Source: a virus
Length of the DNA stretch: 40,535 nt
IMG/VR virus record: IMGVR_UViG_3300042401_000459
Coordinates: 1-40,535 of that record
Strand: one strand, 5' to 3'
Part shown: positions 1 to 40,535 of the stretch, in pieces
Position numbering within the stretch: the first letter of the stretch is position 1
Layout of the letters: each line of letters starts with the position of its first letter
Notes under the pieces: model-generated
Told to the model about the DNA's origin: nothing
The model's database searches: none
What the model saw: the letters and a program-made list of their open reading frames with translations, nothing else
Made by a program: the position numbers and the translations under genes

Positions 1-2
1 TA

Positions 3-755
3 GACCAGCGAAGATTGACGAAGATTTATTGGGCTGGCGGCGAACCAATGATGTCGCATGTGCATTGGAAAGTGGTTGAAAAATTATTAGAAATTCAATC
101 CGAAGATCCTGCATTTTTATATAATATCTTTATTCATTATAACAGCAATCTGACTCGCCTTCACTGGAAGGGGAAACTAATACCCGAACTTCTAAAATTT
201 TACCAACCAAGTATACAGGCAAGCCTAGATGGCACGCATGAAACTTTTGAATTTTGTAGAGATGGCGCATCATGGGATACTGTTTCTGCCAACTGGAAAG
301 AATACCATTCTAGACTAAACGAAAGAAACCAATTCGGTCTTTCTAGTGTTATGTCTGCTCCAGTTCTTATGGATATCGATAGGTGGTTTGAATTTTATGA
401 ACCGTATGATCCAGAACTTCACTCACATAAATTATTCAATCATATTAACAAACAGACTCAACAAGGATTCCTAGATATTCGGTTATACCCACAACATATT
501 TTTGACCGAATACTTGATCATGCCATTAAACGGTTTGAAGAGTGTTCCTTGAGAGGAAAAGAAAGAACGATTGCAATATTAAAATCGTATAAATTGGACA
601 AAAGCAATAACCCGATTTATTCGGATCCGGAAATGTTAAAACTGATGAAGAAAAACTGGCAACACAGAGAAAAGTTTCTTCTTGGAAAACACACCTTTGA
701 GAGTCTAACTGCAATTATTGACCCAGAGGTAAGAGATTGGTATCTATCAATATGA
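3..755 (+). CDS. Radical SAM family protein, 5' truncated by window edge
   Basis: The reading frame is open to the left edge of the window, so only the C-terminal about 250 residues are present. Near the visible start is IYWAGGEPMMS, the GGEP motif that contacts S-adenosylmethionine in radical SAM enzymes. The CxxxCxxC cluster motif lies upstream of that motif in this family and is therefore outside the window. The protein resembles the neighbouring radical SAM gene (same GGEP context followed by an aromatic-rich helix) and is probably a paralogue or partner. A TTG at 15 is available but would remove the cluster motif, so it is not a believable start. The stop overlaps the next ATG by 4 bases (ATGA), indicating translational coupling. 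The substrate is unknown. Confidence 0.7.
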   Translation, partial: DQRRLTKIYWAGGEPMMSHVHWKVVEKLLEIQSEDPAFLYNIFIHYNSNLTRLHWKGKLIPELLKFYQPSIQASLDGTHETFEFCRDGASWDTVSANWKEYHSRLNERNQFGLSSVMSAPVLMDIDRWFEFYEPYDPELHSHKLFNHINKQTQQGFLDIRLYPQHIFDRILDHAIKRFEECSLRGKERTIAILKSYKLDKSNNPIYSDPEMLKLMKKNWQHREKFLLGKHTFESLTAIIDPEVRDWYLSI

Positions 756-1897
756 GCGAACCTAAAATTTATTGTCCGTCCATGTGGAAATCCGTGCACG
801 TTGACACTGATGGTTACTTAACTCCATGCTGTCTTTTTATTCACAAAAAAGACAAAAAAAGCAAACTTGTGGATATAGAAAATGCAGAGACTATTCTGCA
901 AGAAGAATTCCAGGAATATCGTGACCAACTATCACAAGGTATTTGGCCGAGCGGTTGTAACCAATGCAAATTCGCAGAGGAAGAAGGACGAGACAGTAAA
1001 CGAACACAAGATATGTGGATGTTACATAATGGAACAATGCTAACACCACCTGAAGAAGTTTCTCTTGAATATTTACAGTTAAAAACTGGAAGATTATGTA
1101 ATCTCCGTTGCACAATATGCACTCCTGCATGTTCAACTGCAATTGCAACCGAACTCTTGCGCGAAGGAAAATTGGACAGGTATACATACGATCGTTTAAA
1201 CGAAGAGATTGCTTGGTCTTATGATGTAGAACAGTATAAAAAATTGAATCCTGGTGAAACTGGATATTTCAGAATTGATATTGCAGGTGGCGAACCACTA
1301 ATGAACAAGACACACTTTGAGTGGTTGGATCAATTACCGAATCCAGAAAAAACAATATTGCTATACAATACGAATGGAACACAAAGACCCAGTAGAAAAG
1401 AAATTGATATTTGGAAAAAATTCAGGGGAATTATTCTATCCTTCAGTATAGATTCTTATGGTGATAAGTTCGAGAAACTAAGAGTAGGTGCTAAGTGGGA
1501 TCAAGTTTTAGATAATTTAAAATATTGTCAAGAAGAAATTATATCAAAAGAATTTGATTTACACACATCAAACGTTTCTATCGTTATGACAGTAAGTAAG
1601 ATGAACGTTAGAGACACAATTACTCTTTACAAGATATTGAATCAATATGTGCGGTTTACTAATTCAAATCCGTTAAATTTCAACTACTTGTATTATCCTG
1701 ATCATATGGCATGCCACAACATGTCACGAGAGGAACTGCAGGATGTAATTGCATTGTATGATGCTGAGATACCTTCTTTACCCGAAGAGGGTAAAATGCG
1801 AAAGCAGTGCGTGGATTTACGAAACAGTCTATTTTCATTTTTGGATGGAAAAGAAGTGGACAATCCAAGACCAATGACAAGAGATCATAGAAAATGA
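752..1897 (+). CDS. Twitch-domain radical SAM protein
   Basis: The N-terminal region holds four to five cysteines (YCPSMW, TPCCLF, CNQC), the pattern of an auxiliary cluster or 'twitch' region placed before the core. The radical SAM motif CNLRCTIC follows at residues 116-123 and would ligate the catalytic 4Fe-4S cluster. IAGGEPLMN is the SAM-binding GGEP motif. This architecture is known from many marine phages and from bacteria, where products range from peptide modifications to sugar or nucleotide chemistry; the substrate here cannot be read from sequence. I chose the ATG at 752 because it overlaps the upstream stop (ATGA); an in-frame TTG at 737 would add five residues. The gene ends in another ATGA overlap with the SGNH gene, so the four genes look like one operon. 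Confidence 0.8.
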   Translation: MSEPKIYCPSMWKSVHVDTDGYLTPCCLFIHKKDKKSKLVDIENAETILQEEFQEYRDQLSQGIWPSGCNQCKFAEEEGRDSKRTQDMWMLHNGTMLTPPEEVSLEYLQLKTGRLCNLRCTICTPACSTAIATELLREGKLDRYTYDRLNEEIAWSYDVEQYKKLNPGETGYFRIDIAGGEPLMNKTHFEWLDQLPNPEKTILLYNTNGTQRPSRKEIDIWKKFRGIILSFSIDSYGDKFEKLRVGAKWDQVLDNLKYCQEEIISKEFDLHTSNVSIVMTVSKMNVRDTITLYKILNQYVRFTNSNPLNFNYLYYPDHMACHNMSREELQDVIALYDAEIPSLPEEGKMRKQCVDLRNSLFSFLDGKEVDNPRPMTRDHRK

Positions 1898-2730
1898 AAC
1901 TTGATGGAAAAACAAGATTAATTTCCTTTGGGTGTTCGTTTACTTCCGGAGCAGAATTGATAGACCATGAATTACTTGGGGTCAGTTTTGATGAGTGTAA
2001 TAAAATGAAACATCAGTGGATTGCTGATAGAAAACCAATGCATAAATTTGTAGACTATGTTTCACAGGTAGGTAAGATGACACCTGAAGAATATGTTAAT
2101 GTTTCTTCTAAAAGAAGTTATGCTTCTAAATTGTCAGATAAACTTGGGTTGGAACACGTCAATTATGCTGTTCCTGGTTCTGCAGTAGATCATATGGTTT
2201 TAGATTTATTTCGGGAGCACTATACTGGAAAGTTGAATCCGAAAACAGACCTGATCTTTTTGGGGGTGACAACACCACATAGATACTTGTGTTTTTCACC
2301 AGAAAAAATGGGCATCCCTGTTTCTAGAGTTATGAGTGAGCGTGATTTTATATCGAGCGATTCGCATTATAATGACTATAAAACTATGCAAACTTATCTG
2401 TTTGCGCTGCAAAATTTTAAGAACTTTTGCATAGTAAATAACTATCATTTTTATATGCAACCAATTTTACCAAAAGAACTTCTTTTTTACAATTACCCAA
2501 AATCAAAGCGTGGTAATATTTTTCCAGACATGCATGTTAACTGGCAATATTTACTGACATTCAATAAATTATTCCAAGAGTTACTAGATTTTAGTATTGA
2601 TGCAAACTTATCTTTGTTTGATAGGTCTAACGAATGCGGGGTGGTGTGCGGGTTTAAACACCCACCTGAAAAAGCCCATGTGTTTTTTGCGGAGGCATTA
2701 TATGATAAAATTATTAATACAAAAAATTAA
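1894..2730 (+). CDS. SGNH/GDSL-like hydrolase
   Basis: A 278-residue protein starting LISFGCSFTSG, the block I motif of SGNH hydrolases with the nucleophile serine in GCSFTSG at about residues 13-19. NYAVPGSAVD (block II glycine) follows, then FLGVTTPHRY in the block III region, where the usual GxND asparagine is not obvious. A late HPPEKAH may supply the catalytic histidine. Such enzymes act as esterases or acetyltransferase-like enzymes on sugars or lipids. In bacteria, SGNH proteins are commonly encoded directly beside carbamoyltransferases of the type found just downstream, so a joint role in modifying a glycan or small molecule is plausible. The gene starts with a 4-base ATGA overlap with the radical SAM gene. 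The family call is fairly safe; the reaction is unknown. Confidence 0.65.
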   Translation: MKLDGKTRLISFGCSFTSGAELIDHELLGVSFDECNKMKHQWIADRKPMHKFVDYVSQVGKMTPEEYVNVSSKRSYASKLSDKLGLEHVNYAVPGSAVDHMVLDLFREHYTGKLNPKTDLIFLGVTTPHRYLCFSPEKMGIPVSRVMSERDFISSDSHYNDYKTMQTYLFALQNFKNFCIVNNYHFYMQPILPKELLFYNYPKSKRGNIFPDMHVNWQYLLTFNKLFQELLDFSIDANLSLFDRSNECGVVCGFKHPPEKAHVFFAEALYDKIINTKN

Positions 2731-2806
2731 AACTTTTTTTTTAAAAAGATCGCACATTCGCCGAATGAAGAAAATAAGAAAGTTAGATCCCTTTATTTAT
2801 GATTGA
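2702..2806 (+). CDS. Small basic ORF (34 aa) between SGNH and carbamoyltransferase genes
   Basis: This ATG-started 34-codon ORF starts inside the last 29 bases of the SGNH gene and its stop overlaps the carbamoyltransferase ATG (ATGATTGA), so it fills the junction with no spacer. The peptide is very basic (about a third Lys/Arg) and ends LDPFIYD. In bacterial carbamoyltransferase operons this slot often holds a roughly 50-residue DUF5989 membrane protein with a basic N-terminus and, as I recall it, a similar APFIY-type end; here the membrane segment is missing. The position and both overlaps argue that it is translated, but homology to DUF5989 is only a suggestion. Confidence 0.4.
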   Translation: MIKLLIQKIKTFFLKRSHIRRMKKIRKLDPFIYD

Positions 2807-4223
2807 ATGGGGAATCTCTGCTAACGCACATGATGCTGCTCTGACTGTTGTCGGTGGCAGAGAAATCTTGTTCGCGTCCAGTTCAGAACGGTACAGCGGA
2901 ATAAAAAATGATAAACATATCAATCAAGAAATAATCGACACTGCATTGAAGTTTGGTAAACCAGAGATAATTCACTGGTATGAGAAACCTAAACTTCGAG
3001 CAATGCGCAGACTACTTACTGGACAAGGATTTACTCGTTTCAGTGTTCAGCAGTATCTAAAAGACTTTGGGGTAGATGTTCCTGTCCAGTCTAGCAATCA
3101 CCATGAATCGCATACTGCTGCAGGATTCTACACTTCAACATTCAAATCGGCAACTGCTCTAGTAATTGATGCTATTGGTGAATTTGATACTGCATCTATT
3201 TGGACTTGTCACGACAATAACCTGAAGAAAAAGTGGTCTATGGATTATCCCAAGTCGTTGGGATTATTCTATTCAGCAATGACAGATCGCGCTGGATTGA
3301 AACCAAACGAAGACGAATACATTCTAATGGGTATGGCAGCATATGGTGTCAAACAACGCTACTACGAAGAGATTCTTGGATTGTGGGAAAAAGAAAATCT
3401 ACATCGCGGTTGTAAGTGGTGGAGACTAGACGATGATCCACATCCATACGACATCGCTGCTGCTACTCAACAGATATATGAAGAAGAATTTGAAAAACTA
3501 CTTCTTCGTGCCAAAAAGATAGACCCAACGCAAAATAATCTAGTGTTATCAGGGGGTTGCGCACTTAACTGCTCTGCGAATCATATCGCACTAAAGTATT
3601 TCAAGAACGTCTGGATTATGCCAAATCCTGGAGACGCAGGAAGTAGTCTGGGTGCTATCGCAGCAAACAATCGTAAGAAGTTAAACTGGACTGGACCATA
3701 TCTCGGTGAAAATATCGAGGGTGAATATCCTGTAGAAAATCTATTGACTTATCTTAAAAAAGACGGTATAGTGGGTGTTGCAAATGGACGAGCAGAGTTT
3801 GGTCCACGTGCGTTAGGCAATCGTAGTTTGTTAGCAGATCCAACGAGACATGATATCAAGGATAAAGTCAATGAGATTAAGCGAAGACAAAAGTTTCGAC
3901 CATTTTCCCCCGTCATTATGGCAGAATATGCAGCAGACTATTTTGACATGCCATCTTCGGCATCCCCTTATATGCAATTTACTTCAAGATGTAAATATCC
4001 TGATCAATTTCCTGCTATTGTCCACGCTGATGGCACAAGTCGTGTCCAGACCGTAACTAAAGAGCAGCATCCTGGATTGTATCGACTATTAGAACGATGG
4101 TTAGAAGAAACAGGTTGTCCAATGTTACTTAATACAAGTTTGAACATCAAAGGGTTTCCAATGGTAAATAATCGCAAGGACGCTGATATGTTCTATGGAT
4201 TATACCGAGTAAAGGTCTTTTAA
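2799..4223 (+). CDS. Carbamoyltransferase (NodU/CmcH/TobZ family)
   Basis: A 474-residue enzyme of the family that forms carbamoyl-adenylate from carbamoyl phosphate and ATP and transfers the carbamoyl group to a hydroxyl. Visible family motifs are SNHHESHTAAGFY (metal and substrate binding, about residues 99-111), VLSGGCALNCSAN (nucleotide-binding Kae1-like domain, about residue 250), NPGDAGSSLGA, and the C-terminal GRAEFGPRALGNRSLLADP that defines the carbamoyl-phosphate domain. MLLNTSLNIKGFP near the C-terminus is also typical. It is somewhat shorter than many bacterial members (about 550-600 residues). It is the last gene of an overlapping four- to five-gene unit with radical SAM and SGNH proteins. 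The acceptor is unknown; a glycan, a nucleotide or a modified base are all possible. Confidence 0.9.
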   Translation: MIEWGISANAHDAALTVVGGREILFASSSERYSGIKNDKHINQEIIDTALKFGKPEIIHWYEKPKLRAMRRLLTGQGFTRFSVQQYLKDFGVDVPVQSSNHHESHTAAGFYTSTFKSATALVIDAIGEFDTASIWTCHDNNLKKKWSMDYPKSLGLFYSAMTDRAGLKPNEDEYILMGMAAYGVKQRYYEEILGLWEKENLHRGCKWWRLDDDPHPYDIAAATQQIYEEEFEKLLLRAKKIDPTQNNLVLSGGCALNCSANHIALKYFKNVWIMPNPGDAGSSLGAIAANNRKKLNWTGPYLGENIEGEYPVENLLTYLKKDGIVGVANGRAEFGPRALGNRSLLADPTRHDIKDKVNEIKRRQKFRPFSPVIMAEYAADYFDMPSSASPYMQFTSRCKYPDQFPAIVHADGTSRVQTVTKEQHPGLYRLLERWLEETGCPMLLNTSLNIKGFPMVNNRKDADMFYGLYRVKVF

Positions 4224-4224
4224 T

Positions 4225-4232
4225 AATAAATA
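4225..4232 (+). promoter_or_regulatory. Candidate late promoter (AATAAATA)
   Basis: Matches the NATAAATA -10 element described for T4-like phage late promoters. It lies in the 14-base gap after the carbamoyltransferase stop and ends 5 bases before the ATG at 4238, so transcription would begin at or next to the start codon. There is no Shine-Dalgarno sequence for that gene, consistent with a leaderless message. A single AT-rich octamer is weak evidence alone. Confidence 0.35.
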
Positions 4233-4237
4233 ATGTT

Positions 4238-4516
4238 ATGGGCGAAGTAGTATCATTTCCAGATAGATTTCTATCATATAGAAGATATCGTATATGTTTA
4301 TATACGGATCTTGAGATAGAACTTGTTGTCACTGCATTGAATACTTATCCAGATAGCGATAAGAGGTATACTGCAGATATGTTAACTGCATTAGATCCAA
4401 TTTTTGTTAGAAAAGCACTTGACTTTTCGGTAGGAAACACTATAATTAGTGATGTTGCTAAGATTGCGATAAAAGAAATAATTAACAACATGGAAGAGAT
4501 TCCTTTTGACGAGTAA
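4238..4516 (+). CDS. Hypothetical protein, 92 aa
   Basis: A small soluble protein (starts MGEVVSFPDRF, ends EEIPFDE) with no motif I recognise. It has a mixed charged composition, no membrane segment and no cysteine cluster. It lies between the carbamoyltransferase and a conserved phage gene on the same strand, 14 bases after the first and 6 before the second. There is no ribosome binding site upstream, only an AATAAATA late-promoter-like octamer 5 bases before the ATG. It is probably real because the frame fills the gap exactly, but no function can be offered. Confidence 0.6.
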   Translation: MGEVVSFPDRFLSYRRYRICLYTDLEIELVVTALNTYPDSDKRYTADMLTALDPIFVRKALDFSVGNTIISDVAKIAIKEIINNMEEIPFDE

Positions 4517-4522
4517 TACACT

Positions 4523-5062
4523 ATGAATATTTTTTACCTTGACAATAACGTCAAAACTTGTGCCGAATATCACAACGACAAACATGTCGTCAAGATGATT
4601 CTAGAGTATGCACAACTACTTTCAACTGCTCATCGTGTCCTTGATGGTAATGAATACATTGATGCCTCTTCGGGGCGACGCATAAAACGTTGGCGTCTTG
4701 GCAATGAGAGTATGGAGAATATGCTTTACAAGGCATCGCACATTAACCATCCCAGTGCTATTTGGGTTCGGCAGTCTAATAATAATTACAATTGGTTGAT
4801 GTGTTTGTTTCAAGATCTTTTACAGGAATATACGCATCGCTATGGTAAGATCCATGCGACTGATCGCCTAGTATACTGGTTGCGCCAACCTCCTGCCAAT
4901 ATTCCTGTTGGTTATTTCACACAACCAACTCCTGCTATGCCTGATGAATACAAAGTTCCTGACTCTATTCAGTCGTATCGGAACTATTATATCGGTGCAA
5001 AAAAAACTATGGCAAAATGGAAAAATCGCCCGATTCCGGAGTGGTGGAGCGTCGCAAGTTAA
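4523..5062 (+). CDS. Conserved T4-like phage protein of unknown function, 179 aa
   Basis: Starts MNIFYLDNNVKTCAEYHNDKHVVKMILEYAQLL. From memory, an N-terminus of this kind (acidic residue, then CDKHVVKMI-like helix with His/Lys) recurs in marine T4-type phages as a conserved hypothetical protein. The conserved NDKHVVKM histidine and lysine, a later INHPSAIWVR segment and a C-terminal KKTMAKWKNR with PIPEWW look like functional surface elements, perhaps nucleic-acid binding, but no catalytic family is recognisable. It follows the 92-residue gene by 6 bases and precedes an intergenic region with a late-promoter-like octamer and a terminator. I give no functional name. Confidence 0.65.
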   Translation: MNIFYLDNNVKTCAEYHNDKHVVKMILEYAQLLSTAHRVLDGNEYIDASSGRRIKRWRLGNESMENMLYKASHINHPSAIWVRQSNNNYNWLMCLFQDLLQEYTHRYGKIHATDRLVYWLRQPPANIPVGYFTQPTPAMPDEYKVPDSIQSYRNYYIGAKKTMAKWKNRPIPEWWSVAS

Positions 5063-5068
5063 TAAATA
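5061..5068 (+). promoter_or_regulatory. Candidate late promoter (AATAAATA)
   Basis: A NATAAATA match overlapping the end of the preceding gene. It ends 5 bases before an ATG at 5074 that opens an 18-codon ORF, and a rho-independent terminator follows at 5131-5164. Together these would define a transcript of about 90 bases. Confidence 0.35.
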
Positions 5069-5073
5069 CTTGT

Positions 5074-5130
5074 ATGGAACAAACAAGAACTCCCATCCCG
5101 ATTTTAGATTCCGATGTCCTCGGAAATTAG
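5074..5130 (+). CDS. Possible 18-residue microprotein ORF
   Basis: The ORF reads M-E-Q-T-R-T-P-I-P-I-L-D-S-D-V-L-G-N and stops on the base before the terminator stem begins. It has no ribosome binding site, but an AATAAATA element sits 5 bases upstream, the same spacing as other start codons in this phage that lack a Shine-Dalgarno sequence. The 3' half overlaps a perfect 6-bp hairpin (5109-5125), so the transcript might instead be a structured small RNA. Low confidence either way. Confidence 0.2.
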   Translation: MEQTRTPIPILDSDVLGN

Positions 5131-5164
5131 AGGCGACTCCACCTTATTGTGGCGTCGCCTTTTT
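5131..5164 (+). terminator. Rho-independent terminator upstream of phoH
   Basis: The stem AGGCGAC-T-CCAC pairs with GTGG-C-GTCGCCT (11 pairs, one T/C mismatch), with loop CTTATT, and is followed by TTTT. It ends transcription of the upstream block about 30 bases before the phoH start codon. Confidence 0.85.
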
Positions 5165-5196
5165 CGTATCAACCCTAGAAAAATAAGGACTGCGAA

Positions 5197-5955
5197 ATGG
5201 CGCGAAGAAAACAAAATAACCTACAACTCGTCACCCCACCACCTGCCACATTTATTCAGGAGAGAAGTTCAAAATGCAAAGTTACACAAAATGATCTTAA
5301 AACAATCAATCCTCTAACTGAAAATCAAAGAAAGTTTTTTGAATTATTTGACAAGCAAGCATCCGCAGTCCTACTACATGGTGTCGCTGGCACTGGTAAA
5401 ACCTTTATCGCATTATATAAAGCACTTGAAGAAGTATTAGAAGATAACAATAAATTTGAGAGAGTGATCATTGTTCGTTCCGCTGTTCCTTCGCGTGAAA
5501 TTGGTCATCTTCCAGGAGATGAGAAAGAAAAGACAGAAGTTTACACGTTACCATATGTTGAAATTTGTGAAGATCTGTTTAATCATATTCAACCCTTTGT
5601 TCGTCTACAAGAACAAAAAGTTATTCACTTTTTAATCACATCATTCGTTCGTGGTATCACTCTAGACAATTCAATTGTAATCGTCGATGAATGTCAGAAT
5701 ATGACAGACATGGAACTCAATTCTGTTATGACTCGTATTGGCAAGAACTCAAAAGTTATTTTCTGCGGAGACTTCCGTCAAACTGACCTATATAAGAAGA
5801 ACGATATGTCTGGATTGCAAAAATTCCTTGCGATTACTGACATTATGCCATCGTTCAATACCATCGAATTTAATGTAGACGATATTGTTAGATCTAAACT
5901 GGTGAAAGAATATATAGTTGCACGGTTAGAATATGAGAGTCGTCACGCAGCATAG
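5197..5955 (+). CDS. phoH: PhoH-like ATPase
   Basis: A 252-residue P-loop protein. Walker A is GVAGTGKT at residues 62-69 and Walker B is IVIVDECQN with Asp164-Glu165, both in the arrangement of the PhoH family. That family is widespread in marine phages, and its biochemical role (an RNA helicase/NTPase-like activity has been proposed) is not settled. The ATG at 5197 has AAGGA 7 bases upstream. A terminator lies just upstream, so phoH must be read from its own promoter, which I could not identify, or by readthrough. The first about 30 residues are basic and low in complexity. The next gene follows after 12 bases with its own AAAGGA site. Confidence 0.92.
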   Translation: MARRKQNNLQLVTPPPATFIQERSSKCKVTQNDLKTINPLTENQRKFFELFDKQASAVLLHGVAGTGKTFIALYKALEEVLEDNNKFERVIIVRSAVPSREIGHLPGDEKEKTEVYTLPYVEICEDLFNHIQPFVRLQEQKVIHFLITSFVRGITLDNSIVIVDECQNMTDMELNSVMTRIGKNSKVIFCGDFRQTDLYKKNDMSGLQKFLAITDIMPSFNTIEFNVDDIVRSKLVKEYIVARLEYESRHAA

Positions 5956-5967
5956 AAAGGACAAAAT

Positions 5968-6258
5968 ATGTCACAATTTTTAGAAGATTTCCACGCATCG
6001 CTTGGGGATGCATTTACTGGTCTACCAACCCAACCAAAACAACTAGCACTAGATCGTCCGTCTCAGTTACAATCTCAACTGGATGGGTTAGACGCAGAAG
6101 ATCCCAACAACGCAGAGTTGATTGCAAAATTGAATAGAGAAATTGCAGAAGCAAATATCGTGGTTGAAGATGAAAATTATTCCGTACTAGAGAATGATGT
6201 TAATTACTTCTTCTTTTATCAATCTAAATTAAAAGAGTTTATTGACGAAAGGGCTTGA
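5968..6258 (+). CDS. Hypothetical protein, 96 aa, after phoH
   Basis: A small acidic protein beginning MSQFLEDFHASLG with a central helix-forming stretch rich in Asp, Glu, Asn and Leu, ending KLKEFIDERA. No known motif is seen. It has an AAAGGA ribosome binding site and follows phoH by 12 bases, so it is probably co-transcribed with it. Its stop codon lies within the -35 box of the next promoter (TTGACT at 6255-6260). Confidence 0.65.
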   Translation: MSQFLEDFHASLGDAFTGLPTQPKQLALDRPSQLQSQLDGLDAEDPNNAELIAKLNREIAEANIVVEDENYSVLENDVNYFFFYQSKLKEFIDERA

Positions 6259-6283
6259 CTTTTCTCCAAAATTATAGTATAAT
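6255..6283 (+). promoter_or_regulatory. Consensus sigma70 promoter
   Basis: TTGACT (6255-6260), a 17-base spacer, then TATAAT (6278-6283). This near-perfect host sigma70 promoter is expected to be used early. The predicted start of transcription is at about 6289-6290, which is the start codon of the downstream nuclease gene. Much of its sequence (TTGACTT...TATAGTATAA) recurs in front of the tmRNA gene. Confidence 0.85.
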
Positions 6284-6288
6284 GAATT

Positions 6289-6966
6289 ATGTTTAAAACG
6301 ATATATGATTATAAAGATTTCGCTCAGTCAACTACGAACGAAGATGGTAGCAGAGTTTACGTTAATGCCTCTGGTGTAGCGTATCCTTCTGCTACCACCG
6401 TTCTTTCTGTATTAAGTCGAGACGGAATTGCCAAATGGCGTGCTCGTGTTGGTGCTGAAGAAGCAGATAAAATCTCTAACAAGGCATCCACCCGTGGAAC
6501 CAAGATTCACTCTTTAACAGAGACATATCTCAAAAACGAAGATCTAAAAGAAGCGTATACGAGTACAAACGCATCTTTGCTTGACCTTGAGATGTTCAAG
6601 AAATTTCTACCCATTCTTGATCCCATCAGTAATATACATTGTCAAGAACTTGCTTTGTATAGCGACCATCTGCGCATGGCAGGTCGAGTTGACTGTATCG
6701 CCGAGTATAACGGTCAACGAGCAGTCATTGACTTTAAAACCTCAGGTAGACTGAAGAAGAAGGAACATATCAGTTCCTACTTTATGCAGACTGCTGCTTA
6801 TGCAATTATGTATGAAGAACGCACAAGTATTCCTGTTCCTAACCTTGTAATTCTGATCGCAGTTGAAGATGAAGAACCACAGGTGTTCATTGAGAAACGT
6901 GATAACTGGGCAAAGGAATTGCTTAGAACTCGTGATTATTATGAAAATGGTTACTATTTAACTTGA
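6289..6966 (+). CDS. PD-(D/E)XK nuclease (RecB/Cas4-like exonuclease)
   Basis: A 225-residue nuclease. After the YPSATTVLS opening motif common to this group come His74 (RGTKIHSLTE), Glu120, Asp135 in GRVDCIAE, and Asp148-Phe-Lys150 in VIDFKTS, which together form the PD-(D/E)XK metal site. Gln167-x3-Tyr171 (QTAAYA) is the RecB-family QxxxY motif. It probably degrades or processes DNA during phage replication or recombination. No ribosome binding site precedes the ATG, and the promoter TATAAT ends 5 bases before it, so the mRNA may be leaderless. No alternative start codon occurs in the first 35 codons. The tmRNA promoter overlaps its end. Confidence 0.85.
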   Translation: MFKTIYDYKDFAQSTTNEDGSRVYVNASGVAYPSATTVLSVLSRDGIAKWRARVGAEEADKISNKASTRGTKIHSLTETYLKNEDLKEAYTSTNASLLDLEMFKKFLPILDPISNIHCQELALYSDHLRMAGRVDCIAEYNGQRAVIDFKTSGRLKKKEHISSYFMQTAAYAIMYEERTSIPVPNLVILIAVEDEEPQVFIEKRDNWAKELLRTRDYYENGYYLT

Positions 6967-6993
6967 CTTCTGAAGAAAACTATAGTATAAATA
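6963..6993 (+). promoter_or_regulatory. Combined early (sigma70) and late promoter of the tmRNA gene
   Basis: TTGACT (6963-6968) with a 17-base spacer leads to TATAAA (6986-6991), and the same bases extend to TATAAATA (6986-6993), the T4 late -10 element. Both modes predict a start at about 6998-6999, just before the acceptor piece of the tmRNA. The sequence TTGACTT...TATAGTATAA is shared with the promoter at 6255. Confidence 0.7.
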
Positions 6994-6998
6994 TAATA

Positions 6999-7426
6999 TC
7001 AGTTGTTGACAAAGACTGAAAAGTTCTAAGGACTCGGGGGCAGTACCCGACGCCTCCACCATAGACACACAGATCAAGTCCTTAGCGGGATAAGATCAAA
7101 GTTTAATGATGTAAGTTTGGAAAACAGAAGTACAATGTTTTCTATAGACAGATCGGGCATTAAACACAATAAAGTCAACGACCGATACGGGCGTGTGTCT
7201 ATGATGGGGGCGAACTAGGATCGACTGGAACACAATAGGAAATTCGAGACTGATTGACTGGCAAAGTGCCATAAAAAGTAAATGCAAACGATAACGTTGC
7301 CTTTGCGCTTGCTGCGTAAGCAGTAAGTCATTGGGTTTTCGGCGGTTTCCCTCGAAACAGAATAAACCGCCAACCGTTCTAATTTAGAGTTGAAACGAGA
7401 CTATCAACGGTCTCAAAACCCTAAAT
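6999..7426 (+). ncRNA. ssrA: tmRNA, circularly permuted two-piece type
   Basis: Order in the gene is acceptor piece, intervening loop, coding piece. Acceptor piece: T-arm at 7034-7050 (TCGGG / 7-base loop / CCCGA), then CGCCTCC (7051-7057) and ACCA (7058-7061). Coding piece: GGGGGCG (7206-7212) pairs with CGCCTCC to give the 7-bp acceptor stem with G3-U70, the alanyl-tRNA synthetase identity pair; GAACTAGGATCGACTGG matches the conserved tmRNA 5' region. The resume codon GCA is at 7284; the tag ANDNVAFALAA ends with TAA at 7317-7319. Downstream are pseudoknot-capable repeats (7337-7370 and 7389-7414). Tagged proteins would be degraded through the LAA end. The permuted layout and ANDN tag are typical of Alphaproteobacteria. 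The outer ends are estimates. Confidence 0.92.
7061..7202 (+). repeat. Inverted repeat closing the tmRNA precursor loop
   Basis: ATAGACACAC (7061-7070) and GTGTGTCTAT (7193-7202) are perfect 10-base inverted repeats that continue the acceptor stem into the excised segment. In the precursor they would hold the two tmRNA pieces together before processing. The intervening segment (7062-7205, 144 bases) contains no convincing gene. Confidence 0.75.
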
Positions 7427-7451
7427 ATAATGCACCTCCAAGGAAAAGTGC

Positions 7452-7483
7452 CCAGTGTAGGGAGTCACTGGTTAATCCTCTCT
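7452..7483 (+). promoter_or_regulatory. Predicted pseudoknot in the leader of the endolysin gene
   Basis: CCAGTG (7452-7457) pairs with CACTGG (7466-7471); the loop bases AGGGAG (7459-7464) can pair with CTCTCT (7478-7483), giving an H-type pseudoknot. It lies between the tmRNA coding piece and the ribosome binding site GAGGA at 7499-7503. It may be a last pseudoknot of the tmRNA or a leader element of the lysis gene. Confidence 0.4.
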
Positions 7484-7510
7484 CCAGTTTAACAATCCGA
7501 GGAATAGTAA

Positions 7511-8110
7511 ATGCCTTCCTTTAATAAGAAGACATTGAAAATTCTTTCTTCAATTTTACTGATATTTGTAATATATTGTGTAGTTTTAAGTTATGCAAAA
7601 GAAAGAATCGAAGACACCGCAATGGCACACACTGTCGGTGGATATGAAAAAGTCCAAAGCGTAAAAAAACAACAAGAAGAAATAATCCAAAAAAACATTA
7701 AAAAAGAAAAAAGGAAGTACCTGTCAAGCAACGCAAAAGCAATAACATGCCTTGCTGATAATATTTACTACGAGGCAGGTAATGAACCAAGGAATGGTAA
7801 AATCGCGGTTGCTGGTGTAACAATGAATCGTGCACGCAATCCCAAATTCCCATCAAACGTTTGCTCTGTCGTTTATCAGAGAACAAGTAGGGTCTGTCAG
7901 TTTAGTTGGACATGTATGCGCCGACCTGCTAAAGACCCAGTATTATATGCTGAAGCAAAAGATATTGCGAAAAAAGTATTGACTTCCGAGATCAATACGC
8001 GTATAGTTGTTAATAAGGACGTTCTATTCTACCACGCAGACTATGTTAGTCCAGGGTGGAAGTTACAGAGGGTTACTAAAATCGGTAGACATATTTTTTA
8101 CGCAGGATAG
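7511..8110 (+). CDS. SleB-type cell wall hydrolase (membrane-anchored endolysin)
   Basis: A 199-residue protein. Residues 10-28 form a hydrophobic segment after a basic N-terminus (signal-anchor or SAR-type signal), followed by a Lys/Glu-rich stalk to about residue 70. The catalytic domain starts with CLADNIYYEAGNEP, where Glu88 in YYEA is the conserved residue of the SleB/Hydrolase_2 family. GKIAVAGVTMNRA and CQFSWTCM are also family motifs. The family cleaves peptidoglycan glycan strands. The N-terminal segment suggests export by the host Sec system, as for SAR endolysins. Starts at ATG 7511 with GAGGA 7 bases upstream. It sits just after the tmRNA gene, and gp33 starts 3 bases after its stop. 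Confidence 0.85.
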   Translation: MPSFNKKTLKILSSILLIFVIYCVVLSYAKERIEDTAMAHTVGGYEKVQSVKKQQEEIIQKNIKKEKRKYLSSNAKAITCLADNIYYEAGNEPRNGKIAVAGVTMNRARNPKFPSNVCSVVYQRTSRVCQFSWTCMRRPAKDPVLYAEAKDIAKKVLTSEINTRIVVNKDVLFYHADYVSPGWKLQRVTKIGRHIFYAG

Positions 8111-8113
8111 ATT

Positions 8114-8380
8114 ATGGTAACGGAAGTAATTCCAATAACTGATGAGTTTTTAATAACTAAGCAATTTAAGACGGCAGCAGAGTTCTCCATCTTTATTGAG
8201 AAACTTGCAAGAGACTCTAGAACACCCTGTATGGATATTCTAATAGACTATTGTGAGAAACGAAATATTGAGGTAGGCTCTGTTGCTAGTCTTATCAGCA
8301 CTTCTCTCAAAGAAAAGATTAGAGTTGAAGCGCAGCAACTCAACATGTTAAAAAACGACGATGGAGTTTTGCCTCTCTGA
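8114..8380 (+). CDS. 33: Late transcription co-activator gp33
   Basis: An 88-residue homologue of T4 gp33, which bridges host RNA polymerase to the sliding clamp and activates late promoters. It matches the short gp33 form of cyano- and pelagiphages: the central helix with PCMDILIDYCEKRNIE, then SLISTSLKEKI, and the ending EAQQLNMLKNDDGVLPL with the characteristic AQxLNxL...LPL. It is slightly shorter than T4 gp33 (about 112). The start has AGGAT upstream. Its stop overlaps the gp59 start by one base (TGATG). The presence of gp33 fits the NATAAATA late promoters seen in the window. Confidence 0.85.
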   Translation: MVTEVIPITDEFLITKQFKTAAEFSIFIEKLARDSRTPCMDILIDYCEKRNIEVGSVASLISTSLKEKIRVEAQQLNMLKNDDGVLPL

Positions 8381-8964
8381 TGGACTCACTTCAAGTGTAT
8401 CAATTGTATCTCTCATTGAGATTACATTTCACCAGACCTGATTTTGATATCACCAAATCCCGTAAAGGGGTAAAGGTTTCCAGAGAAGCATTCCTAAAAC
8501 GTAAAGACTTGTTTGCTCTGCGTAAATTAGGAGAGACAAAACAAAAAACTGAGATAATTGATTTTCTAGTTGCCAATTTTGTTTCTGGTAATCAGTGGGG
8601 TGGTGTGTTTGATGCAGAGGCAAATGAAGTCTATGCAGAGTGGCAGATACGAATGCAGAAATTAGGATATACTTTTAAGCAAGATATTCAAACTCTATAC
8701 GCAGACGGTAATCCATTCGAAGTAATTGATGGGCAACACCCCAAGGTATTAAAACTTTATCTTGGTAAAAAAATATCTCTAGAATCTATTGCTATTTTAG
8801 CAAAAATAGGTATAATAGAGAATATAGATTATAGTTCTTTATCGAATGATTTTATTTGGAATGACTTCGTGCATTTGGTAAAGAAGTATAAACCCTTTGT
8901 CAAAATAGACAAAGAGTACTACACCCGCCAACTAAAACAGGAGATTGAGATGGTGGTAAATTAA
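8380..8964 (+). CDS. 59: Helicase loader gp59
   Basis: A 194-residue homologue of T4 gp59 (about 217), which loads the gp41 helicase on gp32-coated forks. The shared pattern includes an N-terminal YQLYLSLRLHF helix, the basic KVSREAFLKRKDL segment, LVANFVSGNQWGG, an aromatic Y.EWQ.R...LGYTFKQDI segment, and the C-terminal NDFIWNDFVHLVKKYKPF. It sits between gp33 and gp32, functionally sensible because gp59 binds gp32. Translation is coupled to gp33 by a one-base overlap. Confidence 0.88.
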   Translation: MDSLQVYQLYLSLRLHFTRPDFDITKSRKGVKVSREAFLKRKDLFALRKLGETKQKTEIIDFLVANFVSGNQWGGVFDAEANEVYAEWQIRMQKLGYTFKQDIQTLYADGNPFEVIDGQHPKVLKLYLGKKISLESIAILAKIGIIENIDYSSLSNDFIWNDFVHLVKKYKPFVKIDKEYYTRQLKQEIEMVVN

Positions 8965-8966
8965 CT

Positions 8967-9140
8967 ATGGGTAAGTCTCGTAGAAACGATTATGAAGACC
9001 GTGGTTCCGACCGCATTCGACATAATGAAAAAGACGTAAATAAAATACGTAAAAGCAAAAACAACTTGTATAAATATCTTGGTAGTCGGGAAGATGATTC
9101 CGACGACGACCCTTTTTATTATGATACAACGTCAAAATAA
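8967..9140 (+). CDS. Small charged protein between gp59 and gp32, 57 aa
   Basis: The ORF starts two bases after the gp59 stop (MGKSRRNDYEDRGSDR) and ends in an acidic DDSDDDPFYYDTTSK tail. Lys, Arg and Asp dominate and there is no hydrophobic core, so the protein is probably disordered or binds nucleic acid or another protein. From memory, marine T4-like phages often have a small charged ORF in this exact slot. It lies below the usual length cut-offs. A TATAAATA late element for gp32 lies inside it (9069-9076). Function unknown. Confidence 0.55.
   Translation: MGKSRRNDYEDRGSDRIRHNEKDVNKIRKSKNNLYKYLGSREDDSDDDPFYYDTTSK
9069..9076 (+). promoter_or_regulatory. Candidate late promoter for gene 32 (TATAAATA)
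   Basis: A perfect T4 late -10 octamer inside the 57-residue ORF, predicting a start near 9082 and a leader of about 89 bases for gp32. T4 gene 32 is also read late, so the position is sensible, but the octamer could be chance in coding sequence. Confidence 0.4.
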
Positions 9141-9170
9141 ACATATAACGCAAACATAAGGACAATACAT

Positions 9171-10094
9171 ATGTCAAATAATTCTTTTTCAGCACTCCGC
9201 AAGAATAGCGGAAATTTCGACTCGCTCATGAAGGCAGTCGAATCAATCGCAAACCCCACTACAGAAAAGCGTGGCGATGATGATCGTCTCTGGAAACCGA
9301 CTGTCGATAAGGCAGGTAACGGTCAAGCAGTGCTTCGTTTCCTCCCTGCTCCTGCAGGTGAAGAACTTCCGTGGGTTCGCGTATGGGACCATGGTTTCCA
9401 AGGTCCAAGTGGTAAGTGGTATATCGAAAACTCTCTTACTACGCTAAACAAGCCTGATCCTGTTGGCGAACTGAATTCCGAACTGTGGAACTCAGGTATC
9501 GAATCGAACAAGGAAATTGCTCGTAAGCAAAAGCGTCGCCTTTCTTACATCTCGAACGTTCTTGTTGTTCGCGATCCTGCGAATCCAGAGAACGAAGGTA
9601 AGGTCTTCCTCTACAAGTTTGGCAAGAAGATTTTCGACAAGATTAAGGACGTGATGCAACCCACGTTTGAAGACGAGAAGCCTGTCAATCCGTTCGATCT
9701 TTGGGAAGGTGCTAACTTTAAGTTGCGCATTCGTCAAGTAGATGGTTATCGTAACTACGATAAGTCGGAATTCGACGGAGCAACTCCTCTTGACGAAAAT
9801 GAAGATAAGTTGGAAGAGATTTGGGGTAAGACCCATTCACTTGCTGCGTTCCTGGATCCTTCTAACTTCAAGTCATATGACGAACTGAAGCAGAAGTTGA
9901 ACACAGTTCTATCTGGTGTTTCCCGTGTTGCTACGGCAGAAAAGTCTAATCCACTTGATGCTGAAGACGAACTGTTCGTTGAAACTAAGATGAAGTCTGC
10001 ACCAGCAGCATCCAAGGCGAGCGATGCTGTGCCATGGAAAGAAGACTCTGACGATGACACGATGAGTTACTTCTCGAGTCTCGCGGACGAATAA
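9171..10094 (+). CDS. 32: Single-stranded DNA-binding protein gp32
   Basis: A 307-residue homologue of T4 gp32. The basic N-terminal cooperativity segment (SFSALRKNSGNFDSLMKAV) is followed by the OB-fold core, with LRFLPAP, PWVRVWDHGFQGPSGKWYIENSL, GELNSELWNSG, KRRLSYISNVLVVRDPANPENEGKVFLYKFGKKIFDKI and NPFDLWEGANFKLR, and by an acidic tail (EDSDDDTMSYFSSLADE) that in T4 recruits partner proteins. The T4 zinc site (His and three Cys) is absent; the protein contains no cysteine at all, as in the cyanophage forms I recall. The start has AAGGA upstream. A strong terminator follows 6 bases after the stop. Confidence 0.95.
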   Translation: MSNNSFSALRKNSGNFDSLMKAVESIANPTTEKRGDDDRLWKPTVDKAGNGQAVLRFLPAPAGEELPWVRVWDHGFQGPSGKWYIENSLTTLNKPDPVGELNSELWNSGIESNKEIARKQKRRLSYISNVLVVRDPANPENEGKVFLYKFGKKIFDKIKDVMQPTFEDEKPVNPFDLWEGANFKLRIRQVDGYRNYDKSEFDGATPLDENEDKLEEIWGKTHSLAAFLDPSNFKSYDELKQKLNTVLSGVSRVATAEKSNPLDAEDELFVETKMKSAPAASKASDAVPWKEDSDDDTMSYFSSLADE

Positions 10095-10100
10095 AACTGA

Positions 10101-10131
10101 AAGGGGGACTTTTTCAAGTCCCCCTTTTTTT
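10101..10131 (+). terminator. Terminator between gp32 and the convergent tape measure gene
   Basis: AAGGGGGACTT (10101-10111), loop TTTC, AAGTCCCCCTT (10116-10126), then a run of T to 10131: a perfect 11-bp stem. It overlaps the stop codon of the leftward tape measure gene and, being nearly symmetrical with an A-rich left side, can serve both strands. Confidence 0.95.
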
Positions 10132-12772
10132 ATCCGAAAGATCTTCTATTCTGGAATCGTTGCCAACTACTGTCTTCAGTTCTGACTGTATCCATTGGTA
10201 GAGAACCACCACCATTATTCTGTTGTGGTGCAGCAGGTTGCTGAATTACGGTTGGTGGCGGGACATTAATAACTGGTGCAGTATCTTCCTTTGCACTTTC
10301 AGTCATTTCTTTTAGATTTGCTGCAGCATTATTGGATCCTGTTTCCAAATTACTCTTAGTAACTGGATTGGTCTTAATCACACCAGCACTATTCGGTGAG
10401 AATAACTCAGGACCATTTTCTCCAACCAGATAAGAACCATTAGCAGACACTGGTCCACCTTCTGCTCTTGCTCCATCAATAGGTTCGATTGTTCCCTCGG
10501 TTGAATCTTCGTTGCCTGCTCTGGAAATATCTCTTGCTGCAAGTCCAGCATCAATAGCAACCGATGCAGCAGTTCCCAATCCAGGAAGTGTAGAAGCGAC
10601 ACCAGACGCAACTTCACCAGCAGCACCAGCAAAGTCTCCTTGTAGTGCTCGCATCGCACCAAATCCGAGACCAGCAACTGCACCAATGATTGGAATTTTC
10701 TTCAGCAAGGATTTACCAACTGCTTTAGCACCAATTTTAGCTACTGCTTTGCCGCCAATTTTACTTGTTGCTTTGGCAATTCCTTTACCAGCAGAAGATG
10801 CCATTGCTTTCTCAGCAACTTTTCCGATGGCACCCTTTGCCGAACCGAGCATACCCATACCACTTTGGGCAACTTTACCGAGGGTGCTTCCCTTGGCGAC
10901 TTCTTTTCCGACAAATCCTGATGCTTTACCAAGCATCCCTTTGCCTTTTTCGACAACTCCCGCAGCACGATCTCTAAACACTTTACCGATTCGAGACTGT
11001 TTTGCAGCACCAGCAAGAGGGTTACCATTTTTGTCAAGCAGTTGTTGTGCGCCAAGACCTCTGTTCTTAATAAGGTCAGTCGCCTTTCCACGTAATGTAT
11101 TTGCACGATCAGAGATAAAGTCAGTTGCCTTACTCTTAATTGCGTTTACACGACTGGTAACTTTCTCTGCAGCACCTTCAACAAAGTTGGTTCCTTTGCT
11201 GAATACACCCTCTGCCTTTTCAGCAAAGTTGGAAAGCCCAGGAGAATATCTTTGATTCTTCAGACCCTTCAATATTCCTTCGCCGCCAGATTTAAATCCA
11301 GCATACCCAGCAGCGATTCCGCCAAGTAGAGAAGATCCTCCTTCACCCTGTGCATCTGCATCACCTTGGGTACCTGCTGGTCCCTGCCCACCATTTCCAG
11401 TTGCAGGAGTCTCTGGTGTTACTCTAGAATTTGAGGATTCTGTTCCTCCGATAACCACCTTTGGTATAGATTTTTCTTTTGCCTCTACCTTCGCAGATGC
11501 CTTTTCAGCATTTTGTTTATCAATATTTTCCGCACGTTTTTGGGCATCAGCAGATGCTTGCTCTGCTTCTACTTCTGCTACTTTGTTACGATTCATAACT
11601 TCTTTTACGTTGGAACTTGGATCCAACTGCTTTTTACCTGAAGGTGCAACTCCAGCACGTTTTTTATCGAACAACTTGTCTTTGATTTCTATGATGATGT
11701 CTTTGATTTCATTTAAGATAGATGCAACATCATTCTTATCATCGGATGCAATTCCACCCCTAGCAGACTGAATCTTTACCTTTGGTTGTTGAGATTCTTT
11801 ATACTTTGTTTCAAGAGTTTTATTAATCTCTACCATCGAAACAGGTTTACCTTCTTTTCTATACGAGATATCTTTCTCGGAAGATGGTTTGATATCCTGC
11901 TGCTCTAGAATTTTTTTCTGTTCTTCGGTAAGATTAGACATCTTATCGACAGATTTGAATTCTGCTATAGACTGTTTTGTAGATTGAGAAGTAGACTGGT
12001 TTGTTTTCGTCTTACTATTAATTGCGTCAGAGAACATTTTCTTCAACTGTTCTACTTCTGAGACCTTTTCGTTAGATTGGTTTACCTCGTTGCGAATTTC
12101 TTCTCGGCGAGATTCTTGAGAGTTGAATATGCTACCAAGAACTCCGCTTTGAGGTGTCAATCCTCTTTTGAATCCACCCATGAATTCACTACCAGCGTTT
12201 TTAAATCCTTCTTTGAACCCTTTGGTTGGCGTGCCTTCTCTTCCAGGTTCTTTTGAGTTTCCAAAAAATTGTTGCTTCAATCTATTGCCGAATGTATCAT
12301 CTTCTCCTTTTAGAGTCAATCCTTCCGACTTAAATCGTTCATCCAGTGTTTGATTTTGAAGATTCTTTCCAATATCACCGAATTCTTTTGGTCCATCACT
12401 CTCGCTTCTAGCAATCATTTTTGCTGCGAGATCGTTAATATCTTTTAGAGAGTTTTTAAATTCTTCGACAGTCTTGAATTGCAATTTTGTGATTGCATCC
12501 AAGGTATCTTCTAAAAGTTTCTTATCTTGTTTCTCTAAAGATCTTAGTGTGTCGTCAGTATTCTTTTCAATAGATTCAACAAAACTATTGACTAATCTTG
12601 CGGATGCTTGTATATCTGCAGGTCTGTTTTTGTTGAGATCAAGAAGTTTGCGAATTTCAGAAAACTGTTTGTCCCTGTCGCCAGATTGCATTGGTTTTGC
12701 CCCAGAACTTGAATTGTTCTTGGCGGTTTCTATTACCTTGGCAAATCTTTCCGAAGTGGACTTAGGTTCCAT
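10130..12772 (-). CDS. 29: Tape measure protein (gp29 position)
   Basis: An 880-residue protein read leftward. The N-terminal half (to about residue 420) is charged, helical and coiled-coil-like, with low-complexity Lys/Glu/Ser/Gln. The C-terminal half is Gly/Ala-rich with hydrophobic segments (IPIIGAVAGLGFGAMRAL and neighbours), as in tape measure proteins that insert in the host membrane. Near the C-terminus is EGGPVSANGSYLVGENGPELFSP, a signature of phage tape measure proteins. It is longer than T4 gp29 (about 590), implying a longer tail. It starts with a TAATG overlap with the gp51-like frame and follows gp26 and that frame, the standard order of chaperones then tape measure. Confidence 0.8.
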   Translation of the reverse strand: MEPKSTSERFAKVIETAKNNSSSGAKPMQSGDRDKQFSEIRKLLDLNKNRPADIQASARLVNSFVESIEKNTDDTLRSLEKQDKKLLEDTLDAITKLQFKTVEEFKNSLKDINDLAAKMIARSESDGPKEFGDIGKNLQNQTLDERFKSEGLTLKGEDDTFGNRLKQQFFGNSKEPGREGTPTKGFKEGFKNAGSEFMGGFKRGLTPQSGVLGSIFNSQESRREEIRNEVNQSNEKVSEVEQLKKMFSDAINSKTKTNQSTSQSTKQSIAEFKSVDKMSNLTEEQKKILEQQDIKPSSEKDISYRKEGKPVSMVEINKTLETKYKESQQPKVKIQSARGGIASDDKNDVASILNEIKDIIIEIKDKLFDKKRAGVAPSGKKQLDPSSNVKEVMNRNKVAEVEAEQASADAQKRAENIDKQNAEKASAKVEAKEKSIPKVVIGGTESSNSRVTPETPATGNGGQGPAGTQGDADAQGEGGSSLLGGIAAGYAGFKSGGEGILKGLKNQRYSPGLSNFAEKAEGVFSKGTNFVEGAAEKVTSRVNAIKSKATDFISDRANTLRGKATDLIKNRGLGAQQLLDKNGNPLAGAAKQSRIGKVFRDRAAGVVEKGKGMLGKASGFVGKEVAKGSTLGKVAQSGMGMLGSAKGAIGKVAEKAMASSAGKGIAKATSKIGGKAVAKIGAKAVGKSLLKKIPIIGAVAGLGFGAMRALQGDFAGAAGEVASGVASTLPGLGTAASVAIDAGLAARDISRAGNEDSTEGTIEPIDGARAEGGPVSANGSYLVGENGPELFSPNSAGVIKTNPVTKSNLETGSNNAAANLKEMTESAKEDTAPVINVPPPTVIQQPAAPQQNNGGGSLPMDTVRTEDSSWQRFQNRRSFG

Positions 12773-12930
12773 TAATTCTGCTGCCTTTGCTTATCTGCTT
12801 TTTCTTTTAAATGTATTGATAATAAACCAACATAAACTTCCCTTTCCCAAGGCATCATATTTTCAAGTTCACTTAATGAGTATTTATGCTCATGCATTAA
12901 AATAAAGTTGGTCTTATAATGATTCCTCAA
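12772..12930 (-). CDS. gp51-like / tail-chaperone T-like short frame, probably made by -1 frameshift from gp26
   Basis: The frame encodes ...NFILMHEHKYSLSELENMMPWEREVYVGLL... and a basic tail ending RQQN; HxYSLxELENMxPWERxxY is, as I recall, a conserved motif in this slot in marine T4-like phages. There is no good start: a TTG at 12930 and an ATG at 12897 both lack a Shine-Dalgarno site, and the ATG would cut the conserved NFILMHEH region. The frame is open back through the end of gp26 to a slippery TTTTTTC, so a gp26-extended fusion (about 60 added residues) is the likely main product. The stop overlaps the tape measure ATG (TAATG). Coordinates use the TTG. Confidence 0.6.
   Translation of the reverse strand: MRNHYKTNFILMHEHKYSLSELENMMPWEREVYVGLLSIHLKEKADKQRQQN
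12881..12888 (-). promoter_or_regulatory. Possible late promoter for the tape measure gene (CATAAATA)
   Basis: A NATAAATA match on the minus strand inside the gp51-like frame, predicting a start near 12875, about 100 bases before the tape measure ATG. Could be coincidental. Confidence 0.25.
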
Positions 12931-12947
12931 ATTATCATGAGAAAGGG

Positions 12948-13628
12948 TTATTCGAAAAAACTTTCTACTCCATCAAGGAAAACAACGTTGTGTGTTGAAC
13001 AACTTGGGCAATCATATTCAATCTTGTGCTCGATTCTGGGCATAGAGAGGAAGAATTCTGTAATCTTCTTAAACTGATCGGAAGTTAGATTGTCAACGAA
13101 TTGCTCTACATCTTTTCTTTGGAGATCTTTGGTAGTGAAAACTTCGTCGGCAGTATATACACTGTCGATACAAGAAACAACCAGATCGTATGTTGTAGAG
13201 TCACCCTTCATATCGATTGAGGTTGGATACCTCATAATAACTCCAAGACCGTTGCCAACATCAATCTTATTTGTATGACCCTCGGTAAGCGTCGGTTTGA
13301 TTGTTGTTAGATCAAGTTCCGCTGCAGTCTTGTGACCACATTCACCACAAACCAAATTAAACTCAGTTACCTGACCAATAGATTCGGATCGAAGTTTAAT
13401 AAAGATATTCTGAAGTTCAAAGAATGGTAGTTCGCTGCCAGTCAGTTTACCGAAACTACAAACATCTGTAATTTCTTGCATCGCATTTAGCATCTCGCTT
13501 TGGTCTTCAGATTCCGATGCCAGAATCAGTAACTTTTCTTCTTTGACCAAAAATGGTCTGAATTTAACTTTTTCTTTAGTCCCAATCATTTCAATGTAAA
13601 ACGTTGGTGTTTCCATAACAGGTAACAT
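12948..13628 (-). CDS. 26: Baseplate hub / tail-assembly protein gp26
   Basis: A 226-residue homologue of T4 gp26 (about 208). The N-terminus carries KVKFRPFLVKEEKLLILASES, the strongest family motif, and two cysteine pairs (LVCGECGHK and YDCPSCSTHN) probably bind zinc. The ATG at 13628 has AGGAG 6 bases upstream. The last codons are AGT-TTT-TTC-GAA-TAA, placing a U_UUU_UUC slippery heptamer in frame two codons before the stop. The following frame encodes a small conserved protein directly before the tape measure gene, so gp26 may be the short form of a G/GT-like chaperone pair. This role is inferred. Confidence 0.85.
   Translation of the reverse strand: MLPVMETPTFYIEMIGTKEKVKFRPFLVKEEKLLILASESEDQSEMLNAMQEITDVCSFGKLTGSELPFFELQNIFIKLRSESIGQVTEFNLVCGECGHKTAAELDLTTIKPTLTEGHTNKIDVGNGLGVIMRYPTSIDMKGDSTTYDLVVSCIDSVYTADEVFTTKDLQRKDVEQFVDNLTSDQFKKITEFFLSMPRIEHKIEYDCPSCSTHNVVFLDGVESFFE
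12954..12960 (-). promoter_or_regulatory. Candidate -1 ribosomal frameshift site U_UUU_UUC
   Basis: On the minus strand the heptamer T_TTT_TTC is aligned with the gp26 codons (AGT TTT TTC), fitting X_XXY_YYZ. A one-base slip back continues into the gp51-like frame with no stop codon between. I see no strong downstream hairpin, only a 5-bp AT stem, so efficiency is uncertain. Confidence 0.6.
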
Positions 13629-13659
13629 AATATTCTCCTAATAAATATAAAAAACTAAA

Positions 13660-14373
13660 TTAACTAGAACCACCCTCTAGAGCGTTCTGTTGCCCAAGTA
13701 ATCCGCCAACAACATTTGCACCCTTTTGCACAACATTTTGATCCTGATACCAATTCCTAAATGTAAAGGTTACTGGTATTCTAACAAATTGTGTGTTGGA
13801 CCATGCCAATGAAGCAGGTGCCATTGATCTTGGCCATGCTTCTTCGATAATCCACTTATTCGTTACTTCGTCTTGTTGGTTCAATGAGTATAATTCTATT
13901 TGACATATATAATCTTCATATGGAAGAACATATCTTTTTTCTGGATCTACTATTTTGCGCATCCATGTGTCAAAATATTTCTTTACTGCCCAGTTGCTGT
14001 CACACAAAAAGGTAAACGTTGCAGATTCGCCATTGTAGTCTAGAAAGGTAGCACGATTTTCAACACGGTTGTTATACTTGTATGGTTTAGATCCCATCAT
14101 TAATCCAGGAAAGATTGCTTCTTCACACATAAGTGAAATATTTTGCGTATTAGCGTTCTCTGGAGAGTTTTTCGACCCAGCAAGAAACTTCGTCGCATCG
14201 TTTATGCTAAAATTCAATACTGGGATTTTGGCATCCAAAATTTTATTGACGATGGTATTTGCTACACCATTCATGCATTTCGGTGTTCCGATAATTACTT
14301 CGAATCTGTGCGATCTTGCCAAGTCCTTCGTGCCAACTTCTGCTAGGAACTCTTTGAGTCCTTGTCCTGCCAT
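13660..14373 (-). CDS. 54: Baseplate / tail-tube initiator protein (gp54-like, tail-tube fold)
   Basis: A 237-residue protein with features of the T4 tail-tube family (gp19/gp54): an N-terminal LARSHRFEVII strand, ATFLDYNGESATFTFLCDSNWAVKKYFDTWMRKIVDPEKRYVLPYEDY in the centre, and WSNTQFVRIPVTFTFRNWY at the end. gp54 caps the baseplate and nucleates the tube together with gp48, which is encoded 1 kb away in the opposite direction. gp19 is the alternative, but gp19 normally sits beside the sheath gene gp18, and this copy is longer than gp19 (about 163). The start has GAGGAG upstream. The stop of the 190-residue gene overlaps this ATG by one base. Confidence 0.6.
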   Translation of the reverse strand: MAGQGLKEFLAEVGTKDLARSHRFEVIIGTPKCMNGVANTIVNKILDAKIPVLNFSINDATKFLAGSKNSPENANTQNISLMCEEAIFPGLMMGSKPYKYNNRVENRATFLDYNGESATFTFLCDSNWAVKKYFDTWMRKIVDPEKRYVLPYEDYICQIELYSLNQQDEVTNKWIIEEAWPRSMAPASLAWSNTQFVRIPVTFTFRNWYQDQNVVQKGANVVGGLLGQQNALEGGSS

Positions 14374-14945
14374 TAGTATTTACTCCTCGAGTCTCTGAAT
14401 ACTTCTTCTTTTGTTTTTTTCTGGAATGCTTCAAGAGGTAAAAATATGGCACTTTTCCAGTCGGCAGGATTTATCTTCATAAATCTTGATTGAACATGTG
14501 TAGTTAAATAATGCTTGATGCAAGGTTTAACTTCGCTTGCACTGCTTATGCCTTGTAACATTTGATACGACATTCTAATTTTAGTTGTAGGACTAAAGGT
14601 TTTGGAGTCTGCAAATTTTAGCAACTCACCAAGAATCTTTCCTCTAACTAAATACGGTGCATAGTGTAGATTGATACCGTAAAACCCTCCTGGTGCTGGA
14701 CCAAATGGCAGCACTAACGGGAAGGCATCATAGAATGGCAACTCATTTTTCCATTTCGGATCGTAATAGTACATATACATCGAACCAATTTCGATGTTTG
14801 ACTTTAGTTCTCCGATGTCAGATTGCATGACTGAGTTCGACGTTAAACTCGCGCCGACTAATTTTTGAGCATTGCGCATATACCACCAGATAGACTTTTG
14901 TCCATCTCCAGCTTTAGCACGAAGGTTTTCGAACGGATTTGCCAT
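14373..14945 (-). CDS. Conserved T4-like virion-module protein of unknown function, 190 aa
   Basis: Not assigned to a T4 gene. Its most striking segment is SMYMYYYDPKWKNELPFYDAFPLVLPFGPAPGGFYGINLHYAPYLVR, which I recall as a conserved YYDPK...LPYYD..PLVL...GF.GLN.HYLP motif of a structural-region protein in marine T4-type phages. The N-terminus (SIWWYMRNAQKL) and the C-terminal NPADWKSAIFLPLEAFQKK are helical and amphipathic. It is encoded between gp4 and the gp54-like gene, so a head-tail or baseplate role is likely. No Shine-Dalgarno site is present, but an AATAAATA element ends 6 bases before the ATG. Confidence 0.6.
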   Translation of the reverse strand: MANPFENLRAKAGDGQKSIWWYMRNAQKLVGASLTSNSVMQSDIGELKSNIEIGSMYMYYYDPKWKNELPFYDAFPLVLPFGPAPGGFYGINLHYAPYLVRGKILGELLKFADSKTFSPTTKIRMSYQMLQGISSASEVKPCIKHYLTTHVQSRFMKINPADWKSAIFLPLEAFQKKTKEEVFRDSRSKY

Positions 14946-14950
14946 AATAA

Positions 14951-15394
14951 CTATTTATTCGTTATTCCCAATTCTTTTTCAGTTAATATAAGAAATTTCC
15001 ATGTTCTATCAAGACAGAACTCGGTTGCTGCTTTCCACTTTGCTTGATTCACACCCCAAGTCATTACTTCTTGAAGAAACTGTTTTGTTTTTCTTTTTGG
15101 GATTTTTGGTTCTCGTGTAAATTTAGCAGGTTTAATTTCAATTAAATAACGTTGATTATTGACTTTGATATAGAAGTCGACGAAGTATCTATGGACTCTT
15201 CCATCAACAGGGGATCTATATGGTATCGCAAGTTCTTCTGATCCCCACTCGGAAACACTATCATTTGCATCACACCACTTCATAAACTTCAATTCATAAC
15301 TTGAACGGAAAATGATGTTGGTCGGATCCCCAATATACTTATTGGGTTTTTGAATATTGTATCTACCTTTTAAGGAATCTCTTGAATAAACCAT
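14951..15394 (-). CDS. 4: Head completion protein gp4 (nuclease-like fold)
   Basis: A homologue of T4 gp4 (also gp50/65), which acts at the head-tail junction in the final steps of head completion. Family features are SSYELKFMKWCDANDSVSEWGSEELAIPYRSPVDGRVHRYFVDFYIKVNN.RYLIEIKP, a TnsA-like endonuclease fold with the metal residues Asp (YFVDF) and Glu-Lys (IEIKP), then WGVNQAKWKAATEFC and FLILTEKELGI. The ATG at 15394 gives 147 residues, matching T4 gp4 at about 150. The frame stays open to 15493, but that would run through both divergent late promoters. It is the first gene of the leftward late block. Confidence 0.85.
   Translation of the reverse strand: MVYSRDSLKGRYNIQKPNKYIGDPTNIIFRSSYELKFMKWCDANDSVSEWGSEELAIPYRSPVDGRVHRYFVDFYIKVNNQRYLIEIKPAKFTREPKIPKRKTKQFLQEVMTWGVNQAKWKAATEFCLDRTWKFLILTEKELGITNK
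14952..14959 (-). promoter_or_regulatory. Candidate late promoter (AATAAATA), leaderless spacing
   Basis: Minus-strand NATAAATA ends 6 bases before the ATG at 14945, in the 5-base gap after gp4 and its last codons. The predicted start of transcription is the start codon; there is no Shine-Dalgarno sequence. Confidence 0.4.
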
Positions 15395-15401
15395 ATAAAT
15401 A
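15394..15401 (+). promoter_or_regulatory. Late promoter for the rightward baseplate block (TATAAATA)
   Basis: A perfect T4 late octamer, predicted start about 15407, 28 bases before the GTG of gp48. It overlaps the gp4 start codon on the other strand. Confidence 0.7.
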
Positions 15402-15425
15402 TAAGAAAATAACCAATCTAAGGGA

Positions 15426-15433
15426 TATTTATA
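15426..15433 (-). promoter_or_regulatory. Late promoter for the leftward gp4-tape measure block (TATAAATA)
   Basis: Plus-strand TATTTATA is TATAAATA on the minus strand. The predicted start is about 15420, giving gp4 a leader of about 26 bases. It faces away from the rightward promoter 25 bases to the left, and the two transcripts would overlap by about 13 bases. Confidence 0.65.
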
Positions 15434-15434
15434 A

Positions 15435-16547
15435 GTGGCAGATAAAGAAGAATTTACTGACAAAGATCCAAGAGCGGGATTTGTTAATGGCACTGCTGGA
15501 GTTCAAGGTGCGATACGGTATCCACTTGATTTGGAAGATCAGTCCCCACATTATATTATCTTCTATCCACTAGTAAGAGAAGATTCGCGTCTCGGTAAAT
15601 CCTTTAAAAATGCAGGTGCTGCCGTTTTTGATAAGAGTGCAGAAAATGTTACTGATCCAAAACTCGCTACAAAAGTGGCGGCTGCTCAGGGTGCAGGTAT
15701 TGGCGCTGGTCTTGGTATCGCTGAACAGTTGGCTAAGGGTGGAGGTAAAAATGCAGGTGGGGTATCTTTACTTTCTAGACTTGGTAGTGTAGCTGCCAAA
15801 ACCTTTGGGGGAGGGGTTGCGGGTGTCGTAGCTAACGCAGTGGCAGGCGGAAGTCAGGAACTATATCGAGGTGCTGGTGCGATTGCTCTTCAGATGCCTG
15901 AAAATAAAATGTCTTCTGGATATAAAGCAACGTGGGAAGCAGAAAGTATGGGTACGCTGCTCGGTGCGATCGGATCTGGTAATAGATCTTTATTGGGTGC
16001 GGCGAATCCATTAAGTCCAGATAATATGAAACTGGCACTACGTTCTGGTGGTAAACTTGCAAAAGTTTTAGGCGGTAATGTGACTGATGTCAATAGAGTA
16101 TTAGAAAATAATACTAAGAGTGTGCCGAATCCATATAAAGAACAATTTTTCAGATCAATGTCGAATAGAACATTCATGTTTGAATACAATTTCGCTCCGA
16201 GAAGTTTAAAAGAAGCAGAGGCAGTTTTTAGTCGTAAAACTGGGGCGGCGGGAGATGGTATGGGAATCATTCAAAAGTTCGCATATCATATGCACCCAGA
16301 ACTCAAAGACTCGGGATACTTCTTTAACTATCCATCTGAATTTTCTATCGTTTATTATAATGCAGGAAAAGAAAATACATATGTTCGTAAAATTTCGACG
16401 TGTGTTCTTACTAATATGACAGTAGACTATGGTAGCGACACTGGATTTACATCGTTCGAAGAAGGTATGCCGACACATGCTACTATGCGATTAGAATTTT
16501 TAGAACTAGAACTTATGACCGCACAAAGAGTTTATCAAGGATTTTAA
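15435..16547 (+). CDS. 48: Baseplate tail-tube cap protein gp48
   Basis: A 370-residue homologue of T4 gp48 (about 364). The C-terminal half is diagnostic: NPYKEQFFRSMSNRTFMFEYNFAPRSLKEAE, FAYHMHPELKDSGYFFNYPSEFSIVYY, YVRKISTCVLTNMTVDYG, and SFEEGMPTHATMRLEFLELELMT. Residues about 75-150 form a long Gly/Ala-rich hydrophobic insert (GAGIGAGLGIA, AAKTFGGGVAGVVANAVAGG). It starts with GTG, 10 bases after AAGGGA. It begins the rightward late block, and gp53 follows one base after its stop. gp48 caps the hub-wedge assembly and starts the tail tube with gp54. Confidence 0.85.
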   Translation: MADKEEFTDKDPRAGFVNGTAGVQGAIRYPLDLEDQSPHYIIFYPLVREDSRLGKSFKNAGAAVFDKSAENVTDPKLATKVAAAQGAGIGAGLGIAEQLAKGGGKNAGGVSLLSRLGSVAAKTFGGGVAGVVANAVAGGSQELYRGAGAIALQMPENKMSSGYKATWEAESMGTLLGAIGSGNRSLLGAANPLSPDNMKLALRSGGKLAKVLGGNVTDVNRVLENNTKSVPNPYKEQFFRSMSNRTFMFEYNFAPRSLKEAEAVFSRKTGAAGDGMGIIQKFAYHMHPELKDSGYFFNYPSEFSIVYYNAGKENTYVRKISTCVLTNMTVDYGSDTGFTSFEEGMPTHATMRLEFLELELMTAQRVYQGF

Positions 16548-16548
16548 A

Positions 16549-17079
16549 ATGTATTTTAGACAATTTCCAGTATTACGAGGAAAGTTCGATGGTACCTATA
16601 AGGGTGTCACGGATATTTTCTTGCGAGTCGCACCACAAAATCCTATTAAAAAAATAGAATTTTTAGAAACAACTTATGTTCGAGATGGAGAAACTCCAGA
16701 ATTACTAGCATATAAAATGTATGATAGAGAAGATTATCATTGGATTTTAATATTGATCAATAATATCGTCGATGTTCGCGAAGAATGGCCGAGAAAAGAA
16801 AGAGATCTTTATTCTTATTGCCTAGAAAAGTATGGTGAGAATAATATCTATCAGGCAGTGCATCACTACAGAACGACAGATAAACTAGTATTGCAGGGTG
16901 TACCAAAGGGAATTATTGTTGATTACGATGGAGCAAAGATTTCATCTGGTGAACATGAACCAGTTTCAAACTGGGATTATGAATTCGAATTAAACGAAGA
17001 CAAACGAGAAATTAAGTATATCCCTAAGAATTTACTTGGCAAATTTGTTTCGGAATTCCAACGAATAATTAGAGCATAA
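16549..17079 (+). CDS. 53: Baseplate wedge protein gp53
   Basis: A 176-residue homologue of T4 gp53 (about 196). TYVRDGETPELLAYKMYDREDYHWILILINNIVD is the LysM-like segment in which gp53 and its phage relatives carry the PE.LA..YG....W.ILL.N pattern. gp53 links neighbouring wedges in the baseplate. It has AAGGA before its ATG and is followed by the hub gene with one intervening base. Confidence 0.85.
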   Translation: MYFRQFPVLRGKFDGTYKGVTDIFLRVAPQNPIKKIEFLETTYVRDGETPELLAYKMYDREDYHWILILINNIVDVREEWPRKERDLYSYCLEKYGENNIYQAVHHYRTTDKLVLQGVPKGIIVDYDGAKISSGEHEPVSNWDYEFELNEDKREIKYIPKNLLGKFVSEFQRIIRA

Positions 17080-17080
17080 T

Positions 17081-19096
17081 ATGGCAGTAGATTCTAATTC
17101 AAAATCATTATCAAATCCTGGTGACGTAACATTTAAGACTGTTGAAATTCAAAGTGTCAACGGTGACATTCTTGACATCAAAAATTTTGTCGTCGAACTA
17201 AACATCTATGAGGATATATTCTCAAACGCACTACAAGGTGTGTTGATGGTTGTAGATTCGAAAGAACTTATATCTGGGTTGCCTCTAGTCGGCGACGAAC
17301 TGTTGAATATTTGGATACAAACTCCAACCTTTGGTGATGGATACGGCGACAGTATCAAAAAAACTTTCTCAATTTATTCTATTAAGAATAGAATGCTTAA
17401 TGCTGACCGTGAGCAAATGTACTCATTATATTTTTGTTCTATGGAAGCAGTCAGCGATAATATCACACAAGTCAGTAAAAAGTATGAGGGTACTACAGAC
17501 GAAATTGCAGACAAACTGTATACGGAGTTTTTAAAACAAAAACGCTGTTTCGGCGGTATCGATAATAAAGACGAAACCCCAATGATTATCGCAGATACTC
17601 CACATGAAGGTAAGATTGCTTTCGTAGCAAATATGTGGTCTCCATTTCGCTGTCTCAATTATGTTGCGCAGAGATCTATCGGAGCAAAACAAAAAGCGCC
17701 AAGTTTCTTATTCTATGAAACCAAAACAGGATTTTACTTCACTTCTATTGACAATTTAATCAAGAATCAGTTAGATGACAGTTCTGTATATGCAGAATAT
17801 GTGTATTTACCGAAACCTGTTGATCCTACAATCGAGTTGGAAGATAAAGAAACAATACATACGGTGAAACCTGGATTAGACAAAGCATTTAGTACTGTAT
17901 CAGATATTCGTTTCAGTGAACAGGTTGATATTCTGAAGTCACAAGACAATGGAAGATTTGCCAGCACTACCACAGTTTTTGATATTATGATCAAACAAGC
18001 AACGAATGCCCCGCACGATTATTCATATTCATATCCTGATATTGTTCATATGGAAAATTACAGAATTGAAAATGGTAAGGCAACATTTGATGAAGGAGCA
18101 AAGGATAATATGACATATCCTGCGAACGTAACTCGTTCAGCATTGTCTAAGCGTTTCTTCCGTCCCGTGCACAGAAAAGTTCTTACTACGAGCGACGACG
18201 ATTTACTAGACTATTCACCAGATCTATGGTTGGGCATGCGCCAAAGCGTTCTTGAAGATATTTCTGGATTGCGAATGCACATCACGGTTCCTGGAAGAAC
18301 GGATGCTGAGGTTGGTAAGATTATCAATTTCAAATATCCTAAAGTTGGAGATGGCGCAGATAAATCAGATCCAAAGAACCAATGGGATCCGTTCCTTTCT
18401 GGTGTTTGGATGATCACTGCTATTCACCATAAAATTACTCCAGTCGCGCACAATATGATTTTGGAAATTGCCAAGGATTCGTTCCATACAGCGTTCCAAG
18501 AAATTGATCGTGCACCACCACCGAATCCTCCTCCTCCTGCTGCTGCGGATGATCCCGAAAATTCTGGTGAACAATCTGGTGAACAAGCACAACAACAAAA
18601 CGGTGCAACCCCAGCGTCTTCTGGACCAGTAAATAAACAAGGGTGGGTTCACCCAACTGGTGGCATAGGACGAATTACCAGTGCTTATGGTGACACTAGT
18701 CGACCGAAAGGAGGTTCGAACCCGCATTTGGGTATGGATATTGGAAGGCAACTTTCTCCTGCAAAGGAGATTAATGGACAAGTTGTTTATTCTGTCTTAG
18801 ACGGTGTAGTTCTCTTGGCAGGATGGCAATCATCAGATCACAAGTCGGGTGGCGGGGTTCGTGTGCTCATCCAGCATAAAGACAGAAATCTGACATCCTT
18901 TTATGGACATTTAAAGGAAGGTTCTTTGATGGTTAAGGTCGGAGATAAGGTAAAGGCTGGACAACCAATTGGGCGTGTCAATAACTCTGGATCCTCTACA
19001 GCTGCCCACTTACACTTTCAGTTGCATAAAGGACTTAATGGTGCTGGTCAAAAAATTGACCCGCTTCCTTATCTGGCTCCATGGAAGGGGCGGTAA
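17081..19096 (+). CDS. 27: Baseplate hub protein gp27 fused to M23 (LytM) endopeptidase
   Basis: A 671-residue protein. Residues 1 to about 470 form a gp27-like hub: NFVVELNIYEDIFSNALQGVLMVVDS at the start, then FLFYETKTGFYFTSIDNLI, RFFRPVHRKVL and SGVWMITAIHHKITPVAHNM. A Pro/Gln/Ser linker (about residues 475-525) leads to a C-terminal M23 metallopeptidase with HLGMD (His549, Asp553), YGHL (His610) and HLHF (His643, His645), the complete zinc and catalytic set. M23 enzymes cut peptide crossbridges in peptidoglycan. T4 gp27 (about 391) has no such domain. The stop overlaps an ATG (TAATGA) of a short duplicated start region before the gp5 gene. Confidence 0.85.
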   Translation: MAVDSNSKSLSNPGDVTFKTVEIQSVNGDILDIKNFVVELNIYEDIFSNALQGVLMVVDSKELISGLPLVGDELLNIWIQTPTFGDGYGDSIKKTFSIYSIKNRMLNADREQMYSLYFCSMEAVSDNITQVSKKYEGTTDEIADKLYTEFLKQKRCFGGIDNKDETPMIIADTPHEGKIAFVANMWSPFRCLNYVAQRSIGAKQKAPSFLFYETKTGFYFTSIDNLIKNQLDDSSVYAEYVYLPKPVDPTIELEDKETIHTVKPGLDKAFSTVSDIRFSEQVDILKSQDNGRFASTTTVFDIMIKQATNAPHDYSYSYPDIVHMENYRIENGKATFDEGAKDNMTYPANVTRSALSKRFFRPVHRKVLTTSDDDLLDYSPDLWLGMRQSVLEDISGLRMHITVPGRTDAEVGKIINFKYPKVGDGADKSDPKNQWDPFLSGVWMITAIHHKITPVAHNMILEIAKDSFHTAFQEIDRAPPPNPPPPAAADDPENSGEQSGEQAQQQNGATPASSGPVNKQGWVHPTGGIGRITSAYGDTSRPKGGSNPHLGMDIGRQLSPAKEINGQVVYSVLDGVVLLAGWQSSDHKSGGGVRVLIQHKDRNLTSFYGHLKEGSLMVKVGDKVKAGQPIGRVNNSGSSTAAHLHFQLHKGLNGAGQKIDPLPYLAPWKGR

Positions 19097-19153
19097 TGAC
19101 AGATAATTTCTTTTCAAAATGGTGGCAGTAATGACAGATAATTTCTTTTCAAA
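19093..19153 (+). repeat. Direct repeat duplicating the gp5 start region
   Basis: The 26 bases at 19093-19118 and 19128-19153 are identical (GTA then ATGACAGATAATTTCTTT and onward), with copies offset by 35 bases. Copy 1 opens an 11-codon ORF (MTDNFFSKWWQ) whose stop overlaps the real gp5 ATG at 19131. It could act as a coupling leader peptide or be a recent slip duplication. Confidence 0.8.
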
Positions 19154-20261
19154 TAATGATTCAAACTTCTATTGGTTCTTCGGATGTGTCGAGGATCGTG
19201 ATGATCCGATGCGTATTGGTCGAGTAAAACTGCGAATTCTCGGTTATCATACTGATGATAAAGAGCAGTTACCAACTGATGATCTTCCATGGGCGATGCC
19301 AATTATGCCAGCAAACAGTGCCAGTACTTCTGGTATTGGTTGGTCGCCGACTGGTCCAGTAGAAGGTACGTGGGTGTGGGGATTCTTTATGGATGGTGCA
19401 GAAGGGCAACAACCTGCATTCGTTGGAACAATTAACGCTGTTCCTGAGAGTAACGGTAGTGGCGGTGGTAGTGGAGATGGATCTGGGAACTCACCTACCT
19501 CTGGTGGTAGTGGAGGCGCAGGTGATGGTGGTAAAGTGGATCCTGCTGAATTGGCAAAACTCAGCAATTGTGATTGTACCACGTTAGCAAAATCCCAGAT
19601 GGCGAGGGGTAATAAAGCAAATATGCAAGTAATCATCAAGGCAGGGCAAAGCGCAGGGTATCCACCTAAAGCGATTGCAGGATTGCTTGCTATAGCAGGA
19701 GTTGAATGCGGATTTGTTCCTGTAAACGAGGATACTCGATATACAAATGTATCTGTTTTGAAAAAAGAATTTAGTAATGTATATAACCATCCAAATCCAG
19801 ATGCATTTGCACGTGCTATAGTTGCTGGTGGAAGTGTCGCTTGTGCAAATGCTATTTACGGTGGACGTGGAGGTAATGCAAAAACCATTCCTAATACGGG
19901 CAGTTTGGTTTCTACCGACAAAAACCAAGATGGATACAAATATCGCGGAAGAGGATTTAACCAATTAACATTCAAGAGTAATTATGCCGCCTTGGGTAAA
20001 GCAATTGGTATGGGTAATCAATTGGTAGCAAATCCTGATCTGGTAAATACTATTGAAGTTGCAGCAAAGGTTCTAACTCAATTTTACTTCACGGCAGGAC
20101 TGAAGAAATCACAATTAAATGACGATAACATTGGTGGTAGATTGATTAAATTGACAGGTAATGATATGAAAGGTGGTAAAGGTCCAACGAGTCATGAACA
20201 GAAAGCTGCATTATATAAGTGCTTTATGGAAAACTATACTAAGAACGGGAATTTTATCTAA
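19131..20261 (+). CDS. 5: Spike protein gp5 N-part: OB-fold plus GH19-type lysozyme
   Basis: 376 residues from the ATG at 19131 (an in-frame ATG at 19119 would add four). Residues about 10-105 are the gp5 OB-fold (FFGCVEDRDDPMRIGRVKLRILGYHTDD, LPTDDLPWAMPI). A Gly/Ser linker (about 105-140) leads to a GH19 muramidase/chitinase-like domain: LLAIAGVECGF with the likely catalytic Glu, NEDTRYT, and YKYRGRGFNQLTFKSNYAAL. It takes the place of the unrelated lysozyme domain of T4 gp5. The beta-helical part of gp5 is missing here and is encoded by the next gene, which starts at the last base of this stop codon (TAATG). Confidence 0.85.
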   Translation: MTDNFFSNNDSNFYWFFGCVEDRDDPMRIGRVKLRILGYHTDDKEQLPTDDLPWAMPIMPANSASTSGIGWSPTGPVEGTWVWGFFMDGAEGQQPAFVGTINAVPESNGSGGGSGDGSGNSPTSGGSGGAGDGGKVDPAELAKLSNCDCTTLAKSQMARGNKANMQVIIKAGQSAGYPPKAIAGLLAIAGVECGFVPVNEDTRYTNVSVLKKEFSNVYNHPNPDAFARAIVAGGSVACANAIYGGRGGNAKTIPNTGSLVSTDKNQDGYKYRGRGFNQLTFKSNYAALGKAIGMGNQLVANPDLVNTIEVAAKVLTQFYFTAGLKKSQLNDDNIGGRLIKLTGNDMKGGKGPTSHEQKAALYKCFMENYTKNGNFI

Positions 20262-23200
20262 TGTTGGATGTTCTGCGCGATCAAGACTTATCTAAAATTC
20301 TAGATAATACCAAAATAAGTAAGGTTCTCTCTGAGATAGAAGTCAAGCAATTGATGGGATCCATCGCACAAGATGTGGGTGGTGGTGCACATTCTACGAT
20401 TTCAGACAGCGGTAAGGTTGGAGCATACGGGTTTAATCTTGAAGCACTACAAACAGTTGGTGCAGTGGCACCTAATGCTGTCGAAAAAACATTAGAGAAT
20501 ATCAAAAAGAATATTCCTGGTATTTCAATACTGACAAAGAAAACTTGGGTTAGAGCACAGGCATCTGATCCTCTAGCGAAGTTTGGTCTTGGTGGATTGA
20601 TTGGTAAAAATCTCGGTAAAAACTTTGCGCTTGATGCTCTTAATAAATTGGGACTTCCGATTCCAACGAATATTGGTAACGTTGGTAATAATCTAAACTT
20701 TGCTGCTCTCGCTGATCCAAAAATTTGGACTGCAAAACTAGGCACCGCTGCAGAAACTGCAAATAAGGTTGTTAATGCGGCAAATGGTTCTGTTGGGTCC
20801 GCAGTTTCTTCAGTTAAAAATACTCTTTCTAAAGAAGTGTCTGGTCTTACAACTAAACTTGCAGTAGTAGGAACACCAACAAAATCGAATGAAGTATTAA
20901 GCACTACAAATAAAATGGTTAAGACCATAACAAAAACACTTACTTCGTCTGCAGTAAAATCTGCGACCGAATTAATTACCAATTCAGTTAAACTTCCATC
21001 CGCGACTAAGGGTGCATTTGAATTGGTTTCCAAACAGATTGATACAAAAACATCTGCGGTTAATGAGGCAATTGATGTTTCTTTTGATCCATTCAGAATA
21101 GTACCTTCTATTGAAAACCTAACAACTGCAGTGTCTGCAGTTACCTCGTTGGTTAATACACACGAAACAGAAATCACAGAAATTATTGATGATGCTCACA
21201 TCGGACAGATTACTAATCTTGGTGGTGGTGGAAGTGGATTTCTAAACGATCCATTCGCGCAAAACAACGCAATGGTTTCTCTGCTCGATAGAAATATTAA
21301 ATCTCTTCTATCTTCAAAGGCGATTTCATTAGACTCTCCCAAAGATGTTATCTTAGGAATGTTGTCAGTTGCTAATGGTCAGGGAATTGACACCGCGATT
21401 AAGTTTGCTAATGGATTGATTAAGACAAGTTCTAATGGGAAAACCTCCAACGACTTCTTTGGTGTTGGGTTTTCTGCAAATAAATTATTTGACGAACTCT
21501 TGGCAATAAGACCTGGATCCCCAACAATCTCTGCACCAAATCCTGCAACACTTGCTCAGGCAAAACCAACTGTTGCCAACCAACCGACAAACGAAGGACT
21601 GCGAGATAGCAATCCTCGTATTGGATATAAAGATCCAAATAACGTTTATCCCAAGAAGGAATATCTCGAAGCAGGTAATGGTGACGTTAATGCGCTTGCT
21701 GTTGGAAAAAATCCAGGAGAAACTAAAGCACTACCACAGGATCAAACGATTCATGGTCAACATGATGCGCAGAGAACCACGTCGAAACCTATTGCGGGTA
21801 GAACAGGAGAATCTGTTTCTCAACCGAAGTCTGCCTTTGCTGCTGAGTATCCATACAACCATACATACCAGAGTGAATCTGGACACACTATGGAATTCGA
21901 TGATACTCCAAATGCAGAACGTGTTTCGTTAAACCACAAATCAGGGTCATTCCTAGAAATGCGCCCAGATGGTTCACAGGTAAATAAAATTATCGGTGAC
22001 GGTTATACAGTTATCGATCGCAATGGTGTTATTACCATCGAGGGTAAGGCAAATGTTCACGTTGGTGGTAGTTGTAATATTTACGTAGCAAACAACTGTA
22101 ATCTTACAGTTGGGGGTAATACAAATATTGACACACACGGAAACGTCGACTGGAAAGTCGGTGGCAACATGAACCTTGCGGTCAAAGGAACTTTCGCCAC
22201 TCGCGTCGATGGCGATTATTCTATGGATGTGAGCGGTGATATTGATTCAGCAACTTCTAAATCATATAGACTTGGTTCTGCAACAAGCGTTGACATCCTC
22301 TCAAATGGTAAAATCAATATCGATGCGTCCTCTGATATTAACATTAAGTCTGACGCGAAGGCGAACGTCTTTGGCGCAGAGACAAACATCAAGGCATCTG
22401 GTAAGACAAATATCCAAGCAGGTTCTACTATGAACGTCAAGGGTGGTGGTGCTACCAATGTTGATGGTGCAATCATCACAGTAAATCCTGGAAGCGCAGG
22501 TTCAGCAGTAACAGCATCAGATGGGACTCCTCCTGATATTACTATTGTCGCAGATCCAGTGTCACCGATGAATCCGAGCGAACCAGAATTTGTTGGTGGT
22601 AATGGTGGTGTTTCTCCAGAAGAAGCAAAGGGTATGGATTATGATGGCGAAGATGGCATTGCAGATAGAAACGCTGCTGGTATTGAAGATAGTGCGACTC
22701 CAGGAGAAGAAGGATCTAGTAATTTAGTAAGTGGAAGGGTTGCACCTACTGCATGTAATGTAACCAAGTCTGGAGTAAAACTTCCAGATATTAACATCTC
22801 AAATGGTATTAACTATGGAATGAAAATCTCTGATAAGTTTACTCTGAAAGACGTTATGGTAAAGGGTAAACTACGAAATTATGGTGGATTCAGTAAAGCA
22901 GACATGATTGCAAACATGCGCTGCTTGGCAGTAAACTGCTTGGATCCAATCAAAACTAAGTTCCCTGGAATGTATTTCACGTCAGGATTTAGAGATTATA
23001 TTCCATCTGGTGGTTCTACGACCTCGCAGCACATGCTCGGGCAGGCAGTGGATATGAAATTCAATGGAATGACAAAGGGTCAATACCACGATGTAATCGT
23101 CCCGTGGATTGTCAAGAACGTTCCATATGACCAACTTCTTCTTGAGTATCTACCATCTGGCGGACATTGGATTCATATCTCGTTTAAAGAAAAAGGCAAC

Positions 23201-23269
23201 AGATATCTGCACTTTACCATGTATAATCATAAACGTGTTTCGGCACCTGGAACTTTCAAAAAATACTAA
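20261..23269 (+). CDS. Spike protein: gp5C-like beta-helix with C-terminal M15 peptidase
   Basis: 1002 residues. The first about 430 are Ala/Ser/Thr/Lys-rich helical sequence of unknown fold. Residues about 545-745 are a repetitive beta-helix (MEFDDTPNAERVSLNHKSG, MRPDGSQVNKIIGDGYTVIDRNGVITIEG, then many xVxVxGxxNxxV turns), as in gp5C/VgrG needles. The C-terminal about 150 residues are a peptidase M15 domain: SQHMLGQAVDMKF (His924, Asp931) and GGHWIHISF (His972), the three zinc ligands. M15 enzymes cut stem peptides, usually at D-Ala bonds. Together with the preceding gene it corresponds to a split and enlarged T4 gp5. Its late position and coupling by TAATG suggest a 1:1 partner. Confidence 0.85.
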   Translation: MLDVLRDQDLSKILDNTKISKVLSEIEVKQLMGSIAQDVGGGAHSTISDSGKVGAYGFNLEALQTVGAVAPNAVEKTLENIKKNIPGISILTKKTWVRAQASDPLAKFGLGGLIGKNLGKNFALDALNKLGLPIPTNIGNVGNNLNFAALADPKIWTAKLGTAAETANKVVNAANGSVGSAVSSVKNTLSKEVSGLTTKLAVVGTPTKSNEVLSTTNKMVKTITKTLTSSAVKSATELITNSVKLPSATKGAFELVSKQIDTKTSAVNEAIDVSFDPFRIVPSIENLTTAVSAVTSLVNTHETEITEIIDDAHIGQITNLGGGGSGFLNDPFAQNNAMVSLLDRNIKSLLSSKAISLDSPKDVILGMLSVANGQGIDTAIKFANGLIKTSSNGKTSNDFFGVGFSANKLFDELLAIRPGSPTISAPNPATLAQAKPTVANQPTNEGLRDSNPRIGYKDPNNVYPKKEYLEAGNGDVNALAVGKNPGETKALPQDQTIHGQHDAQRTTSKPIAGRTGESVSQPKSAFAAEYPYNHTYQSESGHTMEFDDTPNAERVSLNHKSGSFLEMRPDGSQVNKIIGDGYTVIDRNGVITIEGKANVHVGGSCNIYVANNCNLTVGGNTNIDTHGNVDWKVGGNMNLAVKGTFATRVDGDYSMDVSGDIDSATSKSYRLGSATSVDILSNGKINIDASSDINIKSDAKANVFGAETNIKASGKTNIQAGSTMNVKGGGATNVDGAIITVNPGSAGSAVTASDGTPPDITIVADPVSPMNPSEPEFVGGNGGVSPEEAKGMDYDGEDGIADRNAAGIEDSATPGEEGSSNLVSGRVAPTACNVTKSGVKLPDINISNGINYGMKISDKFTLKDVMVKGKLRNYGGFSKADMIANMRCLAVNCLDPIKTKFPGMYFTSGFRDYIPSGGSTTSQHMLGQAVDMKFNGMTKGQYHDVIVPWIVKNVPYDQLLLEYLPSGGHWIHISFKEKGNRYLHFTMYNHKRVSAPGTFKKY

Positions 23270-23276
23270 AAAGGCA

Positions 23277-23284
23277 TATAAATA
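23277..23284 (+). promoter_or_regulatory. Late promoter for gp25 (TATAAATA), leaderless spacing
   Basis: A perfect late octamer in the 21-base gap after the spike gene. It ends 6 bases before the gp25 ATG, so transcription should begin at about the start codon. There is no Shine-Dalgarno site between. Confidence 0.65.
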
Positions 23285-23290
23285 AGTATT

Positions 23291-23680
23291 ATGAAGACAG
23301 TCAGAATATACAAAGATTTAGATCTTTCCTTTACTCCGCATCCTGGAACGGGTGATGTGGGGATGAAGTTTGACATCAATTCAGTAAAGCAATCGCTTAG
23401 AATATTGTTGTTAACTTCCAACGGAGAAAGACCGTTTAACTATATTCTTGGTTCTCCGATTTATAAGATGTTGTTTGAACCTATGGATCTTATCACTGCG
23501 AATATGTTAGAATCGCAAATAACACTTCTAATCAAACAGTTTGAACCTAGATGCAATCTTCAAATGGTTGAAGTGTCACCAAATTTCGACCTTAATCAGT
23601 ATGATATAAACATCAGATTCTATGTAGTTGGTACTCCTGGTCCAATTACCTATTCAACATTCTTAAAGAGAGCTCGCTAA
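23291..23680 (+). CDS. 25: Baseplate wedge protein gp25
   Basis: A 129-residue homologue of T4 gp25 (about 132), related to the lysozyme-like wedge proteins of contractile systems (TssE). YKDLDLSFTPHPGTGDVGMKFDINSVKQSLRILLLTSNGERPFNYILGSPIYKMLFEP is the family core (T/S-N-GERPF...G). It joins gp6 and gp53 in the inner wedge. It lacks a ribosome binding site but has a TATAAATA element 6 bases upstream. gp6 starts directly after its stop with no spacer. Confidence 0.93.
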   Translation: MKTVRIYKDLDLSFTPHPGTGDVGMKFDINSVKQSLRILLLTSNGERPFNYILGSPIYKMLFEPMDLITANMLESQITLLIKQFEPRCNLQMVEVSPNFDLNQYDINIRFYVVGTPGPITYSTFLKRAR

Positions 23681-25597
23681 ATGGCAGAACTTAGAGTAAC
23701 AGAACTTGATTTTATGGGAATCAAGCAAAACCTGAAAGAATATCTTGCTTCTCAGGATCAATTTTCAGACTATAATTTCGAGGGATCTGCTATGTCAGTT
23801 CTTCTCGATGTTCTTGCGTATAATACGCATTACAATGCTACACTTGCGCACCTTCTTGCGAATGAAATGTTTCTTGATAGTGCACTGAAGAGATCTTCTG
23901 TTGTGTCGATTGCAAAGTCAATGGGGTATTTGCCGAATTCTCAGCATAGTGCAAGAGCAGTAGTTGATCTTGAAATAACTGCTGTTGCAAATTATGGTCC
24001 AGAATCTCTTACTTTATCTAAGAATACTTCCTTTACGGCGACAGGAATTCCTACAGATTTATCTCCATCTGGTATATACTCATTTAGACCAGACGATGAT
24101 TATACTGTTAATGTATATGATCAAATAGGAACAAGCAAAACATTTCTATTTAGTGATGTCAAACTAATTGAGGGCAACAGAGTTTCAAACCAATTTCTTG
24201 TAGATACAACCAATCTCTCTGGTCCATTTACCATTCCAAATAAGAATGTTGATATTACGACAGTCAAGGTTTCTGTTCAAAATGATGAAACTACTACCGC
24301 ATTTAATTATTCAGACACGTACCTTAACATCGAAAACAACAGTAGTGTTTTTTGGATCGAACTAGACTATGATGGTTTATACCAAGTTGTATTTGGTGAT
24401 AATATTCTTGGTAAACAATTAGAATATGGTAACATCGTTACTGTAGAATATTTTGTTGGTTCTGCTGATGGTGCAAATAATCTCTCGAATTTTTCAATGC
24501 CTACTACTCTTACTGGATCAACAGAAACTAAAACAATAACAACGATTGCACGTGCTTCTGGTGGAGCACAAGCAGAGAGCATCGATAGTATTAAATTTCA
24601 TGCTCCTAAATTCAATACAACGAGAGATCGAGCAGTAACTGCTGATGACTATGCAACCCTAATCAAAAGAAGTTTTCCTGGGATTAATTCTATTTCTGTG
24701 TGGGGAGGAGAGTTAAATGACCCTCCCATTTATGGTAGAGTATTTATCTGCCTAGATCCAGTTGCAGGAACTGTTATTACAGACAATGATAAAGACATAA
24801 TTTTAAGAGATATTATTGAACCAAAAAGTGTAGTTTCGATTCAAGCGATCTTTATTGATCCGGAATATACATTTATCAGTGTTGATTCGACAATTAAATA
24901 TGATCAGAAGCAATCTTTAGAAACTTCAACCGAACTTGCTGGGCGAATAAGAACAAAAATCGAAGACCACTTTGACCTTAATTTGAATAAACTCGGTAAA
25001 GATTTTTACTTTTCAAAATTGAGCGCAGATATTATGGATACTTCTAATTCGATTATTACGAATAAGATTGATCTAACTTTACATAAACGGTTTACAGGTG
25101 TTGTAACAGATCAAAATTCATTTAAACTGAATCCTACCTTTGGACACCCTGTACTACCAAACAGTTTACGTTCAACATATTTTAACACATTCTTAAATGG
25201 TGCATATTATGATGCATATATGGTAGACGTTCCTGATCAATCTCCACCCGATCCAACAGGATCTGGAACAATTTACCTAAAAGAAATTGGGACTGATACA
25301 GTTCTGTCTTCTAGTTTTGGGACAATAGATTATATTAATGGCAAAATACTTGTGCCAAAAGTGTTTTTTATCTCTCTATTAGGTGGTGCAGATGCATTCA
25401 GAATATACGTCAAACCACAAAATGTTACATCTGATATTACTACAAAGATTATAACAAGCAGCATTCCAGTTGATAATTATAATGGAGCAGTTATCCCCCT
25501 TCCTTCCAGAAACTCTTTGTTAAAATTGGATGTAGATAGTGCTGCGAATGTCGCCGCGAATATTACTCCAGGTCTCCAGGTAACGGTTACAACATAA
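23681..25597 (+). CDS. 6: Baseplate wedge protein gp6
   Basis: A 638-residue homologue of T4 gp6 (about 660). The N-terminal signature is VTELDFMGIKQNLKEYLASQDQFSDYNFEGSAMSVLLDVLAYNTHYNATLAHLLANEMFLDSA. Later motifs are APKFNTTRDRAVTADDYATLIKRSFPGINSISVWGGE, typical of baseplate J-like wedge proteins, and RIRTKIEDHFDLNLNKLGKDFYFSKL. gp6 forms the inner ring that holds the baseplate together and is the core of sheath triggering. The stop overlaps the next ATG (TAATG). Confidence 0.93.
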   Translation: MAELRVTELDFMGIKQNLKEYLASQDQFSDYNFEGSAMSVLLDVLAYNTHYNATLAHLLANEMFLDSALKRSSVVSIAKSMGYLPNSQHSARAVVDLEITAVANYGPESLTLSKNTSFTATGIPTDLSPSGIYSFRPDDDYTVNVYDQIGTSKTFLFSDVKLIEGNRVSNQFLVDTTNLSGPFTIPNKNVDITTVKVSVQNDETTTAFNYSDTYLNIENNSSVFWIELDYDGLYQVVFGDNILGKQLEYGNIVTVEYFVGSADGANNLSNFSMPTTLTGSTETKTITTIARASGGAQAESIDSIKFHAPKFNTTRDRAVTADDYATLIKRSFPGINSISVWGGELNDPPIYGRVFICLDPVAGTVITDNDKDIILRDIIEPKSVVSIQAIFIDPEYTFISVDSTIKYDQKQSLETSTELAGRIRTKIEDHFDLNLNKLGKDFYFSKLSADIMDTSNSIITNKIDLTLHKRFTGVVTDQNSFKLNPTFGHPVLPNSLRSTYFNTFLNGAYYDAYMVDVPDQSPPDPTGSGTIYLKEIGTDTVLSSSFGTIDYINGKILVPKVFFISLLGGADAFRIYVKPQNVTSDITTKIITSSIPVDNYNGAVIPLPSRNSLLKLDVDSAANVAANITPGLQVTVTT

Positions 25598-28545
25598 TGA
25601 GTTTAATACCATCATACGAGAAAGTTGTTACTGGGTTTACTATAAACTCGGGTGGGAGCAACTATGCCTCACCAACTATTGATATTGATGGTGGCGGTGG
25701 TATTGGCGCAACTGCAGAAGCAACTGTTGTTGGTGGTAAAATTACTGCGATAACTATTACCAATCAGGGATCTGGTTACTCCACTCCACCTGTAGTTACT
25801 GTTGTGGGTGGAGGTGGAACGGGCGCAGACATTGATGCGATTATTGGCGATCTTCCATATAAGAATAAATTAGAATTTCTTATTCAGGAACAACTTCCTG
25901 AATTTGTTCAGAATGAATATGCAGGATTTGTAACTTTTCTAGAAGGTTATTATCGTTTCCTTGATCAATCTGGAGAAGTAAATAATTTTCTATTAAATGC
26001 CAGAGATTATTCTGACATTGATACAACACTAGAAGTATTCATTGATCAGTTTAGAAAACAATACGCAGTAGACATTCCGAAGAATGTCCTTGTTAATCAG
26101 CGCAGACTTGTAAAATTAATTAGTGATTTTTATGAATCTAAGGGTGCAGAAAATTCTATCGAACTTCTGTTCAAGATTCTTTATGATGAGACGGTGGAAT
26201 TCTTTTATCCTTCGACGCACATCTTAAAAGCATCTGATGGTGTTTGGATCGAAGACGTTGTAATTAGAATTCTTGGTGCAGATGGAGTTGATCCATTCAC
26301 ACTTTATGGTAAGATTTGTAATTTAGTTTATTACGAAAATACTGGTGTTCAGATTTTCCCGAAAACAATCAAAACAACGGTAACGAACGTAAAGAAACTG
26401 GCGTATACTTCACCAGCAATTTACGAATTGAACGTATCACTACCTAAAAATTCTCCACTTAAAGTTCCAGGTGCTGGTGCAGTTGCCACTTTGAACATAA
26501 CTGATGGATCTGTCACAAGCGTAACTGTTGATACTGGTGGTTCAGGATATTATGCAGCACCATCAATTACTCTAGAGAATACAGAAGGACTTGGTGCAGT
26601 TCTTCGTGCGAATATTGTTGATGGTTCTGTTGATACAATAACAGTTGTTCAGGGTGGATCTGGATATGTAGAGAACGAAGAAGATATTCAAGTAGTTTTT
26701 TCTACGGATTCCGTTAGAACTAAAATTTTTCTCTCGACAAATTCTACAACAGTCTACGGTTATGTTATCCGTCAATTATCTACAGTAACCGTTGTTTCCT
26801 GTGAAGGCGAAGGTGTTGACGGAGACTGTGGTTTTAGAGTCGGACAAATCTATCAGATCGACGAACAAAGTACGGTCGGATCATATGTAATCGATCCGCC
26901 GATGTCTTCGGTTTCAGGAGGATTGATTAGTACTATTGCTACTAATCCTACTGATTATGGAACATACGATGCTGGTAGATTTAACGATGGAGTGAACGAA
27001 ACATTTTTCGATCCATCATATACACTCGTCGGACGAGATAACAGAGCTTCTATTAGAATTTCCGGAATTGATGCGGGTGGTTGTGTTGATTCTGTTACCA
27101 TATTCAATACTGGTTTCGATTTCGAACAAGAAGAATTCGAGGCAACTATTACATCTCCGAATGGATGTGAAGCAGTTCTTGCCTTTACTACTGGTGCCAT
27201 TCTTATAAAGACAGGAAGATTTAAAGATTCTCGTGGTATGTTGTCTAACATCAACAAACTACAGGACAACTATTATTATCAGAACTACTCATATGTAATT
27301 AAATCTGGCGTAACCTCGGGTACATGGTTGCCTATTATTAATAAAACGGTGCACCCTGCTGGTATGGCAGTGTTTGGTGAATTGAATATCACCCAGACAA
27401 TCGATATGGTTGATTACATTGGTGTTCTCGAAATTCTGGTTCTTAATGAATTGTTTATTGATGTAGTAGTGCTTAACGATACGACTAGATCTGTTCACTT
27501 CTATAAAGTTCTCACCGATGCTGTTACCAAATCTGATGTTACAACCTCTCACGTATATAAGGTTCTAAGTGATACTGTAACTCTGTCTGATGCGACAGAA
27601 CTATTATTTGATGTTGGTATCTATAATCCCGCAGATGATACTACCTCTACAGTCGATTCGTTCGATCGTGTTGTGCAATATGTCAGAGTGTTTAATGATG
27701 CGTTCTATACCTCAGAAACCACAGCGGTTGACTTCGGCAAAACTCTTGTAGAAGATCCAGTTTGGGTTACCAGAGATTTTTGGGCGGAAATAGACTATAG
27801 TGGAACGGAATTTGCATGGAACCCAGAAGAAACGATTGAAGTTGATTTCGCAAAGGTTCTTGCTGATGCAGCAACGGCGTCTGAAGCAAATGTATTTGCA
27901 GTTTCGAAAGTAATAACACCTTCTTATGTTACTCCGTTTGATAACGCCAGCGCACTTTATGGCACCACCTTTGATATAACTAGCGGTGGTGGTGCTTATA
28001 CTATGACTATTAGTATCAATAGTGAAGGTGTTATTACTATTGTTTCTGGGTTTGGAATGCCATTTGGTTATTATGTTTCCGTCGGAGGAACTACATTTGA
28101 ACATATAGCAGGTGAAGATGCTGTTATTGCAACCGACTCGTTTGGTAGAACTGTAGAGTATTATAGAACGTTTACAGAATCCGTGATAACTAATGAATAT
28201 GCTAATGCTGGGATCGAAAAACCCCAAGCAGAAGTGGTGACATCGGCGGAAACTTCGACCAATCATCTATATAAATATTTAAATGATTCTGTAACATCAA
28301 CTGATCTAGTCGGTGTAATTCCATATCTGGTTAAAACTGATAACGCAGGTGCTACTGAATTATTAATCGTCGCAAATGATGCCGAAACAATAGAATCTAT
28401 TGCTGCTACTGAACAATCGCTTATAAATATACTCAAAGGACTATTCGAAACAGTAACTGTTACCGAAAGTGGTATTGTAAACATACAAGATTATGTTGAA
28501 GGTGCATTCGGTTCGGACTTTGTGGGTCAAGCAACTTATTTTTAA
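25597..28545 (+). CDS. 7: Large baseplate wedge/structural protein in gp7 position
   Basis: 982 residues, by position between gp6 and gp8 the equivalent of T4 gp7 (about 1032), although sequence similarity cannot be judged by eye. It has two pairs of Gly-rich beta modules of the form VTxGGSGYxxxPxVxxxGGGGxGA (residues about 14-75 and 295-360). A helical segment with FLIQEQLPEFVQNEYAGFVTFLEGYYRFLDQSGEV and ISDFYESKGAENSIELLFKILYDE is, as I recall, conserved in marine T4-like phages. The C-terminal 380 residues consist of loosely repeated beta strands (HFYKVLTDAVTKSDVT / HVYKVLSDTVTLSDAT). It could contact fibres. Confidence 0.6.
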   Translation: MSLIPSYEKVVTGFTINSGGSNYASPTIDIDGGGGIGATAEATVVGGKITAITITNQGSGYSTPPVVTVVGGGGTGADIDAIIGDLPYKNKLEFLIQEQLPEFVQNEYAGFVTFLEGYYRFLDQSGEVNNFLLNARDYSDIDTTLEVFIDQFRKQYAVDIPKNVLVNQRRLVKLISDFYESKGAENSIELLFKILYDETVEFFYPSTHILKASDGVWIEDVVIRILGADGVDPFTLYGKICNLVYYENTGVQIFPKTIKTTVTNVKKLAYTSPAIYELNVSLPKNSPLKVPGAGAVATLNITDGSVTSVTVDTGGSGYYAAPSITLENTEGLGAVLRANIVDGSVDTITVVQGGSGYVENEEDIQVVFSTDSVRTKIFLSTNSTTVYGYVIRQLSTVTVVSCEGEGVDGDCGFRVGQIYQIDEQSTVGSYVIDPPMSSVSGGLISTIATNPTDYGTYDAGRFNDGVNETFFDPSYTLVGRDNRASIRISGIDAGGCVDSVTIFNTGFDFEQEEFEATITSPNGCEAVLAFTTGAILIKTGRFKDSRGMLSNINKLQDNYYYQNYSYVIKSGVTSGTWLPIINKTVHPAGMAVFGELNITQTIDMVDYIGVLEILVLNELFIDVVVLNDTTRSVHFYKVLTDAVTKSDVTTSHVYKVLSDTVTLSDATELLFDVGIYNPADDTTSTVDSFDRVVQYVRVFNDAFYTSETTAVDFGKTLVEDPVWVTRDFWAEIDYSGTEFAWNPEETIEVDFAKVLADAATASEANVFAVSKVITPSYVTPFDNASALYGTTFDITSGGGAYTMTISINSEGVITIVSGFGMPFGYYVSVGGTTFEHIAGEDAVIATDSFGRTVEYYRTFTESVITNEYANAGIEKPQAEVVTSAETSTNHLYKYLNDSVTSTDLVGVIPYLVKTDNAGATELLIVANDAETIESIAATEQSLINILKGLFETVTVTESGIVNIQDYVEGAFGSDFVGQATYF

Positions 28546-28566
28546 CTAAGAAGAAGGTAAACTCAA

Positions 28567-29016
28567 ATGAATCTTAAAGAAAACGTAAAAGGTACTAAGG
28601 GCGAACTAAACATCGTTCTTCGCGATGCAACAGGGAATGTTACACAAGAAGTAACTGTTCCCAACCTTGTTGTTGACACTGGTCTTGCATATATTGCTTC
28701 ACGCATGAAAGATACCACTCTTTCTGCAATGTCGCACATGGGCGTTGGTGCTGGTACAACAGACCCAGCAGCAGGTAATACTGCTCTGGAAAGTGCGCTT
28801 GGTGCACGTGAAGCTCTGACTTCAACAACTGTTACTGCTAACGCAATTGAATATGTTGCAACTTTTGGTGCAGGTTCAGGCACTGGCGCTGTTACTGAAG
28901 CAGGTATCTTCAATGCCTTGACTTCTGGAACAATGCTTTGCCGCACAGAATTTGCTGTCATCAACAAGGGTGCGTCAGACAGCATGACAATCACTTGGAC
29001 GGTTACAGTATCGTAA
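28567..29016 (+). CDS. Small virion structural protein, 149 aa
   Basis: A beta-rich protein (KGELNIVLRDATGNVTQEVTVPNLVVDTGLAYIASRM, then MGVGAGTTDPAAGNTALESALG, ending TMTITWTVTVS-like SMTITWTVTVS). The VPNLVVxxGLxxIA...MGVGxGTTxPAxxxTxL pattern occurs in tail-fibre- or baseplate-associated proteins of many tailed phages; I cannot name its exact role. It lies between the gp7-position gene and gp8, with AAGG about 9 bases before its ATG, and is probably a minor baseplate or fibre-attachment component. Confidence 0.65.
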   Translation: MNLKENVKGTKGELNIVLRDATGNVTQEVTVPNLVVDTGLAYIASRMKDTTLSAMSHMGVGAGTTDPAAGNTALESALGAREALTSTTVTANAIEYVATFGAGSGTGAVTEAGIFNALTSGTMLCRTEFAVINKGASDSMTITWTVTVS

Positions 29017-29022
29017 TATAAC

Positions 29023-31509
29023 ATGCCACTTCTTCTAAGATCGCAGGGAAGACAAGAAATAGCAAGAAGCGTTTATCGTGACATCTATAACGAGAACGAC
29101 TACTACTATTTCTTTGTCTCCCGAACTCAAGAATGGGCGGACGAGGAGGATCCAGAGCAACCAATTGACTCTGTATCATACTCAAACACGTCCCACAGAA
29201 ACATGTTGTTTGTCAAAAGAATTCAGGCAAATGATGCGGTCTTAATGGCACCCAGACATAATTGGGCGCTAGGTACAGTATACGATCAATATGATGATGC
29301 GTATGGCGAAACAGATGCTAATGATGATTTAATCACGCCATACTCTGCGGGGTCTACAACACTAAACACTGCCGTGTTTTATGTTGTCACCGATGAATAT
29401 AACGTATACAAATGTATTAGCAATGGCGGAGATTCTGAAAGTACAGTAAAACCAACAGGAACAGATACTAATACATTTGAAACATCAGACGGGTATATTT
29501 GGAAGTTTATGTTCAGAGTTGAGGCAGGTGACGTTACCAAGTTTTTGACTACAACACATATTCCTGTCCGTAAAATGGCAGGTCTTGGTGAACCTCAGTT
29601 TGATGTAAATGGTTTTATAGACAATATTTCTGTCACTTCTGGTGGATCTGGTTATTCAACGGCACCGTATGTTGTAATCCAAGGCGATGGTAAAACTGCT
29701 CCTACTGTATCTATCGATAGTACAACTGGTCAAGATGCCGCTGCGTTCTCTATTTGCTCAACCGCTGGCGATCCTCCTGTAGATATTGTTTCTTCAATTA
29801 TCGTAACAAATGGCGGATCGGGTTATAGATCTCAAGTTTCTAAAACTTTTAATGGATCTTCTTCTGCTGCAGTTTCAGTTTCAAATAATACGATTTCTAT
29901 CACTTCTCACGGGTTTACTGATTTAGATCTGGTGACATATTCAAATGGTGGTGGAACTTCTATTGGTGGTCTTTCGAATGATAGACCATATTATGTGATT
30001 TATATTGGCGCGAATACAATTAAACTCGCCACATCATATGAAAATGCTGATAATGCTGTTGCCATCGATCTAACTTCTCTTGGTACTGGCAGTTCACATA
30101 CACTTACATTCGAAGGAACTACGGTATCCCTTTTGGGTGGTGCGGGTTCTGGTGCCACTGCTACACCAGTTATCTCTAGTGGTGTAATTACAGGAATCAC
30201 AGTAACCGATGGTGGAACTGGATATGCTGGTGCTAGAGCGACTGCTGTCTTGGGAGAAGGTGCATCTGCTTCCGAGGTAGACTCAGTTACAATAAACGAA
30301 CCTGGATCTGGATTCTCGTTTGCGAATGTTAGTTTTATTCCTGTTCCTGGCACGATAACTGCTACTGTTGCAACAAGCGGGACTGGTGGTCAGTTTACTT
30401 GCGGCAACTCAACTCTAACAGTTGGCAGCCACATTTTAATTACTGGTACACGTGCAGGTACAGGCACTATTACTGGGTACACATCAGGAACCACATATAA
30501 AGTTTCTGCTGTAACTGGTACATCACCAAACGTTACTGGATTTACCCTTCAAACTTCTGCGGGTGCTGCAATCGTAACTACTGCTGGTACTCTAACTGGT
30601 CTAACATATACAAAAGTAATCAATGAAACTGCAACAGCATCTGCAGTTCTTGGATTTACTGAAGGTGGAACTCCACAAGAAAACGTAGAAGCAGCGGCGA
30701 CTCCTGGAACCATCGATAGAATCGTTATTCTTTCTGGTGGTAACAGTTATATTTCAGGTGATGCCTCGATCTCTATTATTGGTGATGGTCAAGATGCAGA
30801 AGCAACACTGACATTAAATGATGGCGTCGTTACTGATGTCACCATAACAAATCCAGGATCTGGTTATAGTTTTGCAGAAATCTCTGTTGTTAATGCGGCA
30901 GAAGGATCTCCAGGTAATGGCGCCACTTTCCGAGCTGTTGTTTCACCGTATGGTGGACATGGTTCCAATCCACAGAAAGAGTTGTTTGCTAAGAGTCTAT
31001 CATTGACGGTTTCTCTCGCGAACGAAACCTCTGATACTTTCTTGAATAACGATTTCCGCCAATTGGGTATTATTAAGAATCCTAGAATTTTTGGTTCTTC
31101 TGATAACTTTACTTCAAATACTGGTAATTGTTGCTATGTTATCGCAATAAATAGTCCTGAATTAGTAGATTATGATGATGTTATTACGAGTGATGATGGG
31201 GGTAGATTTATTGTTGTTCAAAAAGAAGATAGCAATAATAATGGTGTTGTGGATAGAATCCACTTGTTACCTATTATACCGAAAATTTCTGGTACTAGCA
31301 TTTTGACTAATTTGACTCAAGAACTATCATTAGGATCTCCTGTTGCGGACACCTTCAATATTGGCACAGTGGTATCTCCTATTTTAGTTGCTGTTCTGGA
31401 ACCAGAAGTCGACAATAGAACTGGCGAAATCATATATCTAGATAACAGAATTAAAATCATTAGAACATCTGATCAAGTTGAAAAAATCAGAGCGTTGATC
31501 AATTTTTAA
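29023..31509 (+). CDS. 8: Baseplate wedge protein gp8 with inserted beta modules
   Basis: 828 residues against about 334 in T4 gp8. The N-terminal about 190 residues match gp8 (DNEND-like YNENDYYYFFVSRTQEWADEEDPEQPIDS, RNMLFVKRIQANDAVLMAPRHNW, YKCISNGGDSESTVKPTGTDTNTFETSDGYIWKFMF). The C-terminus also matches (NDFRQLGIIKNPR, TGEIIYLDNR, RTSDQVEKIRALINF). Between them are several Gly-rich GGSGY modules and two other modules shared with the large downstream protein (residues about 284-364 and 446-529). gp8 joins gp7 and gp10 in the outer wedge; the insertions probably decorate the baseplate. No clear ribosome binding site; it starts 6 bases after the previous stop. Confidence 0.88.
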   Translation: MPLLLRSQGRQEIARSVYRDIYNENDYYYFFVSRTQEWADEEDPEQPIDSVSYSNTSHRNMLFVKRIQANDAVLMAPRHNWALGTVYDQYDDAYGETDANDDLITPYSAGSTTLNTAVFYVVTDEYNVYKCISNGGDSESTVKPTGTDTNTFETSDGYIWKFMFRVEAGDVTKFLTTTHIPVRKMAGLGEPQFDVNGFIDNISVTSGGSGYSTAPYVVIQGDGKTAPTVSIDSTTGQDAAAFSICSTAGDPPVDIVSSIIVTNGGSGYRSQVSKTFNGSSSAAVSVSNNTISITSHGFTDLDLVTYSNGGGTSIGGLSNDRPYYVIYIGANTIKLATSYENADNAVAIDLTSLGTGSSHTLTFEGTTVSLLGGAGSGATATPVISSGVITGITVTDGGTGYAGARATAVLGEGASASEVDSVTINEPGSGFSFANVSFIPVPGTITATVATSGTGGQFTCGNSTLTVGSHILITGTRAGTGTITGYTSGTTYKVSAVTGTSPNVTGFTLQTSAGAAIVTTAGTLTGLTYTKVINETATASAVLGFTEGGTPQENVEAAATPGTIDRIVILSGGNSYISGDASISIIGDGQDAEATLTLNDGVVTDVTITNPGSGYSFAEISVVNAAEGSPGNGATFRAVVSPYGGHGSNPQKELFAKSLSLTVSLANETSDTFLNNDFRQLGIIKNPRIFGSSDNFTSNTGNCCYVIAINSPELVDYDDVITSDDGGRFIVVQKEDSNNNGVVDRIHLLPIIPKISGTSILTNLTQELSLGSPVADTFNIGTVVSPILVAVLEPEVDNRTGEIIYLDNRIKIIRTSDQVEKIRALINF
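30361..30609 (+). repeat. Module shared with the 2116-aa gene (copy in gp8)
   Basis: Encodes TATVATSG...FTCG...TGYTSGTTYKVSAVTG followed by AAIVTTAGTLTGLTY. Closely similar DNA recurs at 37162-37440 with the two parts in the opposite order. Confidence 0.8.
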
Positions 31510-31524
31510 AAGAAGTAGGAAAAT

Positions 31525-34500
31525 ATGGCACTCGACTTAAATTTATCTCCGTATTATGACGACTTCAATGAATCTAAAAAGTTTCATAGAATTCTCTTCA
31601 AACCAGGATATGCTGTTCAGGCACGCGAACTTACGCAACTACAGTCTATCCTGCAAAATCAGGTTAATAAGTTTGGTGATCATATTTTCAAGAATGGCGC
31701 GATCGTTTCGGGTTGCGACGTTCAGATTGATAATGAATTATCATATGTAAAGATTGATGCAAACGCTGCGGGAAATGCGTCACTTCCATCGTATATCGGT
31801 GCTACAGTTGAGGGTAGTAACGGTCTTAAAGCGGTAATCGTAGATGCAGTCGATGCAACAGCATCTGATCCAGGAACTCTTTACCTAAGATATACCAGTG
31901 GTGATGGTAGCACAAATACCGTTCACTTCATTGGAACAGAAACTCTTACAGTTGTGTCAGATAATGTATCTTATGATGGGGATGAATTTACTGTTCAAGC
32001 ACTTGAAGTTGACACCGAAGTATTGACAAATAACTATTGGGGTCGTGCTACTCGTATGACTCTTGGTGACGGTATTCTTTATATCGACGGTAAGTTTGTT
32101 CTCCATACTTCTCAGACAATCTATCTTTCAAAGTATACACACAATCCATCAGGTAGTGTGTGTGTTGCAGCAGACGAACAAAATATAGACTCTGGTGATG
32201 ATGAAACTCTGCTTGATCCAGCACAGGGCACATATAATTTTACTGCTCCTGGTGCAGATAGATACTATGTCTCAACTTTGTTGAAGTTCTTTGCAGCTGG
32301 TACTGTAATCGATGACGGATATTATGAGGTTGCTACTGTCGTTCTTGGTGGACTCAATAGAACACATACTTCTGACATCTATGCTAAACTCGGCGACAAT
32401 CTAGCACGTAGAACATATGACGAGTCGGGTAACTATACAGTAAAGTCATTCCCTGTTCTGGTTCGTGAACACCTTGATGACACTACAAACAATGGACTCT
32501 ATACTGAGGAACTTGGTGGTAGTACTGATCTGCTTGCTGTCGGTTTAGAGGCAGGCAAGGCATATGTTCGCGGTTATGAGTATGAAACTCGCCAGACAGA
32601 ATATGCCTTTACTGAAAAAGGTATCGACACTGTAAAGAAATATAGCGTTCCTATTAGTTCTGCCTATGGTAACTATGTTGTTGTGACAGACTATAAGGGT
32701 GTTCTGCCACTAGATGGTTCTAAGATTTCTCTGCGTGATGCAGCGCAAAACGGTGTTTCTGGTTCACAGACAGCAGCACAAGGTAGCGAAATCGGTAGCG
32801 CACGTGTTCGTCACATCGAGTATGTGAGTGGAACTGTTGGATCTGCTGCAGCAGTTTATAACATCTATGTCTATGATGTTCAAATGACAACAGGCAACTT
32901 CGCTGATGTTGATGGTTTATATTACTCAACTAGCGGAACCAAGGATGGTTATGCCGACGTTGTAGAATCTGTATTGAAGTCGGCACAATACAATAAACTT
33001 CTCTATAGAATGCCATCGCGTGCTACTAAAACAATCAGACCTGCTCCTTCTGGTAACTACGAAACATCTCTATATTATACTAAAGTGTATACGGGTGTTT
33101 CTATTACTTCAGGCGCTGGTAGTATTACTCTGTCTGGTAATGAGTTCTTTATTCAAAATACCGATGATGCGATTGAGTCTTATATCAACAACAATCTGTT
33201 GATGGTAAGAGACACTGATGGTGAAATTATTGATCTGACGACAGGCACAGTTGATGCACTAGATGCTTCTGCTCAAATTCTCAGTTTTACTGCTCTAGAA
33301 GACAGTGGTAGTTCTGTATTCACTGATACCGTTACCATATATGCTACGGTTGAAGTAAACCTCGCGGCACCTCTTGTCAAAACTCTTAACAGAGCGAGAT
33401 ATGTTGCGTTTGACCTGTCTCATAAAATTCTTGCTTCTGCAGTAGATGTTTCCACTGAAACATTTACATATACTGCTCACGGATATTCTTCTGGTGATGC
33501 TGTAGTATATTACAATGGTGGCGGTACAAGTGTTGCAGGATTGACAAGTGGAACTACATATTACGTAATTTCTGCTGGATTAACTGCTAATGCCTTTAGA
33601 GTATCAGCATCATCAGGCGGTAGTGCGGTTAATCTTACAGGAACAGGTAACGATCTTCAGTACTTCTTCAAGGTCGGTGGCGGAACGTCATTAAATCTTG
33701 GTGTTGCAGATATATTCTCTGTTGATGCTGTTTATAAGGCAGCAGTTGGAACTTCTTACTCAAATATCGTAACAACTGGCACGGATATTGCTTCACAATA
33801 TACTTTAGATAATGGTCAGCGTGATAATACGTACGAACTCGGTAAACTTACTGCAGTCAATGGGGCTGCTTCTCTCGCTGGATTCAATCTAGTTGCTAAG
33901 ATTAGTTACTTCACTCATACGGAAACTGCATCTACTGCTGGTTACTTCGCAGTTGATTCGTATCCTGTTAACGACGCAGTTGTTGGTGGTGGTAATATCA
34001 AAACATACGAGATTCCGATCTACACATCGACTACAACTGGTGAGTCGTATGATCTTCGTGATACCCTCGACTTTAGAATAAGAATTACTGACTCGATTAC
34101 TCCTGTTACCTTTGCGTCTATCGCTTCGGTTCCAGTAAATCCTGTAGTATCGACAACAGTTGATCCTGCTTCTTTTGGTCTCACTATTCCTAGACCCGAA
34201 CAAGAAATCAATATCAATTACGAATATTATGTTGGTCGTAAAGATAAGATCGTATTGGATGACAATGGTGTGTTCTCTGCTGTAAGCGGAACTCCATCAC
34301 TGACTCCAGTTGAACCGCTTACTCCTGAAAACGCAATGTGTATTGCCATTGTTACAATCCCACCATTTCCATCTCTTGCTCCTAATGTTGCTAAGTCAAC
34401 TGGACGCAATGAATATGGTGTAACTTTCCGCACTCTTGATAATCGTCGTTACACAATGCGTGATATCGGCGGAATTGCGCAACGTATTACTCGTTTGGAA

Positions 34501-37500
34501 TACTACACTTCTCTGACTCTTCTCGAAAAGTCAACTGAATCACTGTTCATTCCTAGTGCAACAGACCCAACGCTAAATAGATTTAAGCATGGTATTCTGG
34601 TAGATGCGTTTACTGGTCACAACGTTGGCAATCCAAAAGATCTCAACTATAGTTGCTCTATTGACGCAATCAATCAAGAACTTCGTCCGTTCTTTAATAT
34701 TGAGAATGTCGACCTGATTTTTGATTCGGTAAATTCTCTTGGTGTAAAGAAAACAGGTGATCTATTAACACTTCCATATAACTATACAGTTCTTACTCAG
34801 AATACATTTGCTTCTAAGTCAAGAAACTGTGTAGGCGATCTGCTGTTCTCTTTCATTGGTGACATGACTCTCGATCCTCCTGTTGATAACTGGACTGATA
34901 CTGCACAAAGTCCCGATCTCGCTGTAAACTTCGACGGTAACTACGACAACTTTGCTGCGATGGCAAATTCTTGGGGGACTCAGTGGAATGATTGGCAGGA
35001 TATCGTAACTGGTCGTTCTGTCTCCACTGACACAACCAGTACTGGTGGACAGACTCGCGTATCTGGTGATACGTTATTCCAAGATCAAATTCAGATTTCA
35101 ACTACTACCACTACACAGCGCCAAACTCGCCAAGGTGTGACTATGACTGTCACACCCGAAACTATCACAAGAGATCTTGGTGATCGTGTAACAAATGCTT
35201 CTATCATTCCATATATGAGAAGCGTTACAATTACTGTTAAGTGCAAGAGACTGAAACCAGCGACTAGAATTTATCCATTCTTCGACGGTATTGATGTTAC
35301 AGCACATTGTCGTCCACTATTAAGTGCTGCCCTTGCAGCATCACCAACCGATCCCGCAGAATATTCTCAATATGCTATCACAAATGGTACGGGTGATTAT
35401 GGTGATTCGTTAATTACTGATGCGGACGGAGAACTTGCAATTCAGTTTAGAATTCCTGCTGGTACGTTTAGAACAGGAACTAAGAATTTCAGAGTTTGCG
35501 ATGATCCGTTTAACAGATCTGCATTCGTCACAACCTCTGCGACAAATTCGTTCTCTGCCAATGGTCTCTCGCAAGTTGTCCAAGGAACTGTTGTTTCTAC
35601 AAGAGAGGCAAATGTTGCGTTTAATACTGTAAGCGATTCTCGCTCTGTAACTGAAAGCAATACTACTGCAAATCGTATTGGTGAAAGAGCAGTCGGGGTT
35701 GTTCAGAATACCACGGTAAACAATACGTTTACTACAGTTAATAATACCACAAACGTTTCTAATACTACCAATAACACAACTGTTGTTAATGAAACCAATG
35801 TCATCAACACTGTGGTTAATGCCATTACGAATGTAAATGAAACTAATATTACCAATAATCCAGTTATTGTTATTGAGAGAGAAATTCCAGTTGTAGTACT
35901 TGTAACGCCACCTGAGGAACTACCACCACCGCCAACAGTTCCTGAGGACTCAGGTCCACCTTCAGAAGCAGTCTTTATTGAACCAGGTGACTTTGGCGAT
36001 TTTGGGATCGACATGCTTGGAAATAATTGGGGCACTTCTCTGCGGGGAGGAGTCTTTTCCATGGGAGGAATGGATCCACTCGCACAAAGTTTCTTTGTCA
36101 ATGGAATGCCATTCGGAACATTTGTAACTGGTCTGGACGTATACTTCAGAACTAAGGGAACTGCGCCAATCACCCTGCAACTTCGTGAGATGATTAATGG
36201 ATTCCCGACAGAGAAGGTTCTTCCTTTCGGCGAAGTTACCAAAACTGCAGACGAGGTTGCCACTTCGACTGAGGATGCCGATGGTGTTGTGACATTCTCT
36301 GACACGAATTTTACATTCCCATCGCCTGTTTATCTACAGAATAATACGGAATACTGTTTCGTTCTTCTACCTGCTGGTAACGATCCTGGATATACTGCAT
36401 GGGTTTCGGAAATCGGCGAAAATGAAGTAGGTACTTCTAAGAGAATTTCAGAGCAACCAAATGTTGGTATGTTGTTTACTTCAGCAAACAATCGCACTTG
36501 GAGCGAAAAGCAAGCAGAAGATATGAAGTTTACTTTGTATCGCGCAATCTTTGATACATCCGTTATCTCGACTGCTAAGTTCCAGAATTCTAACTATGAC
36601 TATCTTGCGCTCTCGGATGTTATGTATCTTGCTGCTGATGATACTGTTTCGGCATCCAAGTTTGCTGCAGGCGAGAAGGTTTACGTAGAAGGATCTGAGT
36701 CAACTAAGTATGGTTATGTAAAGCAATACGATCCTCTGTATAATGTTCTGAAGATTGTCGTTCAAGAAGGCGCATTCGCTGCTGCTGATACAATCACCAA
36801 CGGGACAATTTACACTACCGTCGCTGAAGTTGAAAATAAACTGATCAACTCTATCCAAACCAATATCGGTTATATGGACTTCACACCAACTACAGGCGTC
36901 TGGAGTTATGCTAAAACTGCAACTGGTGCTGCTGCTGGAGGAACTACGTTCGAACGTCTAACGTTTGGTGAAACAAATGACATCCCAACAGAAGCAGCGA
37001 TTTATTCGAAGTCAAATGAGACTGCTGATCTTGATGGGGATAAGTCACTAAACATTCGTTTTGGTATGAAGACAATGACTGACACGGTTTCTCCTGTGAT
37101 CGATCTTAGAAAGTGTTCGTTGATCTGTATTTCAAATTATATTAACGCTTATGAAGCTGCTGCCGCAATTGTAACTACTGCTGGTACGTTGACGGGTCTA
37201 TCATATGCAACTACAACAGCAGGCATTCCTGGCACTCTTGCTGCTACTGTAGCAACAAGCGGAACTGCTGGTGAGTTTACTTGTGGTGCATCAACTCTAG
37301 CAGTTGGTAGTCGTGTTACAATTACTGGTACTCTTGCAGGTACAGGCGCTATTACTGGTTATACAACTGGAACAACATATAAGGTTTCTGCTGTGACTGG
37401 GTCATCACCGAACGTTACTGGATTTACTCTAACGACTACTGGTACAAGCGAAGAGAACAACGCTGGAACTGCAAGTTCTAAGTATATCTCGCGTCGGGTT

Positions 37501-37875
37501 AATCTAGAAAATAACGCAGAAGATTTGAAGGTCTATCTGAGCAATTATCTACCAACAGGAACCTCAGCGAAAGTATATGCTAAGTTGCAGAATCCGTCTG
37601 ATTCTAGAAACTTTGACGATCTTGATTGGGTAGAACTAGAGACGAGCGTATCGCCACTAAGTTCTACTGCCGCTGCTGGATTCGTTGAGTATGAATATAA
37701 AATACCAAATGCAAATAAAGTTGGTAGCGTAGAAGATGGTGAATTTACATACACCTATTCGGGAGCGACTTATACCACATATAACACAATGGCGATTAAG
37801 ATTGTTATGTTCTCTACAAATAGTTCTGTTGTTCCTAAGTTTAAGGAACTAAGAGCAATCGCGTTGCAGATATAA
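31525..37875 (+). CDS. Giant baseplate protein, DUF4815 N-terminus, gp10-like position
   Basis: 2116 residues. The N-terminus (LNLSPYYDDFNESKKFHRILFKPGYAVQARELTQLQSILQNQVNKFGDHIFKNGAIVSG) is the DUF4815 signature of large structural proteins in marine T4-like phages. Middle regions repeat beta modules, one shared with gp8 at about residues 635-715. Residues about 1392-1450 are an Asn/Thr/Val tract (NTTVNNTFTTVNNTTNVSN and onward), followed by a Pro hinge (about 1462-1478). Then comes MGGMDPLAQSFFVNGMPFGTFVTGLDVYFRTKG, a conserved block I associate with outer-wedge proteins. A second gp8-shared module lies at 1879-1972. AGTAGGA precedes the ATG. It probably replaces T4 gp10 and neighbours at the baseplate rim. 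Confidence 0.75.
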   Translation: MALDLNLSPYYDDFNESKKFHRILFKPGYAVQARELTQLQSILQNQVNKFGDHIFKNGAIVSGCDVQIDNELSYVKIDANAAGNASLPSYIGATVEGSNGLKAVIVDAVDATASDPGTLYLRYTSGDGSTNTVHFIGTETLTVVSDNVSYDGDEFTVQALEVDTEVLTNNYWGRATRMTLGDGILYIDGKFVLHTSQTIYLSKYTHNPSGSVCVAADEQNIDSGDDETLLDPAQGTYNFTAPGADRYYVSTLLKFFAAGTVIDDGYYEVATVVLGGLNRTHTSDIYAKLGDNLARRTYDESGNYTVKSFPVLVREHLDDTTNNGLYTEELGGSTDLLAVGLEAGKAYVRGYEYETRQTEYAFTEKGIDTVKKYSVPISSAYGNYVVVTDYKGVLPLDGSKISLRDAAQNGVSGSQTAAQGSEIGSARVRHIEYVSGTVGSAAAVYNIYVYDVQMTTGNFADVDGLYYSTSGTKDGYADVVESVLKSAQYNKLLYRMPSRATKTIRPAPSGNYETSLYYTKVYTGVSITSGAGSITLSGNEFFIQNTDDAIESYINNNLLMVRDTDGEIIDLTTGTVDALDASAQILSFTALEDSGSSVFTDTVTIYATVEVNLAAPLVKTLNRARYVAFDLSHKILASAVDVSTETFTYTAHGYSSGDAVVYYNGGGTSVAGLTSGTTYYVISAGLTANAFRVSASSGGSAVNLTGTGNDLQYFFKVGGGTSLNLGVADIFSVDAVYKAAVGTSYSNIVTTGTDIASQYTLDNGQRDNTYELGKLTAVNGAASLAGFNLVAKISYFTHTETASTAGYFAVDSYPVNDAVVGGGNIKTYEIPIYTSTTTGESYDLRDTLDFRIRITDSITPVTFASIASVPVNPVVSTTVDPASFGLTIPRPEQEININYEYYVGRKDKIVLDDNGVFSAVSGTPSLTPVEPLTPENAMCIAIVTIPPFPSLAPNVAKSTGRNEYGVTFRTLDNRRYTMRDIGGIAQRITRLEYYTSLTLLEKSTESLFIPSATDPTLNRFKHGILVDAFTGHNVGNPKDLNYSCSIDAINQELRPFFNIENVDLIFDSVNSLGVKKTGDLLTLPYNYTVLTQNTFASKSRNCVGDLLFSFIGDMTLDPPVDNWTDTAQSPDLAVNFDGNYDNFAAMANSWGTQWNDWQDIVTGRSVSTDTTSTGGQTRVSGDTLFQDQIQISTTTTTQRQTRQGVTMTVTPETITRDLGDRVTNASIIPYMRSVTITVKCKRLKPATRIYPFFDGIDVTAHCRPLLSAALAASPTDPAEYSQYAITNGTGDYGDSLITDADGELAIQFRIPAGTFRTGTKNFRVCDDPFNRSAFVTTSATNSFSANGLSQVVQGTVVSTREANVAFNTVSDSRSVTESNTTANRIGERAVGVVQNTTVNNTFTTVNNTTNVSNTTNNTTVVNETNVINTVVNAITNVNETNITNNPVIVIEREIPVVVLVTPPEELPPPPTVPEDSGPPSEAVFIEPGDFGDFGIDMLGNNWGTSLRGGVFSMGGMDPLAQSFFVNGMPFGTFVTGLDVYFRTKGTAPITLQLREMINGFPTEKVLPFGEVTKTADEVATSTEDADGVVTFSDTNFTFPSPVYLQNNTEYCFVLLPAGNDPGYTAWVSEIGENEVGTSKRISEQPNVGMLFTSANNRTWSEKQAEDMKFTLYRAIFDTSVISTAKFQNSNYDYLALSDVMYLAADDTVSASKFAAGEKVYVEGSESTKYGYVKQYDPLYNVLKIVVQEGAFAAADTITNGTIYTTVAEVENKLINSIQTNIGYMDFTPTTGVWSYAKTATGAAAGGTTFERLTFGETNDIPTEAAIYSKSNETADLDGDKSLNIRFGMKTMTDTVSPVIDLRKCSLICISNYINAYEAAAAIVTTAGTLTGLSYATTTAGIPGTLAATVATSGTAGEFTCGASTLAVGSRVTITGTLAGTGAITGYTTGTTYKVSAVTGSSPNVTGFTLTTTGTSEENNAGTASSKYISRRVNLENNAEDLKVYLSNYLPTGTSAKVYAKLQNPSDSRNFDDLDWVELETSVSPLSSTAAAGFVEYEYKIPNANKVGSVEDGEFTYTYSGATYTTYNTMAIKIVMFSTNSSVVPKFKELRAIALQI
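37162..37440 (+). repeat. Module shared with gp8 (copy in the 2116-aa gene)
   Basis: Encodes AAIVTTAGTLTGLSY then ATVATSG...FTCG...TGYTTGTTYKVSAVTG, about 80% identical by eye at DNA level to 30361-30609 but circularly permuted in order, pointing to duplication or recombination between the two baseplate genes. Confidence 0.8.
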
Positions 37876-37876
37876 T

Positions 37877-38104
37877 ATGGCAAAATTTGCACTTGAAGAT
37901 ACTAATAAATACATTAGAGACGGAGACTCTAAAGCAATTGTCTCCAATGACAAAAATGCATTAGCAGCATACAATGCTCAGAGAGAAAGACTTCAGCAAA
38001 TGAAGTCATATGGTACTGAGATTTGTATACTTAAAGACGAATTGACAGAAATTAAATCTATGTTAAAACAATTTCTTAACAATCATGAAGGTAGGAAAGC
38101 ATGA
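37877..38104 (+). CDS. Small coiled-coil protein, 75 aa
   Basis: Starts MAKFALEDTNKYIRDGDSKAIVSNDKNAL and continues as a predicted helix with heptad-like Leu/Ile spacing (CILKDELTEIKSMLKQFLNN). In marine T4-like phages a similar small gene usually precedes fibre genes. A role as trimerisation or assembly factor for the neighbouring fibre proteins is an inference. It starts one base after the stop of the giant gene and overlaps the next gene by 4 bases (ATGA). Confidence 0.6.
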   Translation: MAKFALEDTNKYIRDGDSKAIVSNDKNALAAYNAQRERLQQMKSYGTEICILKDELTEIKSMLKQFLNNHEGRKA

Positions 38105-38583
38105 GCACAATTACACTGAGGTCTGTCAAAGGCATACCTTTAACAAATAACGAGGTGGATACTAACTTTACCAACCTCAACGAAGACAAGTATCAATCTG
38201 GTAGTAGTCCATCTTTTGTTGATCTGACATTAACTGGTGCATTGACCACATCGGTGGATGCTACGGTTACTGCTGCAGGAACTACACAGGGTGGTGCGAC
38301 TGCACTTACAAAGGCAGTCAGCATTGTTACCACAGCAACAGCAGATCAAGGAGTTAAACTCCCAACTGCTGTTGTTGGTCTTTCTGCTACTATTGTCAAT
38401 ACCACTGCAGTTAATATCAAAATTTATCCAAACACTTCTGATGTTATTGACGGAGGAACTGCGAACGTTGCTGTTAATCTAGCACCGTATAGTTCTGTTC
38501 AGTTAGTTGCGCAGGATGCGATAGATTGGTTTCGTATTACCAATCTTATTGTTTACGACACAAGTGGTAACAGGTTAAACTAA
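38101..38583 (+). CDS. Small structural/fibre-associated protein, 160 aa
   Basis: Begins TITLRSVKGIPLTNNEVDTNFTNLNEDKY, the LTxxEVDxNFxNLNxxK opening common at the N-terminus of many T4-like marine phage fibre and adaptor proteins, and continues as a Thr/Ala/Val-rich beta domain (VDLTLTGALTTSVDATVTAAG, then VKLPTAVVGLSATIVNTTAVNIKIYPN). It is probably a short fibre or head-fibre adaptor. It is coupled to the preceding gene by ATGA and is followed one base after its stop by the large repeat fibre gene. Confidence 0.6.
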   Translation: MSTITLRSVKGIPLTNNEVDTNFTNLNEDKYQSGSSPSFVDLTLTGALTTSVDATVTAAGTTQGGATALTKAVSIVTTATADQGVKLPTAVVGLSATIVNTTAVNIKIYPNTSDVIDGGTANVAVNLAPYSSVQLVAQDAIDWFRITNLIVYDTSGNRLN

Positions 38584-38584
38584 A

Positions 38585-40535
38585 ATGAACCCTCTAAAGG
38601 TCAAAGCATCTACGACGCCAATAACGTCTGCTGTGTTCAGCGGATTGCAACCTTTGACCAATGCAGAGGTCCAGAACTATATTGCTAATGTTATCACAAC
38701 CAAGTTTGCTACAGACACAACTGGATCTGGCACTGCTGAGATAAACATTACGACAGATAATTCTGGTTTGGGAACTTCTATCGGAACCTTTAGTGACACT
38801 GATAGAACCGAAGCAACAGGGACGCATCCTGCTACTGGTTCAGTTGATACTGTAACATATTACGCAAAGCAAGTAACCACTGCTGTTGCCGAAAATGTTA
38901 CTGCTCGTCCTGTTGCTTGGTCTGATGGTGTTCACCAGATGTCCGATTCTGATCTTGATGACGTGTTAGATACTGTTATCTCAGCGTTTGTTGCCGAATC
39001 TACATACACTGCTGGTCAATATAAATTACAAGCAACTGCCCCGTCAGGCGGAACTTGGCAAGCAAGATACACAATTACTGATGTCGCGAACGGCGGAAAT
39101 ACCACAACCTACCTGTGGCAAAAAACTGCGGCTTCCTCATCTCCTAGTGATTTTCTTGCGCCTCTGAAAAGTAATAATGCAAACTCAGTAAAGATTATGA
39201 CTGCTGCTGAAATCGAGCAATTGGTTCCGAATTTCCGCAATCGTATTATTGATACTAATGTGGGTACATATAAGTTACAGGCATCTGCTCCAGCAAGCGG
39301 AACATGGGTCGAACTTGGATCCTCTACTACTGATACCAGAGAAGAGATTTCTCCACTGAATTATGTGGGTAACTATGTAGGGAATTATTCTGGAACATAT
39401 GGTGGTCCATCATATACTGGGAATTTTAGTGGACCTGCATACACTCAAGCATTCTCTGATAACTACGTTGGAACTGCAACATATACTGGTAATTATGGTG
39501 GTACTAGTAACTTCAGTGGTAACTTCAGCAGTAATTTTACTGGTCCGTCATATAGTTCGCCATATACTGGAACAACCTATAGTACCTCTGGTAATTATAC
39601 TGGATTCTTTTCCTCGACGGTAGCATATACTGGTTTTTATTCTGGGCCTCCGCAATCATATACTGGGTATTTTTCTGGTTCTGTAGCATACACAGGATAC
39701 TATTCATCGGGTGGGTCATGGGCACCTGGAGGTCCATCATACTCAAATCCAGCAGGTCCATCATACTCAAATCCAGCAGGACCATCATACTCTACACCAG
39801 CAGGTCCATCAACTCCAGGAGCAACTTATACTGGGTTCTACTCAGGAACTCAAGCATATACTGGAACTTATGCTAGTGGTGTTGAACCAGATACTTTTGA
39901 ATATTACAGCGGAACCTATGCGGGAATTATTCCAGGCGGAGGAACCTATATTGGAACTTTCCAAGGTGCTCCTGTACCATCATCATATACTGGATACTAT
40001 GAGACGCCTATAGCTCCTCTTGAACCTGGAGAAGCTTACACAGGATTTTATACGGGAGCTCCAGGTCCAGCGTTTTATTCTGGTTTCTTTAGTGGTGGAC
40101 CGCCAACACCTTCAAACTTTACAGGTGGTTATCTAGGTCCAGCTTCTGCTGGTGGATTTTTCGAAGGTTACTATTCTGGTCCAGCATCCTTTGCAGGAAA
40201 CTTTGAGGGTGCACCAACTCCTGGAAATCCAGCAGGACCATCATACTCTAACCCAGCAGGTCCATCATACTCAAATCCAGCAGGTCCATCATATTCTACT
40301 CCAGCGGTGTTTTTCGCTGGAACTGCATATACTGGATACTATACTGGTCCAGGACCAGCATACTCAGGATTTTTCAGCGGTCCAGGAATAGCGTATACTG
40401 GGTACTACAGTGGTCCAGGTCCAGCGTACTCAGGATTTTTCAGCGGACCTGCAGGAACCCCATATTCTGCAACCTTTACTGGAACAGCATACTCTGGAAC
40501 CTATACTGGAACCTTCACTGGTAACTTCTCGGGTG
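38585..40535 (+). CDS. Tyr/Gly-rich repeat tail fibre protein, 3' truncated by window edge
   Basis: The reading frame from ATG 38585 is open to the window end (at least 650 codons). Residues 1 to about 255 form a globular N-terminal part with two related blocks (AGQYKLQATAPSGGTWQARYT and GTYKLQASAPASGTWVEL). From about residue 260 on, the protein is made of irregular repeats of the type YTGxYSG / YTGFFSG / GPSYSNPA, rich in Tyr, Gly, Ser, Thr and Phe with almost no charge. Such silk-like repeats suggest an extended fibre or adhesive shaft. It follows baseplate genes, as a receptor-binding fibre would. The receptor-binding end lies outside the window. There is no strong ribosome binding site, and translation may be coupled to the preceding gene. 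Confidence 0.8.
   Translation, partial: MNPLKVKASTTPITSAVFSGLQPLTNAEVQNYIANVITTKFATDTTGSGTAEINITTDNSGLGTSIGTFSDTDRTEATGTHPATGSVDTVTYYAKQVTTAVAENVTARPVAWSDGVHQMSDSDLDDVLDTVISAFVAESTYTAGQYKLQATAPSGGTWQARYTITDVANGGNTTTYLWQKTAASSSPSDFLAPLKSNNANSVKIMTAAEIEQLVPNFRNRIIDTNVGTYKLQASAPASGTWVELGSSTTDTREEISPLNYVGNYVGNYSGTYGGPSYTGNFSGPAYTQAFSDNYVGTATYTGNYGGTSNFSGNFSSNFTGPSYSSPYTGTTYSTSGNYTGFFSSTVAYTGFYSGPPQSYTGYFSGSVAYTGYYSSGGSWAPGGPSYSNPAGPSYSNPAGPSYSTPAGPSTPGATYTGFYSGTQAYTGTYASGVEPDTFEYYSGTYAGIIPGGGTYIGTFQGAPVPSSYTGYYETPIAPLEPGEAYTGFYTGAPGPAFYSGFFSGGPPTPSNFTGGYLGPASAGGFFEGYYSGPASFAGNFEGAPTPGNPAGPSYSNPAGPSYSNPAGPSYSTPAVFFAGTAYTGYYTGPGPAYSGFFSGPGIAYTGYYSGPGPAYSGFFSGPAGTPYSATFTGTAYSGTYTGTFTGNFSG
39731..39802 (+). 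repeat. Tandem 24-base repeats in the fibre gene, array 1
   Basis: Three head-to-tail copies of 24 bases coding for GPSYSNPA or GPSYSTPA (39731, 39755, 39779), followed by a partial copy. The first two are identical. Confidence 0.95.
40235..40306 (+). repeat. Tandem 24-base repeats in the fibre gene, array 2
   Basis: Three more copies of the GPSYSxPA unit (40235, 40259, 40283), nearly identical to array 1 about 500 bases upstream, providing homology for internal recombination that would change fibre length. Confidence 0.95.

Follow-up and report, generated by a model that had tools for sequence, protein, structure and literature searches.

A circularly permuted two-piece tmRNA gene in a T4-like viral fragment and the variable spacers of its phage relatives

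The stretch of viral DNA analysed here, a 40.5-kb fragment (40,535 nt, hereafter the window), carries an ssrA (tmRNA) gene that is complete and circularly permuted, at positions 6998-7372 (+); the parts of its locus, including the genes on either side, lie on the same strand. One gene was reported in the window by ARAGORN, a permuted tmRNA at 6969-7410 with its coding part at 7284-7319, and in a cmscan search alpha_tmRNA (RF01849) matched 6959-7371 at 117 bits (gathering score 50; E 1.9e-31) and tmRNA_permuted (RF04321) matched at 98.3 bits (threshold 47; E 4e-18), both scores being far above chance. The preliminary description, made from the letters of the sequence, had named the covariance-model search beforehand as the test that could refute a tmRNA; it brought no refutation, and the RF01849 match agrees with the permuted, alphaproteobacterial type proposed there. 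We consider it very probable that the gene is a functional ssrA of a T4-like freshwater phage, acting in trans-translation with host factors and thereby recovering ribosomes. Gene anatomy, conservation, covariation, a promoter motif and the lack of SmpB in related contigs were observed and support this, and the role in ribosome rescue and tagging would follow from membership in the tmRNA family.

The anatomy of the gene is that of two pieces encoded in inverted order. The acceptor piece (6998-7061, 64 nt), delimited by the cmscan alignment and the 3' tRNA domain of ARAGORN, is most likely the mature form, its 5' end being placed from the -10 box. It holds the P2 5' strand AUCAGU (6998-7003), the T-arm UCGGG-GGCAGUA-CCCGA (7034-7050) with the alpha-type T-loop GGCAGUA, and the acceptor 3' strand CGCCUCC plus ACCA (7051-7061), the last two read from the sequence. 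The coding piece, delimited by cmscan and the 5' tRNA domain of ARAGORN, runs from 7206 to about 7372 (~167 nt) and opens with the acceptor 5' strand GGGGGCG (7206-7212), which forms 7 bp with the 3' strand. The acceptor with its CCA is thus encoded 5' of the coding piece, and the stem includes a G3-U70 pair, the discriminator being A73; the placement of a T-arm and CCA ahead of the coding piece and the 7-bp stem with G3-U70 had both been noticed earlier, and they are present as described. Within the coding piece we read the D-region UAGGAUCGAC (7216-7225) and the P2 3' strand ACUGAU (7249-7254), which can pair with AUCAGU of the acceptor piece and, like it, is nearly invariant in the clade. 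The resume and tag region (7277-7319) is likewise read from the sequence, and its reading frame GCA..UAA (7284-7319) encodes ANDNVAFALAA, the tag first proposed and now confirmed by ARAGORN.

An H-type pseudoknot follows at 7334-7371, with S1 GGG/CCU and S2 GGCGGUUU (7341-7348)/AAACCGCC (7364-7371). In an alignment of 34 relatives its covariation was 0.395 as compared with 0.188 in shuffles (0/500), both sides had changed in seven of the eight S2 pairs, and the signal peaked at slide 0 and dropped once the partner was slid. The pseudoknot that had been expected downstream of the tag is therefore real by covariation, but not in its full proposed extent, as the repeats at 7372-7426 are not shared by more distant relatives. 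Repeats 7372-7416 were considered as a further tmRNA pseudoknot and rejected on this loss, and the repeats up to 7426 are part of the gap that precedes the next gene. A hairpin (GAGAC-loop-GUCUC, 7397-7414) lies in that gap, outside the mature tmRNA, and is present in the close clade and absent from more distant relatives. Since both conservation and the Rfam model end at the first pseudoknot (7371), we put the coding piece at ~167 nt; of the two pieces of about 60 and 220 nt predicted earlier, the second is too long.

The gene begins directly past the stop (6966) of a PDDEXK exonuclease (6289-6966; PHROG 298, E 4e-71), and on its other side lie genes for a cell wall hydrolase (endolysin; 7511-8110; PHROG 938, E 2.5e-19), gp33 and gp59. 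Other T4-like proteins of the window comprise PhoH, gp32, head closure and neck proteins, the tail tube, and the baseplate hub and wedge. Such gene content across the contig, together with synteny in relatives, bears out the claim that the tmRNA is phage-encoded. Annotated phages gave no near match; many of the closest contigs are presumably from freshwater lakes, judged by their metagenome numbers. Beside the replication genes, at 15-1897 and 2799-4223, the window further encodes a Nol-like carbamoyltransferase and two proteins of the radical SAM type, and in the structural gene region a 2116-residue protein of PHROG 358 (31525-37875). We give hardly any credence to the gene being a mere passenger, either left behind by an integration event at the ssrA of a host or derived from contaminating bacterial DNA. 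It is true that prophages commonly integrate at ssrA and that relatives of the L125/L126 type combine a 3-nt spacer with divergent tRNA-like domains, but the present gene is complete, its structure covaries, its tag is conserved, its locus is fixed in many phages, the contig is T4-like throughout, and no integrase was found among the window proteins scanned.

Directly upstream, a sigma70-type promoter TTGACT-N17-TATAAA (6963-6991) is the sole exact match in the window (with one mismatch allowed, 3 were found and 1.7 expected). This observation is further strengthened by the relatives, as a promoter of at least 10/12 lies just upstream of the tmRNA in 73% of 56 relatives compared with 4% of shuffles, with a spacing of 17 nt in 37. 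The -10 overlaps a T4-late-like TATAAATA (6986-6993). A T4-late promoter as sole driver was rejected; loci L137, L138 and L141 lack TATAAATA yet keep TTGACA-N17-TATATA, and the sigma70-type reading is therefore preferred. A second late-promoter-like motif, CTAAATA (7421-7427), precedes the cell wall hydrolase gene and recurs at this position in close relatives; the motif shows no enrichment over the whole window, and it might conceivably act as a late promoter. The early-type promoter, together with the LAA degron of the tag, also suits an alternative proposed for the Methylophilales phage Melnitz (PMC9004378), in which the tmRNA mainly destroys host proteins early and recycles their amino acids rather than rescuing ribosomes. 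We regard this as unlikely here, as a tmRNA acts on any stalled nascent chain with no known selectivity for host proteins, the host already has an ssrA, and the overlapping TATAAATA could also allow late expression.

Relatives were collected as 107 loci from exonuclease and gp59 searches, and most of them contain a permuted tmRNA by ARAGORN. It lies near the exonuclease in at least 49 of the 67 relatives that have at least 2 kb of downstream sequence, and the gene is common in the clade of the window. The view that tmRNA genes are uncommon in phages consequently holds among isolates, where they occur in 402 of 18,146 genomes with 53 two-piece structures (PMC9004378), but not in the present group. 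Tags of the close clade are mostly ANDNVAFALAA or ANDNVAFAGYALAA, and within one tag type the codon differences among relatives are synonymous only, the last codons varying under a constant peptide. Across 150 viral permuted tmRNAs the tag ends in LAA in 138 and in another -AA in 11 (AA in 149/150), and G3-U70 with A73 is found in 26 of 27 distinct viral acceptors. The tag stem ANDNVAFA occurs in the tmRNA of a few genomes of the scanned bacterial and archaeal collection, the permuted ones among these tmRNAs being alphaproteobacterial and ending in VAA or AAAA. What counts against the preferred explanation is that none of the cellular genomes scanned carries the exact tag ANDNVAFALAA, so that a fit to the SmpB and AlaRS of a particular host would have to be presumed, and that the record is a fragment of 40.5 kb.

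SmpB was detected in 10 of 14 control genomes and in none of 12 related contigs (the longest 171 kb, possibly incomplete), so the tmRNA would have to rely on SmpB of the host. The same finding would fit a decoy role, in which the phage RNA ties up the SmpB of the host or competes with its tmRNA and so damps trans-translation. Such an effect is cited for phage DS6A, whose tag-less tmRNA-like RNA was expressed in E. coli (PMC11915505). We nevertheless hold a decoy to be very unlikely, because the full conserved tag frame and pseudoknot are needless for one and the DS6A form differs. Within the clade, the gene itself also varies by domain. The L125-L135 group shares 83-89% identity with the window in the mRNA domain, but in the tRNA-like domain, which is usually the most conserved portion of a tmRNA, identity falls to 67-69%. 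One phage clade holds three tRNA-like domain types, which indicates module exchange and points to a mosaic tmRNA gene.

From these features we infer expression, processing, charging and a benefit to the phage along the following lines. Host RNA polymerase would transcribe a single precursor from the sigma70-type promoter, and the acceptor strands would be brought together by a helix that extends the acceptor stem beyond the CCA end, well into the intervening spacer. Host tRNA-processing enzymes would remove this spacer, with RNase P cutting at G7206 and 3' processing after the CCA at 7061, leaving the 64-nt acceptor and the ~167-nt coding piece held together by the acceptor stem and P2. The RNA would be charged with alanine by host AlaRS through G3-U70 and delivered to stalled ribosomes by host SmpB and EF-Tu, and the stalled product would gain A+ANDNVAFALAA, a ClpXP-type degron. 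The benefit would most likely be the release of ribosomes stalled on mRNAs that are cleaved as the phage takes over the host.

The excised spacer (7062-7205, 144 nt) has arms UAGACACAC (7062-7070) and GUGUGUCUA (7193-7201) that, together with a leader UGAU (7202-7205), extend the acceptor stem. Its predicted fold is -60.3 kcal/mol (z -7.2), and the inner part alone gives z -2.1. It is a singleton among the spacers of the set, found no match to phages by blastn and contains no Shine-Dalgarno (SD)-led ORF. Viral spacers range from 3 to 247 nt (117 distinct), compared with 5-53 nt in 49 distinct cellular ones, a small set partly biased to high scores. The idea that long spacers occur only in phages was rejected, as bacterial spacers of 165 and 232 nt exist. 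At the lower extreme, L125, L126, L218 and L221 have a spacer of 3 nt (CCA-UAU-GGGGG), which prompts one to ask how their CCA ends are released. A sealing helix, defined as at least 8 of 14 pairs prolonging the acceptor stem, is present in 94% of distinct viral spacers of at least 30 nt, and it covaries, with A-U, G-C, U-A and C-G interchanging at given positions among distinct viral segments. As a phage-only rule it is weakened, since 72% of bacterial spacers of at least 30 nt also reach this number of pairs. The leader TGAT occurs in 68% of viral and 2% of bacterial spacers, the bacterial set again having the limits of size and score bias given above. Near-identical or related spacers lie between differing tRNA-like domains (L127/L161, L133/L212 and L149/L167/L205), and one such shared spacer, searched in the viral collection, was found in tmRNA genes only (10/10). 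Hence the viral spacer is hypervariable and is swapped independently of the flanking tRNA-like domain.

Spacers of other phages carry recognisable contents. ARAGORN found no intact tRNA within a spacer, and in the literature permuted spacers are described with single cases of a tRNA and of a repeat (PMC11915505), no protein genes being mentioned in the literature searched. A nearly invariant core of about 52 nt, GTCAGCACTGTGGGAAGCGCAGATAGACAATACTAG...GTTCGAATC, with a variable, compensated closing stem and a T-loop-like GTTCGAAT, lies in the spacers of five tmRNAs (L149, L167, L205, L319 and L339) and also in tRNA arrays (L322, L323, L325, L332 and many other viral contigs); against Rfam it gave no match at E up to 5. 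A Cys-rich ORF (MVICSC...FCCGTC) was found in 18 viral contigs, for example at L129:2281-2457 and L136:5721-5894. Its SD follows directly after the CCA, and it is flanked by both spacer markers, CCA and GATGGGGG, in 16 of the 18 and by one marker only in the other two. Mean pS is 0.277 and pN 0.030 (pN/pS 0.11). The protein has no family match in Pfam, PHROGs, NCBIfam or PDB, where a suspected resemblance to bacterioferritin-associated ferredoxin was likewise unsupported, and its AlphaFold model (pLDDT 58) was too poor for a structure search.

More broadly, 32% of the 44 distinct spacers with a length of 90 nt or more contain an SD-led ORF of at least 40 codons, compared with 0.2% of shuffles, and two further spacer-ORF families have pN/pS of 0.04 and 0.33-0.56. 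A motif scan found 39 distinct SD-ATG sites past the CCA inside ARAGORN tmRNAs, 22 of these 39 ORFs ending exactly at the TGA of TGATGGG; the scan motif itself selects for SD and ATG, and the 32% and 0.2% figures are independent of it. Many of these ORFs encode peptides of 21-48 residues with one hydrophobic stretch each, and the predicted folds place the SD and start for the most part inside the sealing helix. Small ORFs spanning the spacer from an SD after the CCA to the leader TGA are seen in L056, L060, L104, L181, L191, L392, L415, L417, L430, L447, L489 and others. ORF enrichment and the pN/pS range of 0.04-0.56 lend good support to nested protein genes in the spacers of relatives.

We are evenly divided on a wider interpretation, in which the phage spacer would be a cargo bay with sealed ends, housing exchanged RNAs or small genes, and in which spacer translation and tmRNA folding would be mutually exclusive. 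The SD of a spacer ORF would be locked in the helix that continues the acceptor stem, its stop would often be the TGA of TGAT, and ribosome availability might then set tmRNA output. The spacer of the window would be RNA-type cargo or an empty loop. This segment has long been viewed as waste of tmRNA maturation. In phages it proves to be a site where small RNAs and small protein genes are kept and exchanged, which makes it a new place for finding small phage proteins and offers a way to test how translation might be linked to the maturation of tmRNA. The gene itself suggests that phages retain a working ribosome-rescue RNA dependent on host SmpB.

Compared with known systems, the gene shares with the Caulobacter-type permuted ssrA (RF01849) its gene order, tRNA-like domain, resume sequence and post-tag pseudoknot. 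Cellular members score mostly ~195-313 bits among those listed from a class-wide sample, and at 117 bits, well under most of them, the tmRNA of the window has therefore diverged. Its 144-nt spacer is longer than most sampled cellular ones (5-53 nt, 49 distinct), although cellular spacers reach 232 nt. From the general tRNA-like-domain model RF04321 it does not differ in essentials. To our knowledge, the tmRNAs of mycobacteriophages are one-piece. Mycobacterium phage Lethe carries a tmRNA, as the window does (PMC13097058), and the tmRNA-like RNA of DS6A is also phage-carried but lacks a tag frame (PMC11915505). Closest are Melnitz (MZ577095-98) and the Pelagibacter phage Mosig, which like the window combine an alpha-type permuted two-piece tmRNA with a T4-like genome (PMC9004378). 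Melnitz ssrA is the best annotated match, with 75.8% identity over only 39% coverage, and resembles the gene of the window in lying near a PDDEXK nuclease, gp33 and gp59, in its ANDN..LAA tag (ANDNYVPVDYALAA compared with ANDNVAFALAA) and in having a TGAT leader and, at 142 nt, a long spacer. A glutamine riboswitch is reported in the 3' part of Melnitz ssrA (PMC9004378); in the window, 6900-7600 gave no Rfam match to one at E up to 1, and the candidate was dropped. The spacer of the Melnitz ssrA gene (L122, gene at 4986-5438) also holds an unannotated SD-led ORF, MFKWLSKTRLVVITRDYF..., which that of the window lacks. Two-piece phage tmRNAs are thus already known from Melnitz and Mosig; the window contains another such gene, and with it a freshwater T4-like clade in which tmRNA is common joins the short list of phages that carry them.

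Follow-up and report, generated by a model that had tools for sequence, protein, structure and literature searches.

The locus described here raises the question of whether a T4-type gp26 gene and the gp51-like frame that overlaps its end, ahead of a probable tape measure gene, jointly encode two tail assembly chaperones (TAC) by programmed -1 frameshifting. In phage lambda, a short and a -1-extended protein are made from the gene ahead of the tape measure gene and neither is present in the virion; in the lambda model, the short forms on the tape measure protein far outnumber the long form (approximately 30:1), and the long form binds the tube subunit (PMC5009743). T4 is stated to be the exception to this scheme (PMC5009743); among its proteins, gp26 and gp51 have been classed as chaperones of hub assembly (PMC3004832). 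The window, i.e., the whole stretch of DNA analyzed (40,535 nucleotides of the viral record IMGVR_UViG_3300042401_000459), contains the features compiled in Table 1.

Table 1. Features of the gp26 locus and its flanking genes in the window.
Feature	Position	Strand	Basis or remark
Probable tape measure protein, 880-codon ORF	10130..12772	-	Starts inside the TAATG overlap; position and length
-1-frame extension, gp51-like (TAC-C)	12772..12954	-	60 codons plus stop; phrog_634, phrog_150, substitution pattern
Candidate stimulatory stem-loop	12923..12944	-	TTTCTCA, 8-nt loop, TGAGGAA; 9 nt 3′ of the heptamer
gp26, short TAC form (TAC-N)	12948..13628	-	226 aa; PF12322, phrog_150
Slippery heptamer U_UUU_UUC, in phase	12954..12960	-	Read directly; conserved in 80/80 and 93/95
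Tail-tube-family protein, just upstream of gp26	13660..14373	-	phrog_45, E 1.7e-28

The gp26 product belongs to the T4 gp26 family PF12322 (E 7.1e-59; 199.6 bits, above the curated cut-off of 24.5), matches phrog_150 in a PHROG profile search (E 4.2e-59) and contains zinc-ribbon-like CxxC pairs. Read along the minus strand from 13628 to 12948, the gene ends in GTA GAA AGT TTT TTC GAA TAA, so that a single codon (GAA) separates the heptamer from the stop. The preliminary description had placed U_UUU_UUC in the correct phase, followed by a -1 frame of about 60 codons that has no start with a ribosome binding site and ends in a TAATG overlap with the next gene, and each of these points was borne out. 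T_TTT_TTC indeed stands in phase, and the -1 frame (RITLSHDNLRNHYKTNFILMHEHKYSLSELENMMPWEREVYVGLLSIHLKEKADKQRQQN) is open from 12954 to 12775 up to a TAA (12774–12772) that overlaps the ATG of the 880-codon ORF. The sole possible start within the first 18 codons of this frame is a TTG at codon 9, which lacks a Shine-Dalgarno sequence, and the first ATG, codon 20, already lies within the conserved segment. The expected gp26-gp51 fusion product has 285 aa. The -1 frame matches phrog_634 (“baseplate hub assembly catalyst”; E 2e-24) and also columns 237–281 of phrog_150 (E 6.7e-6); since phrog_150 spans both frames, this is a sign that some of its members are fused.

The window and six related contigs, all partial records, each have one full-length PF12322 gene, and a second one with an in-frame gp51-like tail, as in T4, was found in none of these partial sequences. 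The 880-codon ORF shares phrog_23178, 34252, and 18972 with the ORF that occupies the equivalent place in S-PM2 and that additionally matches a tape-measure PHROG. Judged by position, length, and these shared PHROGs, it is a probable tape measure protein. S-CREM2, which has a 418-nm tail, encodes two long ORFs after gp51 (1565 and 1456 aa), and neither alone fits 0.15 nm per residue. Within the probable tape measure ORF of the window, PF12322 positions 134–192 are weakly matched (14 bits, below the cut-off) at 12437–12619 on the minus strand; the same match recurs in three close relatives and may be due to chance. Elsewhere in the window, a protein of the head closure family (phrog_218; 14951–15493, minus strand) is also matched by PF08722, a domain of TnsA-like endonucleases (E 3e-20), and a tail protein (phrog_350; 17081–19096, plus strand) carries a C-terminally fused M23 peptidase domain. 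A permuted tmRNA of the alphaproteobacterial type (6959–7410, plus strand; RF01849, 117 bits; RF04321, 98 bits; tag ANDNVAFALAA) suggests that the phage has an alphaproteobacterial host.

Absence of a conserved heptamer in related phages had been named beforehand as a result that could overturn the frameshift, but the heptamer proved to be conserved in two samples. The first consisted of 62 viral contigs with gp26 relatives (identity down to 30%), to which 80 relatives of S-PM2 gp26, 9 of T4 gp51, and nine isolated phages were added. Among the 109 distinct PF12322-family ORF ends obtained, 93 carry a 3′-terminal T_TTT_TT(C/T) located 0–1 codons ahead of the stop; the other 16 comprise 9 T4-type gp26, 5 T4-type gp51, and the outliers Det7 and K414. 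Hence, where phages lack a separate long gene like that of T4, 93 of 95 distinct junctions have the heptamer, including one contig that ends before its -1 frame does and another whose -1 frame is shortened to 44 codons. Because this sample had been chosen by homology to gp26 or gp51, an independent test was based on the -1-frame protein alone. The 80 viral loci retrieved solely through homology to this protein all have an in-phase T_TTT_TT(C/T/A) at the gp26 3′ end, compared to a chance level of 4 in 6,094 codon pairs within gp26 bodies (~0.07%). As the gp26 stop lies 8–9 codons beyond the heptamer in six of these loci and 2 codons beyond it in one, closeness of heptamer and stop is common rather than universal. 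Given the encoded amino acids, the choice of xxT_TTT codons has a P of ~1e-11 across 26 gp26 clusters, a value that describes codon choice only, since the clusters were picked for heptamer presence. Phage pf16 writes the site as TTT TTT; elsewhere its gp26 prefers TTC 13 to 1. Both heptamer and -1 frame are thus conserved in relatives, as expected of a pair of the lambda G/GT type. An artefactual split, caused by sequencing error or decay of the gene, has nothing in its favour beyond the split itself, and with the same arrangement recurring in over 150 distinct junctions, both in isolated phages and in samples unrelated to one another, its probability is negligible.

Frames can also be joined at the RNA level, if RNA polymerase slips on a run of identical nucleotides, and every heptamer-bearing copy does contain a T6 run. 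However, a run of six Ts is short for a polymerase to slip on efficiently. A phase that is strictly kept, a seventh position that may be C, T, or A, and folding of the downstream RNA all fit slippage of the ribosome, so that we regard a transcriptional origin of the fusion as very improbable. For ribosomal slippage on the heptamer, the RNA signals differ between lineages. Folding right after the heptamer exceeds that of synonymous shuffles in the 26 clusters (mean z -2.46, compared to -0.91 in a control stretch), with p<0.05 in 16 of them. The stem-loop of the window itself (ΔG -6.3 kcal/mol) is weak when taken alone (p 0.13 against synonymous shuffles), and a stimulatory structure at this place is therefore only possible; for the window's own clade, the RNAalifold consensus structure lacked convincing covariation. 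In the S-PM2 group long stems follow the heptamer, and the covariation score of the clade's stem is higher than in all 500 shuffles, with just two pairs changed on both sides. An internal Shine-Dalgarno sequence 5′ of the heptamer was considered as a further stimulator and rejected, as it is overall not clearly enriched above synonymous shuffles and weak in the window; GGAGGG does occur at the usual stimulator distance upstream of the heptamer in several lineages.

Translation of the -1 frame from the slip site on is indicated by its substitution pattern. In codons 3–8, which are located at or past the gp26 stop and ahead of the window's first start codon, 326 related sequence pairs differ by 197, 145, and 469 changes at codon positions 1, 2, and 3, respectively. 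By this comparison, the -1-frame codons ahead of any start show substitution of the coding type. Moreover, synonymous change per degenerate codon declines from ~0.5 in gp26 to ~0.17 across the junction when the window is compared with distant members of its clade. These data also bear on the alternative that the gp51-like frame is a small gene of its own, translated through re-initiation or coupling where gp26 ends. GenBank annotates it in this way in several phages, e.g., S-PM2, where gp51 begins at an ATG just past the gp26 stop, and an ATG is present within the first 16 codons in 68 of 155 distinct -1 ORFs. However, a start with a Shine-Dalgarno-like sequence occurs in this interval in just six of the 155, which together with the third-position excess, already visible in relatives upstream of the window's TTG, argues against re-initiation. 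A separate gene would furthermore leave unexplained both the conserved heptamer and the long form that T4 encodes in a single frame (see below). We therefore consider independent initiation improbable and retain the frameshift as the very probable origin of a long protein.

T4-type phages provide a natural control for this reading. The gp26 of T4 belongs to the same Pfam family as gp26 of the window but has neither the heptamer nor a gp51-like -1 extension, and gene 51 is a separate gene on the opposite strand. In T4 and its close relatives, the Phe-Phe near the gp26 end is kept in the non-slippery form GAG/GAA TTC TTT (GAG TTC TTT in T4). Residues 1–201 of T4 gp51 match PF12322 (E 7.7e-55); the protein matches phrog_150 over its full length as well as phrog_634, and its C-terminus hits the same PHROGs as the -1 frame of the window. 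Judging from these profile matches, T4 gp51 consists of a gp26-like domain with a gp51-like tail and thus represents gp26 in its long form, encoded within a single frame. The earlier idea that gp26 and gp51 constitute one TAC system stands with regard to homology and fold; T4 itself uses no slip and has gp51 as a separate long-form gene.

The same partition is seen among other named phages. Two PF12322 genes and no heptamer are found in four (T4, RB49, RB43, and CP220), and one PF12322 gene with the heptamer in 12 (HTVC008M, Cr30, Aeh1, phiM12, phiW-14, S-CREM2, S-N03, S-PM2, KVP40, pf16, AS-szw, and YB07); P-SSM2, which is outside this count, has the heptamer as well. The two genes of RB43 are on the same strand and those of the Campylobacter phage CP220 are ~9 kb apart, and in both phages one copy has the gp51-like end in frame. 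Exceptions are the Det7-type loci and Vibrio phage K414, which possess one PF12322 gene followed by an open -1 frame and lack the standard heptamer. In the Det7-type loci inspected, GAR ATT TTC ATT TAA TTTTTG is retained across ~70% protein identity, and the exceptional junctions may use a different recoding signal or a start of their own.

Prediction of the gp26 structure, which had been proposed as a check against the folds of gpG and gpT, yielded a model with a pLDDT of 88.5 and a pTM of 0.82, and its top matches were tail assembly chaperones. Foldseek with this model gave no significant match, nor did a sequence search of solved structures reveal a significant relative. In a second structural comparison, 3FGX ranked first (gp26 residues 4–94; Z 7.7, 85 residues, 4.2 Å) and 2OB9, HK97 gp13, second (residues 1–84; Z 7.1, 83 residues, 3.8 Å), followed by a third match with Z 4.7. 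Both leading structures have been described as phage tail assembly chaperones (PMC9603447). Values of 7–8 can be attained by unrelated folds and a Z under 8 is no proof, but with two chaperones leading all other matches by a clear margin, a chance origin is less likely. The model thus most likely has the TAC fold, at a Z under 8. A fold search with T4-type gp51 gave no TAC among the matches listed, a result that excludes nothing.

From sequence, structural model, and analogy, it is very probable that gp26 gives rise to a short and a long tail assembly chaperone by a -1 slip on U_UUU_UUC, the latter being the rarer gp26-gp51 protein. The slip site, the open frame, their conservation, the coding pattern, and the family and modelled fold are observed, and the slip itself, its rate, and the binding partners of the two proteins we infer. 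Most ribosomes would terminate at the gp26 TAA and release the short form, while a minority would slip back by one nucleotide, with tRNA-Phe re-pairing in the P and A sites, and read the 60 further codons. By analogy to gpG and gpGT of lambda, one expects the short form to coat the tape measure protein, probably encoded by the next gene, and the long form to recruit tail tube subunits before both depart. The conserved heptamer, the coding -1 frame without a start, the TAC-like fold, and the two-gene control suggest such a role, and most likely gp26 and gp26-gp51 function as gpG and gpGT do. Lambda slips at G_GGA_AAG. The two systems share the short and -1-extended pair ahead of a tape measure gene, which is a probable one here, but differ in the slip site and in the CxxC pairs of gp26, and no sequence similarity between them was shown.

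TAC pairs produced by slippage are already known from T4-like phages. According to papers citing their work (PMC12846349; PMC10885494), Vladimirov, Gautam and Davidson (2022; Virology 566:9–15) identified the TAC genes of these phages; they are credited with the poly-T slip signals in TAC-N genes (PMC12846349) and with the observation that some T4-like phages have one short and one longer fused TAC gene instead (PMC10885494). Thus, the locus presented here is a new, well-supported example of a published system. It resembles that set, as described in the citing papers, in the poly-T slip site in TAC-N, but stems from an uncultivated phage with an alphaproteobacterial-type tmRNA. In the Vandenendeviridae phage Adele, a conserved GTTTTT at the TAC-N end precedes an open -1 frame that extends to the tape measure gene (PMC12846349), an arrangement from a different phage family that, by its description, resembles the present locus in motif and frame.

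With somewhat less than even probability, the U_UUU_UUN frameshift may be ancestral in the T4 superfamily and have been replaced by gene duplication more than once, as a divergent pair in T4 and RB49, a same-strand pair in RB43, and distant copies in CP220, with a further, undescribed recoding signal at the equivalent position in the Ackermannviridae-type phages. In cyanophages, vibriophages, and others, gp51 is usually annotated as a small gene of its own, a “hub assembly catalyst”; this would be corrected, since in these phages it most likely represents the C-terminal part of a chaperone made by frameshifting. Slip site and duplicated gene, moreover, form a natural comparison through which to ask what makes the ratio between the two chaperones important.

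Follow-up and report, generated by a model that had tools for sequence, protein, structure and literature searches.

How many wall-cutting enzymes are carried by the tail tip encoded at this locus, and would they serve entry? In T4 the hub is a trimer of gp27 and the spike a trimer of gp5, and gp5, which holds a single lysozyme (GH24), is cleaved between that lysozyme and the beta-helix. A sequence-only reading of the window (the whole stretch of DNA analysed here; its 40,535 nt, or 40.5 kb, are a fragment from an uncultured T4-like virus of aquatic origin) claimed three hydrolases of different specificity classes on homologues of this device. Our analysis supports that claim, with active sites that are intact and under purifying selection and activities that are predicted. 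We consider it probable that the locus encodes a T4-type hub and spike whose three catalytic slots open the wall at entry.

The window contains a T4-type baseplate set, with homologues of hub, tail-tube, DNA end protector and head closure proteins on one strand and, on the opposite strand, gp48, gp53, gp27, gp5 and gp25 in that order, a T4-like neighbourhood. The hub gene and its parts are as follows:

17081-19096, plus strand: gene for gp27 with an M23 domain
17081..18490, plus strand: gp27-like baseplate hub domain, residues 1-470 (phrog_350)
18491..18646, plus strand: Pro/Gln-rich linker from hub to M23, residues 471-522 (58-94% identity)
18647..19093, plus strand: M23 (LytM-type) zinc endopeptidase domain, residues 523-671 (PF01551)

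Membership of the gp27 family is indicated by a phrog_350 match covering residues 8-470 (E 3.1e-74). PF01551 matches residues 565-661 above the Pfam cut-off (E 4.3e-20), and the domain finds LytM and lysostaphin in the PDB. The HxxxD and HxH zinc/catalytic motifs are present (H549, D553, H610, H643, H645) and these five residues are identical in 15/15 aligned homologues. Many IMG/VR contigs belong to the clade of the window, and all 18 distinct complete gp27-M23 proteins of this clade keep the motifs. The M23 domain of gp27 is a predicted zinc endopeptidase with an intact active site, and the sequence-only reading had the gene, its coordinates and His549, Asp553, His643 and His645 right.

The next gene, also recognised correctly in that reading with its position and its OB-fold and GH19 domains, encodes the first part of gp5:

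19097..19155, plus strand: tandem duplication of about 33-35 bp in the gp5 start region (TAATGACAGATAATTTCTTTTCAAA...)
19119-20261, plus strand: gene for gp5 OB-fold and GH19 (380-aa ORF)
19131..19442, plus strand: gp5 N-terminal OB domain (PF06714; T4 gp5 1pdl)
19443..19544, plus strand: Gly/Ser linker (GSGGGSGDGSGNSPTSGG...), exchange point of catalytic domains
19545..20258, plus strand: GH19 domain (PF00182; phrog_181; 8p8e alignment)

The true start of gp5 is probably the ATG at 19131 rather than the annotated 19119, because relatives begin with MTDN and the tandem duplication creates an upstream ATG. This duplication, which is missing from a close relative (L006), is possibly a recombination scar. 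The OB domain matches PF06714 (Gp5_OB, E 2.6e-15) and T4 gp5 (1pdl, E 1e-20), whilst the GH19 domain matches PF00182 above the cut-off (E 2.8e-8) and phrog_181 (E 1.9e-23). Alignment with 8p8e places the catalytic glutamates at E196 and E204 in the numbering of the 380-aa ORF, and both are kept in 9/9 aligned GH19 versions. GH19 domains can have chitin as well as peptidoglycan as their substrate. On one contig (L060, 2242-3298, plus strand) OB and GH19 lie in separate ORFs; a further split, a frameshift or an error in the contig would each account for this.

The remainder of gp5 is found in a second gene:

20261-23269, plus strand: gene for gp5 beta-helix and M15
20261..21610, plus strand: N-terminal extension of the spike, predicted to be helical (about the first 450-500 residues)
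21611..22495, plus strand: gp5-type spike region, triple-stranded beta-helix (phrog_430; T4 gp5; 9f4a)
22811..23266, plus strand: C-terminal M15 zinc peptidase domain of the spike, with H924, D931, E962 and H972 (phrog_894; 1LBU fold)

The stop codon of the first gene and the start codon of the second overlap at 20261 (TAATG). A programmed frameshift joining OB-GH19 to helix-M15 was considered as the main reading and rejected, because of this stop-start overlap and because versions carrying a GH104 domain have a 67-bp gap between the OB-chain and helix-chain genes. The beta-helix is supported by phrog_430 (residues 503-751, E 6.8e-53) and by T4 gp5 and 9f4a in the PDB (1.9e-24). The window proteins therefore possess the OB domain and triple beta-helix of the T4 type, but in two ORFs and with GH19 after the OB fold, where T4 has a single chain with GH24 between OB and helix. 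On these comparisons gp5 of the window is a divergent homologue of the T4 hub/spike protein and not identical to it. The beta-helix and M15 domain of the sequence-only reading were borne out, although it left the N-terminal extension unmentioned. This extension had no homologue outside the clade among 50,697 phage records, and its AlphaFold model, from a single sequence without alignment, reached a pLDDT of 37, too low to be of use. A different extension of ~200-270 residues precedes the helix in six other split spikes (L139, L144, L162, L169, L183, L188).

The Pfam match of the M15 domain is weak (PF08291, E 0.028, below the cut-off) and the domain was therefore examined separately by PHROG match, residues and fold. 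It matches phrog_894 (endolysin, E 8.9e-19), and H924, D931, E962, W970 and H972 are invariant in 8 aligned spike proteins that are 28-94% identical to that of the window. The zinc ligands are likewise kept wherever a spike protein of the clade extends across the site. An AlphaFold model of residues 822-1002 (14 sequences; pLDDT 73.6, pTM 0.76) had as its best match among the aligned PDB chains the Zn DD-peptidase 1LBU (Z 9.0, 127 residues, 3.3 A), the next chains scoring Z 6.4 and less. Foldseek alone had given weak matches to hedgehog domains (E 0.02 and above) before VIA-align gave 1LBU; the hedgehog-domain fold is common to M15 peptidases. Significant viral structure matches to the model were, where named, gp5 or M15 proteins. 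The domain thus combines the SxHxxGxAxD motif and second His zinc ligand with a DD-peptidase/hedgehog fold, in agreement with the M15 assignment and the His924, Asp931 and His972 first proposed. Catalytic residues of M23, GH19 and M15 alike are kept in the aligned homologues. Judged from these alignments, conservation of the three active sites is far beyond chance.

Comparisons of homologous domains gave dN well below dS. For M15, dN was 0-0.13 against a dS of 0.03-1.38, with dN below dS in every comparison, and the M15 tip is under purifying selection. Identity to the window is unevenly spread along the proteins of the clade: it is 89-99% in gp27 and drops to 36-81% in M23, and many M23 alleles are only 34-60% identical to one another. 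The discordance runs both ways. Loci L092 and L101 share 99% identity in gp27 and 53% in M23, and L105 and L085 share 99% and 59%, whereas L105 and L101 share 88% in gp27 and 96% in M23. Recombination is therefore required, and relaxed selection as the only cause of M23 divergence was ruled out by the same discordance. In the second protein the OB domain is 93-98% identical to that of the window, whereas the catalytic part is a GH19 of 98%, 76-84% or about 50% identity, or an unrelated domain of the lambda-R type (GH104), which matches lambda lysozyme 1AM7 (E 2.5e-26) and is preceded by an OB domain of 93-96% identity. Nucleotide identity falls at the linkers, in most relatives steeply at 18491-18646, and recovers at the next structural domain. 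The M15 domain is 80-100% identical. Taken together, these comparisons indicate that catalytic cassettes are exchanged in the M23 and GH slots, by recombination at low-complexity linkers, and that the M15 tip is comparatively fixed; relatives in the clade keep the three catalytic positions with the enzymes swapped in two. In a locus with a single-chain gp5 (L109, 4828-7752, plus strand), OB and helix flank a muramidase-like domain (RYQMIP motif), and the C-terminus is M15-like; by its position the muramidase-like domain is a further occupant of the OB slot.

Going by homology to T4, three gp27 chains would form the hub, with three OB chains below it and three beta-helix chains as the spike, placing up to nine predicted active sites near the tube axis. 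Once the sheath contracts the spike would pass the outer membrane and M15, at the end of the beta-helix, would reach the peptidoglycan first. GH19 beside the OB fold would then cut glycan strands and M23, on flexible gp27 linkers, would cut peptide cross-links, so that together the three would make a local hole for the tube. We infer this order (M15, GH19, M23) from the expected domain positions from tip to hub. The split of the gp5 gene would be the genetic counterpart of T4 gp5 cleavage and, as a guess, the N-terminal extension of the helix chain may replace the lost covalent link to the OB protein. Against this stands the quite unlikely reading that not all three enzymes act at entry, and that at least one domain, most likely M23, is cleaved off or is mainly structural or peptidoglycan-binding. 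For Tal2009 and TP901-1 Tal, a fraction of virions has indeed lost the C-terminal hydrolase domain (PMC6115969). Cleavage could fall in the long low-complexity linkers (18491-18646 and 19443-19544), and of the three hub domains of Anabaena myophage A-1(L) two were shown to be active (PMC10966104). However, the catalytic residues are invariant in the 18 distinct hub proteins despite the divergence of the M23 alleles (34-60%), which argues for selected catalysis.

Other wall hydrolases occur in the window and in a 150-kb relative (G001):

7511..8110, plus strand (window): SleB-type cell wall hydrolase with an N-terminal hydrophobic segment (PF07486, Hydrolase_2, E 1.1e-22)
11547-12722, minus strand (L116, 150-kb relative): endolysin of 391 aa, M15 and GH19

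With the SleB-type enzyme, whose homologue in the 150-kb relative is 87% identical, the earlier count of four wall hydrolases of four families in the window holds. It is probably a lysis or periplasmic enzyme rather than a part of the hub, and no link to the virion was seen in our analysis. A fifth hydrolase was considered on the tape measure (10130-12772), where PHROG 'peptidase/endolysin' matches fall at residues 616-751, and was rejected; the matches lie in a Gly/Ala-rich hydrophobic stretch in which no catalytic motif, Pfam match or credible PDB match was found. Elsewhere in the window, a carbamoyltransferase gene (2799-4223, plus strand) with radical SAM/SPASM genes upstream (15-1897) possibly forms a sugar or peptide modification cassette, and a 2116-aa protein (31525-37875, plus strand) matches phrog_358 and phrog_877, parts of it recurring in the first gene of the 150-kb relative and in its gene at 94551-96095.

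The separate endolysin raises the alternative that the spike acquired M15 and GH19 from an endolysin used in lysis and keeps them as redundant duplicates. We regard this as rather doubtful: the endolysin is only 32% identical to the domains of the window, pointing to an old split, and an endolysin origin would in any case be compatible with function at entry. Moreover, many T4-like lineages have a gp5 tipped with M15, and the tip therefore probably predates the clade. Loci were collected via the M15 domain and scanned with HMMs built for this study, so the frequencies are biased. Among these M15-selected loci, many T4-like contigs have M15 after the beta-helix on the same chain, and division of gp5 between separate OB and helix chains is similarly widespread; OB, GH19, helix and M15 in one chain were found in Synechococcus phage BUCT-ZZ01 and three further contigs. 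By contrast, M23 was on none of 38 full-length gp27 proteins from outside the clade (402-490 residues long), and no phage record among 50,697 matched at least 80% of the gp27-M23 fusion. It is therefore the hub peptidase that is specific to the clade.

The major capsid protein of the 150-kb relative is closest to those of OM43 phage Melnitz (69.7%) and SAR11 phage HTVC008M (67.8%), and two tmRNA genes were found:

6959-7371, plus strand (window): permuted (two-piece) alphaproteobacterial-type tmRNA, tag ANDNVAFALAA (alpha_tmRNA, 117 bits), between a PD-(D/E)XK nuclease gene and the SleB gene
10442-10712, minus strand (L113, 150-kb relative): permuted tmRNA with the same tag, in a genome with seven tRNAs

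The tmRNA suggests, without proving, an alphaproteobacterial host, because permuted tmRNAs with SAR11 affinity have been published for this phage group, including cases in which the host is a bacterium other than SAR11 (PMC9004378). Neither matches identifying a host nor the tag pattern were found in 84,980 bacterial species genomes. psbA was not found in three relatives searched, at least two of which are fragments, and there is thus no support for a cyanophage. The sequence-only reading had proposed a thick or chemically protected wall, or a broad host range. Catalytic cassettes swapped between near-identical hubs would suit differing peptidoglycan, but adaptation of the enzyme set to such a wall or range is very improbable given the SAR11 and OM43 hosts of the closest isolates and the alphaproteobacterial-type tmRNA, and the proposal went unsupported. 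SAR11 and OM43 bacteria have ordinary Gram-negative envelopes and no hydrolase domain was seen in gp27 and gp5 of HTVC008M; the number of tail hydrolases is therefore without relation to wall thickness in this group. More tentatively, and as a possibility we would not favour strongly, the tail tip may be modular, with two swappable slots (GH19, divergent GH19 or lambda-R-type GH104 at the OB fold, and M23 on the hub) and a nearly fixed M15, swapping serving to tune entry to differences in host peptidoglycan. If so, virion hydrolases would be a determinant of host range, like tail fibres. Tail-tip wall hydrolases are usually viewed as a single structural add-on, and the natural near-isogenic pairs differing in one enzyme make it testable whether they only open the wall or have a role in host range.

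With T4 gp27-gp5 (PDB 1K28) the window shares the gp27 hub, OB fold, glycan-cutting domain and triple beta-helix, as well as the gene order around gp48, gp53 and gp25. It differs in having GH19 and two genes in place of one GH24 lysozyme on a single, later-cleaved chain, and in the 450-500-residue extension, the M15 at the spike end and the M23 on gp27. The contrast with the one lysozyme of T4 drawn in the sequence-only reading holds, but comparison with T4 alone overstates the novelty, as BUCT-ZZ01, Cr30 and Melnitz each have two hydrolase domains on gp5. BUCT-ZZ01 gp5 (ON615601) has the same OB, GH19, beta-helix and M15, but in one 939-aa chain beside a 412-aa gp27 without M23. Methylophilales phage Melnitz resembles the window in its split gp5 with a second helix-M15 chain, its related capsid protein and its permuted tmRNA, but has a VanY-type domain instead of GH19 on the OB chain (L073, 3877-4917, with M15 on the spike chain at 4917-6920) and a gp27 without M23; its description gives gp67 as the sole lysin-like gene and leaves the VanY and M15 domains unmentioned (PMC9004378). 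In A-1(L), whose host is a (Gram-negative) cyanobacterium, several wall-cutting activities also lie at the tail tip; the lysozyme, endoglucanase and C-terminal peptidase domains are all on one hub protein (gp15) in another order, the endoglucanase and peptidase being active on host cells, whereas the spike gp25 lacks such domains (PMC10966104). Tal2009 of lactococcal phage Tuc2009 is likewise a gp27-like tail hub protein with a C-terminal M23 peptidase, but in a siphophage of a Gram-positive host and without a gp5-type spike (PMC6115969). The gp27-M23 protein has this Tal arrangement, a gp27-like N-terminus with a C-terminal hydrolase, within a contractile-tail gene set, and from its domains it is predicted to work like a Tal without being classed as one. 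The papers searched held no report of M23 fused to a T4-type gp27, nor of M15 at the end of a gp5 spike, common as the latter is in T4-like phages. Three things distinguish this tail tip: its combination of hydrolases, an M23 domain fused to the hub protein of a T4-like phage, and catalytic cassettes that are swapped. It elaborates on a device already known and is no machine of a new kind.
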